Notes under the pieces: model-generated
Databases searched by the model: none
What the model was told of the DNA's origin: nothing
Seen by the model: only the letters and a program-made list of their open reading frames with translations
In this document: positions 1 to 64,000 of the stretch, one piece after another
Layout: every line of letters begins with the position of its first letter
Position numbering within the stretch: position 1 is the first letter of the stretch
Made by a program: the position numbers and the translations under genes
Source of the DNA: Nocardia sp. BMG51109
GTDB taxonomy: Bacteria; Actinomycetota; Actinomycetes; Mycobacteriales; Mycobacteriaceae
Assembly (NCBI RefSeq): GCF_000526215.1
Contig: NZ_JAFQ01000004.1
Location: 4,774,001-4,838,000 of the forward strand
Length of the DNA stretch: 64,000 nt
Direction of reading: 5' to 3'

Positions 1-1096
1 TCTGGTAATCGCCGTCGGGGGTGGAGTTCATCAGGTTGACCAGGGCGCCGTCGCGGTCGGCGCTCAGCAGCGTGTCCCACTCGCGGCCCCAGATGACCTT
101 GATGACGTTCCAGCCGGCGCCGCGGAAGAACGACTCCAGCTCCTGGATGATCTTGCCGTTGCCGCGCACCGGGCCGTCCAGCCGCTGCAGGTTGCAGTTG
201 ATGACGAAGGTCAGATTGTCCAGGCCCTCGTTGGCGGCGACCTGGATCAGGCCGCGCGACTCCGGCTCGTCCATCTCGCCGTCGCCCAGGAACGCCCACA
301 CGTGCTGATCGGAGGTGTCCTTGATCCCGCGATCGTGCAGGTAGTGGTTGAACCGGGCCTGGTAGATGGCGTTCATCGGGCCCAATCCCATGGACACCGT
401 GGGGTATTCCCAGAAGTCGGGCATCAGGCGCGGGTGCGGGTACGACGACAGGCCGTGGCCCGGGCCGCCGTGGCTGTACTCCTGGCGGAACCCGTCGAGC
501 TGATCCTCGGTGAGCCGGCCCTCGAGGAACGCGCGGGCGTACATGCCGGGGGAGGCGTGGCCCTGGAAGAAGATCTGGTCGCCGCCGCCGGGGTGATCCT
601 TGCCGCGGAAGAAGTGGTTGAAGCCGACCTCGTACATCGCCGCCGACGAGGCGTAGGTCGAGATGTGGCCGCCCACACCGATTCCGGGCCGCTGCGCGCG
701 ATGCACCATGATCGCGGCGTTCCAGCGGATCCAGGCGCGGAAGCGGCGCTCGACCTCCTCGTCGCCGGGGAACCAGGGCTCGTTCTCGGTGGGGATCGTG
801 TTGACGTAGTCGGTCGAGGTCAGCGAGGGAATGGCGACGTGGCGCTCACCGGCGCGCTCCAGCAGGCGCAGCATCAGGTAGCGGGCGCGGCCGGGGCCCT
901 CGCGATCGAGCATCTCGTCGAAGGACTCCAGCCATTCGCCGGTCTCCTCCGGGTCGATGTCCGGTAGGTACGACGCCACCCCCTCCCGGATCACGCGCAC
1001 GCGCCCCCCGGCCGGCCGCGTGCGTGCCGACTCCTCGCCGGCGGTGGTGCCGTTGGCGGTGGAACTCGACGACATCGGGTGCATCAGGTCTGTCAA
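1..1096 (-). CDS. aceE: Pyruvate dehydrogenase E1 component, homodimeric type (N-terminal part, runs off window)
   Basis: Thiamine-diphosphate-dependent E1 subunit that decarboxylates pyruvate in the pyruvate dehydrogenase complex in the cytoplasm. About 365 N-terminal residues are present; the family is about 900 long, so the rest lies left of the window. The translation carries the AceE stretches [33 protein letters not shown] (ThDP/metal site) and [19 protein letters not shown], closely resembling mycobacterial AceE. The start is probably TTG at 1096 or at 1102, both just behind a GAGGAG ribosome-binding sequence near 1106-1111; an in-frame ATG at 1084 is possible. It is divergent from the lipoprotein/DUF3052/ahpE block, as in M. 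tuberculosis. Confidence 0.95.
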
Positions 1097-1365
1097 GATC
1101 AAAGCTCCTCGTACAGGGGTGGACAAGCTGATGGCTCTAACCCCGGGTAGCCGCGCTGGTGGGCGGGCTATCCGTCGCTTACGGTTGGGGCGCATCTCAC
1201 ATACTTGCCGATGATGCGTCCCAGGTCATCATGTCAGCCGGAAATCCAGTACCGTTCTCCAGGCAGTGTGTGCGTGTGACGGGTCCGGTAGGCGGTGACG
1301 CGGGGCCACGGAGTACACCAGCAGCACCGCCGGATGGACACCGCCGAGGTCGAATAGCGGGGAGG

Positions 1366-1926
1366 ATGATGAAGCAGCTGAACCCACGCGGGTTCGGGTT
1401 GGTGTGCGCGACCATCGCGGTCGGCACAGGATTGGTGGTAGCTGGTTGCACCAGCGCCGTCCACGGTACCGCGACCGTGAACGAGTCGGACGCCACGGCG
1501 TTCAAGAGCGAGATGTCCGCGTCGTCGGCCGCGGCGACGTCGTCGCGCCAGGCGGCGGCGCAGGCGCAGGCCATCACCGACAACTGCAGCCCGTTCCGGG
1601 ATCTATCCGGGGTTGCGGTGGCCAAGTACAACGAGTTCGTCGACGCCCACGACGCCAACGCACCCGATCAGGACGCCAAGCGGGACGCCTCCGCGGAGAC
1701 CCTGGAGAACGCCGCGCGCACCGTGGAGGGCCGGGTGACGGCCTCCGGCGAGGCGCTACCGGTGGATCTGTCGCAGAAGTTCACCGCGTACGTGACGGCG
1801 GCGCGAGAGCTGGCGACCGAGGCGCGCAAGATGACCTACACGGCGCCCGTCGGACCGCTCAACGACGCCAGTAACCGGGTCAACGACGCGCTCAACACGG
1901 TCCGGAACTCTTGTCCCAACCGCTGA
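1366..1926 (+). CDS. Putative lipoprotein of unknown function
   Basis: About 186 residues. Two adjacent ATG codons (1366, 1369) follow a GGGGAGG ribosome-binding sequence at 1359-1365; the second has the better spacing. The N-terminus has basic residues, a hydrophobic core and a lipobox LVVAGC, so the protein should be lipidated on that Cys and anchored outside the membrane. The mature part is Ala/Asp/Thr-rich and helical, with cysteines in ITDNCSPF and NSCPNR near the end that could form a disulfide. It occupies the Rv2240c-like place between aceE and the DUF3052 gene. I know no function for the family. Confidence 0.8.
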   Translation: MMKQLNPRGFGLVCATIAVGTGLVVAGCTSAVHGTATVNESDATAFKSEMSASSAAATSSRQAAAQAQAITDNCSPFRDLSGVAVAKYNEFVDAHDANAPDQDAKRDASAETLENAARTVEGRVTASGEALPVDLSQKFTAYVTAARELATEARKMTYTAPVGPLNDASNRVNDALNTVRNSCPNR

Positions 1927-2066
1927 GACAGGACCTCTCGGACCAGCCGAGATACCTGTTCTTACGCGACATTTCGGGGCATTTTTGGGCGGATCGGCTT
2001 GCGCTGCGGCCGATAACCATGTTCGCTTGCACCTATCTACTGTCGGCAGTTGAGGAGGACACCACC

Positions 2067-2489
2067 GTGGTCGCCGCGGCGGACGCGCAGAACAACGCTC
2101 AGAAGCTTGGCATTTCGCACGGAATGGTGGTTCAAGAGCTTGGTTGGGACGAGGACACCGACGACGGCCTGCGGGCGGACATCGAGGAGGTGGTCGGCTC
2201 CGAGATGGTCGACGAGGACACCGACGAGGTGGTCGACGTCGTCATGCTGTGGTGGCGCGACGGGGACGGCGACCTGGCCGATGAGCTGATGGACGCGATC
2301 GGCCCGCTGTCCGACGACGGCGTCATCTGGGTGCTCACCCCGAAGACCGGCCAGCCCGGCCACGTCGATCCGAGCGAGATCGCCGAGTCGGCGCCCACCG
2401 CGGGTTTGACATCGACCACACCGGTCAGCCTGGGATCGTGGACCGGGACCAAACTGATGCAGCCCAAGACGCCCTCGAAGCAGCGCTGA
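2067..2489 (+). CDS. DUF3052 family protein (Rv2239c-like)
   Basis: A 140-residue acidic cytosolic protein. GTG at 2067 is preferred because GAGGAGG lies 8 nt upstream (2052-2058); longer in-frame starts lack this. It contains QKLGISHGMVVQELGWDED, DTDEVVDVVMLWWRDGDGDL and VIWVLTPKTGQPGHV, which match the conserved actinobacterial DUF3052 family as I remember it from M. tuberculosis Rv2239c. The role is unknown. It sits 111 bp upstream of ahpE in the same orientation, the arrangement seen in mycobacteria. Confidence 0.85.
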   Translation: MVAAADAQNNAQKLGISHGMVVQELGWDEDTDDGLRADIEEVVGSEMVDEDTDEVVDVVMLWWRDGDGDLADELMDAIGPLSDDGVIWVLTPKTGQPGHVDPSEIAESAPTAGLTSTTPVSLGSWTGTKLMQPKTPSKQR

Positions 2490-2600
2490 CCATCGGCTCG
2501 ACTACTGTTGTGAGCGGGGTGGGATCGTGCTGCCCGCCTGTGTAGCCACGCCCGGGCCCGTGGACGTCGGACGTCGCCATCGATCACAGGAGGACTGCAC

Positions 2601-3065
2601 ATGCCGCTCGAAGAGGGCACGGTCGCACCGGATTTCACGCTGAAGGACCAGAACAACCAGGACGTCAGCCTGGCGGACTACCGCGGGCACAAGAACGTCC
2701 TGATCGTGTTCTACCCGCTGGCGTTCACGGGAATCTGTCAGGGCGAACTGTGCAAGGTACGCGACGAGCTACCCAAGTTCCAGAACGACAACGCGGAGAT
2801 CATCGCGATCTCCGTCGGCCCGCCGCCCACCCACAAGATCTGGGCGGCGGAGCAGGGCTACACCTTCCCCCTGCTGTCGGACTTCTGGCCGCACGGCGCG
2901 GTCGCCCAGACCTACGGGGTTTTCAACGACACGACCGGTTTCCCCAACCGCGGCACCTTCGTCGTGGACAAGGACGGCATCATCCGCTTCGCGGAGATGA
3001 ACGGCCCCGGCGAGCCCCGTGACCAGGCAGCTTGGGAGAAAGCCCTGGCTGCGTTAGATTCATAA
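2601..3065 (+). CDS. ahpE: One-Cys-type peroxiredoxin AhpE
   Basis: A 154-residue thioredoxin-fold peroxidase that reduces hydroperoxides and peroxynitrite; mycobacterial AhpE is recycled by mycothiol/mycoredoxin or thioredoxin systems. The peroxidatic cysteine is C46 in YPLAFTGICQGELC, with the family PxxxTxxC signature and the SVGPPPTHKIWA and LLSDFWPHGAV stretches. ATG 2601 follows AGGAGG (2589-2594). Oddly, residue 51 is a second cysteine, five residues after C46, where I recall Asp in M. tuberculosis AhpE. That could give a local resolving thiol, although the spacing is unlike known 2-Cys classes. Confidence 0.92.
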   Translation: MPLEEGTVAPDFTLKDQNNQDVSLADYRGHKNVLIVFYPLAFTGICQGELCKVRDELPKFQNDNAEIIAISVGPPPTHKIWAAEQGYTFPLLSDFWPHGAVAQTYGVFNDTTGFPNRGTFVVDKDGIIRFAEMNGPGEPRDQAAWEKALAALDS

Positions 3066-3128
3066 CCCGCTGCGCTTGCACCCCAGCAAACCCAGCACCT
3101 CCCTCCGCCCGCAAGCCGGCGCGGACTC

Positions 3129-3203
3129 GGGCGTATAGCTCAGTGGTAGAGCACTGGTTTTACACACCAGCGGTCGGGGGTTCGAACCCCTCTGCGCCCA
3201 CCA
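3129..3203 (+). tRNA. tRNA-Val (anticodon UAC), CCA encoded
   Basis: The cloverleaf folds by eye. Acceptor strand GGGCGTA pairs with TGCGCCC (one G-U). The D-arm is GCTC AGTGGTA GAGC. The anticodon stem is CTGGT/ACCAG with loop TTTACAC, giving anticodon TAC. The T-arm is GGGGG-TTCGAAC-CCCTC, followed by discriminator A and an encoded CCA. It lies 63 bp after ahpE. Its 3' third is repeated imperfectly at 56783, and a serine-recombinase remnant starts 49 bp downstream, so this gene is the likely integration target of an island. Confidence 0.95.
3165..3202 (+). repeat. Candidate attachment repeat, left copy (3' part of tRNA-Val)
   Basis: This stretch reads CACCAGCGGTCGGGGGTT and continues through the T-arm to the CCA end. 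It aligns with 56783-56820 in the same orientation with about three differences (an extra T, A/G in the T-loop, C/A near the end). tRNA 3' ends are common integrase targets, and a broken recombinase lies next to it. The match could also be an unrelated tRNA relic. Confidence 0.5.
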
Positions 3204-3251
3204 TGACTTGCTTATTCAAACCGCCGACCGGTGGTGCGTCTCGCGGCTTTC

Positions 3252-4097
3252 CTATGTGCTTTGACCTGGTTCTTTGGGGCTGCCGTGTTTGCCTGTGGCG
3301 TGGTGCAGGTCAGCAAAGATCGCGGTCTTCTCGTCGGCGATCTTTGCCGTCGCGCCTGCGAGATCATCGATGTAGAAGCGTTTGTAGAACGTCTCGTTGA
3401 GGCGGCGGCGAACGTCTGGGCCGGCGTCGCGGTAGAGGGCGTAGGGGTTCTCGATGAGGTCGAGTGCGTGTCTGAGGACGCTTGTGCCGATGGCGAGTTG
3501 CTCGGTCGTGTCGGCGAGTCCGGCTTCGAGCCGTCGGCGCTTGTTCTTGATCTCGGCCAACTTGTGACGAACCTTCGCCTGTGGCATTGTCCCGTCAGCG
3601 AGTAGGTCGATCAGGCGGTTTTCCTGTTGGTCGAGTTCTTTCAGTTGCCGATTGAGGCTGGCATGTCTCTCGTAGGTCGAGGCCTGTTCGTCAGCAACGA
3701 TGTTATCGAGCAGGGCTCGCGTATCGGCAGCAAAGTCGGGCGGAAGTGGAAGGGCACGGTAGTGCTCGGTGACTGCTTCCTCCACCTTCTCCACGGGCAG
3801 TGCCGGAAGGTCGCAGTCGCCTTCTTTGCTCCTGCGGCAGACGAAGTACGCGTACCGATTGCCGCTGCGGCCGGTCGACTTGCTGAAGACCAACCGTGAG
3901 GTCTGGCCGTTGTTGCGGCACCGTCGGCAGAAAAGGAAGCCCTTGAGGTAGTGGTTGTGTACATGGTCGCGGCTGCCGTTGGCGCTGCGGTACCGCAGGA
4001 TGTCCTGAACTCGGTCGAAAAGCTCCTGGGTTACGAGTGGTTCGTGGCGGCCAGGGTAGATCTGTCCCTTCCAGACCACATATCCGATGTAGTGACG
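3252..4097 (-). pseudogene. Large serine recombinase, C-terminal remnant cut by IS481
   Basis: About 280 residues remain of a family normally about 450-550 long. They start inside the HYIG-VVWKGQIYPGRHEPLV recombinase-domain motif, continue through a zinc ribbon (CRRC ... CRR ... CDLPALP) and end in a long coiled coil (about residues 120-200) and a FYKRFYID-like tail. The N-terminal catalytic-serine domain is absent. The coding sequence is intact down to 4097, where a TGT-starting IS481-like end begins. The gene points toward tRNA-Val with its C-terminus, as expected of an integrase that used this tRNA. It can no longer recombine. Confidence 0.85.
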
Positions 4098-5611
4098 TGT
4101 GAAGGTTCAGGACATGCTTACCCTTTCGTGCTCGGGAGATCCTTGTCGTCTTCCTGGGTTCTTGACCAGGCTTTGACCCTGGTGACGGGGTGGTTCGTCG
4201 TTCGGGGGTGGGTGGCGAGTTCGTGGTCGCCGTCGAGGACGCGGAAGTGGGTGTCCTCGACGAGGATGGTGACGATCTTCCCGGCGTGGGTGGTGCCGAT
4301 TCTTAGTCGTTGGCGGGCGACCATGATCACGCCGTCGCGGGGGACGCGGCGTTCGGCGCGCTGAGCGGTGCTTGGAGGCTGGGGCGGCGGGTTGTCGGCT
4401 TGGCGCGCGCCGACCAGCTCGAGGCGTTGTTCGAGGGTGATCGGATAGGGCCACGATCTGATCAGGGTGTTGTCGGCGATGCCATGCATGACGTGGCCGT
4501 CGAGGCGCAGGGTGATGCGTTGCCCGGTCGGGTTCGGGTCGACGGTGAAAGTTTCTGTGCGGAAACGGATTACGCCGTCGCGGCTGACGGTGCGGTCGAC
4601 CTCGACCGCGGTGTTGTCGGGCAGTCGGCGTCGGCCGTTGGTGCTGGGCAACGCGGGGGCGGCCGGCGCGGTTGCGGCTGATCGCGCGCCGCGCATGCCG
4701 AGGTGCCGCAGGTGCTCGCTGTTGAGTCTGGAAGGAACCGTTTTGAGGTGGTGGCCATCGAGCAGCACGTGAATGCTGCGGGTGTCGGCCCAGAGCGTGA
4801 CGCCGCGACCGGCGAAGGCGGGACCGGGCCACAAGCTCTGCGCGCTCGCGATGGTGATGATGCCGCGGGGTGGGACCGTGGCTTCCCACTCGATCGCGCA
4901 GGGCGCCGCGCTCGGCCAGCCGACCGCCTCGTCGATGACTGTGGGAATCGGTTCATTGTCCGGTTCGGGCATCGCGGGCGGCTGGGGCTGCCAGTCGGCG
5001 GTGGTCACAGTCAGTGGCTGGGGCGGGTTCGGCCGGAATCGTGTTGCGGGGCTTGCCATTTCCAGTGACTGGTGTGGTCTGGTCTCGTTGTCGGTGCCCG
5101 CCCAGGCGCTGATCGCCTCCTGTGCCTGGTCCAGCGAGGCGAAGGTGGTGACCTCGTTGAGCAGTTCGGACCGTAGGGTGGCATGAAACCGCTCGATTTT
5201 GCCTGTGGTGGTGGGTGATCGGCGTTTGGTCAGGCGCTGGCTGATCCCGTTCTCGCGGCAGACGCGTTCGAACAGCACCTCGGCCGGGAACGGGCGCGTG
5301 AACCGGCCGGTGAACTGTTTGCCGTTGTCCGTCAACACCTCTGAGGGCACACCGTTGCGGCGCATCGCCGCGACGAACGCCTCCGCGACCGCACGTCCGG
5401 TGGGAACGACAACGACATGGGCGATCACGATGTAGCGGGAGTGGTCGTCGATGCCGGTGACGATCTTGCATTCGCGGCCGTCGGCCAGGAACACTCCGCC
5501 GACGATGTCCATCTGCCACAGCTGCATCGGCGCTTCGCGCTGCCACCGCTTGTATGTGCGCTTGTGCTGTTGGGCGTGAGCGCGGACCAGGTGATCCGAG
5601 TAACGGATCAA
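4098..5611 (-). pseudogene. IS481-family transposase, N-terminally truncated
   Basis: A reading frame of about 497 residues (stop at 4118) holds the DDE integrase core: MDIVGG for the first Asp, VLTDNGKQFTG for the second and TGKIERFH for the Glu. A long C-terminal extension carries repeated RDGVI... strand-rich segments typical of the larger IS481 members. The N-terminal helix-turn-helix half (roughly 100 residues) is missing: homology begins at IRYSDHLVRAHAQQHKRTY. The right end (TGTGAAGGTTCAGG at 4098) follows the TGT rule of IS481 ends. The left end is lost at about 5611, where unrelated low-GC sequence starts. Confidence 0.85.
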
Positions 5612-5758
5612 ATTACAGCAGCAGCACGCTTCGAGCTGGGAAACGAAATGGATGAGGAAGAATTTAGCAAGATCCAGCAGACGATATCAACTCTCACGAA
5701 GAAATCCCAACCGCCTGGGCAACAGACCTCGCCTGAGCACTCTGTCGAGCAAGCATAG
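5612..5758 (+). pseudogene. C-terminal fragment of an unrecognised protein at the IS junction
   Basis: Directly beyond the broken IS481 end, one plus-strand frame reads ARFELGNEMDEEEFSKIQQ and ends ...SPEHSVEQA-stop. It is acidic, helical and clearly lower in GC than the flanks, so it resembles a real protein tail. No start is visible on this side of the junction. I infer a gene decapitated by the IS; it could be chance. Confidence 0.35.
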
Positions 5759-6040
5759 CGCCAGGCCGATCCTCGGCCCGCCGTCGCCGATGTTCGTAGT
5801 GAATCTAGCTCGGGCTTGCGTTCGGCGGGGATCATGATTGCGTACACCTGATCAATTTGGGTAAGCCGCCGAATACAGCAAACCGTGACCCCGATAGAAT
5901 CGTGAACTACGCGAGGCGAACGATAAGCGCAGGCGAGCCCGGGCCCGCGACCGGCCGATCTCGTCCGGGTCGGTGCCGCGATGCCCAGGCCGATCGTGCG
6001 CAGTTGTATCGGCAGACCGGCACAGCGCGATCATTCCTGT

Positions 6041-6679
6041 ATGACACCCATCCCCATCCAGGTCATCGGAGACTCCCCGAACTGGTGGCTGCCGTGGATC
6101 CCGTTCGTCGCCTCGCTCGTTGTGGCAGTCGTCGCATTTATCGGAGTGCTGATCAACAATCACACCAACCGTACGGCGATCCAGGCCGCCGATGAAAGAA
6201 ATGTAGAAACACTCGCTGCCGCTCAATCCAACGCAGATAAGTCCAACGCGGAGGCCGCCCTAAGAGAGCACGATAAATGGAGAAGAGATTCAGTTCTGAC
6301 TATCGCAGTTTCTGCACTCTCCGTAACTGAAGAAGTGGCTGATTCACTATCTCCCCGGAAGATCGGCGAACGAACCCCGGAAGAATATGCAGAGAAACTT
6401 GCAAATGTTCCGGCAGCGCGTCAAAAAATTATGATGAGCTACCATTCTCTGATGATAGTTTCAAATCTTCCCATAGCGGACAAGATACTTGCCGCCGACA
6501 TACTGGTATTCAAAATAACGCATCACGCGAAGCGGTACTTCGCGATGCTCGAACAAGAAAATCATGACGAAGCAGAGAAGCAATTCGAGTTATGGTCAGT
6601 AAATCATGCACATATAGCATCCGCACAGTCCGGAATAATTTCCGTCGTTCGAAAAGAACTTGATGTGGCGCAGAGATGA
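6041..6679 (+). CDS. Single-pass membrane protein with coiled coil, unknown function
   Basis: A 212-residue protein. ATG 6041 is chosen because the resulting N-terminus runs into an amphipathic stretch and a single membrane span (WWLPWIPFVASLVVAVVAFI, about residues 14-33); the 20 extra upstream residues do not look coding. A helical, Ala/Asn/Glu-rich segment (residues 40-75) and a helical domain follow. Base composition is far less GC-rich than the neighbours, and A/T-ending codons are frequent, so recent transfer is likely. The topology (short N-terminus, one span, coiled coil, cytoplasmic helices) resembles many phage or defence-island membrane proteins, but I recognise no family. Confidence 0.6.
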   Translation: MTPIPIQVIGDSPNWWLPWIPFVASLVVAVVAFIGVLINNHTNRTAIQAADERNVETLAAAQSNADKSNAEAALREHDKWRRDSVLTIAVSALSVTEEVADSLSPRKIGERTPEEYAEKLANVPAARQKIMMSYHSLMIVSNLPIADKILAADILVFKITHHAKRYFAMLEQENHDEAEKQFELWSVNHAHIASAQSGIISVVRKELDVAQR

Positions 6680-6894
6680 GACCTCGTCGCTGACCGATTT
6701 AACGCACCAATTGTCTGGACAACCGACTTTACGTGTGTGCCCTATCTTGCAATAACCGCGCCGGGCTGATCATCGGCCGATAGTCGCCGCTGCTGATCGC
6801 TAACGTGGGGTCGGGCTTGCAGTCGGCGCTTGACTTCCGCCCATCCTCGCCCCGTTCGATCATCGGCGACAGTCCACTGTGACCATGCGATGAC

Positions 6895-7282
6895 TCGCGG
6901 CTGCTGTGTGTCACATCAGCGGCAGGTTCAACGATGAAGCTATGACCGGCTACGCACATACCTCGCCGAGAAAGAGTCGTCGCACGGATCAGCTCGAACG
7001 GAAGCCCGGCCAGGTCCTGGAACGCGGAGCGCGGGTAGCGTCCGTGCAGTTGCAGCGCATCGACGCCGGACTGTTCACCGAGCGAGGCGGCGGCCGCGTC
7101 TATACCGTGGAATACGCCCACGGTGAGTGCGGCGCCCGCGGCCGCGGAGACGAGCCGCCGGGCAGTGGCGATGTCGACCTGGCGAGGACTGTCGGTGAAG
7201 ACCAGCCCGATCGCGTCGGCCCCGCGCCGACAGCGACTTCGACATCACGGGGCGTACCGACGCCGCAGATCTTGACGAACAC
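6895..7282 (-). pseudogene. Phosphoribosylanthranilate isomerase-like (TrpF) pseudogene
   Basis: From GTG 7282, behind a GGGAG sequence, the frame reads VFVKICGVGTPRDVEVAVGAG, the TrpF N-terminal strand with its catalytic Cys (KICG). It continues in the next frame as ADAIGLVFTDSPRQVDIA, then HGIDAAAASLGEQSGVDALQLHG. One missing G in a G-run near 7222 explains the shift. Homology fades near 6950, so only about 110 of about 205 residues remain. It was probably a second trpF-type gene of a secondary pathway, since no other trp genes are nearby. No intact product is expected. Confidence 0.75.
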
Positions 7283-7392
7283 CTCCCGACAGTAGACGAA
7301 TCGGTAATACATTGCAGGACAATTGAAGCCGTAGTGGTCGTCGGGCGAACTCGGCGCGCGGCACGGCACGTCGAATCTCCGAAGGAGACAGC

Positions 7393-8004
7393 ATGAGCTT
7401 GCAGTTCTGGCTGACATCGCTGATCGTGGTCCTGACTCCCGGAACCGGGGTCGTATACACGATGGCAACCGGTATCACCCACGGCTTCCGCCCGAGTATC
7501 GTTGCGGCCCTGGGATGTACGCTGGGCATCGTCCCGCACATGCTGGCCTCGATCACCGGTCTCGCGGCGCTGTTGAATGCCAGCAGCACCGCATTCGCGG
7601 TGCTGCGTTACGCCGGTGTCGCGTACCTGCTCTACATGGCCGTGCGAATGCTGCGTGACCGCAGCGCACTGACCATGGACGAGGAGACAGCACCCCGTTC
7701 GGCCTCGAAGACAATCACTTCCGGGATTCTGCTCAACTTGCTCAACCCGAAGCTCACGCTCTTCTTCTTCGCTTTTCTCCCACAGTTCGTCAGCGCGGAG
7801 GAGCCGCACGCGTTCCTGCGCATGCTCGCGCTGAGTGGCGTTTTCATGCTGCTCACGTTCGTCGTGTTCGTCGCCTACGGCAAGTTCGCGGCCCTCGTAC
7901 GTCGCCGTGTCATCGACCGGCCCAGGATCCTGACCGGGATCCGCAGAACCTTCGCCGCCGGATTCGTCGCTCTCGCAACGAGTCTCGCGTTCACGCCAGC
8001 ATAG
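7393..8004 (+). CDS. LysE/RhtB-family amino-acid or metabolite exporter
   Basis: A 203-residue inner-membrane exporter. The N-terminal span contains the family motif LTPGTGVVYTMATGI, the centre carries LLNLLNPKLTLFFFAF (the conserved NPK signature), and about six hydrophobic segments are visible. ATG 7393 follows GAAGGAGA with 6 nt spacing. Family members export basic or neutral amino acids or small metabolites; the substrate cannot be read here. It is divergent from the trpF relic, so both may once have shared a promoter region (7283-7392). Confidence 0.85.
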   Translation: MSLQFWLTSLIVVLTPGTGVVYTMATGITHGFRPSIVAALGCTLGIVPHMLASITGLAALLNASSTAFAVLRYAGVAYLLYMAVRMLRDRSALTMDEETAPRSASKTITSGILLNLLNPKLTLFFFAFLPQFVSAEEPHAFLRMLALSGVFMLLTFVVFVAYGKFAALVRRRVIDRPRILTGIRRTFAAGFVALATSLAFTPA

Positions 8005-8086
8005 GGCACCGGGCGTGTAGGGTTTCCCGCAGCGACAGCCACCGTATCGTCGGCCACCGTGTCACACAGATCGCGAGGTCATTGCA

Positions 8087-8779
8087 GTGCACTTCCAGCA
8101 TTCGAACGGAATCTGGGCGAAATTTCCGGAACTCGCCGCCGGCGCCCTGTTCGTCGCCGGGATCACCAAGGACGCCGATCCCGAGAAGGAAATCACTCAC
8201 TATCAGGCGATCGCCGAGCAACGTCTATCGGTGGCCTCCGAATCGGAGTTGCCCGAGATCCAGGCCTGGCGGCGCACCTTCTCGAAGATGGGTCTCAAAC
8301 CCACACAGTATCGGTGTGCCTCAGAATCACTGTTGCGACGCTTCCGCAAGGAGCGGTCACTGCCCCGCATCCATCCGCTCATCGACGTATGCAACGCCCT
8401 CTCGCTCGCCTATGCGATACCGATAGCCGTATTCGACGTGGCCGAGATCGATGAATATCTCGAGGTTCGACAGGCGGCGGGTGCCGAGAACTATCTGGCC
8501 TTCTCCGGCGAGGTCGAGCATCCGGAGCCGGATGAGGTGGTCTTCGCCGATGCGACGGACCGAGTTCATGCGCGGCGCTGGACGAATCGGCAGAGTCTGT
8601 ACTCGGCCGTCTCGGAGAACACCTCGGCCGTGCTGATCGTGGCCGAAGCGATGCACGAATCGGCAGCCGACAATATCGCCGCGCTGACTGCCGCTGTCAC
8701 CGAGGCACTTCGGTCGATCTGGTCGGCGACCGCCGGGTACGCGCTACTCTCCGAAGCCGCACCTCGCTTCGAATTCTGA
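8087..8779 (+). CDS. B3/B4 (tRNA-binding) domain protein
   Basis: A 230-residue protein starting at GTG 8087. It resembles stand-alone B3/B4 domains related to the editing region of phenylalanyl-tRNA synthetase beta, with EIQAWRRTFSKMGLKPTQYR, ESLLRRFRKERSLP and PLIDVCNALSLAYAIPIAVFD. Such free-standing proteins are thought to act in amino-acid or tRNA editing or binding, but this is not established for actinobacterial copies. It begins 82 bp after the LysE gene in the same orientation and could be cotranscribed. Confidence 0.75.
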   Translation: MHFQHSNGIWAKFPELAAGALFVAGITKDADPEKEITHYQAIAEQRLSVASESELPEIQAWRRTFSKMGLKPTQYRCASESLLRRFRKERSLPRIHPLIDVCNALSLAYAIPIAVFDVAEIDEYLEVRQAAGAENYLAFSGEVEHPEPDEVVFADATDRVHARRWTNRQSLYSAVSENTSAVLIVAEAMHESAADNIAALTAAVTEALRSIWSATAGYALLSEAAPRFEF

Positions 8780-8799
8780 ACCAACTGGCTGGCCGGGGT

Positions 8800-9534
8800 C
8801 TACGGCTTCCGTGCGACTGCTCCGTAGGAGGCGATGTCGGGAACCTCGCCGATGCCCATGCCGGTGATCCGCCAGTGCGCGATCGGCCCGAAGGCGGGGT
8901 CCACGAACTCCAGTCCCTCGAATGCCGACCGGATCTCCTCCTGGGTGCGCGGATTGTAGGGCACCCCACCGGTTTTCGCGTACTCCTCGCACAGGCGCAC
9001 ATAGGCCGGGTCGTCGGTGGTGCCGTCGCACAGCACCAGATAGCTGCCCGACGGCACCGCATCCATCATCGCGCGCACCGTCTGCCGCATACTTGTCGTG
9101 GTGGTCGCGTGACCGAGCACTCCGATGAACATCACCGCGATCGGCCGGGTGAAATTGAGCAGGTTGCGGGCGTCGAGAACGAGTCGCTCGGCGTCGTTGA
9201 AGTCGCAGTCGACGTAGGTGGTGACACCTTCGTCGGTGGTGCTGGTCAGCAAGGCGCGGGCATTGGCGAGGACGAGGGGATCGTCGACGTACACGACCCG
9301 GGCATCGGGGGCGACCCCTCGAGCCACCTCGTGGGTGTTCTGCATCGTCGGCAAACCGGCGCCGAAGCGACCTTGCCGCACCTCACCTTTACCTGGCAGG
9401 CCGGCAACGGCCACGTACGACTGGATCTCGGCATCGACTGACACAAACAAGCTGGACGACTCGATACCCGGTACCGGCCCTCGATGAAGCAGCCCGGTAC
9501 CTGACCGTGGATCAATGCCCGTGTCGCGCACCAA
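8800..9534 (-). pseudogene. DUF574-type SAM methyltransferase with damaged N-terminus
   Basis: From about 9370 down, the frame encodes the core of the actinobacterial S-adenosylmethionine methyltransferase family (DUF574): GAGLPTMQNTHEVARGVAPD, ARVVYVDDPLVLANARALL, and a C-terminal half ending ITGMGIGEVP. The normal N-terminal motifs of the family (ARVYDYFLGG and a SAM-loop DIGSG) are absent. The 70-odd residues in front of the core look non-homologous, and DIGSG is reduced to FGAG. Compare the intact relative at 10886-11713. I regard it as a truncated or decaying copy; a shortened active enzyme is unlikely. Confidence 0.6.
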
Positions 9535-9548
9535 TATCGGTACAGGTC

Positions 9549-9570
9549 AGGCCCGGCTCCGGCCGGGCCT
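9549..9570. terminator. GC-rich hairpin
   Basis: A perfect 9-bp stem (AGGCCCGGC / GCCGGGCCT) with a 4-nt loop lies just outside the 5' end of the truncated methyltransferase. It has the shape of a terminator stem but no T-run on either side, so its role is uncertain. Confidence 0.3.
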
Positions 9571-9836
9571 CACTTGTTGCGCGCCTGTTCATGATCCCGA
9601 ACCGAGGGACGACCCTGCAAACATACTGACGACAGAAACCGTGGAGAGCCCGTCGCGTCGAGAGGTGCACGGCGGGTTCGGCGAGAGGTCCAGGGGGAGG
9701 GACTCGCACACCGCGGGCACCTCGCCGGACGGTCTACCCAACTGTTCGTTCTGTTGAGGATGTCCGCCCAGGGGAGGAGTGGCCAGTCCCACCACGCGAC
9801 GATGTGGTCGAGGTCGGTTGCGCTTAGCGTCAGGTT
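9571..9836. other. Intergenic stretch without a recognisable gene
   Basis: Both strands were read. The short frames here have no family resemblance, and no tRNA or repeat is visible. It presumably carries the promoter of the hydrolase at 9837. Confidence 0.5.
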
Positions 9837-10679
9837 ATGGCGGGGACACAAAGGCTCCTGATGAGGACTGTGGCGGGTGCGCGACTGTGCTACCTGGAGC
9901 ACGGCGAGGGTGAGATGGTCTTGCTGCTGCATGGTTTTCCGGAGAATCACAGTTGTTGGCGCGCACAGATCGGCCCGCTCGCGGCACGTCGGCGAGTGAT
10001 TGCTCCGGACTGGTTCGGGTGGGGCGCGTCCGAGCGTCCGCCTGGCTCGAGGTGCGACTACGAATCCGAGGTTGCGCTCGTGGCCGCGCTGCTGGACTCC
10101 TTCGGTGTGGACCGGGTCGACCTGGCCGGGCACGACTACGGCGGCTATCTCGCAGTGGGATTCGCGGCCGCTCACCCGGATCGTGTGCGGCGTTTGGCGA
10201 TTCTGAACTCGCGAGCCCACCGAACCTTTCCCCTGCCGTACTATCTGCTGTTCGCCATGCTGGGTGTGCAGGCGCGACAGCCGATTCTGCGGCGGGCCCT
10301 GCTGTCCGCGCCGCTCGGTACGGTGCATCGGCATGCGATGAAACGCTATGTGCGGCAGGGCGCTTTCGACACCGCCCGACTCGAAGACTATGTCGGATGG
10401 CTCGATACCCGTTCAGGGCGCGCACGGTACGCGGACTATTTCGCCGGCTACAGTGTTCGGCCGCAGCGGACCGAGCTGTCCGCGATTCGCTGCCCGAGCG
10501 CGATCATCTGGGGCGATCGAGACACCGCGTGCCCGTTCACGATTGCCGAGGATCTGGCACACCAGTTCCCGGACGCCACCCTCACCCGGATCGCGGGAGC
10601 CGATCACTACGTCATGGAGGAGCGGCCTTCGGAGGTGACCGACGCCCTGCTGGCTTGGCTACAACACCCCGCGAGGTAG
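9837..10679 (+). CDS. Alpha/beta hydrolase with Asp nucleophile (epoxide hydrolase / haloalkane dehalogenase-like)
   Basis: A 280-residue alpha/beta hydrolase. The oxyanion motif is LHGFPE (H32-E36). The nucleophile elbow is AGHDYGG with D100 rather than Ser, the acid is probably Asp in WGDRDTACP, and the catalytic His is in GADHYV. HGxP plus an Asp nucleophile is typical of epoxide hydrolases and of fluoroacetate or haloalkane dehalogenases, so it should open epoxides or remove halides; the exact substrate is unknown. The ribosome-binding sequence before ATG 9837 is weak, and ATG 9858 is an alternative start. Confidence 0.85.
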   Translation: MAGTQRLLMRTVAGARLCYLEHGEGEMVLLLHGFPENHSCWRAQIGPLAARRRVIAPDWFGWGASERPPGSRCDYESEVALVAALLDSFGVDRVDLAGHDYGGYLAVGFAAAHPDRVRRLAILNSRAHRTFPLPYYLLFAMLGVQARQPILRRALLSAPLGTVHRHAMKRYVRQGAFDTARLEDYVGWLDTRSGRARYADYFAGYSVRPQRTELSAIRCPSAIIWGDRDTACPFTIAEDLAHQFPDATLTRIAGADHYVMEERPSEVTDALLAWLQHPAR

Positions 10680-10885
10680 TGGTTACGCAGGGCTGCGGGA
10701 TCGTGGATGGTGACGCGTTGGCGTGCGGTTCGGATCAGCGTTGATTGCGGAGCTCACCGGCGGTCTGGCGATCTTCGGTGGCAATGCCGCGCTCGCCGCC
10801 CGCGCCGCGACGATCGGTGCCGGCTGCGCCGCTGTGAAATGTGAGGTGATCCGCTGCGGCCGTTTGGTCGCCGCGCGGCGGCTGG

Positions 10886-11713
10886 TCAGTGCTTCTTCGC
10901 GACCCCGGCGTAGGCGGCGAATCGTTCCGGGTTCGGGTCGATGGGGGTGGAGGTGTCGGGCCGCCATAGATGGACGTTGACGATACCCGGTTCGATGATC
11001 TCGAAATCGCCGAAGAAGTTGGTGATGTCGGCCTTGGATCGCCACTGCATGGGTTCGGGCGAGTTCTTGTTCCACACGCCGAGCAGTTCGCGTGCCTCGG
11101 CGGGCATCCAGTCGTGGGTGGCGTGCTCGATCGCGAGATAGCTGCCGGGTGCGGTGCGGTCCCGCAGCCGCGACACGATGTCGTGGGGGTGGTCGGCGTC
11201 GAAGACGAAGTGCAGGACGGCGACCACCAGCAGTCCGAGCGGACGATCGAAGTCGATCAGCCCGGTGAGCTGCGGGTCGTCGAGGAAGGTGCCGGGATCG
11301 CGGAGGTCGCCGAGTAAGGCTGTGACGTTTCGCTCGTCGGTCAGTAGTTGGTGCGCGTGGGTGACCGCGACGGGATCGTGGTCGACGTAGACGACCCGGA
11401 CGTCCGGGTCGAGTGCGTGGGCGATCTCGTGCACGTTCCCGACTGTCGGGATACCCGAGCCGATGTCGAGGAATTGGGTGATTCCCTGCTCGACGAGGTG
11501 GCATACCGTCCGTTGCAGGAAGCCCCGGTTCTGCCGCATCACCTCGGGCAGGTCGGGTTTGACCGACAGCGCCTGCTCGGCGACCGCCCGATCGGCCGGG
11601 AAATTGTGTGAGCCGCCGAGGAAATAGTCGTACACGCGCGCGGCGCTGGGCCGGGTGATGTCGATCGTCGCGGGCGCCCACTGCGGGCGCTCCACCGTGC
11701 CGCCGCCGTCCAT
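10886..11713 (-). CDS. S-adenosylmethionine methyltransferase, DUF574 family (intact)
   Basis: A 275-residue enzyme. ATG 11713 follows GGAGGA with good spacing and gives the usual family N-terminus, with ARVYDYFLGGSHNFPADRA. Motif I is FLDIGSGIPT, followed by NVHEIAHALDPDVRVVYVDHD and VLHFVFDADHPHD. The fold is a class I Rossmann methyltransferase. These enzymes are numerous in Nocardia and Streptomyces, with mostly unknown acceptors. It is divergent from the diguanylate cyclase gene. Confidence 0.9.
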   Translation of the reverse strand: MDGGGTVERPQWAPATIDITRPSAARVYDYFLGGSHNFPADRAVAEQALSVKPDLPEVMRQNRGFLQRTVCHLVEQGITQFLDIGSGIPTVGNVHEIAHALDPDVRVVYVDHDPVAVTHAHQLLTDERNVTALLGDLRDPGTFLDDPQLTGLIDFDRPLGLLVVAVLHFVFDADHPHDIVSRLRDRTAPGSYLAIEHATHDWMPAEARELLGVWNKNSPEPMQWRSKADITNFFGDFEIIEPGIVNVHLWRPDTSTPIDPNPERFAAYAGVAKKH

Positions 11714-11930
11714 GGACCATCCTCCGCGATGTCGTTCTCTGTCGCCGAAGCCTACAACAGGCACACCGGGGCGGGGCCCTGCTTGCGGCCGGCGATGCTC
11801 CGCGAGAGGATGCGAGTGCGCAGCTCACCGGGCTACCGGAAGGACCGCTGTGGGCGACATGATGGCGGGCGAGTGGGTCCGCCGGGGGCATGGTGTGCGG
11901 TGTACTCAGTCGAGAGGGGGTTGTGTCGAT

Positions 11931-13289
11931 ATGCCGAACCGGCCGACGCCGTCACCGCATGCTCACCCCGTCGATACCGCGGCATTCGCAGCCGAGTGGG
12001 CACGGGTGATCGCCACCGGCTATATCGGGAAGCATCCGACCGAACTGGACCAGCAGCTCGCCGCCGCCACCGCGCGGCTCGCGGCCGAACTACACGCTCC
12101 CGACCCCGACGTCGCCGCCGCCGAAGCCGTCGGACGGCAGCTGGCGGTCACGCACCTCATCTCCGCCGCCGCGCTCGCCGGAACGGTCGAGCTGATCATC
12201 GGCAGGTTCGAAGAACGGATCGGGTGCGTCCGGTTCGACTGTCAACCCGCCGGCGACCGGCGGGCCCGCCTGGCCCGCCTGCTCGGCGGACTGGTCGCGG
12301 GTCATTCCGAAGCCCTGCGCAGTCGGGTGCAGAGTGAACAGGCCCGCATCCACGGCGCGGTCGACGAGGCCCGCCACCGGATGATGCAGGCCTACCAGGC
12401 CAGCGAGACCCGCTTCCGCACACTGTTCTCGACCACGCCGGTGGGGATAGTCATCACGACCATCGACGGCCGGATCATCGACACCAACCCAGCCCTCACC
12501 CACATGCTCGGACGAACGCATCGCGACCTGCGTGGGCGATCGCTCGCATCGGCCGGCCTGCCGCACGATTGGCCCCTGCCCTCACACCGCGCCTCCGGTG
12601 GCGACCGCGTGCGTTTCGAATACCCCTGCCAACGCGCCGACGGCAGCATCCTGTGGGCCGACGTCGCCGCATCCGAGCTGCTCGACAATCACTCCGAACC
12701 GTCGGTCGTCTATTTCATCGACGACGTCACCCAGATCCGCACAGCCCGTCAGCGCCTGGAACACCAAGCCACCCACGACCCACTGACCGGACTGATGAAC
12801 CGCGGATCCGTCCTCGACCAGCTGTCCACCGCGATGGCAGACAGCGACCGGCCCTCCCTGACGGTGCTCTACGTGGACCTGGACAACTTCAAGGCCGTCA
12901 ACGACACCCACGGCCACCACACCGGCGACACCGTGCTGTGCGTGGTCGCCGAACGCCTGCGTGCAGCCACACGCCACGACGACGTGGTCGGCCGCCTCGG
13001 CGGTGACGAATTCCTGATTCTGCTGACCGGGCCCGCCGACCACACCGACCAGCTCACCCGGCTCCGCCACACCTTGAACACACCGGCCACCGTGAACGGG
13101 CACCCCATCGACATCGCCGCCAGCATCGGAACCGCCACAACACGACACGGCGACCCCCGCACCCCCGAAGACATCCTGCACGCCGCCGACATCGCCATGT
13201 ACCGCGCCAAAGCCACCAGCAGAGACCGAATCACCCGCTCCAAAGACAACGGCTGCATACACCACAGACCGCGCCCGCTCTTCCCCTGA
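11931..13289 (+). CDS. Diguanylate cyclase with N-terminal helical sensor and PAS domain
   Basis: A 452-residue signalling protein. Residues 1-150 form an Ala-rich helical region of unknown ligand. Residues 155-270 form a PAS domain (FRTLFSTTPVGIVITTIDG, IDTNPALTHMLGR). Residues 275-440 form a GGDEF domain with intact GGDEF at 357-361 and an RxxD inhibitory site five residues before it (RHDD), so it should make c-di-GMP and be feedback-inhibited. No EAL domain and no membrane span are present. ATG 11931 is preferred for its AGGGGG upstream; longer in-frame starts would overlap the divergent methyltransferase. Confidence 0.88.
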   Translation: MPNRPTPSPHAHPVDTAAFAAEWARVIATGYIGKHPTELDQQLAAATARLAAELHAPDPDVAAAEAVGRQLAVTHLISAAALAGTVELIIGRFEERIGCVRFDCQPAGDRRARLARLLGGLVAGHSEALRSRVQSEQARIHGAVDEARHRMMQAYQASETRFRTLFSTTPVGIVITTIDGRIIDTNPALTHMLGRTHRDLRGRSLASAGLPHDWPLPSHRASGGDRVRFEYPCQRADGSILWADVAASELLDNHSEPSVVYFIDDVTQIRTARQRLEHQATHDPLTGLMNRGSVLDQLSTAMADSDRPSLTVLYVDLDNFKAVNDTHGHHTGDTVLCVVAERLRAATRHDDVVGRLGGDEFLILLTGPADHTDQLTRLRHTLNTPATVNGHPIDIAASIGTATTRHGDPRTPEDILHAADIAMYRAKATSRDRITRSKDNGCIHHRPRPLFP

Positions 13290-13424
13290 GGTTCCCTCCG
13301 AGTGGTGGGCAGGGGATCACGCAGCTTTTTCGGCGACTGTCGGGGCTGTTCGTAACGGACGGGACTGATCATCCCGATCGCGGAGCGCCGTCGGCAATTA
13401 TCGAACCAGTTGATCCAATTGTCA

Positions 13425-13645
13425 GCCGCGGCAACCAGTTCCGCCAAGTCGTCGACGCGGTGAAATCCGTGACAGGCACCGACTTCCCGATCACCACCGG
13501 ACCCCGGCGGCCGGGCGACGCGATCGTGAGTGTGGCCTCCAGCGACAAGGCACACCGGATGCTCGGCTGGGAGCCACAGCGAACCGACCTCGCCGAGATC
13601 ATCAGTGACGCATGGGAATTCCACCAGACCCGAACTGCTCGCACA
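13425..13645 (+). pseudogene. UDP-glucose 4-epimerase C-terminal remnant
   Basis: The frame reads VVDAVKSVTGTDFPI, PRRPGDAIVSVASSDKA and LGWEPQRTDLAEIISDAWEF, the last 70 or so residues of GalE-type SDR epimerases (PRRPGD and LGW are typical). The remaining 250 N-terminal residues are gone; the 130 bp upstream hold nothing similar. It marks a deletion junction. Confidence 0.7.
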
Positions 13646-13799
13646 CTGCGCCGACCTCGAAGCCCAGCTATAGCTCTACGCATCAGTGATCCAGCTGCTC
13701 ACACTGGAGAAGAACGCTGCCGAACACCAGCCCCCGGTCGCCGACCTCGATGCTGGGCGGCGGCGCCGCAGCCAGCGAACGGTCACCGGACCCTGTTGA

Positions 13800-14312
13800 A
13801 CGACCCATGGCTGCATTGGATGAGTCGTCCCGGGCTCGGACGATCACCATCTCCGGGTTGTCGAAAACCTCCGGCGTCGCCGACTGGCGACTCGGCTACG
13901 CCGCCGCCCCCGCCCACTTGGCCGTCGGCATCGCCAATGCCGTCGACCTGCTCGCTGTCTGCGCACCGACCCCCTTGCAGGACATCGCCATCACAGCGCT
14001 GGACCTCCCGGCCCCCTACTACGACGCCATGCGCGCCGATCTCGGACACCGCAAAGACGTCGTCGCCACACTGTTTTCACGCTTGGGGCTCACCCCGAAC
14101 AGCCGGACGGCGCTTACTACCTACTCATCGACTGCTCGGCGATGAACGTGGCCAGCGGTCGCCACGCCGCCGACATCCTGCTCCACCAGCACCATCTGGC
14201 CACCATCCCCGGCGACGTGTCCCACCACCACCCCCGTTGCGGCCCTACGTCCGCGCATGCTTCGGTATCAACGATGCCGATATCCGGACACTCGAATCCA
14301 TGGCAGAGGAGG
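13800..14312 (+). pseudogene. Class I/II aminotransferase pseudogene with frameshifts
   Basis: The first segment reads RTITISGLSKTSGVADWRLGY, containing the PLP-binding Lys and the following Arg-Gly-Tyr signature, then APTPLQDIAITALDLP and LFSRLGLTP. It continues in a second frame as GAYYLLIDCSAMNVASG / IPGDV and in a third as LRPYVRACFGINDADIRTLE, the normal C-terminal end. At least two frameshifts and the absence of the N-terminal third make it non-functional. Its end abuts the ribosome-binding sequence of the LysE gene at 14317, so the two were probably an operon. Confidence 0.75.
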
Positions 14313-14316
14313 TGCC

Positions 14317-14967
14317 GTGCTCTCACAATTTCTCGGCTTCGTCGCCGTCTCGATCCTCATCATCGTGATACCCGGCCCCGACCTCACCCTGGTGCTGAAG
14401 AACGCCGCCCTCGCCGGCCGCCGCGGCGCGGCCGCCACCGCAATCGGCATCATGACCGGCAACGCGGCGCTCGCCGCAGCCGCCGTCTCCGGCCTCACTG
14501 CCCTGCTGGCCGCCTCCGCACCGCTCTACCTCGCCTTGCGCATCGCCGGCGCCGCCTACCTGATCTACCTCGGAATCAGCGCAATCCGCGAGTTCTTCGC
14601 CCATCGCCATAGCCCCCGCCCAGCCACCTACAACGACACCCACGTCGAACCCGTTGCTCGCCACGATCACTCATGGCGCACGGCCTTCCGGCAAGGTCTG
14701 CTGTCGAACCTGCTCAACCCCAAGGTCGCCGCCTTCTACCTCTCGCTGTTCCCCCAGTTCGACCTCACACCGCTCGGTGCCCTCGCACAACACACCCTGC
14801 TCGCCGCGACCTTCTGGATCCTCGCCCTCGCCTGGTACAGCGCCGTGGTCACTCTGCTCGCTAAACTTGAACAACTCCTGCAGCGAACCAACACCCGCCG
14901 CACAATCTCCGGCCTCTCCGGAATCGCCCTGATCGGCCTCGGCGGAGCACTTCTCGCCCGAGACTAA
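14317..14967 (+). CDS. LysE/RhtB-family exporter (second copy)
   Basis: A 216-residue membrane protein starting at GTG 14317 behind GAGGAGG. Family motifs are IPGPDLTLVLKNAALAG at the first span and LLSNLLNPKVAAFYLSLFP (NPK signature) in the middle; six hydrophobic segments can be drawn. A His-rich loop lies before the NPK span (HRHSPRP to ARHDHSW). It follows a broken aminotransferase, which hints that the pair once handled one amino acid or its product. The substrate is not predictable. Confidence 0.85.
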   Translation: MLSQFLGFVAVSILIIVIPGPDLTLVLKNAALAGRRGAAATAIGIMTGNAALAAAAVSGLTALLAASAPLYLALRIAGAAYLIYLGISAIREFFAHRHSPRPATYNDTHVEPVARHDHSWRTAFRQGLLSNLLNPKVAAFYLSLFPQFDLTPLGALAQHTLLAATFWILALAWYSAVVTLLAKLEQLLQRTNTRRTISGLSGIALIGLGGALLARD

Positions 14968-15040
14968 CGCCCACCGAGGCGACCGCATCGTCGTCGTCAC
15001 ATTTCCCGGCAACACCCGGATCAGGCTGCCCTCAGCTCCA

Positions 15041-15062
15041 CCGACCTGTTACGACAGGCCGG
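15041..15062. terminator. Hairpin between convergent genes
   Basis: CCGACCTGT and ACAGGCCGG pair (one mismatch) around a 4-nt loop between the plus-strand LysE gene and the convergent minus-strand remnants. There is no T-tract; it could be a bidirectional terminator of the GC-rich actinobacterial type. Confidence 0.3.
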
Positions 15063-15079
15063 AGGCGGCGGTCTCTCAC

Positions 15080-15379
15080 CTACTGCCGGGCGCGGTCGAG
15101 CCTGCCCAGCACCGCGGTCTCAGTGCCGGTGTCACGGGCAAGAGCCTGGGTGACGTGCAAGGCATGGTCGTGGTCTCCGCAGATTGTCACGGTCACAGGG
15201 CGACTCTCCGGATCGCTCCACTGCTCCGCGGGAAACAGATGAAATGCTTTGACCACATGTGCGCCCGGGGCGAGCGCGGCCACGTGTTGCGCACCCGACC
15301 TACCGCCGGAGTGGTCAGCAGACCGATGCCATGAGCCACCGACCGGGATGCTGTGTCGCCGACCGATATCAACGAGCAT
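15080..15379 (-). pseudogene. NADPH-dependent F420 reductase-like fragment
   Basis: About 99 residues remain: LAPGAHVVKAFHLFPAEQW and PVTVTICGDHDHALHV-TQALA, which resemble the central and C-terminal Rossmann part of F420-dependent NADP oxidoreductase-type proteins (the VVKAFN...P motif). The N-terminal GxGxxG nucleotide motif is missing. It is probably a relic. Confidence 0.55.
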
Positions 15380-15399
15380 GGCATCGGACGTCGAGCCTG

Positions 15400-16178
15400 C
15401 ACACTTCGGTGGCGAGGCTGTGCCCGCACGGCCGGCGATTGTTCGAGGTAGCCCAGCGTGTCCTCCGTTGCCGCGGCGAGCCGAGCAGCCGACTCGATCG
15501 CGAAGAAGTCGTTCTCGGTGCTGATTCTCGAGTACAGGTGGAACGCGCTGAGCGGCTCGGCGGGAGGTTCGTCGAGAACCTGGACGAGTGGCGGCACGAC
15601 GTCGTCAGCGGGTGGAACAAGACGTATCGGATCGGTCCGGTCCCGTGGTGCTGTGCGAAGGCCACGCCGAGGAGGTCGTTGTACCGTCCTGTTACGAACA
15701 TCGTGTGCACGCCGTTGTAGTTCCGGGCACACTGTAGGTCGTCCCAGTCGATCGGGGTGTCGTTGCCGGGCCCGGCAACGTTGACGACCACCGGGTGATC
15801 CGACTTCTCCAACGCGGGCACGAGTCCGTAGCTGATCAGTACACGACTGAGGTAGAACAGCGCGAAGTTGTGCTCGAATCCCTCCGGGGTCTGCCGCCGG
15901 TAGGTCTGAAAGTAGCGGGCGCACAGAATCACACCGTCGATGACGGCGTAGCTTTCGGTCAGCGCACGGACGACACGCTGAGTGTCGGACACCAGACTGA
16001 GGTCCGCGGGCAGGAAGTCTGCGCTGCCCGTCGAATCGTGTGCTTCGCGGGCGAGGCGGGCCGCCTCGGCGGGGTCGGTTCCGATGACGACGACGTGGTC
16101 GCCGCGCCGGAACAGGGTTCGGGCCACCGCGGCACCGATGCCGTCGGTGCCGCCGGTGATCACGTACGTCCGGGGCAT
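15400..16178 (-). pseudogene. Short-chain dehydrogenase, frameshifted
   Basis: From ATG 16178 the frame shows an SDR nucleotide fold: YVITGGTDGIGAAVARTLF, DLSLVSDTQRVV, an atypical ILCARYF in place of NNAG, and an unusual region without the usual YxxxK (YNGVHTMFVTGRYNDLLGVAF). Near 15620 the homology jumps to another frame (VVPPLVQVLDEPPAEPLSAF, then ESAARLAAATEDTLGYL). At least one frameshift and a small deletion separate the two parts. An oxidoreductase once, probably dead now. Confidence 0.6.
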
Positions 16179-16234
16179 GATCGTCTCCGTGTAAGGCTGT
16201 GGGGCGCAGGACATTTCCATGAGATCGGGCCGGA

Positions 16235-16462
16235 TCACCGGGGTTCGGACACGGCTGCGGCGTCGGGTGCCGGCGTGGGATGCGGGACCGGCCTGCCGGG
16301 CAGCATCCTGGCGGTGAGGGCGATGACCACGCCCGCGCCGGTCATCCACCAGAACGTGGTGCGGAAGGGGGCGTCGGTCGATGTCGAGTCGGTGCCGGCT
16401 TGCAGGATCAGGGTGAGCAGCGTGATTAAATTCCGGCGGTCGGTGAACATCTCGGTCTCCAC
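16235..16462 (-). pseudogene. Probable C-terminal scrap of an MFS efflux protein
   Basis: A 75-residue frame with two hydrophobic segments, ending FWWMTGAGVVIALTARMLPGR plus a Pro/Ala tail, resembles the last span of 14-helix drug-efflux MFS proteins. There is no ribosome-binding sequence at its ATG. It could be an independent small membrane protein, but a relic fits the broken neighbours better. Confidence 0.4.
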
Positions 16463-16579
16463 GGCCGTCGACTCTCGGGTGGTGCGATAGAGAGGACGGG
16501 TCGCCCTTTCTCGGCATTATTCAATGACGTTGGTCAGTGTGTCGGGGCGCGGGGGCCGGGTCCTTACCGATTTGCGCAC

Positions 16580-17560
16580 TCAACTTGTCTGTTCGCGCAG
16601 CAGGGCGTGGTGTCGGTAGTCGCTGGGCGATGCCTCGAAGGCCCGGCGGAAGACGCGGCTGAAATGGGCCGGGTCGGTGAACCCCCATCGGGCGGCGATC
16701 GACTGGATGGGCCGGCCGCGTAGGCGTGGATCGGCCAGATCGCGGCGGCATCGTTCCAAGCGGTGCAGGCGGATCCAGGCGGCCGGGGTCGTGCCGTCGG
16801 CCGCGAACAGTTTTTGCAGGGTGCGCAGGGATATGTGGTGCGCCGCCGCGATCGTCGTCGGTGTCAAGGTGGGGTCGCCGAGTCTGTGCTCGATGTAGTC
16901 GTTGATCTGCAATCGCAGCGCCTGTCGACGCGACTCGGGGTCCAGTGTGTCCGCTGTATCCGAGTGGGCGGCGAGCACTGCCGACAGCAAATCTACGGTG
17001 ACGGAGGTGAGCGTGGAGGTGTCAGCGGCGGTGAACTCCGTCGCCCGCGTGATCAGATCGGACGACCAGCGGGCGAAAACGGCGCCCATACCGTGGCGTG
17101 CGCCGAAAGTCGTGCCCGTGAGGCGATCGATCGTCTTGGCCGGCAGCGGTAGCAGAGATCGGGAGATCTGCACGGTGATCGTCCGATCCGCGGGCCCACA
17201 GGTTCGCCAACCCTCGAACGGGCGAGAGGTGTTGAACACCGAGAGGTCACCGGCGCCCATGGTGGCCTCCTTGCCATCCTGGAGAACAGCACCGGCACCG
17301 TCGAGTACCACATTGACCTGGTATGCCTCCGGATCGGACCGCCGGATGAGCTTCGGTGCCCGCTGTACATGCAGCGACGGGTATGTCATCTGCGCGACCT
17401 GCATACCGTCCCAAGTCACCGTTCGTGTCGAAGCGGGAAAGCCCGCGCCAGAGGTACTGCGCACCCGAGTGGGAACAAGGTCTTGATCCATTAAATCCAG
17501 CCAGCACTCGAGCTGGTCCTCAGCCGACAGCCCTTCCGTACTGAACTCTGTCACAAGCAT
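16580..17560 (-). CDS. AraC-family transcriptional regulator
   Basis: A 326-residue protein. An N-terminal AraC-binding-like sensor (residues 15-200, with YQVNVVLDGAGAVLQDGKEA as a cupin strand pair) precedes a C-terminal double HTH: TPTTIAAAHHISLRTLQKLF and QSIAARWGFTDPAHFSRVFRRAF, then the PSDYRH end typical of AraC/XylS. ATG 17560 is chosen over longer starts, which run into the upstream intergenic region. It is divergent from the T7SS operon and is a candidate regulator of it (279 bp between starts), but no target site is proven. Confidence 0.85.
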   Translation of the reverse strand: MLVTEFSTEGLSAEDQLECWLDLMDQDLVPTRVRSTSGAGFPASTRTVTWDGMQVAQMTYPSLHVQRAPKLIRRSDPEAYQVNVVLDGAGAVLQDGKEATMGAGDLSVFNTSRPFEGWRTCGPADRTITVQISRSLLPLPAKTIDRLTGTTFGARHGMGAVFARWSSDLITRATEFTAADTSTLTSVTVDLLSAVLAAHSDTADTLDPESRRQALRLQINDYIEHRLGDPTLTPTTIAAAHHISLRTLQKLFAADGTTPAAWIRLHRLERCRRDLADPRLRGRPIQSIAARWGFTDPAHFSRVFRRAFEASPSDYRHHALLREQTS

Positions 17561-17838
17561 CGCGTTGCACCCCCGAATCACCCACGCCAAGTATGACGCA
17601 GGATATGCCGGCATGTCGACAACCCACATAGTGGAGATCTGAGGGCTGCATCGACCGGCCGCTCGGCCCGTCGACCACGGTGGCTTCGGACGAGTAGCCG
17701 TTCGAAATGGTCGGCGCGGTGACGTCACCGAAACGGTGTAATGCGCAAATGGACAACCGCAGTGCGTGAAAAAACAAGGATCATCCGATGTCGCCCCGGC
17801 ACACTGTGACGGACAGGGTTTCCGAAAGGGGAAGTCCC
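17561..17838. promoter_or_regulatory. Divergent intergenic region between araC-type gene and T7SS operon
   Basis: 278 bp without a credible gene. It should hold the promoters of both directions. I see no clear palindrome; AAGGGGAAG just before 17839 is the ribosome-binding sequence of the first operon gene. Confidence 0.45.
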
Positions 17839-19581
17839 ATGGGACACAGAAACGAGATTGCCGACCTGTGGCGTGCCGCATCGGGCCAAGGGCTGAAATT
17901 CGGAAAGGAAGCGGCGCAGAAGCGGGCGAATGCGACCGCTACGGCCATCGATCAGTTGAAGCTGATCAAGGCAGAGACAGACAATCTCACGGTGACCGGA
18001 GCGTTCGGGCCACTGCAATCCGGTAAGGATTTGGAGAGGCTGTTCAATTCCAAATGTGACGAATTGCGGCGCATGATCGGTCGGAATATCGAAAGTTTGG
18101 AGGCGATGGTGGACAGCCTGCTGGCCGCGGGCCGCATCCATGCCGAAGCCGAGGCCGGATCGACCAAGGGATTCAGAGATCTCCTGAAAAAGGGCCCCGT
18201 CGCGTATGACCGGTACGACGTCGACCTGCGAGGCGGGCAGACCTTCACGATCCCCAGATTCGGCAACCAACCCTCGAACAAGTCCTATCGCATGGAGGGT
18301 TCGCCACCGGTGGCAACCGAGCGAGACACGCGGCCGCGGACGAACAACTTCTACCAGGCGCCGATCGGATCCGCAGGTGGTCGCAAAGGAGTTCCGCCAC
18401 CACTTATCGAGGCTGGTATCGACCCGTCGCAGATCGACAGACTGGCACGGGAGATAAATGTCGCGCCGGGCACCGAAAGCGCCGCTCGATGGTCGATGCT
18501 ATCGCGGGCAGTGGGGAAAACATTCGAAATAATGTCCAGTGAAGACTGGAATGACGACGACTGGCAGGGCCGTGGCGCCGACCAAGCGCGAGCCGCCGCG
18601 GCGGCTTTCAGAAAGCAATCCCACACCCTGACAACCGCGATGCACGATGTGAGCGACAATCTCAAGTATGCGGTGAAAGTCATGTGGCAGACCCGGGATT
18701 TCATGCAGGGCTGTCTGCCGGCGACGGCCGAGGTGGCTCTCTACCCGGGTGAGGATTATCCAGAGCGGTCGAAGCGGGCCCACGAGCAGGTGAACGAGGC
18801 GAATAGGCTTTTCGCCGCGGTGTACGTCCCGGGTGTCAAAGGTGCGGCGGCGCAGATGCCGATCCTGGACGGTGCGGTCCCGACGAAATCCGGCGCTCCG
18901 GAGCCGAGTCCCGGTGGTCCCGGTGGTCCCGCTGGAGGAGGTCCCGGTGGTCCCGCTGGAGGAGGTCCCGGTGGTCCTGCCGGTGGAGGTCCCGGTGGTC
19001 CCGCTGGAACCGGTCCGGCGGGTTCGGGGCTCGGCCCTGGTCCCGGTCTCGACAACCGCCACGGCGCGCCGTCTCGACCTGACACCGGGCAGCTGACCCC
19101 GCAGGCGAGTACGCCAGGGGCGGCGCAGGCGGCGCAGGCCGCGCAGCAAGCGATGCAGGCCGGTCAACGGGCGCTCGAGGAAGCCACCAAAGCCGGGCCG
19201 CCGCCCACGTCGACCCAGGTGCCCGGCGGACTCGCTCCGACAGGCGCCGGTGCGCGGACAGGACAGTCGTCGAGCGGTGCCCGAGGCGGCGGCCCTGCCG
19301 CGAACGCCACCAAACCCGAAGCCCGCGCACAGAATCCGCAATCGCGAATGTTTCCGCGCGCAAGCGTCACGGGAGCCCCCGCAGCGCCGACACCGCGAGC
19401 AGGTCTCGCATCGTCAGGGCCGGGAGCCGGTACTCCGGGCGGTGGGGGCTCACCGGGCCAAGGCGCCGGACAAGGACAGAACAAGGGCCACGAGCGCCTG
19501 AAGGACCTGACCAACCGCGCGAACGCAGATGACGCGATCGGCGCGCCGAGACATGTTGCCATACCGGTGATCGAGCAATGA
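17839..19581 (+). CDS. T7SS-associated secreted helper protein (WXG/PPE-like helical region plus Gly/Pro-rich tail)
   Basis: A 580-residue protein, the first gene of the effector operon. Residues 1-115 are helical. Residues 180-300 hold a second helical domain with a WXG-like turn (DDDWQGRGADQARAAA) and heptad-like helices, reminiscent of WXG100/PPE/EspB-like substrates. From residue 350 the chain is disordered: four PGGPAGGG repeats, then Ala/Gln-rich and Pro/Gly-rich stretches. No signal peptide is present, as expected of ESX substrates. ATG 17839 follows AAGGGGAAG. Its stop overlaps the EspG start by 4 nt. I infer that it travels with, or helps deliver, the giant protein. No exact family is recognised. 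Confidence 0.65.
   Translation: MGHRNEIADLWRAASGQGLKFGKEAAQKRANATATAIDQLKLIKAETDNLTVTGAFGPLQSGKDLERLFNSKCDELRRMIGRNIESLEAMVDSLLAAGRIHAEAEAGSTKGFRDLLKKGPVAYDRYDVDLRGGQTFTIPRFGNQPSNKSYRMEGSPPVATERDTRPRTNNFYQAPIGSAGGRKGVPPPLIEAGIDPSQIDRLAREINVAPGTESAARWSMLSRAVGKTFEIMSSEDWNDDDWQGRGADQARAAAAAFRKQSHTLTTAMHDVSDNLKYAVKVMWQTRDFMQGCLPATAEVALYPGEDYPERSKRAHEQVNEANRLFAAVYVPGVKGAAAQMPILDGAVPTKSGAPEPSPGGPGGPAGGGPGGPAGGGPGGPAGGGPGGPAGTGPAGSGLGPGPGLDNRHGAPSRPDTGQLTPQASTPGAAQAAQAAQQAMQAGQRALEEATKAGPPPTSTQVPGGLAPTGAGARTGQSSSGARGGGPAANATKPEARAQNPQSRMFPRASVTGAPAAPTPRAGLASSGPGAGTPGGGGSPGQGAGQGQNKGHERLKDLTNRANADDAIGAPRHVAIPVIEQ
18916..19008 (+). repeat. 24-nt tandem repeat (PGGPAGGG) in the T7SS helper
   Basis: About 3.9 copies of a 24-nt unit beginning GGTCCCGGTGGTCCCGCTGG, nearly identical at the DNA level. 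It encodes a flexible Gly/Pro linker and is likely to vary in copy number by slippage. Confidence 0.85.
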
Positions 19582-20357
19582 GCCGACGGTGGCGATTCTC
19601 GGATGTGGAGTTGGTCGGCCTCTGGGAATCCGAGCGGGAAGGTGCCCTGCCGTGGCCGTTCGCGGCCCTCGCCAGAATTCCGTACTACGACGACTACGAG
19701 CAGGCCAAACACGAGGCCCGGGCACGGATCCGCGCCGACTTCGGCCCCGTAATCCATGATGTGATCACAGCTTTGTCCAGGCCGGATATCCGGATCGCGG
19801 TGTTCGGCTGGGATGACCGGGACCGGGGCAATCCCGAGGCGATGGTTCGACTGCTCGGCGTCCGCGCGGCAGGCGCGGGGTTCGTGGTGAAACAACTACC
19901 GGGCGAGAGCATCTGGCACAGCGGCGGTTACGTCGTCATCGAGTGCACCGCAGTCGACCTGGCACGAACCGCCATCGGCGAATTGCCGCATGCGGAGCCG
20001 GGCACCGTCGAGGAAATCGTTCTCCCCACATACGGCGGCCGGGACGATGTCGACTACGAATATCGCCGATCAGTCGTCTCCGAGCCGCCGATCCACCACC
20101 GGTCCGAGGAATTTCTGCGCAGGCCGACTTCCCTGATAGGCCGGATCGACATCGTTCAGGGCCGATCACGGTTCGGTCCGCGCGGTATCACCCACCACAA
20201 GCTCGAATGGCGCGACGTGATCGATGACGGCCGCTATTCGATCACCACCGACAACGGCGACCCGATTGCCACACCCGTTGACGCCGACAGGTTCGCTGCC
20301 GTCATCAATTCCCGTGTTGCGCAGGTGGTCCGGGTGATCAAAGACGAACATGCGTGA
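19578..20357 (+). CDS. ESX secretion-associated EspG-family chaperone
   Basis: A 259-residue cytosolic protein. The N-terminus (FSDVELVGLWESEREGALPWP) and overall length fit EspG family proteins, which bind the helical tip of PE/PPE-type substrates and keep them soluble for ESX secretion. ATG 19578 overlaps the previous stop (ATGA), and its own TGA overlaps GTG of the giant gene (GTGA), so translation is probably coupled. The position between helper and giant suggests that these two are its clients. No ESX membrane components (EccB/C/D/E, MycP) are in the window, so secretion would need a machine encoded elsewhere. Confidence 0.8.
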   Translation: MSRRWRFSDVELVGLWESEREGALPWPFAALARIPYYDDYEQAKHEARARIRADFGPVIHDVITALSRPDIRIAVFGWDDRDRGNPEAMVRLLGVRAAGAGFVVKQLPGESIWHSGGYVVIECTAVDLARTAIGELPHAEPGTVEEIVLPTYGGRDDVDYEYRRSVVSEPPIHHRSEEFLRRPTSLIGRIDIVQGRSRFGPRGITHHKLEWRDVIDDGRYSITTDNGDPIATPVDADRFAAVINSRVAQVVRVIKDEHA

Positions 20358-23300
20358 CGTCGGGGTGGATCGGCATGGCTGAGCTGCCCGGCTGGCTCAC
20401 TTGGTTGGAGTGGGTGGCGGGATCGGAATGGCCCGACGGTGATCCGGACCGGATGTGGAACGGGGTCGCGCAACCGTGGCGTGAGGCCGCGGAGGGCCTG
20501 CGGGAGATCTCCGACGACATCCTGGATGCCAAGGTGGCCTCGCTGAACGCCTATCCGTCGGGCGCGGGGATCGAGGAGATCACCAAGGCGTTCGATCAGC
20601 TGATGCACGGCAAGTCCTCCGTGGAGGAACTGGCCAAGAACTTCGATCTGATCGCGGAGTCGGCTTATCAGGTCGGCACGGAGATCGAGTACACCCAGCT
20701 GATGTTCATCACGTCGCTGGGGTTGCTGGCGGCGGAGATCGCGGCGGCGTGGATCTGGCCGCCGACCGCGCCCGCCGTGCAAGCCACGGCGATCGCGTTC
20801 ACCCGGATCGGGTTGCGCATGCTCAGTGAGGCGTTGCAGCAAGCCGTGCGGCGGATCGTCACCAAGATGATCCCCTCGGCGACGTTGAAGTTCATGGCTA
20901 GGCATGTCGCCATCGATACGGCGCTGGGCCTGATGCAGGAGATCGGCATCCAGGCGTATCAGGTGGGCGCCGGGCACCGGAAGGGCGGAATCGACTGGGG
21001 GCAGGTCCTTGTCACCGGCGTCAGCTCGGCGGCCGGTGGCGCGGCGGCCGGTCCGCTCGGCGACAAGCTGGGTAATGCGCTGGGCAAGAAACTCGGTGAT
21101 TCGCTGGGCGCCAAGGTGGCTGGCGGTGCGATTACCGGAACTACCGCGGGTCTGGCGGGGGCTGGTGCGGGGTATGTGGCCGCGACCGGGACCCAGCTGG
21201 CCCTCGATACCTACCACCACGGCTGGGATCAGGCGTGGGGAAACGCGAAATCTGCTGGGATCGATCCGCACATGTTTTCCGCTGGGGCTTCGAATGGGGC
21301 GATCAGTGGGGCGAACAAAGCTGGGGCGACGCATTTCTGGAATGGTCATAGCCCGGAACTGATGAATCGGCCGGGGTTTGGGGCTCAGTTGAACAATATG
21401 TTCGACGAGATGGGGGTTCCGGGTGGGGGTGATGGGAGTGCGCCTCGGGGGTCGGGGGAGTCGAACTTGCCTGGTGGGAAGGATGATTCGAGTAGTGAGG
21501 GTTCGGGGAAGGCCGGGGGGAGGAATGTTCAGCCGGCTGGGTCCAGTGGGCAGACGCCCGAAGGTGGGCAGGACAGTGCCCCGCAGGAGGGGGCGCAGTC
21601 GTCTGATAATGGTGCGGGGCAACAGGATTCTGTGGGTGGTGCGGGGCCCGGTCGTTCTGAGCGGGGGCCGGGTGAAGGTGGGTCGTCCGAGCAGGGGGAT
21701 CGTGCGGCTGGGGGTGAGCAGGGGCCGGAGCGGTCCGGTGGGTCGTCTGATGTCGGTGATCGTCCGGGGGCGGACTCTGGTGCGGAGGATGGTGCGGGGC
21801 AGAAGGATTCGGGCGATTCCGGGGATTCTGGTGATAAGTCCGACGGTCGTGCGGGGGCGTCGTCGCAGCAGGCGGATGTCTCCGGTGGGGCTGAGGGTTC
21901 GCGTGTGGAGGCGGGGTCGGAGGGTTCCCGTGTCGAGGGTGGGTCGGAGAGTTCGCGTGTCGAGGGTGGTGCGGAGGATTCGCGTGTCGAGGGTGGGTCG
22001 GAAGGCTCGCGTGTTGAGGGTGGGGTGCAGGACGGTGTGTCGAAGGTCGGGGGCGAGGGTGTGCGGCCGGTCTCGGAATCGTCTGAGAGTGGGGGTAATT
22101 CGGTTGCGCCGGTTGCTTCGGGGGCTCCCGTTGCCGGTGCCGCACCGTCGGGTCCGGTCGCGGGTGCCGCGCCGTCGTCGGGTGTGGGTTCGCCTCCCGG
22201 TGGTGAAAGTCAGAGTGGTGGTTCGTCTTCCGCACGTGGGGCGAGTCCGGTGCGTGGGCCGGGTGACGTCACCGGTGGGGATCAGCGTGCACAGGGCGGG
22301 GCTCCGGAAGCGGGTAAGCCGGGCGGTGGTGAGCGTGGTTCCGGTGCGCCGCCGAAAGCCGGTGGTGCGGGGGAGAACGCGGGTCCGAATGGTCAGAACC
22401 GTTCCGGCGCAACGCCGGAGGGGGAGGGTCGTGCCGGTGTCTCCGGTTTGCCGCCGTACGGTGCGGGTCAGTCCGGGGTTCAGGCAACGTCCGGTGGATC
22501 GGAGGTTCCGCAGGCACCGAGACAGGACCCGGACGCAAGTGGAAAGGCCGAAGAGCCGGACGGTTCCGCCCAGTTCGTCGCCCCGGTGGCGGCTGGAGAA
22601 GCGCCGCCCCAGCCCGCCCGCAGCGCGGGTGGCGGTGGGAAGGAGCCACCGTCCAACCGTTCCAAGCCGGCCGGTTCCCCGGACGACCCGGGCGACGACG
22701 GTTCGGGCTCGAACCGCGACGACCCACAGGGCAAGGACCCCGTCGACGAGAACTCCGCCGCCAAGGATCCGGGCGATAAGGATCCGGGTGACAAGGACGC
22801 TGGTGACAAGGACACCGACAACAAGGACACCGACTACTACGAGCGGAGTCCCCTCGCGCCGACCTCCATCGAGGTGCCCGAGGGGTCGCGCGACATCACC
22901 ATAGAGATCGACGGCGAGCAGGTCACGGTGCGCTGCGTTCCCGACGGCGACGGCGGCTGGAAACCCGCGCCCGACGAGGTCGCCGGATCGCCCGCTTCCC
23001 GGGATTTCGATGGGCCTGAACAGAAGTCGCGGCTGCGTCGGCTGTTGCGGAGCATCCGCGAATTCATCACACCGCGCGGATACGAGGGTGGGGCGGCCAA
23101 GTATCCGTCCGGGTCGCGGTGGGACTCGCGCGGCCAGGCGGCCATCAAGGACGGCATCGTCCATGCGCCCGATCTGTTGGATCCTCACCCGCCGTCCTCG
23201 ACCCCGCCGACGTCTCCGACCCCGCCGGACGGGCCACAGGCAGGCCCCGGCAGCGACAGCGGTAGCGCGGAGGATCCGGTGGCGCGGATGCTGAAGGAAA

Positions 23301-26300
23301 GCGTCGTCGTCTGGAAGGGCCGGGAGTATCTGCCGTTCTTCGGGCAGTTGTCGTCGCGGATGATCCTGCACGCCGGAGACCATGTGCCGACGTACAACTC
23401 CGACGGCGTGGAGTACAAGTGGTGGCTGTCCGACGAAGATCTCGCCGAGGTGCACGCTCGGCTCCACCAGAGCCTCGACGAAGACCACTTCCGTCCGGAG
23501 GACGCCCTGGAGGATCTTCGCGACCTGTTGGAGCACCCGGACACGCGCCACCGGATCGATCCGGAACTGCGTCACAAGATCCTGCTCGACCTGGCGCGAT
23601 TCGACACCGAGGCGGGCGACGAGGCCGTGCAGGCGATACTCGACCACTTCGACACGGTCACCGATCCCGCACTGCGACAGCAGATCATCAGGGATCTGAA
23701 AACCCACTATCTGATCGACACCGACCAGGTGAAGGCACTCGAGGAAGCGCCGATTCCGGATCCGCCGCCCGAGTCCGGACCCGATCCCGACCACGACGAC
23801 GGGCCGCCACCGGACGACGAGACCTTGCAGGAGATGGCGGAGCGCCTGGGCTTCCGGCTCCCGGACGACGATCCGCGGGCCATCCGCGCCGCTCTCGCCG
23901 AACAGGAATACCGCTGCCTGCGTGCCGCGGCCGCGATCGAGGGGCTCGCCGACGCCGCGCGCCGCTATGCGGAGGAGGAGACCCGCCCCTACGTATTCCG
24001 CGACGCCGACGGCACAGAGAGACGGGTGACGGTTCCGATCGATATGGAGTCGGTCCCGCGCAGTTTCTTCGATGACAACCCGGCCGGTCACTTCCTCACC
24101 CAGTTCATGGCCGCCAGTGGCGACGGCATGGGCCTGCGGCAGACTCAGGAGGTCGGTAACGGCGCGGATCCGCTGCCGGAATGGACCAACGTCGGCGAGA
24201 ACCCCGAATTCGGCCGCGACGACGGCACGCCCGGATGGTTCGAGCACGCGCTACGGCGGGACCAGCTGGCCGACGAATTGCAGTCGTGGCGACAGATGTT
24301 CGGCCTCGGCTTGGACGAGGTCATCGGGCGCAACCCCGACGGCACGCCGGTGCTGGACGGGACGCTGGCCCGATTGCGAGAGGAGAACGACGCCCGCGCC
24401 GAGCGGCTCGCCGAACTCATGGAGGCGGCCGAGGCGGAGCTGCCGCCGGAGCAGCCGCCCGTCGGGGAGACACTCGACGACCAGGCCGCCCGGATTCCCG
24501 TCGGCGAGGGCGATCCCGACCGGCTGGTGGTGATCGACGGGCCGCGCGATCGTGACGAGGTGCTCGCGGACGTGCTTGCCGCAGACCGCGATCTCGCCGA
24601 TGCCGTCAACAACGGCGAAGTCGTCGTCGACTACCGGCAGGTGCGCGACGAGGACGGGCATATCCACCTCGACCGGGTCGACACCCCGGAGGTTCGGCAC
24701 CACCGCGGCACCATCGACGACGGCGAACTCGTCGCGACGATGGTGCGGCACGGTGACGGCGAGTGGCGCGCGGTCCCGCACTCCATCGATCCGAGCCCCG
24801 CGGACGGCGGCATCGCCCGGCCTCGGTCCCCGCAGGAAATGCTGGGCGACCTGGTGGACGTGGCGCGCGACCTCGGGCTCACCCCCGAGGATCTGACGCG
24901 CATGCTGGAGAGTCCGCAGGCTCTGGAGCGCGCCATCGCAGATCTGAAGCTGGACAATGCGGTGCGGGCGGGGCAGCTCGAGGCGCTCAGCGATTTCGCG
25001 CGCTCGATGAACGACATTCAGGACTTCTACGACCTGCTGTCCAACAACGGCAAGGGCCGGTCTCCGCTGGCGCAGCTGCTCGGCCTGTCGGAGGAGGAGC
25101 TGACCGCCGAGGCGGTGGCCGACCGGATCACCGACCCGGAGCAGCGGAATGCGGTGCGCCGCCAGCAGTTGCAGGCACTTACCGATTACGCGGCACTGGT
25201 GCGCCGGGTCGGCCAACCGGCTGTCGACGTCGCCCGTGACCGGTTCGTGCGGCGGCTGCTGGGCGAAGACACCGATCTCACCGAGTTGTCGCCCGAGAGA
25301 CCCGAGATATCCCCCAAGGGGCCGGTCGACTGGCTCCCCGTCGAGCACGGCCTGGACCCGAAGAAACTGTTCAATCTGGTTCTCGACCAACACCTTCGAC
25401 GCAACACCGAGCAGGTGCGCGCCGCATTCGAGGAGTTCGCCGGCGCATTGCTCGAGGCCGATCCGTACTCGCACGGGGCCGACGGCAATCGAGTTCCGGC
25501 CGACCCGCGGGGCGCCGACACCGAAGCCCCCGTGCACGACACCGAGGCACTGCCGGGCCTGCGCGACGTCATCGCCGACGCCGTGGGATCCGCGGATCCG
25601 CGGGAGTTCGGCCGGGCCGTCGCCGAGGCGGCCGCCCGGGTGGCGGCCGAAGACGGTGTGTCCTGGAACGATTCGGATCCGCGCCTCGAACCCGCCGGCG
25701 ACTGGTCGCGACTGGTCGGCGTCGATGTGGCCGACGCCGATCCGGAGACGCAGGCAAAGGTCTACGAGGCGTACCGGGACGGCCGCATCGATAAGCACGA
25801 GGGTCCGGAGGATCTCCCGGCCGCGGTCGAGGAGTTGCGCGAGGAAGTCCGGCAGCGGCAGGACCGGATCAACCGGCTGGCCGCCCTCGCGGAGGAATTG
25901 CGGCGGAACCGTGCCGTGGGCGCGGGCGACGAACCCGGCAAGCCCTCCGCCCCGCCCGACGGCCCACCCCCCGCGTCCCCCCGAGTCCAGGGTGATGCGC
26001 CACCTCTCGAGGGCACACCGCCTGAAAGTTCCACGCCCCCTGAGACTTCACCCTCGCCTGACGGTGCGCCGCCGCCCGAAGGAACGCCGCCGCCTGAGAG
26101 CGCGCCGCCCACTGAGGGGGCGGTGCCGCGCGGGGAGGTCACCTCGTCTGCGGGAGCGGCGCCTGCCGAGGGGGCGGTGCCGCGCGCGGAGACCACTGTT
26201 CCCGAGAGTTCGGCACCGTCTGACGTGGCGAGAGATGGTGGAGTGCAGCGGGATTCGGCTGCGAGGGTGAATCCGTTCGACGCGGCGCTGGAACGGGCCG

Positions 26301-29300
26301 TGGCGCAGGCGAAGGAGGCATCGTGGCGCAATGAGGAGCAGGCGGCGCGGCAGCACGAGGAACTCATGCGCCGGGTGCGGGAGTCGCAGGGGGAGCAGGC
26401 GGCCCAAGCGATCCGGGACGCGGCGCGACACGAGATCGACGAGCTGAACGATGCTTTCCGCCGTAACGAGGCGGAGGCGGAGCGGCAGCACCAGCGGCTG
26501 ATGGACGAGGTCGAGCGGTTGCGCGCTTCCGACGTCGAGGCGAACGATTCTGAGCGGCAGCAGGATCCGTTCCTGACCCGCGAGGAGATCGAGGCGGAGT
26601 TCCGACGCCGGAACGAGGAATTGGAGCAGGATTTCCAGGATCTCCAGGACTGGCTCGCACAATTTCGCCGGGGCCTGTTCGGTGATCCGGATGGGCGAGG
26701 CGATCGCGGCGACGATCCGCCGGACGCCGTGCCCGCGGATGGGCCACGCCCGGAACCCGACCGGCCGGGCGGAGGCGCCGGGCGGCTGCCCGCCGACGGA
26801 TCCACCTCGGACACAGGAGATTCCAAGAATGCGAGATCGGACGCGATAGCGGGCGAGATGTCGCCGACCGATGGTGACAGCGGGGCCGACGGCCGCTCCC
26901 GGATCGATGACGATTGGCTGCCGCTGGACCCCGACGGCGTCGCCGAACGCCTGCGCGACGAGTTCGGGGTGGACTTCCTCGACTACGACGGCGTCGACCC
27001 GGACGTGGCCCGCGAGATCGGCCGCTCGGTCGAGGAAATGTTCACCCGATTCCCGAGATCCGAGTATCCGCAGATGGACCTGCGGCTGATCCGGATCGGT
27101 GAGCTGGCGGAGGGGCAATTCGCCAAGACCACGGCGATTCCACGGCCCCACGACAATACCCAGCAGTACTCCGTGATGACCGTCAACCGGACTATTGCCA
27201 CGGACCTGGCCAAATTCCACCGCTCGGTCGATCTCAATATCGGCGACGGCCGCTTCCATCGGAGCTTCGCCGAGCGTCCGGTACGCGCCATGATCCTGCA
27301 CGAGATGGGCCATGTGCTGGATAACGCCGGGTCGAAGATGACCCGGGTGCGTTTGGGGGGCGATCCCCCGATGGACCTGCTGCGGGTCTACGTTCGCAAG
27401 AATCCGAGCGCGGACGTTCTCGAATTCGAGGAGTGGTTGAAGCAGCTGAGCGGCTACAGCTTCACCGACCCGGCGACGAAGACGGACTTCCGGCCCGGCG
27501 AGGGACTCGCAGAGGGTTTCGCCGAGGTCATGCTGTGGGGGGACCGGGCGAGCGAGCCCGCCCACGCACTGTACGACCTGCTGGAGGCGGCCGCCCGCAA
27601 CGCCCCGCCCATCGCCCCCGACCCCGGTGCCGACCCCGATTCGAACGTATCCCGGCAGCCCGAATCCGACTATGCACACGGCCGTTTCGACGACGGTGCG
27701 CGTGATCGGAACGGTGACGAGTGGGCGCGCCCTACGCCCGAGGAGATCGCCGAGATCCTCGCGGAGTGGCACGGCCTGGACGTCTCCGGATTCGACCAGG
27801 ACGGCGTCAACGCGGAGATCGTGCGCGACATCGCCCGCGCCACGGACCGGATGCTCGGCAAGCACCGGCAGACCGATCCGCGGAGCGTGGGCATCGGCGA
27901 GGTCGAGCCGCTCGCCGGCGCGCGCAGCGGCACCGATGCGATGGACGGCCCACTGCCGCACGAGGATTCGCCCGGCGGCGAGGAAGTGAGTAGGGAGCGG
28001 CAGGCGCGGGAGTACGCGCACCGTGCCGCCCACGATCCCGAGACCCAGGCCGATGGCTGGCTCGCCCACGTTCCGGATCCGAATTTCGTTCAGGTCTGGG
28101 AGTTGTTGTCGCACACCGAGGTCGGTCGTGAGGCCGCCGATGTGCTGCGTGAGGCGGAAGCGTCGGTGCGGTTCTCCGAACTCGGGAAGGCTCCGGCCGA
28201 GGTCGATTCGTTCAACGGCCGGACGATGGACATTCTGATCGCCACCGACGGCCGGACGCATGCGGAGCAGGCGGCCGCGGTGGTGCGGGCGGCCGAGCGG
28301 GTTCGCGCGATTGTCTCGGGTGATGTCGAGGTGACTCCGGCGCGGATCGCGGCGATGGATCGGTCGGATCACCTTGCGGCGCATGATCGTATCGAGGCGG
28401 CGGCCTTCGGCCGGAAGGCCGAGTTCGAGCAGCAGCTGCGTGATGCCGGGTTCGGGATCGACCGTCCGTTCGGGCTGAGTCCCGCCCAGCTCTCTTATCG
28501 TGACGAGATGCGGGGCGTGTATCGCGACGCCTACAACGCCGCCGTGGACCAGGCGCGGAATTCCGGGGTGAACCTGTCCGCGGAGTCGCTGCGCGGTCTC
28601 GGCCGGGAGGCCGGGACGAACGCGCTGCTGGTCAACGGGGACTTCGACGCCTTCGGCCGCCCGGGTGCGACGACCGACGAGCGCGAAGCGCCCGGCCGGG
28701 AGTGGGACGCCGCTCACGATCCCGCACCGCCGCAGGGCGCCGCACCGCCGGCATGGCCGGAATATGTTCCGCACTCGGCGGATTCGGCCCAGCAGGTGCA
28801 GAGGCTGGTGCGCGAGCACGCCGCCGCGACCCGCCGGTTACGCGCCGTGGAGGAGAGCTTCGATCGTGCGTTCGACGGCGTGACGCAAATCCTCAACATG
28901 CTGTCGGGCGGAGTGCAGGGGCCCGCCTTTACCGGGACGCGGGCCGAGCAGTTGGAGCAGATGCGGCAGCGCGACCCGAATCCGGACCACAGCCGGAGGC
29001 CCGATCGGCTCCTCATGGAGGACCTGATTCCGCGGCACGCCGAGATCGCCGGTCGTCGCGAGGCCATCGAGCGTGAGATCGCCGAACGAGTAGGGCTGGA
29101 TCTGCTCGACACGTTGGCAGCGGATCTCGGGGCCCCGGTGCTGCACACCGAACTGGGGCCCGCCGATCTGGTCCGGATCACCATCGACGAGTCGGGGGTC
29201 GTGCGGCTGGTTCATGTCTCGGACGACGCGGCCGCCGGGATACCCGACAACGAACCGGCCGCGGCGGCGAAGGGTGATTCGACACCGCGGTCCGGGCCGA

Positions 29301-32300
29301 CACTTGCCGATTGGGCCGCGGACCAATGGAATGGCTTGCGGTTGCCGCCGGGTAGTTCGACCCAGAGTCCGCTCCGTGGGAGCCCCGTCGGCCGGTGGGC
29401 GGTGTCGTTCCTGGATCGTCTGGGCATCGATATCCGGTTCAGCGGTGAGCCCGAGGTTACGTCCGCGCTCGGCTACGACCCGGCCACCGGCTCCGTCCGC
29501 CTGTCCACCTACGGCGCGCCGGAGTTTCGGATGGGCGATCTGATCCGCGCCGCCGTGATGGCGGATCTGGCTGGTGAGCAGCGTGGTTGGCCGCAGGAGC
29601 GGTCGATTCTGGATCGCGCGGGCTATGTCGATCGGATGTTGGATCGGCAGGCTGAGGCGCATGCGCTGGCGTTCGAGGATATCCGGCAGGCGCGTGGTCG
29701 TGACGGTGGGCGGGATAAGTATCGGGATCCGCTGGAGGTCGCGTATCTCGACGCTCACCGGGACGCGTTGCGGGCCGCTGAGCGGATGTTCGGTGACAGC
29801 GACGCCGTGCATCCGTGGACGCATGAGGCGGCGGCTTTCCGTGCTGGTGTGCGTGCTGTCCGGGCTCGGCTGCATGATCTGGGGCCGACCGTGGACGGTG
29901 GCAATCCGGCCACGTTCTATGCCGCGGAATGGGATCGGGCGCACGGGATTCCGCCGTCCAACGAGGTGCCGCCGCAACCCCTCGACATTCGGGCGGTGCG
30001 TGCCGAGCCCGCCTACGACTTCGCCGACGAGGTGCCGCCGCCGCGTCCGGTCGACAGCCCGGCGCTGCGCGGCGAGCGGGCGCACGATTTCGCCGACGAG
30101 ATCGAAACGATCCGTGTGATGCGGGAGGCGGGGACGCCGGCGCCGGTCGGTCCCGCCGAGCGTGTGTACGGCAATGCCTACGACAAGGCATACCGCAAGG
30201 CGGTGCGGGCGGCGGAGCGCTCGGCCGACGCACCCCCGCCGGAACAGGTGGCCTACGAGGCGGGGCGAAAGGCGTTGCGCCGCTACATCGACAAGGTCGG
30301 GCTGAACCGCGCCGAGATCGCCTTCGACGTGGTCCGGGCCGCGATCGACGGCCCGCACCGGCGCTGGGGTAGTCCGCCCGAGATCCGTGAGACCGATACT
30401 TCTCTCGAAACACTCACTGCGGCAAAGAAATCAACGTACAAGTGGACTCCGGAGCAGCTGTCGGAGGTGGCTCGTACCGCGCTGGATAGGGAACTGGATC
30501 GCACGTCCGCGGGGGAGCGGCTGACCGATAATGTCGCGCTGCTGCCTTCCCGGGCGATGGATCCGCGGCCGAGGCTGCTGGTGATCGCCGAGGCGGGCGG
30601 GCATCTGGACGCGTTGCGGCGGCTGGCCGAGCAGCGGCCGGAGTACATCGACGCGTTGTGGGACGGTGCGCATCGCCTCGAGTACCGGTCGATGGTCGTG
30701 GGCGAGAACGGGCTGCTGACATTCGTCGACACCGATCGGCGCACGGCCGAGGGCCAGTACCGCATGCCCGAATTCGGTGAGGCCACGACCCAGATGCTGG
30801 CGCACTACCTGCGGTATCGCAGCGAGGGCCTCACCGATCTGGGATACGACGCGTGGCTGGCGCAACTCGGTCCCTACGCCTTCGACACCCCGGCAAGGTC
30901 CCGGTTCGATCGGTCGCCCAGCGGGCTCGTCGGCGACTTCGTGGATATCGGTTTCGAACAGGCGCGTAACGATCCCACTCTGGGTGAGCCGCATCCGGCG
31001 CATGTGGCCGAACAGCTGAAGATGCGCCGCATCCCGACGACCTCGACCGACGGGCTGACGCCGCGCGACACGCTCCGCTACGATCTGCACACGTTCCAGG
31101 TCGGCGGGGTCGACCTGTCGGTGTGGCTCGAGCGTGACGGGAGCGGCGGATGGCGGGTACCCGCGCCGACGCCGTGGGGCGATGCGGGCGACGTGCTGTC
31201 GCGGTACCTGGAGGGTATGTCGGATGCGGATCCGCAGCGGCTGGTGAACCGGATCGCGGAGACGCTGCGCGACGGCACCGCCGCCCTGGACCCCTCGGAC
31301 GAGGCGGGCGGCGGCAGGCTGAAACGTATCGCCGACCGACTGCTCCGCCGAGACGAACCACCTTCCGACACCGGTGATTCCGGCAACGGTACGCCCCGGA
31401 ATGGAGAGTCCGGGTACGAAACCCGGGACCGCGGAACGGATCCCGCGGAGGCCCCGGCCGTGCGAGACGTGGTGCACCGCGCCGGTTCCCCGGCTGTGCG
31501 GGATGGGGTGCACCGTACCGAGGCCCCGGCCACGCGAGATACGGTGCACCGCAACGACTCCCCGGACGATGCGTTCGTGCGTCCCGACGAGTCGCTGTCG
31601 AACCGGCAGCCGCCTACCGATGACGTGTGGTCGGCGCTGGATCGCGGCGGCATCGTGAATGAACTCGGGAAACGGTATCCGTGGCTCGAGATCCGTGGCT
31701 TCGACTCCGAGACGGACGTGGTGACGCTGCGGGAATACGCGCGGGCGGTCGACGAGATCCTCAGCCGGCATCCGCAGATCGACCTGCGTCGCGTCGAGAT
31801 CGCCGACCTCGACGGCAACCGGCACGCGGAGGCGGCCTGGCGCAAGCGTACCGACGGCACCTACTACGCCGAATCCATCACGCTGGACCGGCATTTCGCT
31901 ACGCACCCGGAGGAGTTGCGGGCGTCGAAGGAGCGTGCGGAGCGCACCGGATACTCGCCGCGCGGCGTGGCCGACCGGCCGGTGTACGCGACGATCGTGC
32001 ACGAGCTGGGTCATGCGCTGGACTACGCGGGCGGTAAGTGGGCGCGGGATCTGGCCGAGGATGTGCTGCTGGCGCACTACAAGTCGACGCGGGGCCACGT
32101 CGACGCCGAGGAGTACCACGCCTGGCTGCGGCAGCTCAGCCGCTACAGCTTCCAGCGCGGCGCGCTGCGGGCGGGGGAGGCACTCGCGGACGCTTTCCTC
32201 GACGTCGCGCTGAACGGTCGTGACGCTTCGGAACCCGCCCGTGTGCTGCATGCGTTGCTGACCGGTGTGGCGCGGTTCGAGCACGGCGGATTCGGCCGAA

Positions 32301-33832
32301 TCGTGCGGTCGCACACGGGAAACGACGCCGACACGCTGCGGGGTGTGGATGCGGCCGAGGGCCCGGAGCCCGACGGTACGCGGCCGCCCGCGGACGATGA
32401 CGACGCAACCCGGTGGGCGAACGCGGAATACGACCGGCTCATGCAGCAGCGCCGAAACCTCGCGCGGGAGCTGGAATTCTGGCACGCCAAGCTGGAAGAC
32501 CGGATCGATCGCAACCACAGCCAACCGGACGAGGAAACCCCTCGCCCTCGCGGCCCCATCCTCCGCTCGAACATCCCCCACCCGCCGCATGACGACGATC
32601 TTGAACTCCCCGAGGTAGAACCCAACACCCCCATAGACCCATGCCTCTCGTTCGCCCAACCTGAGGAACCTCCACACTCTCCGGAGCCTCCGCACCCCCC
32701 AAGACCCCCACACACGCCAGTGCCACCAGCACCTCCGGAGCCCGCCGAACCTGCCCGCCCGCCGGATCCTCCGAAACTCCCACAGCCGCCCGACCTTCCG
32801 CAGCCGCCTGAGCTGCCGGTGCCGCCTGAGCTGCCGCAGCCGCCCGAACTGCCGGTGCCGCCGGAATCGCCGACGTCTCCGTACCCGCCCCAGCCTCCGC
32901 AGGTTCCGGATTCCCCTGTGCCTCCGGGGCCGCCGGACACACCGGTGCCGCCGACCCAATCCAGCCCGCCGGGCGACTTCACGCTCCCCAGAACGCCCCG
33001 GGCCGTCCCTGAGGAGCCAGTAGCCGGGCAGCCGCCGATGCCTTCCGGGCAACAGCGGGATGAGCCGAGGACGCAGTGGCCGGTTCCTCCGGAGCAGAAG
33101 TGGTATTCTCCGCAACAGGGTCAGTCGGGCCAACACGGTGCGTCGGTGCATTCTGCCTGGTCGGGTTCGCCGCCGCCGGTGCCCTACGGTTCCGAGCAGT
33201 CTGCGCCCCAGGTTCCTTCCACGGATCACCGCTCAGCACAACATGTTTGGGGTGCGGGGCATCAGGTGACACAACCCACGACCCCAACGGCTCCGCCCTC
33301 GGGAACCGGATGGACGACTCCTCCGCCCCCGCCGTGGTCCCGTCCGGATTCGATGAGGCCATCCGGACCGCCCGGCGCCCCGGCCATGGACAGAGGTAAC
33401 GCTGCTCGTCGCCGGATGTTCACCACCACGCCGAAGCAGGCGAATGCGCAGATCACAGTGCAGGCTTACGGTGGATTCGGGGAGTACGCCCGGTTCGACC
33501 CGGCCACCGGCAGGCTGGAGGCGGTCGCGGCGGTGATGCAGGCGCCGGGTGGGGTCTACGGCGAGTTGGGTGGTGTGTCCGTGGTGTTCTATCGGAACGT
33601 CGACGGGCTGGCGTTGCGGGTGGGTGACCGGCTGCTGGACCTCGAGCCTGCCTCGGTGTCGGTGGTCTGGGAAGTGTTGGGGGAGAACCTGACTCGGTTC
33701 ATGGTGGTGGTCGGCGGGGCCGTCGCCTGTGAGCTGCGGTATCGCGCGATGTCGCCCGGATACGACATCGGGCTGCTGATTCGCGACGTCTGCGCCGACC
33801 CGGACCGCCGCGCGCGAATCTTCGGCCGGTGA
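20354..33832 (+). CDS. Giant T7SS polymorphic-toxin-like protein with multiple zincin modules
   Basis: 4492 residues from GTG 20354 (ATG 20375 is a good alternative and gives the usual family start MAELPGWLTWLEWV). Residues 1-310 resemble the WXG100-like N-terminal domain of CpnT-type proteins, ending in Ala/Gly-rich hydrophobic helices (VTGVSSAAGGAAAGPLGDKLG). Residues 345-840 are disordered Gly/Ser/Glu/Asp with repeats. Residues 840-2190 are mixed helical regions without a recognised family. Zincin module 1 has H2316-E-M-G-H2320 and a later GEGLAEGFAE; module 2 has H3883-E-L-G-H3887 and GEALADAF. Between them are helical YxxAYxxA segments, weakly like DUF6782 putative metallopeptidases, and a zincin-like part lacking HExxH. 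Residues 4080-4350 are Pro-rich, and a folded domain of about 140 residues ends the chain (QITVQAYGGFGEYARFDPATG to RARIFGR). No signal peptide. I infer a secreted or surface-delivered protease-type effector. Confidence 0.8.
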   Translation: MTSGWIGMAELPGWLTWLEWVAGSEWPDGDPDRMWNGVAQPWREAAEGLREISDDILDAKVASLNAYPSGAGIEEITKAFDQLMHGKSSVEELAKNFDLIAESAYQVGTEIEYTQLMFITSLGLLAAEIAAAWIWPPTAPAVQATAIAFTRIGLRMLSEALQQAVRRIVTKMIPSATLKFMARHVAIDTALGLMQEIGIQAYQVGAGHRKGGIDWGQVLVTGVSSAAGGAAAGPLGDKLGNALGKKLGDSLGAKVAGGAITGTTAGLAGAGAGYVAATGTQLALDTYHHGWDQAWGNAKSAGIDPHMFSAGASNGAISGANKAGATHFWNGHSPELMNRPGFGAQLNNMFDEMGVPGGGDGSAPRGSGESNLPGGKDDSSSEGSGKAGGRNVQPAGSSGQTPEGGQDSAPQEGAQSSDNGAGQQDSVGGAGPGRSERGPGEGGSSEQGDRAAGGEQGPERSGGSSDVGDRPGADSGAEDGAGQKDSGDSGDSGDKSDGRAGASSQQADVSGGAEGSRVEAGSEGSRVEGGSESSRVEGGAEDSRVEGGSEGSRVEGGVQDGVSKVGGEGVRPVSESSESGGNSVAPVASGAPVAGAAPSGPVAGAAPSSGVGSPPGGESQSGGSSSARGASPVRGPGDVTGGDQRAQGGAPEAGKPGGGERGSGAPPKAGGAGENAGPNGQNRSGATPEGEGRAGVSGLPPYGAGQSGVQATSGGSEVPQAPRQDPDASGKAEEPDGSAQFVAPVAAGEAPPQPARSAGGGGKEPPSNRSKPAGSPDDPGDDGSGSNRDDPQGKDPVDENSAAKDPGDKDPGDKDAGDKDTDNKDTDYYERSPLAPTSIEVPEGSRDITIEIDGEQVTVRCVPDGDGGWKPAPDEVAGSPASRDFDGPEQKSRLRRLLRSIREFITPRGYEGGAAKYPSGSRWDSRGQAAIKDGIVHAPDLLDPHPPSSTPPTSPTPPDGPQAGPGSDSGSAEDPVARMLKESVVVWKGREYLPFFGQLSSRMILHAGDHVPTYNSDGVEYKWWLSDEDLAEVHARLHQSLDEDHFRPEDALEDLRDLLEHPDTRHRIDPELRHKILLDLARFDTEAGDEAVQAILDHFDTVTDPALRQQIIRDLKTHYLIDTDQVKALEEAPIPDPPPESGPDPDHDDGPPPDDETLQEMAERLGFRLPDDDPRAIRAALAEQEYRCLRAAAAIEGLADAARRYAEEETRPYVFRDADGTERRVTVPIDMESVPRSFFDDNPAGHFLTQFMAASGDGMGLRQTQEVGNGADPLPEWTNVGENPEFGRDDGTPGWFEHALRRDQLADELQSWRQMFGLGLDEVIGRNPDGTPVLDGTLARLREENDARAERLAELMEAAEAELPPEQPPVGETLDDQAARIPVGEGDPDRLVVIDGPRDRDEVLADVLAADRDLADAVNNGEVVVDYRQVRDEDGHIHLDRVDTPEVRHHRGTIDDGELVATMVRHGDGEWRAVPHSIDPSPADGGIARPRSPQEMLGDLVDVARDLGLTPEDLTRMLESPQALERAIADLKLDNAVRAGQLEALSDFARSMNDIQDFYDLLSNNGKGRSPLAQLLGLSEEELTAEAVADRITDPEQRNAVRRQQLQALTDYAALVRRVGQPAVDVARDRFVRRLLGEDTDLTELSPERPEISPKGPVDWLPVEHGLDPKKLFNLVLDQHLRRNTEQVRAAFEEFAGALLEADPYSHGADGNRVPADPRGADTEAPVHDTEALPGLRDVIADAVGSADPREFGRAVAEAAARVAAEDGVSWNDSDPRLEPAGDWSRLVGVDVADADPETQAKVYEAYRDGRIDKHEGPEDLPAAVEELREEVRQRQDRINRLAALAEELRRNRAVGAGDEPGKPSAPPDGPPPASPRVQGDAPPLEGTPPESSTPPETSPSPDGAPPPEGTPPPESAPPTEGAVPRGEVTSSAGAAPAEGAVPRAETTVPESSAPSDVARDGGVQRDSAARVNPFDAALERAVAQAKEASWRNEEQAARQHEELMRRVRESQGEQAAQAIRDAARHEIDELNDAFRRNEAEAERQHQRLMDEVERLRASDVEANDSERQQDPFLTREEIEAEFRRRNEELEQDFQDLQDWLAQFRRGLFGDPDGRGDRGDDPPDAVPADGPRPEPDRPGGGAGRLPADGSTSDTGDSKNARSDAIAGEMSPTDGDSGADGRSRIDDDWLPLDPDGVAERLRDEFGVDFLDYDGVDPDVAREIGRSVEEMFTRFPRSEYPQMDLRLIRIGELAEGQFAKTTAIPRPHDNTQQYSVMTVNRTIATDLAKFHRSVDLNIGDGRFHRSFAERPVRAMILHEMGHVLDNAGSKMTRVRLGGDPPMDLLRVYVRKNPSADVLEFEEWLKQLSGYSFTDPATKTDFRPGEGLAEGFAEVMLWGDRASEPAHALYDLLEAAARNAPPIAPDPGADPDSNVSRQPESDYAHGRFDDGARDRNGDEWARPTPEEIAEILAEWHGLDVSGFDQDGVNAEIVRDIARATDRMLGKHRQTDPRSVGIGEVEPLAGARSGTDAMDGPLPHEDSPGGEEVSRERQAREYAHRAAHDPETQADGWLAHVPDPNFVQVWELLSHTEVGREAADVLREAEASVRFSELGKAPAEVDSFNGRTMDILIATDGRTHAEQAAAVVRAAERVRAIVSGDVEVTPARIAAMDRSDHLAAHDRIEAAAFGRKAEFEQQLRDAGFGIDRPFGLSPAQLSYRDEMRGVYRDAYNAAVDQARNSGVNLSAESLRGLGREAGTNALLVNGDFDAFGRPGATTDEREAPGREWDAAHDPAPPQGAAPPAWPEYVPHSADSAQQVQRLVREHAAATRRLRAVEESFDRAFDGVTQILNMLSGGVQGPAFTGTRAEQLEQMRQRDPNPDHSRRPDRLLMEDLIPRHAEIAGRREAIEREIAERVGLDLLDTLAADLGAPVLHTELGPADLVRITIDESGVVRLVHVSDDAAAGIPDNEPAAAAKGDSTPRSGPTLADWAADQWNGLRLPPGSSTQSPLRGSPVGRWAVSFLDRLGIDIRFSGEPEVTSALGYDPATGSVRLSTYGAPEFRMGDLIRAAVMADLAGEQRGWPQERSILDRAGYVDRMLDRQAEAHALAFEDIRQARGRDGGRDKYRDPLEVAYLDAHRDALRAAERMFGDSDAVHPWTHEAAAFRAGVRAVRARLHDLGPTVDGGNPATFYAAEWDRAHGIPPSNEVPPQPLDIRAVRAEPAYDFADEVPPPRPVDSPALRGERAHDFADEIETIRVMREAGTPAPVGPAERVYGNAYDKAYRKAVRAAERSADAPPPEQVAYEAGRKALRRYIDKVGLNRAEIAFDVVRAAIDGPHRRWGSPPEIRETDTSLETLTAAKKSTYKWTPEQLSEVARTALDRELDRTSAGERLTDNVALLPSRAMDPRPRLLVIAEAGGHLDALRRLAEQRPEYIDALWDGAHRLEYRSMVVGENGLLTFVDTDRRTAEGQYRMPEFGEATTQMLAHYLRYRSEGLTDLGYDAWLAQLGPYAFDTPARSRFDRSPSGLVGDFVDIGFEQARNDPTLGEPHPAHVAEQLKMRRIPTTSTDGLTPRDTLRYDLHTFQVGGVDLSVWLERDGSGGWRVPAPTPWGDAGDVLSRYLEGMSDADPQRLVNRIAETLRDGTAALDPSDEAGGGRLKRIADRLLRRDEPPSDTGDSGNGTPRNGESGYETRDRGTDPAEAPAVRDVVHRAGSPAVRDGVHRTEAPATRDTVHRNDSPDDAFVRPDESLSNRQPPTDDVWSALDRGGIVNELGKRYPWLEIRGFDSETDVVTLREYARAVDEILSRHPQIDLRRVEIADLDGNRHAEAAWRKRTDGTYYAESITLDRHFATHPEELRASKERAERTGYSPRGVADRPVYATIVHELGHALDYAGGKWARDLAEDVLLAHYKSTRGHVDAEEYHAWLRQLSRYSFQRGALRAGEALADAFLDVALNGRDASEPARVLHALLTGVARFEHGGFGRIVRSHTGNDADTLRGVDAAEGPEPDGTRPPADDDDATRWANAEYDRLMQQRRNLARELEFWHAKLEDRIDRNHSQPDEETPRPRGPILRSNIPHPPHDDDLELPEVEPNTPIDPCLSFAQPEEPPHSPEPPHPPRPPHTPVPPAPPEPAEPARPPDPPKLPQPPDLPQPPELPVPPELPQPPELPVPPESPTSPYPPQPPQVPDSPVPPGPPDTPVPPTQSSPPGDFTLPRTPRAVPEEPVAGQPPMPSGQQRDEPRTQWPVPPEQKWYSPQQGQSGQHGASVHSAWSGSPPPVPYGSEQSAPQVPSTDHRSAQHVWGAGHQVTQPTTPTAPPSGTGWTTPPPPPWSRPDSMRPSGPPGAPAMDRGNAARRRMFTTTPKQANAQITVQAYGGFGEYARFDPATGRLEAVAAVMQAPGGVYGELGGVSVVFYRNVDGLALRVGDRLLDLEPASVSVVWEVLGENLTRFMVVVGGAVACELRYRAMSPGYDIGLLIRDVCADPDRRARIFGR
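21899..22024 (+). repeat. 27-nt tandem repeat (SRVEGGSEG) in the giant protein
   Basis: Four full units and one partial unit encode SRVEAGSEG, SRVEGGSES, SRVEGGAED, SRVEGGSEG and SRVEGG within the acidic disordered linker. The regular spacing shows recent tandem duplication. Confidence 0.85.
26917..27600 (+). other. Zincin-like module 1 inside the giant protein (complete)
   Basis: Starts LPLDPDGVAERLRDEFGVDF, then a beta region (MDLRLIRIGELAEG). HExxH lies at residues 2316-2320 (ILHEMGHVLDNAG), followed by EEWLKQLSGYSFTDP and GEGLAEGFAEVMLWGDRASEPA. HExxH plus a downstream Glu in a helix is the gluzincin-type metal site: two His and a third Glu ligand (E2383 or E2387), with E2317 as general base. 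Predicted to be a catalytically competent metalloprotease domain. Confidence 0.7.
27718..27965 (+). other. N-terminal half of a third zincin-like module (degenerate)
   Basis: RPTPEEIAEILAEWHGLDV, IVRDIARATDRMLGKH and DPRSVGIGEVEPLAG align with the opening 60-70 residues of modules 1 and 2. The module then breaks off before any HExxH and runs into unrelated helices, so it is a partial duplicate. Confidence 0.5.
30560..30975 (+). other. Zincin-like module lacking HExxH (degenerate)
   Basis: LLVIAEAGGHLDALRRLAEQ stands where HExxH is expected (only EAGGH remains). LGYDAWLAQLGPYAFDTPARS and GLVGDFVDIGFEQA follow, matching the EEWLKQLSGYSF and GEGLAEGFAEV parts of module 1. Metal-binding residues are mostly lost, so this copy is probably structural or decaying. 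Confidence 0.5.
31618..32270 (+). other. Zincin-like module 2 inside the giant protein (complete)
   Basis: Begins VWSALDRGGIVNELGKRYPW and passes IDLRRVEIADLDG. It carries IVHELGHALDYAGGKW (H3883, E3884, H3887), then YHAWLRQLSRYSFQ and GEALADAFLDVALNGRDASEPA. It is paralogous to module 1 by order and spacing of motifs. The third metal ligand would be the Glu of GEAL; the second acidic position is Asp instead of Glu. Confidence 0.7.
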
Positions 33833-33863
33833 CGGCGCGAGACATTCGAAGAAGGGAGAGACG

Positions 33864-33947
33864 ATGCGCAACGAAGACTCGAGAGACGACGAACTGCGCC
33901 GCAATTCGAGCGGGCATCGAGCAGATGAACCGCCGGTGAGACGGTAA
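33864..33947 (+). CDS. 27-residue ORF between giant toxin and next gene
   Basis: ATG 33864 follows a strong AAGGGAGAG sequence and reads MRNEDSRDDELRRNSSGHRA..., stopping at TAA 33947, 9 bp before the next start. The DDELRR piece echoes EDELRG at the same place in the next protein, so it may be a truncated duplicate, a leader peptide or a real microprotein. It is very hydrophilic. Confidence 0.4.
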   Translation: MRNEDSRDDELRRNSSGHRADEPPVRR

Positions 33948-33956
33948 GGAGTCGAC

Positions 33957-34313
33957 GTGCGCATGAACCACCCCACCGAGGACGAACTGCGCGGCAGCTT
34001 CGAGGAGGAACTCGCCTCGGTGCGCGCGGGACGCGGCCTGGCCTCGGATTCCGGTCTGGACGGGCAGACCGAGGCGGCCCTGTGGGAGATCGCCCGCGCC
34101 TACCCGAACATCCCCGACTCCCTGGTGGAGTCCGCGCGCCGCGCCTTCGCCGGCCAGCTCGACGGCACGAACGCGCAGGAGCGGGAGGCGCGGCTGAAGC
34201 GAATGTTCGAGCAGGTCAAGCGGGAAGCGGCGAACGAAGACATCGGCACCCGAACGGCTTCCCGGGCCCGAACCCAGGGCGATTTTCCGCGGCCGGGCGG
34301 TCCGTTGCGGTGA
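33957..34313 (+). CDS. Small acidic/helical protein downstream of the toxin (immunity candidate)
   Basis: 118 residues from GTG 33957 (or ATG 33963) after AAGGAG. Helical and charged: TEDELRGSFEEELASVRAG, ALWEIARAYPNIPDSLVESARRAF, then a coiled-coil-like segment and a disordered basic tail. No membrane span or signal peptide. I recognise no family. Its place directly after the giant effector gene, in the same orientation, makes it the first candidate for a cognate immunity or inhibitor protein, though this rests on position only. Confidence 0.55.
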   Translation: MRMNHPTEDELRGSFEEELASVRAGRGLASDSGLDGQTEAALWEIARAYPNIPDSLVESARRAFAGQLDGTNAQEREARLKRMFEQVKREAANEDIGTRTASRARTQGDFPRPGGPLR

Positions 34314-34409
34314 ACGGCGCGATACGGCCGAGTCGGTGCACCGAATTTCACGGGCCTCGGTGGGCCGCCCGGCGGTACGGTCGGCGCCGGTGGTTGGAGG
34401 TATGGCGCT

Positions 34410-34800
34410 GTGCCCGATTCGGCCGGTGAGGCGAACCCACGGAGTTCGCGACCGTTCGCCTGTGCCGAGACACCAGGCATCCCCTGCGACGATCTCGTGG
34501 ACGCCCTGCTGGATCGAATTCCGGTCACCGAAGACGGCCGCCGAGTATGGGAATCCGCACCCCCATACGCGTTGAGGCACATCGCCACTCACGCTGCCCC
34601 CGCCGGCAGGCTGGATGAGTTGATCGCCGATGGTGACTACCTCGTCCACGCCGAGCCGGACACGCTGCTGGCCGCGTTCGACTCGGTGACCACCGAAGCG
34701 GGCCGGCTGGCGCGGCTGGTCTACCGGCGCTCCATCGAACACCATCGGGTGTTGTCCGCGGAACGGCGGCGTCAGGTCCTCGCGGTCGATGCCGCCCTTT
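34410..34800 (+). pseudogene. Fragment of a STAND/WD40-type signalling protein
   Basis: From GTG 34410 (GGAGG 10 nt upstream), the segment ESAPPYALRHIATHAAPAGRL and DELIADGDYLVHAEPDTLLAAF resembles the helical arm preceding WD40 repeats in large actinobacterial AAA/STAND proteins (often caspase- or HTH-linked). Only about 130 residues match. The nucleotide-binding domain and the WD40 repeats are absent, and the frame becomes nonsense after about 34800, where the convergent crotonase gene begins. Probably a deletion remnant. Confidence 0.5.
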
Positions 34801-34944
34801 TTCGCCGCGATTCACGACGTCAAGAACATGCTGTGGGGTGTGTGGGGGAATGCTGCTTTCCTGGCGGCAGAGCGACGCCCGGATTCCGAGATCGCCGATT
34901 ACCTGACCAGCCGGCGGCGTCTCTGGGCTGTCGACTGCCTGCGG

Positions 34945-35727
34945 TCACCGGCGGTTGCTGATGGTGTCGAAAACCTGTTTCGTGTGGCTACCGCCGGCAG
35001 TCGCGTACGCTGCCAGCGCCTCCCGCTCGAGTTGGTCGTCGAGGCGACGGCCGACGACGTCGAGTACGGTGCGTTTGGCCGATCGCACCGCACCCTGATC
35101 GTGGTCGATGATACGGCGCGCCAAAGCATGTGCCGACGACATGAGTTCATCGTGGGCAACGACCCGAGTTACGAGGTTGCATGCCAGTGCGCGTTCGGCG
35201 TCGATCGGTTCGCCGCTCAGTTCCAGATCGAGCGCGACTGCTACTCCGCATGTGTTGACCAGCCGGGAGATCCCGCCATCGCCGTGATGAATACCAAGAC
35301 CCACCAATGGGCTGCCGAACATGGCGCGGTCCGAGGCGATGCGGATATCGCAGGCCAGGGCCAACTCCAATCCGCCGCCGAGTGCCCAGCCGTTGATGGC
35401 GCCGATCACCGGTTTGGTGATGTGGTGCAGGCCCCGGGTGAGGCCGCCGAATCCGACCGCAGTGGCATGACGCTGGACATCGGCCGGGGTAGCGGACAGC
35501 CACTGCATGAACCAGGTATCGCGGTCGGCGCCGGAACAGAATGACGTTCCCGCGCCTGTCCAGATCGCGACATCGACGTCGTCGTCGGCGGCGAAATCGG
35601 CCCAGATCTCCCGCAGCCGCGCATCCATTCCCGGATCGATGGCGTTGCGGCGATCCGGGCGATTCAAGGTGATAACGGCAATTCGATCAACCTTTTCGTA
35701 CTCGATATTCTGCGACTGTTCACTCAT
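34945..35727 (-). CDS. Enoyl-CoA hydratase/isomerase-family protein with altered active site
   Basis: A 260-residue crotonase-fold protein. ATG 35727 follows GGAGCGGGCG. The CoA/oxyanion elements are present (SFCSGADRDTW, AINGWALGGGLELALACDIRIA). The first catalytic Glu of hydratases (PE in FGxPE) is Leu in FGSPLVGLGI, and the second appears to be Asp. It may therefore be an isomerase, decarboxylase or thioesterase-like crotonase rather than a true hydratase. It lies 25 bp after the next crotonase gene in one operon, probably controlled by the divergent TetR gene. Confidence 0.85.
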   Translation of the reverse strand: MSEQSQNIEYEKVDRIAVITLNRPDRRNAIDPGMDARLREIWADFAADDDVDVAIWTGAGTSFCSGADRDTWFMQWLSATPADVQRHATAVGFGGLTRGLHHITKPVIGAINGWALGGGLELALACDIRIASDRAMFGSPLVGLGIHHGDGGISRLVNTCGVAVALDLELSGEPIDAERALACNLVTRVVAHDELMSSAHALARRIIDHDQGAVRSAKRTVLDVVGRRLDDQLEREALAAYATAGGSHTKQVFDTISNRR

Positions 35728-35752
35728 CGCCCGCTCCGTTCGTGGTTCGCGA

Positions 35753-36526
35753 TCAATTCCGGCGGCCGTTTCGGCCGGCTCCCTGCGCGAATTCGGCGGC
35801 TCCGGTTTGTAGCTCTCCCGATTCGAGTGTTGCCAGGGCGAATCGGATTTCGTTGGCAATCGCATCCGATTCACTGAGGTCGGCGGCCTCGATGAGCGCC
35901 CGTCGATCGTTGCGCATCGCGGTTTGCGGAACCGAGGCGAGCTCGGCGGCGAGTTCGAGTGCGGCCGACAGGGCGGTGCCGTCGTCGACCACCTGATTGA
36001 TCAACCCGATCGCCAGTGCTTCGTCGGCCGGGACTCTGTGGCCCGTGAGTATGAGTTCCATGGCGCGCCCGTAGCCCACCAGCCGGGGGAGCCGGATGCT
36101 GGCGAGATCACAAGACGGCACTCCGAACCGGCGGTTGAACATACCGAAATAGGAGGACTTGCCCGCGATTCGCAGATCACACCATGCGGCCAGTTCCAGA
36201 CCGCCGGCGACGGCGGGTCCCTCGATCGCCGCGATCACCGGCTTGGACAGAGTCAGCCGCACCGGCCCCATGGGCGCGAAGGTTCCGTCCGGTACCAGTG
36301 GTTTGCGCTCGCCTCGGTCGATTGCCACGAGGTCGGCGCCCGCGCAGAACGCCTCCCCGGCGCCGGTCAGGACGGCGACGTTGCTGGTGTTGTCGAGATC
36401 GAATCGTTCGAACGCGTCGATCAGCGCCCGAGCGGTCGGTAGATCGACGGCGTTTCGCCTGGCGGGGCGATCGATGGTCACCACCATGACGCTGGAATGG
36501 GTTGTGACCGTGACGTTGTGGCTCAT
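35753..36526 (-). CDS. Enoyl-CoA hydratase/isomerase-family protein (first gene of pair)
   Basis: A 257-residue crotonase. ATG 36526 follows GAGAAGGA. Motifs are FCAGADLVAIDRG, AIEGPAVAGGLELAAWCDLRIA, FGMFNRRFGVPSCD (the first catalytic Glu replaced) and GRAMELILTG (second Glu retained). The exact reaction on the acyl-CoA is uncertain. It is transcribed away from the TetR gene at 36644; the 117-bp gap holds two similar palindromes. Confidence 0.87.
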   Translation of the reverse strand: MSHNVTVTTHSSVMVVTIDRPARRNAVDLPTARALIDAFERFDLDNTSNVAVLTGAGEAFCAGADLVAIDRGERKPLVPDGTFAPMGPVRLTLSKPVIAAIEGPAVAGGLELAAWCDLRIAGKSSYFGMFNRRFGVPSCDLASIRLPRLVGYGRAMELILTGHRVPADEALAIGLINQVVDDGTALSAALELAAELASVPQTAMRNDRRALIEAADLSESDAIANEIRFALATLESGELQTGAAEFAQGAGRNGRRN

Positions 36527-36566
36527 GAGCGTGTCCTTCTCGCGGATGCGATGTGGCGGACCAGTG

Positions 36567-36584
36567 CTAAGACGATCGACTTAG
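36567..36584. promoter_or_regulatory. Putative TetR operator 1 (CTAAG-N8-CTTAG)
   Basis: CTAAGACGATCGACTTAG is an 18-bp palindrome with 16 matching positions, centred on CGATCG. It lies 41 bp upstream of the crotonase start and resembles the second site at 36604. Confidence 0.6.
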
Positions 36585-36603
36585 TGGCATGGGTGAGTAT
36601 TGT

Positions 36604-36621
36604 CTATGTCGATCGGCTTAG
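36604..36621. promoter_or_regulatory. Putative TetR operator 2
   Basis: CTATGTCGATCGGCTTAG shares TCGATCG and CTTAG with operator 1, centre-to-centre distance 37 bp. It lies 23 bp before the TetR start, consistent with autorepression. Confidence 0.55.
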
Positions 36622-36643
36622 TCAAGGTTGTGGAGGGACGCAG

Positions 36644-37207
36644 GTGGCGCGGGATACTCGCAATCAGATGATCGAGCAGGCGGCGCTGCTTTTTCGTGGC
36701 CGTGGCTACGGTGCGACGGGCATTCGGGAGATCGCGAGTCAGGCCGGTGCTCATCGCGGTGTGATCTATCATCACTTCCCGGGTGGCAAGACCGAGGTCG
36801 CCGCGGAAGTGTTGGCCGCCACCGATGCCACGGTGGGCGCGTTCATCGAGTCGTGGTGCGTCAACCAGGATCCGATCTCGGCGGTGCGCGCGATCATCGC
36901 AGGCGTCAAGATGATGCTGACCAGCGGGGAACATCCGCCCGGTAGCCCGGTCGCGGCCGTCACGCTCGGAGCGGACCGCGGCGATGACACACTGCGTGAG
37001 ATCGCCCGCGGAATCTACGATCGCTGGCAGGGTGCGTTCCGGGACTGTCTGCGTCGCAACGGAACTCCCGACCCCGACGCCGAAAACCTGGCGACAATGC
37101 TGATCGCCGGGATCGAAGGCGCGCTGGTGCTGTGCCGCGCGGAAGGTGACAACGCGCCCCTGGACCGTCTCGCCGCAGCATTCGAATCCATCCTGCGCGC
37201 GCACTGA
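36644..37207 (+). CDS. TetR-family repressor
   Basis: A 187-residue protein starting at GTG 36644 after GGAGGGA. The N-terminal HTH reads GYGATGIREIASQAGAHRGV-IYHHF. The C-terminal helices form a ligand pocket with one Cys in ESWCVNQDP and one in VLCRAEG. The C-terminal shape resembles the YxaF/LmrA-type TetR_C. It probably represses the divergent crotonase pair and itself through the two palindromes, and is released by an acyl-CoA or related compound; the ligand is inferred only. Confidence 0.87.
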   Translation: MARDTRNQMIEQAALLFRGRGYGATGIREIASQAGAHRGVIYHHFPGGKTEVAAEVLAATDATVGAFIESWCVNQDPISAVRAIIAGVKMMLTSGEHPPGSPVAAVTLGADRGDDTLREIARGIYDRWQGAFRDCLRRNGTPDPDAENLATMLIAGIEGALVLCRAEGDNAPLDRLAAAFESILRAH

Positions 37208-37513
37208 CGCGACGAGCGGTGGTCGGTGCCGCAGCCCTCCGGCGGTGGCGGCCTCGACGTCCGGACTAGGCAACACGGGCCCGGCGAGCGCATCCTCGAA
37301 TTTCAGGATGAATCCGGACCTCATGATTGCGCTGACAGTTGACCGGGCCTGATCGGGACCTCGTGTCGTCGATGGTTTTCGGGATGCGTCGCCGAGTACG
37401 CGCCGCTGACGCTGACGCAACTCGATCAGCAACGGCAGGACGCGCAACGGCAGCGCATTCGCCGTCGCCGGCATTTCGACGAGTACGTGACCAGCCCGCG
37501 CTCGCCCCTTCTC

Positions 37514-37960
37514 TCAGAGCGGCTGCGTCCCGGCTGCGTCCCAGCATCGGCCGTGCGCGGCAACGACCTCCTTCACCGATCGGGCCAGGCCATGCCACAG
37601 GTGCCAGCGGTCACTGACCTGCAACGCGCTGGGCCGTGTGCGCCGGATCGCTTCGGCGTAGGTGGCTGATCCATCGCGGACGACGACCTCTACGCCGGGG
37701 GTTGTCACGCAGCCACGCTTCGAGCGTGTCGGACTTGCGGTCGGCCAGAACATCGATCCGTTCGTGGGTGACCGCGTCGATGACCGCTGTGCCGTATCGG
37801 TTTCGGCGCCGCAGCGCGAAGTCGTCCACGCTGACGACCGGTGGAATCGGTCGGTGCGGGAGCGGAATCCGCAGCAACACTCGCACCGCGGTGTGGCGAG
37901 ACATCCGGACCGGCCTGGTACAGCGCCCGGAGGCGCATGATGGCGTCCAACCGACAACGT
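37514..37960 (-). pseudogene. ISL3-family transposase remnant
   Basis: Two minus-strand frames join across a shift near 37697: SVDDFALRRRNRYGTAVIDA, THERIDVLADRKSDTLEAWL, then GVEVVVRDGSATYAEAIRRT and SDRWHLWHGLARSVKEVV. These are the DDE core of ISL3 transposases (VDD and the RD of VVRDG). N- and C-terminal parts and the ends of the element are missing. Confidence 0.8.
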
Positions 37961-37984
37961 TATGCGGCAGAGGAGAGTGCGGGG

Positions 37985-39352
37985 TTATTGACCAAGTGTG
38001 ACGGTGGGTGGTTTCCAGGTGCCGTCGAGGATGGTGTGGTCGGGCCAGTAGGCGCGTAGGTAGAGGGTGAATTCGTCGTCGGGTGCGGGGAGCCAGTTCG
38101 TGAGTTGTTTCTCGTCGCTGGGGGCGGGCCCGCCGATGGTGAGGGTGAGGGAGCCGTCGTCGCCGTAGGTGAGGTTCTGGTTCTTGGTGCCCAGTGAGAA
38201 CCTGTCGAGGTCGTTGGGGTGGAAGAAGTGGTGTTTGTTGTACACGGTCAGTGACCAGAATCCGCGCACCGGCGGTAGTTGACCTGCGGGGAAGTGCACG
38301 GTGTAGGTGTTGGCGCCGTGTAGCCGGTTCCCGGTGTTGTCGAGATCCTGATAGTAGTAGGAGGTTTCGTTCGGGGTGTTGACGAAGATGTTCGACTTGC
38401 CGACCGCAGTGCGGGACAGGTAGTCGGTGCCGAACGCGGCCCCGTTGCGCTGGGTGGTCCAGTTGCCGCCAGCGGGGAGTCCGTAGTTGCGGAATTCGAA
38501 GAGTTCCCGCACGACGGTGTCGGCGTCGATGGCGGCCTGCCGCAACGCTTCTGCGACACCGGAGTCACGGTCGGCGGCGGCAAGGATGGACCGGAACCAC
38601 GCGTAGAGGGCTTCTTCGCCGGGTAGCGGCGGCACCTCATCGAGCACTTCGGGAAGCACGGAGAAGTAGGTTTCGGGGTCCACCCATTGGGTTTCTGCTT
38701 GGTCGCCGGTGGCGTCCCCGCCGCCGTAGGAGGGGGCCTGTGACCAGTCCACGACTTTCGTGCTGCCGTCGAATTCCGACAGCGGGTACATGCTGATCCG
38801 GTCGATCAGCGGGGTGATCGCTTCGCGGTCTCGCGGGGTGTCGTCGAGGAACACCCGCGGGATTACCACTGCGGCGCGGGTGTCGTACCGGAACACGCCG
38901 GTGATGCCGGTGGGGACCGTGCCGTCCCAGGAGGTGGGTGCGAGCAGGTAGAAGCCCGGTGGGGTGTCGTACATCTTGCCGAGTTGCACGAACGAGTCGG
39001 TGCGCTGGTCGACGGCCTGGTACACCCAGAATCGGTCACCGAAATCGGGTACCTGCACCACCGACGGGCCGCGCTCGGCGTCGAGGACCCCGAATCCGTA
39101 GGCGACATCCTGATTCGGGCACGCGACGATTCGTTCCTCGGGGCGCACGTAGTCACGCAGCATGCCGAGCGTTCCGGGCGGGCCGGCGGGCACGATCCCG
39201 GCCAGCAGGCCCGGTGCGGGCAGCTGCTGCATGAACACCCGCCGGTTGTGCAGATTCACCAGCGGCCAGCCCCACAGATACGCCGAGCGCCCCACCGCGC
39301 TCGCGTAGTCGGGAAGCACCCTCGGATCGCCGAACGCACCGGTACCGGACAT
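37985..39352 (-). CDS. DUF1254/DUF1214-domain protein
   Basis: A 455-residue protein. ATG 39352 follows AGGGGAGC. The N-terminal DUF1254 region (about 20-170) includes YLWGWPLVNLHNRR, ACPNQDVAYGFGVLDAERG and GDRFWVYQAVDQRTD. The C-terminal DUF1214 region (about 340-440) includes GFWSLTVYNKHHFFHPNDLDR and a jelly-roll-like strand set. The pair of domains is common in actinobacteria and proteobacteria; the function is unsettled (some members bind lipids or are envelope-linked). No signal peptide is visible with this start. It stands alone between the ISL3 relic and the biosynthetic cluster. Confidence 0.85.
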   Translation of the reverse strand: MSGTGAFGDPRVLPDYASAVGRSAYLWGWPLVNLHNRRVFMQQLPAPGLLAGIVPAGPPGTLGMLRDYVRPEERIVACPNQDVAYGFGVLDAERGPSVVQVPDFGDRFWVYQAVDQRTDSFVQLGKMYDTPPGFYLLAPTSWDGTVPTGITGVFRYDTRAAVVIPRVFLDDTPRDREAITPLIDRISMYPLSEFDGSTKVVDWSQAPSYGGGDATGDQAETQWVDPETYFSVLPEVLDEVPPLPGEEALYAWFRSILAAADRDSGVAEALRQAAIDADTVVRELFEFRNYGLPAGGNWTTQRNGAAFGTDYLSRTAVGKSNIFVNTPNETSYYYQDLDNTGNRLHGANTYTVHFPAGQLPPVRGFWSLTVYNKHHFFHPNDLDRFSLGTKNQNLTYGDDGSLTLTIGGPAPSDEKQLTNWLPAPDDEFTLYLRAYWPDHTILDGTWKPPTVTLGQ

Positions 39353-39900
39353 CGACAGCTCCCCTTCCACCCGGATCTCTTCCTCAGTTCCCGGGGGACC
39401 GTATCCACCAGCCGAGCACACCCGCTTCACCCGAAACGGATGATCTACACGAGACTCGCTCTATTCGGCACGAGCGTGCGCACGGGCGAGATGCTGGCGG
39501 TGTGCCGGACGACCAACAACTGGCCGCCCATGAGGAAGCCCAGCGGGGAACCTACAGGGGCCGCTGACAAGCCACGAACCGGATCCGCAGCCGGTCAGAG
39601 GACTGCGGTCGGCCAGTGAATCATCGTGTGACCAGGTAAATCCAGGCGAATTTCGGCATCACCCGGTGATTTGGTGGACGGTCAGGGCTGAGGTTCGAGG
39701 GCCGGGGGGCTGCTGGGTCGGTGGGCCGGGCGGCCTGCGCTGACCGTGCGTTCGGCGGGTCGCCGAGGAGATGCACCGCGAGACCTTCGGCGCCCGCTGC
39801 CTCGTCGCGTGCTGTGGTGGCGTACCTGAGCCCTGGGGTGGGCCTTCGCCGAGATCCGTTCGTCGGTATGGCCGTGTCGGGACCCAAGGTGGTGTTGTCG
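39353..39900. other. Gene-free stretch
   Basis: About 550 bp between the DUF1254 gene and the end of the reductase gene. Several long open frames exist because of the high GC content, but none resembles a protein. It should hold the DUF1254 promoter and the terminator region of the reductase. Confidence 0.5.
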
Positions 39901-41286
39901 TTATGGGGAATCGACGTCGGACGGGGTGCTGCGCACGCCCGTGCTGCGGCCCCAATCGCTTGTGTAGGTGCGAGCTTCCATGAGGAAGTGGCTCAGGTAG
40001 CCGTCGTGCGGTCGGTGCGGGTGGTATGTGGTGGTCGGGGTGGGGCCGAGGTGGACGGCACGGATCGTCGGGGTGGCGGCGCAGCGTGCGGCAAGGGTGG
40101 CGTCGCGGCTCAGGAGGGTGAGCGCGAGGCTGTCTGCGAGGGCGCCGATTCCGATGTTGCGTGTCCAGGGCGCGATCCACACGCATGGGAAGGGTTGTTC
40201 GGTCGCGGTTGGGGCGCCGGGTGTGTCGGTGTGGAATACGGCGGGAAGTAGTGCGGCGCTGCCGTCTTCGAGGTCGGTGTACCGGTGCCTGCTGTCACCG
40301 ACGAGTTGGGCTCCGGCAACGCTGGTGACATGGTCGGCGACTGCTCGGGCTTCGGCGACGGTTCGCACCGGCAACTCGGCATCGGGATGTTCGGGTGGCC
40401 GCCCCACGAGGGCGGCGAGACGCTCGGCGAGCTCCCGCGCGAAGCGGGCATGATCCAAGCCCTGTTCGAGCAGGATCGTGGTCGCGTTGAGGCATTGGGT
40501 TCCGCCGTCCCCGGCCACCGACTCGACGAGCACGTCCAGGTAGTCGTAGGGGTCGGCGTCGCCGGTGATCAAGACTTTGGACCGGCCCGGGCCCTGGACA
40601 CGCACGGCCGGGTTACCGGCGTATGCAGTCACGACGTCCGTGCCGCCGTAGACGAGCCCCAGATCGGCTGCGCGGACCAGTGTTGCGGCGGTGGCGTGGT
40701 CGGTGGGCAGCAGAGCGAGGCGCTCCGGAGCGACACCGGCGGCCAGCAGGGCCCTGATCAGTCGGCGTGGTGTGTACGGGTCGCGGCGGGACGGCCGGAC
40801 CAGCACTCGGTAACCGAGGCCGAGAGCGGGCAGCCACTCGGCATGCGGCAGTGGATGATTGCCGGGCGCGAGCACGGCGAGAGTGTGGCCGCGCCGGGCC
40901 CATGCCACACCGTCGCTGCCGGTGGCGCGCGGCTGCTGCGCGGTGAGGGCGTCGGCGAGTCCAGCAGTGGCCTCGGCGATCGTGTGCAGGGCTCGGTGTG
41001 CCGCCCGGATCGGGATCCCCGATGTTCGGGATTGATGGTGGCAGTACTGTTCCGGTGATTCTCCGGCGACGTTCCCGGTCGCGAACAGCTGCCCGGCGGC
41101 GGCGATGGCGTCGAACAGGCGCGAATCCGGTTCTGCCAGTGCGGTTCCGGTCGCGAGGATGCGACGGATCAGTAGTTCGGGCGCGAGCCCGAGATCGGCG
41201 ACGGGCCGGCCGGTGACGTCGGGAAGCGGTTCGCGGTGCAGGGATCGATAGTCGGTGCCGTCGCGGATGATGTCGACGGATTCCAC
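39901..41286 (-). CDS. LuxC/EhpG-type acyl reductase (aldehyde dehydrogenase superfamily)
   Basis: 461 residues from GTG 41286, only 2 nt after the stop of the activating-enzyme gene, so the two are coupled. The ALDH-like fold shows TLAVLAPGNHPLPHAEWLPALGL, VLVRPSRRDPYTPRRL and GLVYGGTDVVTAYAG, then a catalytic Cys, C265, in GGTQCLNATTILLEQ. The overall order fits LuxC acyl reductases and EhpG of the phenazine/griseoluteic-acid pathway, which reduce an activated carboxylate to an aldehyde with NAD(P)H. Here the likely substrate is activated 2,3-dihydroxybenzoate, because the divergent genes make that acid. The substrate is inferred. Confidence 0.7.
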   Translation of the reverse strand: MESVDIIRDGTDYRSLHREPLPDVTGRPVADLGLAPELLIRRILATGTALAEPDSRLFDAIAAAGQLFATGNVAGESPEQYCHHQSRTSGIPIRAAHRALHTIAEATAGLADALTAQQPRATGSDGVAWARRGHTLAVLAPGNHPLPHAEWLPALGLGYRVLVRPSRRDPYTPRRLIRALLAAGVAPERLALLPTDHATAATLVRAADLGLVYGGTDVVTAYAGNPAVRVQGPGRSKVLITGDADPYDYLDVLVESVAGDGGTQCLNATTILLEQGLDHARFARELAERLAALVGRPPEHPDAELPVRTVAEARAVADHVTSVAGAQLVGDSRHRYTDLEDGSAALLPAVFHTDTPGAPTATEQPFPCVWIAPWTRNIGIGALADSLALTLLSRDATLAARCAATPTIRAVHLGPTPTTTYHPHRPHDGYLSHFLMEARTYTSDWGRSTGVRSTPSDVDSP

Positions 41287-41288
41287 GG

Positions 41289-42389
41289 TCAGTACACGCC
41301 TTCGACGATCGGCCGATTTGTGGTCGGGGCGGGCCGTATGTCGGCGACACAGTCGCCCGCCGAACCGGGAGCCGGTGCCAGCCGGGTGGCGAGATCGCGT
41401 TCGAGCACGGCCGGCAGGAACATCTCGCGGCTCAGATGGTGTAGCCGGACCTGTCCGCGCCGCCCGTGATCGACCTGGTTTCCGGTGTCGGGGTCGATGA
41501 CGTCGAGCAGCACGTGCGGATGGAACGGCTGGAATACACACCGGTATTCGTCGTCGGGCAGCGGGGGGCGTTGCGGTGCGACTCCCATGAGGGTGTTGCC
41601 GTATATCCCCGCCAGCGGGAGATCGGGGAACACTTCGTCGTCGAGCAGCCGCAGGGTTTCCTGATCGGTGGAGGTGCCGGACCAGAGGATGCCGCCGACC
41701 TTGGAACGAACGAGATTGCCGAGTCGAGTGTCGGCCATGGCCGTGAGCAATGGCGGTGTGGCCCACAGGATTTGCACCGATTGGGTTTCGAGTACCCAGC
41801 GTGCCTGGTCGAGGATGTGCCGGATATAGCGGTCGACGTCGTCGGTGCGCCCCTCCTGCGCGCAGCGGCGCACCCAGCGAGGATCGAAGTCGACGGTGAA
41901 GCAGGCGCCGCCGCGGCGGCGGGCCATGTCGATGAACAAGGCCCCGGCGACATGCGGACCGGTCGGGCCGAGGTAGAGCCAGTTCCCGCCGCGCGGCATA
42001 CCGATGGCGTCGAGCCGGTCACTGGTCCAGGCGGCGGTGCGCCGCCAGTACTCGAACTCGGCGATCCGTTTCGGTGCGCCCGTAGTGCCGCCGCTGTCGT
42101 AGACGTACGGGATCGCCGATCCGGATTCGGCGATGCCGCGCGGCACCAGATCCTCGATCGGAGCGGTCCGCCATTCGCTGCTGACGTCCGGGAAACGCAG
42201 CAGATCCGTACGAGTGTGCACCTGGTCCCGCGGATCGAATCCGAGCGATTCGGCGCGCCGCAGCCAGAACGGTGCACCGGTCTCGGGTGAGAAGTGCCAA
42301 AGGATTGCTGCGCGGATGAGGGCGTCTTCGTCGGGGAGGGCATCGACCGGTGCCTGCAGGATTTCGTCGATTGCGGTACCGAGCGACAC
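41289..42389 (-). CDS. LuxE/EhpF-type carboxylate-activating enzyme (ANL-like)
   Basis: 366 residues from GTG 42389 behind GAGAGGTG. The nucleotide loop is DSGGTTGAPKRIA (about 98-110), followed by WLYLGPTGPHVAGALFIDMA, LWATPPLLTAMA, GGILWSGTSTDQET and GIYGNTLMGVAP, resembling the short phenylacetate-CoA-ligase-like enzymes EhpF and LuxE. They lack the full C-terminal ANL lid. It should form an acyl-adenylate (or acyl-enzyme) handed to the reductase encoded next. It is not EntE/DhbE: much shorter, and no EntE signature is present. Start-to-start distance to the divergent entA-like gene is about 130 bp. Confidence 0.72.
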   Translation of the reverse strand: MSLGTAIDEILQAPVDALPDEDALIRAAILWHFSPETGAPFWLRRAESLGFDPRDQVHTRTDLLRFPDVSSEWRTAPIEDLVPRGIAESGSAIPYVYDSGGTTGAPKRIAEFEYWRRTAAWTSDRLDAIGMPRGGNWLYLGPTGPHVAGALFIDMARRRGGACFTVDFDPRWVRRCAQEGRTDDVDRYIRHILDQARWVLETQSVQILWATPPLLTAMADTRLGNLVRSKVGGILWSGTSTDQETLRLLDDEVFPDLPLAGIYGNTLMGVAPQRPPLPDDEYRCVFQPFHPHVLLDVIDPDTGNQVDHGRRGQVRLHHLSREMFLPAVLERDLATRLAPAPGSAGDCVADIRPAPTTNRPIVEGVY

Positions 42390-42407
42390 GCGAGCACCTC
42401 TCGTAAG

Positions 42408-42436
42408 TTGACCGAATGTGTCCTGCGAGCAAGGAT
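42408..42436 (+). promoter_or_regulatory. Possible sigma-A-type promoter for the entA-like operon
   Basis: TTGACC at 42408-42413 and AAGGAT at 42431-42436 are separated by 17 nt and lie 85 bp before GTG 42521. In the whole divergent gap I found no IdeR-type iron box (TTAGG palindrome), which argues against simple iron control. Confidence 0.35.
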
Positions 42437-42520
42437 CTGCCCTTGTCATCGAGGCGATGCTAGCAGCGGCCGGGCAGCCGTACGGCCCGAAACGGACCAT
42501 GATCGGGAAGGACGGACCGG

Positions 42521-43261
42521 GTGTCGGGTGTGGCGGTGGTGACCGGGGCTGCGGGTGGAATCGGGTCTGCTGTGGCCGTGTTGCTGGCGAAGAACGGTTG
42601 GGCGGTTACGGGATTGGACGTTCGTCCCGAACCGGAAACCATCCCGACAGCGGATGTCGCCGTGTCGGGCTGCAACGTCGCTGACCCCGACGCGGTGCAG
42701 GCGGCGTTCGATCGGATCGAGCGGGACCAGGGGCCGATCGATCTGCTGGTGAACGCAGCCGGGATTCTGCGGATCGCGCCCGCGGCCGAGGTAACCGACG
42801 CCGACTGGGCGGCGACCTTCGCCGTGAACGCCGCAGGCGTCATGCACTGCTGTCGTCGCGCCGCGGCCACGATGGTGCCGCGCCGCAGCGGAAATATCGT
42901 CACTGTCGGGTCGAACGCCGCCAGAGTTCCCCGCATGAATTTCGCGGCCTACTGCGCGGCCAAGGCCGCCGCCGTCCAGTACACCCGATGCCTCGGACTC
43001 GAACTGGCGCGCTACGGAATTCGCTGCAACACGGTCTCTCCCGGTTCCACCGATACCGCCATGCAGCGGGCGTTGTGGACCGACGACACCGGCGCCCGGA
43101 AGACCATCGCCGGTTCACTCGAGGGGTTCCGGGCGGGAATACCGCTCGGGCGGATCGCCGCCCCGGAGGACATCGCCGATGTCGTGTTGTTCCTGGCCTC
43201 CGACCACGCCCGCCATATCACGATGCAGGACATCGTCGTCGACGGCGGCGCCGGCCTGTAG
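42521..43261 (+). CDS. 2,3-dihydro-2,3-dihydroxybenzoate dehydrogenase (EntA/DhbA-like)
   Basis: A 246-residue SDR starting at GTG 42521. [15 protein letters not shown] binds [14 protein letters not shown] is the NNAG region, and YCAAK holds the catalytic Tyr and Lys. [15 protein letters not shown] matches the DhbA/EntA substrate-side motif SPGSTxTxMQ. It oxidises 2,3-dihydro-2,3-dihydroxybenzoate to 2,3-dihydroxybenzoate. It is followed after 49 bp by the isochorismate synthase gene; together with the isochorismatase these three make the acid from chorismate. Confidence 0.88.
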
Positions 43262-43310
43262 CGCCATCCGGACCCACCACAACGACCACCTTTCACTCGT
43301 ACGGGGACAG

Positions 43311-44471
43311 ATGACCACGACCACAGGGAAATCGTCGGCGAGCGCGATCGAACCTTTCGACCATCGGGCAGGTGATTTTCTTTTCTTCTCGCCCCACACC
43401 AGATTTCGCGCCCGCGGACCACTGCGGCGGATCGAAGCCCCGACCGGTCCGGAACTGCCGACGGCAGTAGCCGGTGCGCTGGGTGCGGCTCACGACGCGG
43501 GCGCGCCGAATCCAATCGTGGTGGGGGCATTGCCGTTTCGGCCGGACCGTCCCAGCGCTATCTATTGTGCGGATACGGTATGTCCCGTCCTCGAACCGGA
43601 CATCGATGCCTCGCCCGGGGCCGGTGGGTCCGTCATCGGTCACACGCCCGACGGGCCCGGGTACCGTGCCGGTGTACGGCGCGCCCTGGCAATGATCGAG
43701 GGCGGGGTGGTGGACAAGGTCGTGCTCTCACGTGCCGTGGACGTCGACTGTGCTGCCGACGTGCCGTCGGTGGTCGCCCGGTTGGCAGCCCGGGATCCGC
43801 ACGCCTACGTGTTCGCCACTGAACTACCCGCCCCGGACGAAACCCCCGCCACCCTGGTAGGCGCGAGCCCGGAACTATTGGTCGCACGGCACGGCGCCAC
43901 CGTCACCAGTCATCCGCTGGCCGGGTCGCTGCCCCGATCGTCCGATTCGAGAGAGGATCGCCGCCGGGCCGAAGCATTGCTCGCATCGAGCAAAGACACC
44001 ACCGAACACGCCTTCGTCGTCGACGCCATCGCAGCGACACTGCGGCCGCGCTGTCGGGCGCTGTCCGTTCCGGCCACACCGCAGTTGACCCGGACCGCCG
44101 CCATGTGGCATCTGGGCACCCCGATCGTCGGCGAACTCGACGACACCTCGATCGGCTCACTGGAATTGGCACTTGCCCTGCATCCCACACCCGCAGTATG
44201 CGGTAGCCCCCGGAACGCGGCACTGGCCGCGATCGATTCGATCGAACCGTATGATCGCGGCTTCTACACCGGGCTTGTCGGGTGGAGCGACGGCAGCGGC
44301 GACGGCGAATGGGCGGTCACCATCCGCTGCGCGGTCCTCGGCGAATCGACTGCTCGCTTATACGCGGGAGCCGGAATCGTCGCCGCCTCCGACCCGGACG
44401 CCGAACTGGCCGAAACCACCGCAAAACTCGCCACGATCCGGACAGCGCTGGGAATCACCGACCCGACGTGA
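43311..44471 (+). CDS. Isochorismate synthase (EntC/DhbC-like)
   Basis: 386 residues from ATG 43311 behind GGGGACAG. Chorismate-binding-family motifs are [13 protein letters not shown] (general-base Lys), [38 protein letters not shown] and [20 protein letters not shown]. All are in the order found in EntC/DhbC, and no anthranilate- or salicylate-type fusion is present. It converts chorismate to isochorismate with Mg2+. Second gene of the plus-strand operon. Confidence 0.9.
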
Positions 44472-44537
44472 GCACCATCGCCGTATCCAACCGGTGCGCG
44501 TCCGCACGACTCCTCCAACCCGACAGGAAGATCACCT

Positions 44538-45326
44538 ATGGCCCTACCCGCCATCTCCGGATACTCGATGCCCACAACCGATGGCCTGCCGGCGAATACG
44601 CTGTCCGGACCGGTGCACCCGTCCCGTGCGGCACTGCTGATCCACGATATGCAGAACCATTTCCTGGCGCCGTTCGAGCGCGACCGATCGCCGCTGACAG
44701 AACTGCTGACCAACATCGGACGACTCCGGAATCTCTGTCACACCGTGGGTATTCCGGTCGTGTACAGCACACAACCAGGCGGGCAGAGCGCACGGGAACG
44801 CGGCCTGCTGCGCGAGATGTGGGGTAACGGGATCGCCGGAGACGGAATCGGCGACCGCATCGTCGAGGACCTGACTCCGCGCCCAGGCGACATTTGCTTG
44901 ACCAAATACCGATACAGCGCATTCTTCGGCACCGACCTGCACGAGCAGTTGATCCGCGCCGGACGCGACCAACTCATCATTTGCGGTATCTACGCCCACA
45001 TCGGCTGTCTCGCCACCGCCTGCGACGCATTCATGCGCGACATCCGACCGTTCATGGTGTCCGACGCAGTAGCCGACTTCGATGCCGAACACCACCACAC
45101 TGCCCTCTGCTGGGCAGCAAAACGTTGCGCCGTCGTGGAATCTACCGCCACCGTGCTCGGTGCCTTGCAGGCCGCCACCGACAATGTGCCACCCACCGAA
45201 CCCGAACACTCGACTCGGACAGCAGCCGAACCGACGGGAGAACCCAACCACAGTCATGGCCGCGACCGACCGCTCAACATCGAGGCCGTCGACTCCCTCC
45301 ACGTCGCCACCCAGAGACCGCACTGA
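44538..45326 (+). CDS. Isochorismatase, stand-alone (EntB/DhbB N-domain-like)
   Basis: 262 residues from ATG 44538 behind AGGAAGATC. The isochorismatase domain (1-210) has catalytic Asp37 in LLIHDMQNHF, Lys in LTKYRYSAFF, and ICGIYAHIGCLATACDAFMRD, where Gly-Cys replaces the usual nucleophilic Cys position, as in EntB/PhzD vinyl-ether hydrolases. It splits pyruvate from isochorismate. The C-terminal 45 residues are Pro/Thr/His-rich and disordered; the aryl-carrier domain of EntB/DhbB with its DS(L) phosphopantetheine site is absent, so the product is presumably released as free acid. Confidence 0.88.
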   Translation: MALPAISGYSMPTTDGLPANTLSGPVHPSRAALLIHDMQNHFLAPFERDRSPLTELLTNIGRLRNLCHTVGIPVVYSTQPGGQSARERGLLREMWGNGIAGDGIGDRIVEDLTPRPGDICLTKYRYSAFFGTDLHEQLIRAGRDQLIICGIYAHIGCLATACDAFMRDIRPFMVSDAVADFDAEHHHTALCWAAKRCAVVESTATVLGALQAATDNVPPTEPEHSTRTAAEPTGEPNHSHGRDRPLNIEAVDSLHVATQRPH

Positions 45327-45339
45327 AATCGGCATGAGC

Positions 45340-46125
45340 GTGCCCACGGCGGGGACCCGGCCGACGCCTTCCACGTCGTCGTCCCCTCGCTGCCGGGATT
45401 CGCCTTCTCCAGCCCGCTGTCAGCGCGTGGCTGGAACCTCGACCGCACCGCGATGGCGTTCGGGGAGGGAGCTGATGACCCGGTTCGGGTGCGAGCGTTT
45501 CGGTGTAGAGGACGGGGACGTCGGCGCTGGGGTAACCGGCCGGGTGGCGGGCCTGTTGCCCGAGCGGGTGATCGGCGCGCACACCCACGGCGACCGTCTC
45601 CAGCTCGGCATGGTCGGCTAGGATTTTCCCGTCCTCGCAGGGTTGACCGCCGACGAGCAGAACAAACTCGAAGCGGCGCAATACAGCTGGTCGCAGATGA
45701 AGGGCTACCGGGTGCTGCAATCGACCGAGCCCAATGCCCTGTCGGTGGGCTTGGCCGATTCGCCGATCCTGCCGCTGGCCTGGATCGCCGAAAGCTCGAG
45801 GAATGGGCCAACCCCGCGACACCGAGCCGCGACAACGTCCTGATCACCGCGAGCCTGTACTGGTTCACCCGCATCGGGTCCGCGGCAGCCGACTTCTACT
45901 GGGAAATGGCCCACGCCGGGAACACCGGCTGGGGGCGGGTCTTCACCGGTGCCCCAAGGCCAGTCGCTGTTCTACAGCGACCACCTCCTCCGCAAGGCCC
46001 TCGGCGCCGGCGACAGCGTCGCCTTCTTCCGTGACTACACCGAGGGCGGGCACTTCCCCGCCTTCGAAGTTCCCGACCTGTTCGTCGACGACATCCGCGC
46101 CTACTTCCGACAACTCCGCACCTGA
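45340..46125 (+). pseudogene. Epoxide hydrolase (EHN-type) pseudogene
   Basis: Pieces in all three frames line up with EHN-domain epoxide hydrolases: DAFHVVVPSLPGFAFSSPL, then FGVEDGDVGAGVTGRVAGLLPE (nucleophile Asp region), KLEAAQYSWSQMKGYRVLQ, DNVLITASLYWFTRIGSAAADF, and last VAFFRDYTEGGHFPAFEVPD with the catalytic His region, ending in a natural stop at 46125. A stop after LQLGMVG and two or more frameshifts kill it, and the N-terminal third is missing. Confidence 0.75.
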
Positions 46126-46281
46126 CCTCGCGGGCGGAGCCGCCGTCCCCCAGATACCGGGTGGTGGTGAGCATGCGGGGGTTGCGTCGGATTCCCATGC
46201 ATGTCGGTAGAGCCGGGCACGATGGGTGTGTGGCAGAGGGTCGCCGGAGTGGTCGGGGGCTGCTGGACGGAGGGAGTCGTC

Positions 46282-46458
46282 GTGAGAAACCGGTTCGAAA
46301 CAACCTGCGCCAAGTGCGGTACGGAGCTTCGGGAAGGTGAAGGTGTAGTGCATACCCGCGGCCGCCGCCGACGATACCCGGTATTGTGCGACGGCTGCAT
46401 GGAGGAGGTTGATGAGTTGGAGAGGGAAGCCGCTGAATCGGAGCGTGATTTCGGCTGA
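46282..46458 (+). CDS. Small zinc-ribbon-like protein
   Basis: 58 residues from GTG 46282 behind GGAGGG. Two CxxC knuckles (TCAKCGTEL and VLCDGCMEE), 26 residues apart, with a basic RGRRRR stretch between, suggest a single zinc ribbon; the tail is acidic and helical. Function unknown; possibly nucleic-acid binding. The longer upstream frame is ignored because it lacks a ribosome-binding sequence. Confidence 0.55.
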   Translation: MRNRFETTCAKCGTELREGEGVVHTRGRRRRYPVLCDGCMEEVDELEREAAESERDFG

Positions 46459-46733
46459 GATTCGCCGTCTATCACATTTCCATCGTCGGCGGTTCCATCT
46501 CCGGGTGCGTCATCGTCATGGTCGGCCGCTCAACCTCGGTCATCGTGCGTTGGTGCCGAACCAGTTCGAGCTCGTGCTCGGTCTTCCAGGTGACGTAGCC
46601 GAGGAGACGCTGAAGTGGTTGTCGCGCAGGTACTTCCGGCTCCAACTCGGCGATTCGGATGTGGATCTTGTTCAGTATGGTTAAGTCATCGGTCAGCTCA
46701 GCAAGGGGCTGCTGCACGATCAGGTGACAGCGG

Positions 46734-47029
46734 TTAAGCAGCCTGCCGGGCTGCTGGGGACATGATGGTTTCGAACTCGATAGGAGTCAATCGGCCGAGG
46801 CGGGCTTGCCGACGCCGACGGTGGTAGGTGCGTTCGATCCAGGTGACGATCGCGATCCGCAGTTGTTCGCGGGTGTCCCACCGCTGCCGGTCCAGCACGT
46901 TGCGTTGCAGCAGACTGAAGAAGCTTTCCATCGCGGCATTGTCACCGGCCGCACCGACCCGGCCCATCGACCCGGACATTCCGAAACGGTTGAGCGCGTG
47001 GACAAATCGGCGGGAACGAAATTGGCCGG
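46734..47029 (-). pseudogene. IS3-family transposase OrfB, C-terminal piece
   Basis: MSGSMGRVGAAGDNAAMESFF, LLQRNVLDRQRW and TYHRRRRQARLGRLTPIEFE form the end of an IS3-type OrfB (the last catalytic Glu is in AMESFF). The N-terminal half lies beyond an IS30 piece at 47390-47690, if both halves belong to one element. Confidence 0.75.
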
Positions 47030-47383
47030 ATTCAATCGGTCGTCGCAACACCGGCTTGTTGGAGTGATCGTAGATGTTCGTCGAACGCTTCGGCGGGGGT
47101 CTTCCAGCCGAGTGTCTTGCGGGGCCTGGTGTTGAGGGTGTGTGCGATCGCTCCGATCTCCTCGGCGTCCCATCGGGATAGGTCGGTGCCCTTCGGAAAG
47201 TATTGCCGCAGAAGACCGTTCGTGTTCTCGTTCGTGCCGCGCTGCCAGGGGCTCTTAGGGTCGGCGAAGTAGACCTTCACTCCGGTGGTGATGGTGAATC
47301 TGGCATGGTCGGACAGTTCCTTGCCCCGGTCCCAGGTCAGCGAGTTGCGTAGTTGCTGCGGCAGTGTGGTGACCGCTCACCCT
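47030..47383 (-). pseudogene. IS30-family transposase, C-terminal piece lodged in IS3 orfB
   Basis: The minus-strand frame reads LTWDRGKELSDHARFTITTG, VYFADPKSPWQRGTNENTNG, LLRQYFPKGTDLSRWDAEEI and LNTRPRKTLGWKTPAEAF, unmistakable for IS30 (DDE Glu in TNENTNG). Only the last 110 or so residues are present, sandwiched between IS3 orfB halves. The N-terminal IS30 part is missing. Confidence 0.85.
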
Positions 47384-47971
47384 GATCACGTAACTCGCCG
47401 GTGATCCGCGGTGATCCGTAGGTGCCGTGCGATTCGCGATGAACCGTGGCGATTTTCGTTTCCAGATCCGCGTGCCGCTGCTGGCGGTCGGTGAGAACCG
47501 TTGCCGCCCTGCGTTTCACATACGCGTAGTAGCCCGACTTCGATACCTGCAACAGTCGTGCCATGCGGCGAACCGAAAACCGTTGCCCTGCAGGCTGACC
47601 GGTACCGGCAACACCGGTGACATCGTCGGGGCCGGCGTACTTCACCATCAGGCCGAACCGGGCCGGTTCGTCTGCATCGCGGCAAAGTACGCCGACGCTT
47701 TTTTCAGGAACGCGATGTCTTTGTCCTGCTCGGCGACCTGCCTTCGCAGTCGCGCCAGCTCGGCCCGCTCGGCGGCATCCAAAGGCTTTTCCCCGTGGAC
47801 CTCGGCGGCGGCGATCCTGCGCCGCTCGTCTTTGACCCACGTCCCCAGCAAACTCTCGTGAATACCCAGTTCCCGGGCGACTTCAGCGACCGTGCGACCC
47901 GAATCGATCACACGATGCGCAGCCTCGACCTTGTACTCGGCCGTGAACGACCGACGCTTACGAGGAGGCAT
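47384..47971 (-). pseudogene. IS3-family orfA and start of orfB with programmed frameshift site
   Basis: OrfA (47648-47971, 107 residues) has the HTH RKRRSFTAEYKVEAAHRVID, TVAEVARELGIHESLLGTWV and a leucine-zipper region. At about 47697-47703 the minus strand reads A6G (AAAAAAG), the classic -1 slippage site of IS3 elements. The -1 frame continues into OrfB as EKSVGVLCRDADEPARFGLM, MARLLQVSKSGYYAYVKRR and HGTYGSPRITGELRDQG, then hits the IS30 piece. OrfA itself is intact. Confidence 0.8.
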
Positions 47972-48028
47972 GCAGACATCCTTTCAATAGGATCGGTGAT
48001 CCTGTCAACTCGGTGTCCATAACCCGGG

Positions 48029-48568
48029 GTGAACCTCACGGAGCTATTGCGCGTGTTTCAACCGCGTTTGACGGCATTGCTCCCAGCCGGTGCATCAGTG
48101 ACTGTGGTGTGGCTGAAACCGCCAAACTCGACTTACGACACCGGGGAGGCGTACGTCCACCTCGCGGAGCCGGCCAAGACCGCAACCGAGAACCCGTACG
48201 GCGTCAGCGTCAACGAACAACTCATCGCGGAAGGCAACGCCGTACTGGACCCACCGATCCGGCGCACAGAGGAAGCGGCACCGGTTGCGGATCAGATCGC
48301 GACCGTACGCGCTAGCGCCATGGAGACAGCCGCCTATGTCGACGCGTTGTCTGTCGCCGATATCGCCGCTTGGGACAACAGGATCGGAGCTATCAGCGAC
48401 TGCCGCGCGCGCCTGGATCGCGAGGATGAACAGCGCCGCACGTGGTGGGGTCCGGATGGGAAGGTCGGCACTGACGATGACCCGCCGCGCGATCATTCCA
48501 GCTACGGAGACGGTAACGAGGGAGGCGGCGGTGAAAGCCGGCTCTGTCGGCGCCATTGGTGGTGCTGA
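48029..48568 (+). CDS. Hypothetical protein, probably 5'-truncated by the IS
   Basis: About 179 residues from GTG 48029. The end of the IS3 element (TGTCCA near 48019) lies about 10 bp upstream, so the original start may be lost. The sequence SVTVVWLKPPNSTYDTGEAYV, GVSVNEQLIAEGNAVLDPP and ADIAAWDNRIGAISDCRARLDRE suggests an alpha/beta protein. VNEQLIAEGNAVLD faintly recalls staphylococcal-nuclease-like proteins, but the catalytic residues are not visible. The tail is disordered. Confidence 0.35.
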   Translation: MNLTELLRVFQPRLTALLPAGASVTVVWLKPPNSTYDTGEAYVHLAEPAKTATENPYGVSVNEQLIAEGNAVLDPPIRRTEEAAPVADQIATVRASAMETAAYVDALSVADIAAWDNRIGAISDCRARLDREDEQRRTWWGPDGKVGTDDDPPRDHSSYGDGNEGGGGESRLCRRHWWC

Positions 48569-49205
48569 GGGGTCTGGCGCCGTGTCTCCTATCAGCCCCA
48601 CAGCCTGTGGCCGACTTATTCGCTGCTCGGTGCCTTCTGTCGGCACCGATCAACGGGCAGCCCTGGGATGTGAAGTGAACCCCCGCCATTCGTTGGCGCC
48701 CAGCTGTTTTGCATCGGGAACCGTCGCGGGACAGCTCGTCACGGACTGGATGCGGTCAGTGCGAGTGGACCGTAGTGGCCGTATCGAGAGAGCTTGACCG
48801 CGCGTCGCCGACACCTGCGTGGCGCCATATGCCAACGGTAAGTGAACCGTCGATCCGTTGCGGGGGCGATGCTTTCGGCCCTCAGGATTATCCGATCTAC
48901 CGAATTATTGCGCATCATCTGTCCGCGGCTCCTGGTCCGCGCTACCGGTTCTTGACATGTCTTGTAGTGAATAGTGTTGTTGCACAGCAGGGCTCGTCAA
49001 TGCCCGCAGCAGGAAGGCGGCGTCAAATTTGCCGGTTGCGTTGTGGCAGCGGGCAGGGTCAAGATGATTGAGCCGGGTGTCGGCGTGAGGGATTGGGGGT
49101 GTTGGTCGATGACCTCGCAAGGTATCCGAGTAAGTCGGTAACGCGGGCGAGCATCACAGCGAATCATGTTGAGTAGCCTGGGGTTTTGGAGGGTCCGTAA
49201 TACAC
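48569..49205. other. Gene-free stretch with IS-type debris
   Basis: About 640 bp. No frame on either strand resembles a protein. GC content drops around 48940-48990. It lies between IS remnants. Confidence 0.45.
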
Positions 49206-49390
49206 CGGGCACGGCGTGGCGACCGCCCCGTCCACCTACTACGCCGCGAAGGAGCGCGGTATCAGTGCCGTGGTCTGGGCCGACGCGTACGCGGCCAACG
49301 CCTTGTTCGACCTGTGGAGGGCCGGCCGGCGCGTCTACGGGGTGCGCAAACTCTGGCACGCCGCCACCACACCCCAGCACGGAACCCCAG
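49206..49390 (+). pseudogene. IS3-family OrfB N-terminal scrap
   Basis: VATAPSTYYAAKERGISAVV and LFDLWRAGRRVYGVRKLWHAA match the start of an actinobacterial IS3 OrfB (the STYY and YGVRKxW motifs). The frame then runs into unrelated sequence. Confidence 0.65.
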
Positions 49391-49483
49391 CACCCGGCAA
49401 AGAACACCGAGGCAGGCCACCCGATCACGACCAGCAGCGGCGACATCGGGTCAGCCGTCGCCCTGGCCGGGAGGCGAGTTGTC

Positions 49484-49687
49484 CTATTCCTCTTCGTGCC
49501 GCAGCACGAAGGAGGCCGTCTCCAAGTGCACGAGGCATTCGTCGGGGCGGTGCTCCCGGTGGAGATACCGCAGTTCCCGCGCCCGCGGCAGGGTCAGCTC
49601 CATCAAGGACGCCTGGCACATGAACTCGGCCAGCTTGCCCTCGGCATAGACAAAGTGCCGGCAGGGCAACGGCTCTGGCATCGTCAT
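49484..49687 (-). CDS. Small protein, last gene of the minus-strand operon
   Basis: 67 residues. ATG 49687 overlaps the stop of the preceding gene (ATGA), so translation is coupled. LPCRHFVYAEGKLAEFMCQAS, LTLPRARELRYLHREHRPDE and CLVHLETASFVLRHEEE are distinctive, but I recognise no family. Three cysteines and many His/Glu residues could bind metal. Confidence 0.55.
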   Translation of the reverse strand: MTMPEPLPCRHFVYAEGKLAEFMCQASLMELTLPRARELRYLHREHRPDECLVHLETASFVLRHEEE

Positions 49688-50421
49688 TGGGCCGAGTCAC
49701 CACCCGAACCGTTGTCGCTATGGCCGGTGGCCGGGTTACCCACCGAACTTTCTCCGGCACCGCTGCCAGGAGTCACGCCGCTACGGCTCTCGTCGTCCGT
49801 CGCTGCGCTATATCCCTCCGGCCACACCCGCCTTGGCGGAAACTCCGCCCCGTCCGCCTCATCCCCCTGTTCGTCCGGCAACCGCAATTGTCCGGCCCGA
49901 ACTGCCGTCACCAGCTCGTCGAATGACTGGATGTACCAGCTCAGTTCAGCGGCATCCCGCTCGCCGTGCTCGGGGTCGTGCTGCCGCAGGGCATACAGCA
50001 CATATTTCCAAACGAGCCAAGCCACCCATTGGCCGTAGGTCGACGGGCTGAGCGGTGTATCTTCCTGGTACACCACGTCTTTGGTGTGTCCGACCGCTTC
50101 GCGGTCGATGAACCAGGTGTACAAGCTCAGCTGTTCATTGAGCTTGTTCATGTCCTTTGGTCGCTGCTCATAGACATGCCGCCAAATTCCCACAAACTCC
50201 CGTGCTCCGCGCAGCATGACCGTGCTCGGTTCTTCCGCCCCGGCACAGACGCGCAGGAACGGTGCGGCATCCGGCAGTGGTGTATCCGGGGTCGCCTCCA
50301 CCGGCGGCACCGTGAAGGCGGCGGGCCGATCCGGGGAGAGCCCGTAGTAGACGTGGTGCACGGGGCGATCGGCTGCCTCGGTCGGGCGGTCAGAGGGCGC
50401 GGCCGGGTGGTCGTCAGGCAT
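49684..50421 (-). CDS. Hypothetical protein, third gene of the minus-strand operon
   Basis: 245 residues; ATG 50421 follows GAAAGAGA. The N-terminus is Pro-rich and disordered, then a helical domain (about 70-185) with VMLRGAREFVGIWRHVYEQRP, NEQLSLYTWFIDREAVGHTK and YGQWVAWLVWKYVLYALRQHD. The tail is disordered Gly/Ser-rich. No membrane signature. Unknown family; its coupling to the 67-residue gene suggests a joint function. Confidence 0.55.
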   Translation of the reverse strand: MPDDHPAAPSDRPTEAADRPVHHVYYGLSPDRPAAFTVPPVEATPDTPLPDAAPFLRVCAGAEEPSTVMLRGAREFVGIWRHVYEQRPKDMNKLNEQLSLYTWFIDREAVGHTKDVVYQEDTPLSPSTYGQWVAWLVWKYVLYALRQHDPEHGERDAAELSWYIQSFDELVTAVRAGQLRLPDEQGDEADGAEFPPRRVWPEGYSAATDDESRSGVTPGSGAGESSVGNPATGHSDNGSGGDSAQ

Positions 50422-50526
50422 AGATAGTGGTCTCTTTCGGTAGGGGAAGGAATGAAAGGTGAGAAGGTCCAAAAGCACTGGGAGGGAAGATGTTTGGATT
50501 CGGAAGTGACTGGCCGGGACGCAGCC

Positions 50527-50736
50527 TCATTCCCATAACTCACCGCATGGGAGTGGCGGGAGACCCGGCCTTACCTCATCGTCCACCGTGACCCGTAAGT
50601 CCATGTCGGCGAACGTCCTCGCCAGCTCGTCCGCCACGTTCTGTGCTTGTTCTTCGCTGGCTTGGTAATCCAGTTGCAGCGCACCGGATTCGATGTGAAT
50701 GTGCCGGATACGTCGAGATGAGGTGACGGTCCGCAT
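50527..50736 (-). CDS. Small protein, second gene of the minus-strand operon
   Basis: 69 residues from ATG 50736, 6 nt after the stop of the intron-split gene. [20 protein letters not shown] and [21 protein letters not shown] suggest a small alpha/beta fold. Function unknown. Confidence 0.5.
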
Positions 50737-51304
50737 CGGGCATCAACTGGGTCTGCTCGTGGAGGGAACGACCCGGCCGGCCTCGGCGAGCGCTTGGAGC
50801 GCCGCTGCTTTACGCGGGCAGCGCTTCGCCCGGCACGCCACATGAAATTGCATCACGGTATGGGGTGCGCCACGAGGCGCTGTTATCCATATTGGAGGTG
50901 GAATGACTCCGAAGTGATTGTGTCGCAGCACGATTGCTGTAGCTGAGGGCAGCCTGGTCCGGGAGACGCCGGGGAGGGTGGGAGCAGCCCTGACAAAGCC
51001 GGGACGCGTCAGTACTGCCGAATGGTGTGGGTCCGGCAAGCGTGGGACAAAGGTAGACGCGAGAAACCAGTGGTAGAAGCCCCTCGAGGTTATGCGCCGG
51101 CTCGAACTCGGTGGATATGGGCCGGATAGCGGTGCGCACCCGTCGCCTGTGAGGGCGGCGGGGAACTTTTCCGTCGGTGTCTCATAGTCCGGCGGGGAGG
51201 TCACGGTGAAGGTCTGCGGCGTAGCCGTGACGATGCCGCAGGGGTAGAGCTGGCTGCCTCCTGTCCCGAATGGATGACAGTGAACGTGGGAACCATCCCG
51301 TCTC

Positions 51305-51341
51305 GCCCACCGCACACCGCTGCCAGCGGTGTGCGGTGGGC
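51305..51341 (+). ncRNA. Long hairpin in the intron RNA
   Basis: A perfect 17-bp stem (GCCCACCGCACACCGCT with its complement) closed by a 3-nt loop, about 135 nt before the maturase start. Probably one of the domain I-III stems or the base of domain IV. Confidence 0.7.
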
Positions 51342-51474
51342 AGGCCCGTCGTCGGCTGGTGGGGCGTGGGTGGGGCGGAGGGGTCGTAGTAGTCGGAGGC
51401 CGGGAGAGCCGGTCACAGGGCGAAGGACCCCAGTGGATTTCAGCGGAGAGGGGCTGTAATGGCCGGAGGCGCTT

Positions 51475-52962
51475 GTGAATACGGGTGAATCGTGGCCGGA
51501 CTTCGACGAAGCCTGGTCGCGAGTACGGCGGATGCAGGCCAAACTGCACTGGTGGGCGATCCGGGATCCGGGTCGCGTGTTCGAGGATCTGCACAATCTG
51601 GTGAGTGATCCGGCGTTTCTGGTGCATGCCTGGGAACGGGTGCGTAGCAACAAAGGTGGCCGAACCGCCGGGGTTGATGGGGTGAAGCCTGCCTCGATCC
51701 CGAGGAACTCGATGGTCTTGTTGTCGCGGCTGCGAACGGAGTTGAAGGACCGGAGCTTCCGTCCGGACCGGGTCCGGGAGAAGTCGATTCCGAAACCGGG
51801 CAGCACGGACAAGAAGCGCCGGTTGGGGATACCGACCGCAGGCGACCGCATTGTTCAGGCGGCGTTGAAGTTGGTACTCGAGCCGATCTTCGAGGCGGAT
51901 TTCCAGCCCGGTTCCTACGGGTTCCGCCCGAATCGTCGCGCTCAGGACGCGATCGCCGAGATTCACTTGTTCGGCAACCGGGGTTACACCTGGGTGCTGG
52001 AGGCCGATATCGAGGCGTGTTTCGACCGGATCGACCACACGGCCCTGATGGACCGGATGCGTCACCGGATCAGGGACAAACGCGTTCTCGCCCTGGTCAA
52101 GTCGTTTCTCAAAGCAGGAATCCTCAGCGAGGACGGCATCGACCGGGAAGCGCTCACCGGAACCCCGCAGGGCGGGATTCTGTCGCCTTTGCTGGCGAAT
52201 ATCGCCCTGTCGGTGCTCGATGACCACTATCAACACAAGTGGGATGCCTTCTCTGCCGGGAAGCCCTCGCCGAACGCGGGCTGGCAGGGACGGCAACGAG
52301 AGCGCCGCAACGGGGGCGCGACCTACCGGCTCGTCCGCTACGCGGACGATTTCGTGGTCCTGGTCAACGGCGAGAGACACCACGCCGAACAAGCCAGGAC
52401 CGAGGTCGCGGACATTCTGGCCCCGATGGGTTTGACCCTGTCGGAGCCGAAAACCCATGTGGTGCACATGGATACCGGGTTCGACTTCCTCGGCTGGCGC
52501 ATCCAGCGCCGGACGAAGCCGGGCACGGTGAACAAGGCAGTGATTCACACCTATCCGTCGAAGAAGTCGCTGGCTTCGATCATGCGGAAGGTGAAGTTTC
52601 ACACGCGCAGATCCGCACCCTACAAGACGTTGGCCGACATGCTCTTTCACCTGAACCGAACGGTCCGGGGCTGGTGTCTCTATTTCCGACACGGTGTCTC
52701 GTTTGCTACCTACCGCTACCTGCAGCACTACACGTGGGTTCGCGCCATGAGGTGGCTCTACAAGAGACACTCGCGCCTGAGCTGGCGCAAAGTGCTTCGC
52801 CGGTATTGCACCCCGGCTCCGATGCGCCGCCCAGCAGAGAACGGGATCGTGCTCTATAACCCGACCGACACCGGAATCGAACGCTACCGGTGGCGTGGCT
52901 ACACCATCCCGACACCCTGGAGCAACGCGGCACAACGTCTGGCGACAACCACGCCAGCATGA
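51475..52962 (+). CDS. ltrA: Group II intron reverse transcriptase/maturase
   Basis: 495 residues from GTG 51475 with GGAGG upstream. RT blocks are KSIPKPGSTDKKRRLGIPT, GSYGFRPNRRAQDAI, WVLEADIEACFDRIDH (first Asp), GTPQGGILSPLLANI and LVRYADDFVVLV (catalytic YADD). The maturase X domain follows, with VRGWCLYFRHG and YLQHYTWVRAMRWLYKRH. No HNH endonuclease domain is seen at the C-terminus, so retrohoming would rely on single-stranded or replication-fork targets. It promotes splicing of its own intron and target-primed reverse transcription. Confidence 0.93.
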   Translation: MNTGESWPDFDEAWSRVRRMQAKLHWWAIRDPGRVFEDLHNLVSDPAFLVHAWERVRSNKGGRTAGVDGVKPASIPRNSMVLLSRLRTELKDRSFRPDRVREKSIPKPGSTDKKRRLGIPTAGDRIVQAALKLVLEPIFEADFQPGSYGFRPNRRAQDAIAEIHLFGNRGYTWVLEADIEACFDRIDHTALMDRMRHRIRDKRVLALVKSFLKAGILSEDGIDREALTGTPQGGILSPLLANIALSVLDDHYQHKWDAFSAGKPSPNAGWQGRQRERRNGGATYRLVRYADDFVVLVNGERHHAEQARTEVADILAPMGLTLSEPKTHVVHMDTGFDFLGWRIQRRTKPGTVNKAVIHTYPSKKSLASIMRKVKFHTRRSAPYKTLADMLFHLNRTVRGWCLYFRHGVSFATYRYLQHYTWVRAMRWLYKRHSRLSWRKVLRRYCTPAPMRRPAENGIVLYNPTDTGIERYRWRGYTIPTPWSNAAQRLATTTPA

Positions 52963-52972
52963 ATTCCATGGA

Positions 52973-53006
52973 GAGCCGGATGCGGTGAAAGCCGCACGTC
53001 CGGTTC
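52973..53006 (+). ncRNA. Group II intron domain V
   Basis: 34 nt beginning GAGCCGGATGCGGTGAAAG and closing with GTCCGGTTC. It has the conserved AGC-type triad region, GNRA-like GAAA loop and pairing ends of domain V, the catalytic heart of the ribozyme. Confidence 0.9.
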
Positions 53007-53409
53007 GGAGGGCGGTCACGGGAAACGGAACTGCGGCAACGCAATTACCGCGCCCGTGATCGACCCTACCCTGCTCGATGGTGAAGGAACGATCAGGGGC
53101 GTGATGCGTTTCTGGTGGCGTCATGGCGGCAAGTTGGTGGATGGCGAGCGTTCTGTAGAGCATCGGTTCGGGGCACCTTCCCGGAAGTAATGCAAAACGA
53201 TGGGAGGTACCCGGCACCAAGGGCTTTCGCCACCTACCCGGCTCACCGGGGCGGGTGCGCTGCCCGAGGGCTACGGCGTCGGCTTGGGGCCGGGTACCGG
53301 TTCAACCCTGGCGGTTTGGCCGTACGGCCCGCGACCGCCTAACGTTCGGGTAGTGTTGGCCCAAGTAGGCGTTTTCCCAGGTCAGGCGGCTAATGCGAAG
53401 GTAAGGACT

Positions 53410-54762
53410 ATGGTCAGAGGGCGGGAGTGGACCGGGTTCGAAGCAGCAGCGCTGCAAGAAGCGATGCGCAAATCAGTGCGGGACTTCGCTGCCTTACTCG
53501 GCCTGGAGACGACGACGGTCAACAACTGGCGGACTGGCCTTGGCAGTGTGAAGCCGCGCACAGCGACGCAGGAGATGCTGGACACTATGCTCGACCTGCG
53601 GGCGAGCGACGATGACCGAGCGCGGTTCGAGGAGATCGTGGGTGAAGGGGAGGCGGTGTGGCGGCAGCGGCATAGCGACGATGCTCATGCTGGTAGGGCG
53701 CAGACCGTACTTGACAGGTATGCGATCCGAAACGATGCCGTCTCTCGAGAGCAGCCCACCCCTGACGATTTCGCTCGAGCGGCGGACGCCTCATTCACCT
53801 TCGCGCAGTGGGCTGTTACGAGCCCCGCGGATCAATTGTCGATCGAGGGCATTCACTATGAACTCGGCCGAATTGCCGTCAGTTATGTGCATGGCGCGCT
53901 GCCGCCGTTGTTTCGGGATTTGCAGCTGCTGCGCGACCATATTTGGCAGCTGCTGCGGGATCGTCCGCATCCGCGTAAGAGCCGTGAACTGTTCTTTCTC
54001 GGGGGCGTGACCGTCCTTCTACTCGCCCACGTGACGGACAATCTCAGTAATTCAGTCGTGGCCATGCGACAGGCCAACGCTGCCGCTGCCCTTGCGGAAC
54101 AGGCTGACCATCCCGGCCTCAAGGCATGGATCGCCGGTACCCAAGCCCTCATCGCTGAATGGAACAGGCATCCCGTCGGGGCATTGAATTTCGCCAGGCG
54201 TGGCCTGCCGTTTGCTGCGCCGGGGCATCAGCGGGTGCGGCTGGCTGCCATCGAGGCACGTAATGCTGCCCGTCTCGGCAAGGCCGATGACACCCACGCA
54301 GCGTTGCGTCAAACCCGGCTGGCCATGGACCACGCCCCAGGAGCTGACGATCTTCAGCAGTTCGGCGGCGTGCTGCATTTCCCAGCCACCAAAGCGCTCT
54401 ACTACGCCGGAAGCACCTACGCGCTGCTCGGTGATTTTGTCGACGCCGAACGCTACGCCCTGGACGCCATCGCCGGGTACGAGTCCGGACCGAGCGAGGA
54501 CCGGAGCTACGGCGACGAGGCGCTGGCACGGACGGACGTCGCGGCGGCCCGCATCATGCGCGGCGAGATTGACGGCGCGCATGATGCCCTGACACCGGTG
54601 CTGGCTCTGCCGCCAAGCCAACGAATCTACTCGATTACCGACGGCGTGGAGCGGGTAGGTGCTGCCATAGACGCGAGCCGATACGCGCGTGATCCGGCCG
54701 CACTCAGCCTGCACCAGGAGATCGCTGTGTTTGATCCATCGACTGACTTGAGGGCTATGTGA
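53410..54762 (+). CDS. XRE-type DNA-binding protein with TPR-like C-terminal region
   Basis: 450 residues; ATG 53410 follows AAGGA. The HTH (residues 15-65) reads ALQEAMRKSVRDFAALLGLE and TTTVNNWRTG. The rest is repeated helix pairs (ANAAAALAEQADHPGLKAWIA, AFARR-like, LYYAGSTYALLGDFVDAERYA) typical of TPR/SARP-like regulators in actinobacteria. It is transcribed divergently from the intron-split operon and overlaps the next gene by 4 nt, so it probably regulates, or acts with, these neighbours. Confidence 0.82.
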   Translation: MVRGREWTGFEAAALQEAMRKSVRDFAALLGLETTTVNNWRTGLGSVKPRTATQEMLDTMLDLRASDDDRARFEEIVGEGEAVWRQRHSDDAHAGRAQTVLDRYAIRNDAVSREQPTPDDFARAADASFTFAQWAVTSPADQLSIEGIHYELGRIAVSYVHGALPPLFRDLQLLRDHIWQLLRDRPHPRKSRELFFLGGVTVLLLAHVTDNLSNSVVAMRQANAAAALAEQADHPGLKAWIAGTQALIAEWNRHPVGALNFARRGLPFAAPGHQRVRLAAIEARNAARLGKADDTHAALRQTRLAMDHAPGADDLQQFGGVLHFPATKALYYAGSTYALLGDFVDAERYALDAIAGYESGPSEDRSYGDEALARTDVAAARIMRGEIDGAHDALTPVLALPPSQRIYSITDGVERVGAAIDASRYARDPAALSLHQEIAVFDPSTDLRAM

Positions 54763-55643
54763 TCACACCGGCCAACTCCAGTGAAATGGTCCTGGTTCGA
54801 GCCTGCAAGCAAGTCGGCCTGACGTATGAGGATGCCGCTTTGCTCCGGGCGCACTCGGCGTCGGTTTACCTGCTGCCACGCGAAAGTACGGTGGCCAGGA
54901 TCAGCTCGTACGAGCATCAGGGGGTGCAGGCGAAGGCATCGGTTGCGATTGCGCGCTGGCTGGTTGAGCAAGACTTCCCGGCCACAGAGCCGCTGCTCGA
55001 CCACGCCATCGAGGTCGATAGCTCGGTGGTGACCTTCTGGCGGTACTACTCCCAGAAAGGGCGGGAGAAACCACCAGCCAGAGCGCTTGGCCTGATTCTG
55101 CGGCGTCTTCATGGGCTCCGCCCGCCGCCCTTCCGCTTACCGGCCTATCAGCCGCTGATGGGCCTGCTGCGCGCCTTGGAACGGCCAAACGTGCTCGGCG
55201 ATGACGACCGAGCCTGGCTGAAAGAGCGGGCAGAGTTTCTTATCCAGCAGTACTACCAGCTCGATTCTCATCTTGGCGTGGGATTTGTTCATGGCGACGC
55301 CTACCGCGGCAATACCTTGTGGGGGCCGCATGGCGTGCTGCTCGGTGATTGGGACGAAGCGTCAGTTGCGCCGAGAGAGCTTGATCTGGTGAATATTTAC
55401 CAGGGTGTACGCTATGGCGTCAGCGATGACGTTTTCGATGAATTCACGGCAGCGTACGGCTGGGACGTGCGCGAGTGGTCTGGCTTCACGGTACTGCGCG
55501 AAATGCGCGATCTCCATACACTGACGGGCTTTGTCCGGCGGTCCGTTGCTGAGCCGGGAGCGGCAGAGGAATTACGGCGGCGGACTGAGTCGTTGCGGTA
55601 TCCGAAACCGGAAGCGGGCGTGCTGTGGCGATCTTCAACGTAA
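54759..55643 (+). CDS. Aminoglycoside/choline-kinase-fold phosphotransferase family protein
   Basis: 294 residues from GTG 54759 (GTGA overlap with the previous stop). The kinase-like catalytic loop is VHGDAYRGN (H178, D180, N185) and the metal-binding segment is LLGDWDEAS. The N-terminal lobe (VYLLPRESTVARISSYEHQG) binds nucleotide. It may phosphorylate a small molecule; resistance activity is not implied. The pairing with a TPR-XRE gene is a recurring actinobacterial arrangement in my recollection. Confidence 0.8.
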   Translation: MITPANSSEMVLVRACKQVGLTYEDAALLRAHSASVYLLPRESTVARISSYEHQGVQAKASVAIARWLVEQDFPATEPLLDHAIEVDSSVVTFWRYYSQKGREKPPARALGLILRRLHGLRPPPFRLPAYQPLMGLLRALERPNVLGDDDRAWLKERAEFLIQQYYQLDSHLGVGFVHGDAYRGNTLWGPHGVLLGDWDEASVAPRELDLVNIYQGVRYGVSDDVFDEFTAAYGWDVREWSGFTVLREMRDLHTLTGFVRRSVAEPGAAEELRRRTESLRYPKPEAGVLWRSST

Positions 55644-56039
55644 TAGGGCCGAATGCCTGGCGGAGCGGCCCTGTCTCCGTACGATCTTGCTAGGTGCCGA
55701 TCCGCCCGTCGAGTTCACCAAACGCGCTGCCGCGCAGCTTACGGAGATCCGGGACAGGCGAAGGAGTTTCGCCGCCGTCGACACCACCTTGATCGTGCGA
55801 AGCAGCGTGGGAGACGACATTCGCTTACCTTTGAAGCAATCCACTGGGGCTGCGATTCTCCGGTTTCGTGCAGGCGACTTGCCTGTCGTGGAAAGGGTCT
55901 CGTCGCCCAAGCGAGAGGCCGCCCGGAACCGTTGCGTGCCATACGCTGGGGCATTCCGAAACAGCCGGCAAGACTACCGGAATCTGATTTCGGCAAGTAC
56001 AGGTGGCCCGGGCGGCCGAGGTAATGGGATTGTGCCCGG
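55644..56039. other. Gene-free stretch
   Basis: About 400 bp. A plus-strand frame (VEFTKRAAAQLTEIRDRRRS, then LPLKQSTGAAILRFRAGDLP) looks faintly protein-like but has no start, no family resemblance and no ribosome-binding sequence; it could be a gene relic. Confidence 0.4.
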
Positions 56040-56363
56040 TCAGCCGTCTACGTTGCTCACGGCCGACACTCCGCACCGGCCGAACTCGTGACTACTCTTC
56101 TCGTCGGGGGCGAGTCTGGTCGACCAATTACCGCATCCGTTCTCCGCCGGATAGACCGTGACGCCCTGCGTCGTATCGCAGCGATTGTGGTAATAGACCG
56201 TGGTATGCATGATGCCCTCCTCGTACGAGTAGGAGATGCAATCGTCTACGCCTTCTACTGCCGACGCGGTGCCGGTCGCGACGCCGAGGCCGGCCGCCGC
56301 GAAGGCCGCAATCGCGACAATCTTCGAAACCAATGGTTTCCACGCGAAATGTTCTTTTTGCAC
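56040..56363 (-). CDS. Small secreted protein with four cysteines
   Basis: 107 residues from GTG 56363. A Sec signal peptide (KPLVSKIVAIAAFAAAGLGV, cleavage likely after TASA) leads a mature part of about 70 residues with Cys in DDCISYS, NRCDTT, NGCGNW and GRCGVS, giving two probable disulfides, and Tyr/Thr-rich strands (IMHTTVYYHNRC). It looks like a small extracellular beta protein; such proteins are frequent in Nocardia and Streptomyces. Unknown role. Confidence 0.65.
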   Translation of the reverse strand: MQKEHFAWKPLVSKIVAIAAFAAAGLGVATGTASAVEGVDDCISYSYEEGIMHTTVYYHNRCDTTQGVTVYPAENGCGNWSTRLAPDEKSSHEFGRCGVSAVSNVDG

Positions 56364-57307
56364 GGAAGTATCCTGGGGTTTGCCGAGTGTCTTGTCAACC
56401 GGTCTTGATGCATCACGTGAGCTGCCTTGGGGCGCAGACGCTTTCGCGACATGCTGTGCCGGACGGGTCGAGCTGACCGGCCGAATGTCATATGAAGATG
56501 ATTGCCGGGCTGGGGTTTCTTGCTGTCACGAACCCGACTCGACCTTCACTGAGTCACGCCACGTCTATGCACCGTGAGACTCGTAATCCTTGTGCTGCAA
56601 CATATTCCGCTATTCATCGGATTCGGAAGACCGGGCGAACACGTCATCGAAACCCGCACGCTACGTCGAACGTCATCGGCCACAACATCATTCAGACGAA
56701 CCAAAAGGCGGACACCGCCACGGCCTCTGACCTGGACGAACCAATACCACACGGACCCACAGAAGCCCTTGCCCTCCTTAGGCACCAGCGGTCGGGGGTT
56801 TCGAGCCCCTCTGCGACCACTCACTCTATGCAGATCGCCGAATCGAGCACGGAACAGGCCCCGGCAGTCTCGGAAGTCCTTGTCCGCCAGGGCCTGATGT
56901 CTGCGATCGCCGAATCAGGGGAGTTCTCCTCGGCCGTCATCGGCCCCGCCCGGAGGTAGGCCTGGTCAGGCGGGGCGCAGGGGCCGATGTAGGTGCCTGG
57001 GTGGGTGGCGGCGTCCTGGCGCGAGACACTTCCGGCCTGTGGCCACGGCACCTGTAGCTGGGTGGTGGTGGGGTCACGACGATCGTGTCGGGAGTCCAAC
57101 CCTCCGGTCCGTCTGCCAGGCCGTAACGGCTGTTCAAGGTTTGTGGCAGGCAGGTTCTGCCCGGATGGCACTGTGGTTCACGCGCCGGCGGTGCCGGACT
57201 TCGTACGCTCCGACGGTCGGCCGTTCAGACGGTCGTGGTCTTTGCGCACGAGGGACGAGCCGATCGGGGCGTTTGACGACCATGGTGCGGTATCTGATGC
57301 TGTGTCC
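56364..57307. other. Long gene-free region carrying a tRNA-like remnant
   Basis: About 940 bp without a credible gene. It has lower GC content around 56570-56720. The tRNA-Val-like piece at 56783 is the only structured feature I see. Confidence 0.5.
56783..56820 (+). repeat. Candidate attachment repeat, right copy (decayed tRNA-Val 3' part)
   Basis: CACCAGCGGTCGGGGGTT is identical to tRNA-Val 3165-3182; then one extra T, one A/G change, CCCCTCTGCG identical, one C/A change, and CCAC. There is no 5' half of a tRNA and the T-loop is broken, so it is not a functional tRNA. It is a direct repeat of the tRNA end 53.6 kb away. Confidence 0.6.
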
Positions 57308-58189
57308 ATGGATATCGGAATCGCGTTGCCCACCATGTGCCGAGGCTACGACCGGCGGGCCACTGTCGAATGGAGTCGGCTCGCCGACGAGGGGCCGGTG
57401 TCGAGTATCTCGTGCGGCGAGCGCATGACCTTCCACAATCCGGAGATGTGGACGACCCTGGCGGCCGCTGCCGCGGTGACCGAGCGGGTACGGATCATCG
57501 CCAATCTCTCGGTGCTGCCGGCGCATCCGGTGGCACTGGTGGCCAAGCAGGCCGCGACGATCGACGTCCTGTCCGAGGGCCGGTTCACCCTCGGTGTGGG
57601 CGTCGGCGGGCGGGCCGATGACTACCGCAGTCTCGCAGCGGGATTCGGCCGCCGCCACGCGCGGCTGGATCGCGCCGTGGCCGAGCTGCGATCGCTGTGG
57701 GCGGGCGAACCACCGTCGGACGGAACCGATCCGATCGGACCGCCCTGCGTCCAGCCCGGTGGTCCGTCCGTCCTTGCCGGGGCGCTCGGGCCGAAATCGC
57801 TTGCCCGCGCGGCGCGGTGGGCAGACGGAGTGGTGTCGTTCAGCGTCGGCGGGACTTCTCAGGAGATCGCCTGGTCGGCCGACGCGGCGCGGCGGGCCTG
57901 GGCGGAGGCTGGCCGCGAGGCGCCGCGATTGGTGAGTGGTTGTTTCTACGTGCTCGGTGTGCCGGAGCCCGAGCGTGTGCTGCGCGACTTCGCTTCCGAG
58001 TATCTGGGATTCCTCGGTGCCGAGAACGCTTCGGGCGCAGCCGCTTCGATGAAGACCTACGAAGCCGATACGCTGCACCGAACTCTCGACGCCGCCGAGG
58101 CCGCCGGACTCGACGAGTTCATCCTGGTTCCGGGATCCGCCGACCGTGCGGTCCTGGAGTCGACGCTGGAGTTGATCCGCTCTCGCTGA
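57308..58189 (+). CDS. Luciferase-like (F420- or FMN-dependent) monooxygenase
   Basis: A 293-residue TIM-barrel protein from ATG 57308. DIGIALPTMCRGYDRR, TERVRIIANLSVLPAHPVAL, QAATIDVLSEGRFTLGVGVG and AGALGPKSLARAARWADGVV are typical of the bacterial luciferase family, in the LLM-class subgroup that often uses F420 in actinobacteria. The N-terminal region is slightly short before CGERMTFHNPEMWTTLAAA. Substrate unknown. Confidence 0.85.
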   Translation: MDIGIALPTMCRGYDRRATVEWSRLADEGPVSSISCGERMTFHNPEMWTTLAAAAAVTERVRIIANLSVLPAHPVALVAKQAATIDVLSEGRFTLGVGVGGRADDYRSLAAGFGRRHARLDRAVAELRSLWAGEPPSDGTDPIGPPCVQPGGPSVLAGALGPKSLARAARWADGVVSFSVGGTSQEIAWSADAARRAWAEAGREAPRLVSGCFYVLGVPEPERVLRDFASEYLGFLGAENASGAAASMKTYEADTLHRTLDAAEAAGLDEFILVPGSADRAVLESTLELIRSR

Positions 58190-58600
58190 ACCGGTCATCC
58201 GAGTCGACGGAGCGGGCGTATTCGCCGGGGGTCCGGCCGTAGGCCTTCTTGAACGCCCGGATGAAGTGACTTCGATCCGCGAACTGCCAATAGGCGGCGA
58301 GTTCCGAGATGCTCAGCCCGTTGCGCGGCGATGTGAGGGCGAGGTACGAGTCTCCCTTGGCGCCGGAGCATGAACTGTCCGCCCGATACGGTGTGCTTGT
58401 CGTGACCGGACTGGTCACCCACCGTCCGTGCGCCGCGCGCTACGACGAACAGTTGGATCCGATCTGCGACGACGCCGTTGACCGCTTGGACGGCCGACGC
58501 GGTATGGATGTCGGTGACCGCGAGGTCGTGCAACCGGGTGGTGCGACCTTTGACCCGGAAGTGTGGACTCCACGGAAAACGCCCCCCGCGACGTGTCCGA
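58119..58600 (-). pseudogene. AraC-family regulator pseudogene
   Basis: The C-terminal HTH is clear in one frame (GLSISELAAYWQFADRSHFI and RAFKKAYGRTPGEYARS). The N-terminal sensor part is in another frame (HDLAVTDIHTASAVQAVNGV, then HTVSGGQFMLR). Only about 160 residues remain instead of about 320, with a frameshift near 58340. Its end overlaps the 3' end of the monooxygenase gene by about 70 bp, tail to tail. Confidence 0.65.
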
Positions 58601-58898
58601 ATCCGTTGCTGTGGAGTGCATTTCCGGCCGATCCCTCATGTTCGTTGCTTCGATGCTCCCCGTGACGCCGATGTCCTGCTCGGCGCTGTGCTCCGAGCGC
58701 GTGTGGTGCCGAACCCGCTACGCGTCGTGCTCGACGACTGACAGCAATACCATGGCGATCTCTCCGATTGGTGACTGCTGTCGGGGCCGAGGACACACCC
58801 AGCCGTAACGGCACGGTCAAGCCGGGGTATTCCTGAACCTCGTCAGAGGCCGTCCGGTCCACCGAGGCGGATCCGTAGTTTCGAGTACGGCATAGTAG

Positions 58899-59471
58899 TT
58901 ATTCGTGTTTCGTTGCGCCGTAACGCAATCCGTCGTACAGGAGCGTGGCGATGTGTACCGCGTCTTCCTTCCAGCCGGTGGTGCGCATTCCGCAGATGCC
59001 GCCGAGGGCGCGCAGGACGATGCGCCCGCTGATGCCGCTGCGCAGGAGGCCGGCGGCAACGCCTGCGGTGAGCAGTTCGTCGAGGGCGCGGGCCATCTCG
59101 TTGCGGGTGTCGTCGAAGACCGGGGAGTCGGTCGCCATGATGCTCTCCAGCACTTCGCCCATGCCTCTGCCCACTGCCGCATGCTCGACGAGCAGCAGCA
59201 GGAACGTGCGTAGCGCTTCGTCCGGAGTGTGCAGCGCGAGCAGCCTGGTGGGGGTTGCGCAGAGTTCGGCCACCTCCTGGCGGTACACCTCCGCGACGAG
59301 TGCTTCGCGCGTGTCGAAGTGGCGGTACAGGGTGCCGACGGAAACGCCGGCTCGGCGAGCGATCTCCTCCACATAGGCGTCACCGTCGGCGAGCAGCGCC
59401 GCACGTGCCGCCGTCAGCAGCGCCTCGCGGTTGCGGCGGGCATCGGCGCGCAGTGGACGTGGTGACGGCAA
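58899..59471 (-). CDS. TetR-family repressor
   Basis: 190 residues from TTG 59471 behind GGAGGA. The HTH is AYVEEIARRAGVSVGTLYRHF, followed by the usual DTREALVAEVYRQEVAEL; the C-terminal half resembles SbtR-type TetR_C. It is divergent from the VOC gene (start at 59607), and a large palindrome lies between them, so it most likely represses that gene and itself. Confidence 0.88.
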   Translation of the reverse strand: MPSPRPLRADARRNREALLTAARAALLADGDAYVEEIARRAGVSVGTLYRHFDTREALVAEVYRQEVAELCATPTRLLALHTPDEALRTFLLLLVEHAAVGRGMGEVLESIMATDSPVFDDTRNEMARALDELLTAGVAAGLLRSGISGRIVLRALGGICGMRTTGWKEDAVHIATLLYDGLRYGATKHE

Positions 59472-59485
59472 TGATCCTCCATAAG

Positions 59486-59532
59486 GTGAGTCGGACTCCG
59501 TTTATGTGTACAGTTTCCGGAGTCGGGTTCAC
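59486..59532. promoter_or_regulatory. Putative TetR operator between TetR and VOC genes
   Basis: Arms 59486-59500 (GTGAGTCGGACTCCG) and 59518-59532 (CGGAGTCGGGTTCAC) are inverted repeats matching at 12 of 15 positions around a 17-nt AT-richer centre that could hold a promoter element. Confidence 0.6.
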
Positions 59533-59606
59533 TTTACTGAAAGGGGTCGACGGCGGCATCATCCCCGTCGTCCGACCCGCACCCCACAAGAATTGAGGAA
59601 AACACC

Positions 59607-59975
59607 ATGAACGTCAGCCTGATGTCGCTGATCATCGAAGCTGCCGACCTGGAAAGCGAGAGCGCGTTCTGGCATCGGCTGCTCGGCGGCTCGATCACGA
59701 AGACGCCGGCGCACCACTTTCTGCAGACCGACGGGTTCCCCGTGGTCGTAATTCAGCACGCTCCCGGCCACGAGCCGCCGCAGTGGCCCGACGGCACTTC
59801 CCAGCAGATGCACTTCGACCTCGCCACCGACGATGCGAAGACCGCGGACAAACGAGTACTCGACGCAGGCGGCCGGCGACTGCAACCAACCGACGATGCC
59901 GTCGGCTCCGCTCCTCGAACCTCTCGGGTATACGCCAGTCCTGCCGGACATCCCTTCTGCCTCCGCGCAGCCTGA
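59607..59975 (+). CDS. VOC-family (glyoxalase/bleomycin-resistance fold) protein
   Basis: 122 residues; ATG 59607 follows GAGGAAA. One vicinal-oxygen-chelate module pair: LMSLIIEAADLESESAFWHRL, HHFLQTDGFPVVVIQ, SQQMHFDLATDDAKTADKRV and SPAGHPFCLRA at the end. The domain is short but complete for this subfamily. It probably binds or modifies a small hydrophobic compound; its TetR partner suggests inducible expression. Confidence 0.8.
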   Translation: MNVSLMSLIIEAADLESESAFWHRLLGGSITKTPAHHFLQTDGFPVVVIQHAPGHEPPQWPDGTSQQMHFDLATDDAKTADKRVLDAGGRRLQPTDDAVGSAPRTSRVYASPAGHPFCLRAA

Positions 59976-60297
59976 CCTCGGATCGAGCCCTGACCGTCCC
60001 CTGGTAGCCAACGCACTCGACTACGCCGGCGCGACCCATGGATCCGGCCGTGCGATCTGAATGAAAAGGTGTTGGCGAGGTCGGATCGACGACGTGCCTG
60101 TGGAGGCCGGTGGGGCCTGAGGAGTTTGTGACTCGGTGACTCATCGCTTTCCCGGTGACGCCGAAGTGCCGGGTAAGTGACCTGCGGTGGTGGCGTTGCG
60201 CGATTCAGCGCGAAACCGTGGTCGTGCGGCGTCACGGATGAGGCGGCGGTACCGCTGACCCGCCCCTCGGGCGCGAACACCGAGGGGCGGACGGCGA
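59976..60297. other. Gene-free stretch between convergent genes
   Basis: About 320 bp; no coding resemblance and no clear terminator stem with a T-run. Confidence 0.45.
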
Positions 60298-61209
60298 TCA
60301 GGCCGAGGTGGCGTACAGGTAGCCGAATCCCTGACCGAGTACGTCTACTCGCTCGGGGAGGTCGAATCCGTTGGCGGCGTAGGCTTCTTGCCCCGAACGG
60401 ACCGTCACGTCCCAGCCGCCGGCCCGCAGGTGGTCGGCGGGGCTGGTGCGGTCGTCCAGGTAGAAGAGTTCGGTGATGTTGATCCCGAATCCGGAGCGGT
60501 GGGACAGTTCGTCGAGTCGCTTCGTCAGCTCGTCGGCGGCGTCGATGTCCATATGTTCGGTGGCCAGTCGGCTGCCGGGCGCCGACAGGGCGGTGATGTT
60601 GTCCAGGAGGCGGTCCTGTGCTTCGGGCGGCAAATAGATCAGCAGGCCCTCCGCGATCCACGCTGTCGGCCGGGTCGGGTCGAAACCGTTGTCGGTCAAC
60701 GCCGTTGGCCAGTCCTGGCGCAGGTCGATGCCGATCGTCCGGTGCCCGGCGGCCGGTTCGGCGCCGATTCCGGCCAGCGTGGTCGTCTTGAACTCGATCA
60801 CCTCGGGCTGGTCGAGTTCGAACACCACGGTCTCCGCGGGCCACGGCAGCCGGTAGGCGCGAGTGTCGAGGCCCGACGCCAGAATGACCGCTTGGCGCAC
60901 GCCCGCGGTCGTCGCGTCGGTGAAGAAATCGTCGAAGTAGCGGGTACGCACGGCAATCTGCTCGCACATCTCCCGCTGATCCAGGACGAGACCGCCCTGG
61001 TCGTCCTCGATCTGTAGGTCGCCGTCGGCCATCCGGTTGAAGTTGTCCAGCCCGACGGCCTTGACCAGCGGATCGGCATAGGGGTCGTGGATCAGCGGTT
61101 CACGCTGGTTGGTCGCCAGTGCGCGGGACGCCGCCACGCCCGTTGCCGTGGCGCCCACACTGGACGCCAGATCCCACGTGTCACCGTCGTATCGGGTCGT
61201 GCCTGTCAT
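60298..61209 (-). CDS. Class I SAM methyltransferase, TIGR00027 (LCM/PPM1-like) family
   Basis: 303 residues; ATG 61209 follows GAGGAGGTC. Motifs are [20 protein letters not shown] (family N-terminus), [32 protein letters not shown] (SAM site), [13 protein letters not shown] and [19 protein letters not shown]. Mycobacteria and nocardiae carry many of these, with unknown acceptors (possibly small acids or lipids). Confidence 0.92.
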
Positions 61210-61456
61210 TGATCGACCTCCTCACGAGTTACCAGGAAAACTTAGATGTAGTAAGCATGTTTCTCCCCCCTGTAGGGCACCAGAAACACAGTCGATGGTC
61301 AAGTGGGGGAAGTGTGATTCGGGCATTGCGGACAGGGGTGGGCGGCCGTCGTCGGTTGCGTCCGCAGGTGCGAGCTGTCCGTCAGGTTCCGTGCTCGATG
61401 CCCGGCGACATCGGTTCGGGCCAGGTCTGCGACCGGTCGGCCGATACCCGAACGGG

Positions 61457-62800
61457 CTAGCGGCCCGCGACCGGGTTCAGGCAGCTGTTCGGTGGATCGA
61501 CGAGTACGCAGAGTGCCGGAGCGCGGGTCGGGCGGTAGTCGGCCGGGACGCCGTTCGCGGCGATGAGCTGCGTGTAGGTGCCGACAGCGTCGGTGGGGCG
61601 GCGAGTGAGGGCCGGGTCGGTGCGGACGTCGACGGAGTAGAGGCCGAACCGTGGTGTGTAGCTTCCCCATTCGTAGTTGTCGGTCAGGCTCCAATAGTTG
61701 TAGCCGAGCACGTTCATACCGTCGGCCTTCGCGCGCTGGATCCAGTAGACCGTATCGCGCAGATGATCGCTGCGGGTGTAGCCGTCGGCGCGGGGGATGC
61801 CGTTCTCGGTCGGCATGCCGTTCTCCACGACGTAGAGCGGCTTGCCCGGGAAACGCCGCGAATAGTGTTGCAGCGCATAATAAATTCCCTCGGTGCGCAG
61901 CGGCATCTCCCAGATGCGTGACCCCGGCAGTTCCGGCATGGCCGAGCCGGTGGCCTTCCCGATGTCACCGAGCAGCGACTGCGCGGGGTCGAAGGCGAAA
62001 TAGTAGTCCACGCCCACATAGTCGAGCCGGTCCGCGATGCGGTCGGCGAAGGCGCCGTTGACCCGGTCCTCCGAGCCGGCGACATAGCCGACGTTGGCGG
62101 TCACCTGGGCGCCGGGCTGCACTCGATGGATGTGGTCGTAGATGGCGTTGTGCGCCTGCACGAGACGCTCCTGCATCGCGGTGCCGTCGGCGGCGCCCTT
62201 GCGGATCTCGTGCTGAATGTAGGCGGCCGGCTCGTTCACGGTGATCCACAACGGATCTCGTGCGGCGTAGCGGTCTACGACCGCGCGCATGTTCGTCAGC
62301 CAGTCGTCGACCATTCCGTCCCCGCGCCATCCGCCGCGGTCCGCCGCCCAACCGGGGTAGACCCAGTGGTCGAGGGTGATCATCGGTCGCATCCCGGACC
62401 GCACGATGGTGTCGACGACCGAATCGTAGAAACGAAACGCGTTGTCGTCCCATACCCCCGGCGCGGGTTGCAGCCTGGCCCATTCGATTCCGACCCGGAA
62501 CACCCGCACGCCCATGTCGGCGGCCAGGCGAATATCCGACGCGTAACGGTCGGTGAAGTCGGCCGAATCACCCGGCTGGTCGTATCCGGGGCTCCCGGCG
62601 ATATAGCGCGTCCAGTTGCTGTCGGGCGCATGGCCTTCGGATTGAAATCCGGAACTCGCGACGCCCCACAGGAATCCGGCGTCCAGCGCCGAGCCGGTCG
62701 GCCGCAGCGGCGGCTCGGCCGCGGAGTGCACGCCGACCGGCAAGGTCGACGCGACGACGACGAACGCGGCCAGGAAGCACCGCCGAATCCGGGAGCGCAT
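61457..62800 (-). CDS. Secreted GH1-family beta-glycosidase
   Basis: 447 residues from ATG 62800. A Sec signal (RRCFLAAFVVVASTLPVGV-HS) precedes a (beta/alpha)8 barrel: FLWGVASSGFQSEGHAPDSN at the N-terminus, acid/base Glu190 in WITVNEPAAY, nucleophile Glu326 in LYVVENGMPTENG, and the NYWSLTDNYEW sugar-site motif. It should hydrolyse beta-glycosides outside the cell. A secreted GH1 is less usual than the cytosolic kind but known in actinobacteria. Cys-containing tail ALCVLVDPPNSCLNP. Confidence 0.9.
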   Translation of the reverse strand: MRSRIRRCFLAAFVVVASTLPVGVHSAAEPPLRPTGSALDAGFLWGVASSGFQSEGHAPDSNWTRYIAGSPGYDQPGDSADFTDRYASDIRLAADMGVRVFRVGIEWARLQPAPGVWDDNAFRFYDSVVDTIVRSGMRPMITLDHWVYPGWAADRGGWRGDGMVDDWLTNMRAVVDRYAARDPLWITVNEPAAYIQHEIRKGAADGTAMQERLVQAHNAIYDHIHRVQPGAQVTANVGYVAGSEDRVNGAFADRIADRLDYVGVDYYFAFDPAQSLLGDIGKATGSAMPELPGSRIWEMPLRTEGIYYALQHYSRRFPGKPLYVVENGMPTENGIPRADGYTRSDHLRDTVYWIQRAKADGMNVLGYNYWSLTDNYEWGSYTPRFGLYSVDVRTDPALTRRPTDAVGTYTQLIAANGVPADYRPTRAPALCVLVDPPNSCLNPVAGR

Positions 62801-63010
62801 CGGCTCAGGGTAACCGGAGCCCTTCGGTCGCCGTGGGCGATTCGCATCGGTGGGTGGTTCCGGTGTCGGTCCGTCCCGACAACCGCCCGGCCGCTCATGG
62901 TTACCCGGTGTGACGATGCTCCGGATCTCGGAGAACTGTTGGGCCGTAGCGAGTTCCGAGCGGCGCCGCACCGGCCCGATCCGGCCGCATTCCGGCACAT
63001 GCTCGCCGGG

Positions 63011-64000
63011 CTACCGTACTCGCAGCTCGGGGGCCGTCGGCTCCGGGTTCTCGCGTGGGACGAACGCGATGCCGTGCCGCGAGACCCGCAGGCGCAGATT
63101 GCCGGTGCGGGCGAGGATCATGCCCACCACGACCGCGGCGGCCGTCGAGACCGCGCCGCAGGTGAACAGGCCGATCCGAGGGCCGAACTCCTCGGTGAGC
63201 CAGCCGACGACGGGTCCGCCGATCGGGGTGCCGCCGGTGAACACCATCATGTACAGCGACATCACCCGGCCCCGCATGGCCGGGTCGGTCGCCAGTTGCA
63301 CCATCGCGTTGCCCGAGGTGTTGAAGGTCAGCCCGAGCAGGCCCACCACGGTGAGCATCGCGGTGAACAGCCAGTACTCCGGGGCGAACGCGGTGACCGC
63401 CTCCAGCACGCCGAAACCGGCTGCGGTGCCCACCAGTACGCGCATCCGCACTCGGCCCCGGCGGCTCGCGAGCAGCGCGCCCGTCAGCGAGCCCAGCGCC
63501 AGCGCGGTATTGAGCAGTCCGTACTTGCCGGCGTCGACGTGGAAGACGTGATAGGCGAAGCCCGACAGCACCGTCGGGAAGTTGTAGCCGAAGGTTCCGA
63601 TGAAGCCCACCAGCACGATCGGCCAGATCAGCTGCGGACGCGCACTCACGTAGCGCAAGCCCTCGCGCAGCTGGCCTTTCTGCCGCGGCAGGCGCGGTCC
63701 CGGGGTCAACTGCGCCGGGCGCATCATCAGCAGGCCGCCGATGACGGCTGCGAAGGAGCAGGCGTTGATCGCGAACGCCCAGCCGGTGCCGACCGCGGCG
63801 ATCACGATCCCGGCGACCGCCGGCCCGATCAGGCGCGCTGCCTGGAAGTTCGCGGAGTTGAGGCTGACGGCGTTGCGCAGTTGCTCCCGGCCGACCATCT
63901 CCGGGACGAACGACTGGCGGGTCGGGTTGTCCACCACCGTCACCATGCCCAGCAGCAATGCCAGCAGGTAGACGTGCCAGACCTGGACCGCGCCGGTGAG
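63011..64000 (-). CDS. MFS transporter (5' end beyond window)
   Basis: About 330 C-terminal residues of an MFS permease, with at least eight hydrophobic spans: SFVPEMVGREQLRNAVSLNS, ARLIGPAVAGIVIAAVGTGW, GNAMVQLATDPAMRGRVMSL and IGGPVVGWLTEEFGPRIGLF. It resembles MFS_3/enterobactin-exporter (EntS)-like proteins of actinobacteria. The N-terminal spans lie right of position 64000. Confidence 0.88.
   Translation of the reverse strand, partial: LTGAVQVWHVYLLALLLGMVTVVDNPTRQSFVPEMVGREQLRNAVSLNSANFQAARLIGPAVAGIVIAAVGTGWAFAINACSFAAVIGGLLMMRPAQLTPGPRLPRQKGQLREGLRYVSARPQLIWPIVLVGFIGTFGYNFPTVLSGFAYHVFHVDAGKYGLLNTALALGSLTGALLASRRGRVRMRVLVGTAAGFGVLEAVTAFAPEYWLFTAMLTVVGLLGLTFNTSGNAMVQLATDPAMRGRVMSLYMMVFTGGTPIGGPVVGWLTEEFGPRIGLFTCGAVSTAAAVVVGMILARTGNLRLRVSRHGIAFVPRENPEPTAPELRVR

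Follow-up and report, generated by a model that had tools for sequence, protein, structure and literature searches.

Gene content of the locus

The window, the whole 64,000-nucleotide stretch of the Nocardia sp. BMG51109 genome analysed here, contains five genes in two divergent operons, and all five frames are open. On the minus strand, an EhpF/GriC-type aryl-acid adenylating enzyme (366 aa, 41289..42389) is followed directly downstream, after 2 bp, by an EhpG/GriD-type acyl reductase (461 aa, 39901..41286). The plus strand carries genes for an EntA-type 2,3-dihydro-2,3-dihydroxybenzoate dehydrogenase (246 aa, 42521..43261), an EntC/DhbC-type isochorismate synthase (386 aa, 43311..44471), and an EntB/PhzD-type isochorismatase (262 aa, 44538..45326). 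The frames and orientations given by an earlier sequence-only reading stand, while the coordinates are corrected for EhpF, EntC (ATG at 43311), and EhpG (GTG at 41286). A longer EhpF frame reaches the ATG at 42500, but the GTG at 42389 is the most likely start. The operons are separated by a 131-bp divergent intergenic region (42390..42520), presumed to hold the promoters of both, with a near-palindrome at 42455-42468 and no iron box. The pair's neighbouring gene on the minus strand, about 0.5 kb off, encodes a DUF1254/DUF1214 protein. Ten proteins of the region were scanned against Pfam and nine of those ten against NCBIfam, EntC being scanned from 43308 and thus with one additional N-terminal residue.

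EntA matches solved EntA structures (8sbv, 4e-61; 2fwm, 2e-58), and it scores 327.8 bits against TIGR04316 (cut-off 300). For EntC the closest solved structure is DhbC (3os6, 1.5e-99). It is an isochorismate synthase of DhbC type (TIGR00543, 274.5 bits; cut-off 224.75) lacking any amidotransferase domain, although its 411.7 against the narrower DhbC equivalog PRK06923 is below the cut-off of 486. EntA and the isochorismate synthase subfamily therefore both pass curated NCBIfam cut-offs. EntB matches the isochorismatase family PF00857 (143.7 bits) over residues 31-204, with a tail of about 50 aa unmatched and no carrier domain. Its top solved structures are PhzD (1nf9, 5e-60), then EntB (2fq1, 1e-54), and its motif GIYAHIG aligns with GVYAHVG of PhzD, so that the assignment is to EntB or PhzD without distinction. 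It carries the glycine in place of the hydrolase cysteine, which we take to be the mark of an isochorismatase. The plus-strand set of entA-, entC- and entB-like genes, as first proposed, is thus backed by family models and structures alike, and judged by sequence these three genes suffice for the conversion of chorismate to 2,3-dihydroxybenzoate (DHB). The lack of a carrier domain on the isochorismatase, also pointed out earlier, is real but is not diagnostic, since four DHB clusters that were read, including one from the same genome, have short isochorismatases of 210-223 aa. Nor is EntC a marker on its own, because homologues at 1e-55 or better occur in 147 of 148 genomes of the genus, with 43-54% identity among the matches listed outside its own genome.

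The surroundings are not those of a siderophore cluster. No EntE, aryl carrier or NRPS is found among the ten proteins scanned with Pfam. With 99 of 179 candidates scored, an EntE model, which also catches NRPS domains, has 118 matches genome-wide, none of which falls inside the window, in keeping with the claim that an EntE or NRPS adenylation domain is absent nearby. This absence holds beside the pair but not for the whole genome, as another set of DHB genes, this one accompanied by an EntE-type ligase, is located some 3.5 Mb from the window (L179). The window's DHB set is thus probably not needed for a siderophore. An IdeR/DmdR iron box, searched for with an IUPAC consensus, has no match in the window at up to three mismatches, where 0.39 would be expected by chance; this agrees with the earlier reading, and there is therefore no sign of siderophore-type control.

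The reductase pair and its relatives

The adenylating protein aligns to the EhpF structures 3l2k/3hgu over residues 7-366 of 366 (1.3e-72), and EhpF is the only solved structure that it matches below 1e-10. Its Pfam AMP-binding score is 22 bits, below the cut-off of 29.9, and the SGGTTGAPK loop is present. Its partner belongs to the aldehyde-dehydrogenase superfamily (PF00171, 55 bits), and the column of Cys265, its predicted catalytic residue, holds a cysteine in all 99 aligned rows. The window's EhpF is 69.4% identical to that of Streptomyces enissocaesilis and 36.6% to the Pantoea ehp-operon protein, and the corresponding values for EhpG are 59.6% and 29.5%. The pair had been described as LuxE/EhpF plus LuxC/EhpG. 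The EhpF/EhpG half of this description is borne out by the structures and identities; the LuxE/LuxC half is not, neither protein matching Pfam LuxE (PF04443) or LuxC (PF05893) at E 0.001, and a fatty-acyl LuxC/LuxE reading is rejected on that ground. One EhpG relative (P0189, 44%) is labelled LuxC besides Aldedh. By sequence kinship, the pair belongs with EhpF/EhpG, a type that includes the aryl-acid reductase GriC/GriD.

In the trees of both subunits, the window and S. enissocaesilis are paired with SH-aLRT supports of 98 and 100. A further supported branch (96 and 100) places on the window's side all seven loci with genes for 3-amino-4-hydroxybenzoate (3,4-AHBA) and none of the 13 phenazine loci, together with three of five PabAB loci and both loci that have an isochorismate synthase and a cyclase. 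The remaining two PabAB loci and both loci with 3-hydroxyanthranilate-type genes are on the phenazine side. The window's pair is thus on the side of the one-ring benzoate clusters, apart from the phenazine loci. Seven EhpF and four EhpG rows, whose frames were missed by the gene finder, are left out. In the EntC tree, the window, S. enissocaesilis and P0245 are joined weakly (94/54).

The gene finder is biased towards genes of high GC3 and failed to call EntC and EntB in the window itself; context markers were therefore scored by tblastn, using bit thresholds of our own choosing. In 31 of 98 loci (13, 7, 5, 2, 2 and 2), the pair has aryl-acid genes of six kinds at a distance of up to about 10 kb, a spread that would suit a general aryl-acid reductase; 61 loci have no marker of any kind, and two loci shorter than 7 kb were excluded from the count. 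Many genes of this reductase kind are now labelled 'phenazine biosynthesis protein'.

Occurrence and origin

For S. enissocaesilis, EhpF, EhpG and an isochorismate synthase (P0002, P0122 and P0249) are each listed on a contig of 76,806 bp, and because these lengths are equal, the core grouping probably recurs in that species. Elsewhere the pairing of DHB genes with EhpF/EhpG is rare: at the threshold chosen by us, none of the 98 EhpF loci has a DhbC-type synthase nearby. No described cluster with this combination was found in the literature searched, as the sequence-only reading had supposed. Within the genus, 51 of 149 other genomes have an EhpF, none above 49% identity. Among 392 Streptomyces genomes the best match to the window's EhpF is 55% identical, and in largely the same set the best match to P0002 is 57% identical. 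Every one of 28 plasmid records with an EhpF homologue is below 60% identity, and the 19 viral stretches that fit a pattern include no relative. In Actinomadura barringtoniae (G550), EhpF is 60% identical to the window's, and no EntA match at 1e-40 is found with 150 of 200 candidates scored; the clade of the pair is therefore not bound to DHB. An EntE next to the pair in relatives, which the earlier reading regarded as evidence against itself, is found in part: in Saccharothrix obliqua, of the sister clade, an EntE-like-carrier fusion adjoins the EhpF/EhpG pair.

Insertion-sequence remnants flank the region, and the five genes have a low GC3 (0.74-0.82), a contrast that is overstated because GC3 was itself the basis for choosing the background genes. 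Together these features suggest a recent arrival that is possibly unexpressed. Read by eye, a frame-broken hydrolase remnant lies behind EntB. A flank comparison using an enoyl-CoA hydratase, which has a match in 27 of 40 genomes (best outside its own genome 57%), leaves the ends of the island undefined. PADLOC returned one weak match.

Proposed pathway and comparison with known systems

In the pathway that we propose, EntC would convert chorismate to isochorismate, EntB would remove pyruvate to give 2,3-dihydro-2,3-dihydroxybenzoate, and EntA would oxidize this to DHB. EhpF would then adenylate the DHB carboxylate with ATP, and EhpG would take the acyl group onto Cys265 and reduce it with NAD(P)H, yielding 2,3-dihydroxybenzaldehyde, which would be the product or be finished by enzymes beyond the five genes. 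The gene content, the open frames and the family kinship are observed, and a second species probably has the core as well. The kinship of the pair and its place in the trees support the aryl-aldehyde interpretation put forward earlier, with DHB as the presumed substrate. We consider it reasonably probable that the locus is a compact NRPS-free pathway of five genes whose pair reduces DHB to this aldehyde, and the DHB genes look able to feed aldehyde formation rather than an iron-scavenging peptide. For the broader proposal the chances seem even: a pathway dedicated to turning chorismate into 2,3-dihydroxybenzaldehyde would be common to this Nocardia genome and S. enissocaesilis, would be the first to route DHB into an EhpF/EhpG-type reductase, and would point to NRPS-free catechol aldehydes as a family not seen so far.

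The aldehyde could also be an intermediate, which is compatible with the preferred reading and has a sizeable, though lesser, chance: it would be carried on to 2,3-dihydroxybenzyl alcohol, to an imine or to some larger compound, whether by a reductase of the host, by an amine or by genes beyond the window. The five-gene set has no obvious tailoring gene, and the grixazone aldehyde proceeds to a phenoxazinone (PMC10179220); against this, no clear partner is adjacent, the DUF1254/DUF1214 gene being the neighbour on the strand of the pair. It is rather unlikely that the operons are mere neighbours, the DHB genes adding to the supply of a siderophore pathway elsewhere in the genome and EhpF/EhpG reducing some other aryl or heteroaryl acid. 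The second DHB set with its ligase, the A. barringtoniae locus and the highly varied contexts of the family would fit such a separation, but the operons are only 131 bp apart, their core is probably kept together in S. enissocaesilis, and siderophore-type control leaves no trace.

Less probable still is a transferred fragment that has lost expression: the flanking remnants, the broken hydrolase gene, the low GC3 and the distance from every EhpF of the genus suggest it, while the five open frames and the presence of the motifs checked speak against it. Most improbable is an isochorismatase acting as PhzD, in a set making 3-hydroxyanthranilate or a phenazine precursor for reduction by EhpF/EhpG. 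PhzD is indeed the top structural match, and in two relatives (L024 and L068) the pair has PhzE, PhzD and an EntA-like gene in its vicinity. However, PhzE, PhzF, PhzB and PhzG are absent from the ten scanned proteins, and the pair stands apart from phenazine loci in both trees; the DhbC-type synthase, with no amidotransferase domain, in place of PhzE is the ground on which this reading is rejected.

If the five-gene aldehyde pathway is correct, a single two-gene aryl-acid reductase has been plugged into various aryl-acid pathways, some of them chorismate-derived (3,4-AHBA, p-aminobenzoate, phenazine, 3-hydroxyanthranilate, isochorismate), with DHB as the latest addition, and a siderophore precursor pathway can occur twice per genome and be redirected. 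Five genes would then lead directly to a catechol aldehyde that is reactive and binds metal, of use in genome mining and for aldehyde production in a host.

What seems to be new is the combination of two known enzyme kits, the DHB genes and the aryl-acid reductase pair. With the entCEBA and dhbACEBF siderophore clusters the window shares EntA, EntC and EntB homologues, but it differs in having neither EntE, carrier nor NRPS beside them, and no iron box. Carboxylic acid reductases (CAR, fused A-PCP-R) perform the same overall reaction as proposed for the pair, which consists instead of two separate proteins with no carrier domain. The LuxC/LuxE fatty-acid reductase proceeds through an acyl-AMP and a cysteine-bound acyl group to the aldehyde; the pair would work likewise, although it has no LuxE/LuxC family match. 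EhpF/EhpG of the D-alanylgriseoluteic acid (phenazine) operon share family and gene order with the window's pair, but the Pantoea proteins are distant in sequence and the window has no phz genes among the ten scanned proteins. In the seven loci with 3,4-AHBA genes, the pairs, which we take from gene context to be GriC/GriD, are 48-51% (EhpF) and 35-39% (EhpG) identical to the window's and fall on the same side of the trees. The GriC/GriD of grixazone clusters (Streptomyces griseus) are likewise a two-gene pair of AMP-binding protein and reductase, and together they convert 3,4-AHBA to its aldehyde via an acyl-AMP (PMC10179220). The substrate genes of those clusters make 3-amino-4-hydroxybenzoate, whereas those of the window would make DHB.

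Layout and families of the five genes

The five-gene set described in the sequence-only reading is real, with open frames. In the window (G000:C4:4774001-4838000, strand +), the EhpG-type gene (39901-41286) and the EhpF-type gene (41289-42389) lie on the minus strand, and EntA (42521-43261), EntC (43311-44471) and EntB (44538-45326) on the plus strand. The EhpF start is set at GTG 42389 because database protein P0001 (366 aa) agrees with it, most homologues start around position 44 of the extended ORF, and a ribosome-binding-like GAGAGG is visible upstream. With this start, 131 bp separate the two divergent operons.

Family membership of the five genes is well supported. EntA exceeds the cut-offs of the NCBIfam models TIGR04316 (327.8; cut-off 300) and PRK08220 (326.4; 312). 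EntC passes TIGR00543 (274.5 vs 224.75) and stays below the cut-off of the narrower DhbC equivalog (411.7 vs 486). Its first match among solved structures is DhbC (1.5e-99), followed by EntC (7e-71), and Pfam finds no amidotransferase domain in it. At the positions matching EntC it retains Lys, Glu and HPTPA, which include catalytic residues. The window's EntB matches PhzD (5e-60) slightly ahead of EntB (1e-54), scores so close that structure matches do not separate the two identities. EhpF aligns to EhpF structures over almost its full length (1.3e-72). The solved structures matched by EhpG are all general aldehyde dehydrogenases; at the position of its Cys265, all 99 rows of the alignment have Cys. 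As substrate of the EhpF/EhpG pair and product of the set, we infer 2,3-dihydroxybenzoate (DHB) and 2,3-dihydroxybenzaldehyde, respectively.

GC3 ranges from 0.74 to 0.82 across the five genes and averages 0.887 (sd 0.03) for 43 genes elsewhere in the genome, a background selected for high GC3 that overstates the contrast. The set is flanked by remnants of transposases, at 37514-37957 (weak, ISL3 type) and inside 46734-47971, and a group II intron reverse transcriptase/maturase is at 51682-52962 (+). The next gene 3' of EhpG on the same strand encodes a DUF1254/DUF1214 protein (37985-39358, -), and directly 3' of EntB there is, by eye, a frame-broken epoxide-hydrolase-like remnant (45341-46200, +). 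The gene finder also reports a very large open frame of 3748 aa (22586-33832, +). To the right of the window, P450-like and mevalonate-pathway-like genes were seen by eye about 20 kb from EntB (locus L178, 4229-15687, or ~66-78 kb in window numbering).

A second DHB set in the genome

The top EntE-type match in the genome is at C4:1343805, on the same contig (670 bits; cut-off 723.55). Adjoining it are an EntA-like match (274 bits; cut-off 300), an EntC-like match to TIGR00543 (219.6; 224.75) and an isochorismatase of 223 aa. An NRPS is likely there, judging from an adenylation-type match in a nearby frame of 2410 aa. On the EntA and EntC models, the window's proteins outscore those of this second set. 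The isochorismatases of three further loci with EntE-like neighbors (by eye), L181 (214 aa), L182 (210 aa) and L183 (211 aa), are by their size too small for a carrier domain. Since isochorismatases of 210-223 aa thus occur in EntE-associated DHB sets too, the missing carrier domain, which the sequence-only reading had taken as a clue, loses its value. The absence of an iron box holds, none having been found in the window. The second DHB set has its own EntE-type ligase, and a role other than siderophore synthesis for the window's set is therefore better supported.

Spread, trees and contexts of the reductase pair

EhpF-like proteins are common: of 8000 proteins scored, 3731 match EhpF with an E value of 0.001 or lower. 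Among the 120 matches listed, Streptomyces enissocaesilis has the closest (69%), followed by one from Actinomadura barringtoniae (60%) and by protein P0004 (58%). Counting the own genome, 52 of the 150 genomes examined in this genus have a homologue, and outside the own genome none of these is more than 49% identical. They are found in 58 of 394 genomes of a class sample (own counted), in 3/65 Actinomadura and in 120/392 Streptomyces genomes (best 55%). From this distribution, the pair probably entered from outside the genus. S. enissocaesilis EhpF (P0002), EhpG (P0122) and isochorismate synthase (P0249) are each listed on a contig of 76,806 bp; the equal length within a single species makes one contig very likely without proving it.

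In the EhpF tree (97 rows), the window joins S. enissocaesilis (support 98), then a seven-row set adding L011, L019, A. barringtoniae (counted twice, as P0003 and L157) and P0004 (99), within a 28-row side (96). Corresponding supports in the EhpG tree (99 rows) are 100, 97, and 100 for a 27-row side, all being SH-aLRT values from a quick search without bootstrap. In the EntC tree, with 47 rows chosen from protein-search matches and loci, the window groups with S. enissocaesilis and P0245, but weakly (94/54).

Contexts were scored by tblastn markers in 98 loci of at least 7 kb with an EhpF homologue (79 of 80 from the best 80 of 273 relatives, and 19 of 20 chosen among the best genome hits), near-copies included and the window's own locus left out. 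These comprised 13 phenazine loci, 7 with 3-amino-4-hydroxybenzoate (3,4-AHBA) genes, 5 PabAB, 2 isochorismate synthase with cyclase, 2 PhzE+PhzD+EntA, 2 PhzE+PhzD, 1 PhzF+PhzB, 3 PhzB only, 1 PhzD only and 1 cyclase only; 61 carried none of the markers, and no locus reached 200 bits for a DhbC-type synthase. The marker proteins were checked against family models, Pfam included. PhzF, PhzG and PabB exceed their cut-offs. The 3,4-AHBA synthase resembles BagC/FevH (727 bits; cut-off 750) and exceeds the cut-off of the 3-dehydroquinate synthase II subfamily; likewise, the aldolase resembles BagB/FevI (422; 500) and exceeds that of the ADH-synthase subfamily. On the window's side of the trees are 7/7 AHBA, 3/5 PabAB and 2/2 isochorismate-cyclase loci, and on the opposite side 13/13 phenazine, 2/2 3-hydroxyanthranilate-type and 2/5 PabAB loci. 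Such membership groups the pair mainly with reductases of one-ring acids, the division of sides not being clean.

In the sister clade, Saccharothrix obliqua L011 (5933-12344) carries, all in one direction, a ligase-carrier fusion, a halogenase-family protein, an EF-hand protein, EhpF and EhpG. The fusion is DHB-AMP-ligase-like (TIGR02275, 638 bits; cut-off 723.55) with a PP-binding match (43 bits). The halogenase-family protein scores 239 bits on PF04820, and its top NCBIfam model is CmlS, at 277 bits far below the cut-off of 900. This gene row suggests a halogenated aryl aldehyde. By eye, S. tamanrassetensis L019 has proteins like the L011 halogenase and EF-hand protein, and no ligase was seen there. 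The A. barringtoniae genome gives no EntA match at 1e-40; its pair sits at the extreme end of a contig, so one flank is out of view. The two Saccharothrix contexts point in two directions: they favor hydroxybenzoate-like substrates, but also caution that a carrier may participate.

Comparison with known modules

The same modules occur on annotated plasmids: a Pantoea ehp-type operon, isochorismate synthase alongside a DAHP synthase and a cyclase, and PabB. Near EhpF/EhpG, L024 and L068 carry PhzE and PhzD together with an EntA-like dehydrogenase, as would be expected of a 3-hydroxyanthranilate pathway. A Streptomyces module (L159, 8307-14246; L163, 8122-14545; L216, 4597-10602) combines isochorismate synthase, EhpF and DAHP synthase with a divergent cyclase/arylformamidase-like protein and EhpG; an isochorismatase match is absent from these three loci. 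This module may be a further way of making an aryl aldehyde from isochorismate.

Among the papers listed by searches of open-access literature, outside of which most subscription papers fall, no DHB-aldehyde, salicylaldehyde or isochorismate-plus-reductase cluster was found, which for that reason is weak evidence of novelty. A passage of PMC10179220 (citing Suzuki 2007) assigns adenylation of 3,4-AHBA to GriC and its reduction to GriD, the grixazone pair. The ehp operon is treated in passages of PMC3175449 and PMC11278526, and a 3,5-dihydroxybenzaldehyde of different origin in one of PMC5132015. Set beside these systems, the DHB genes with EhpF/EhpG combine two established enzyme kits in a new way.
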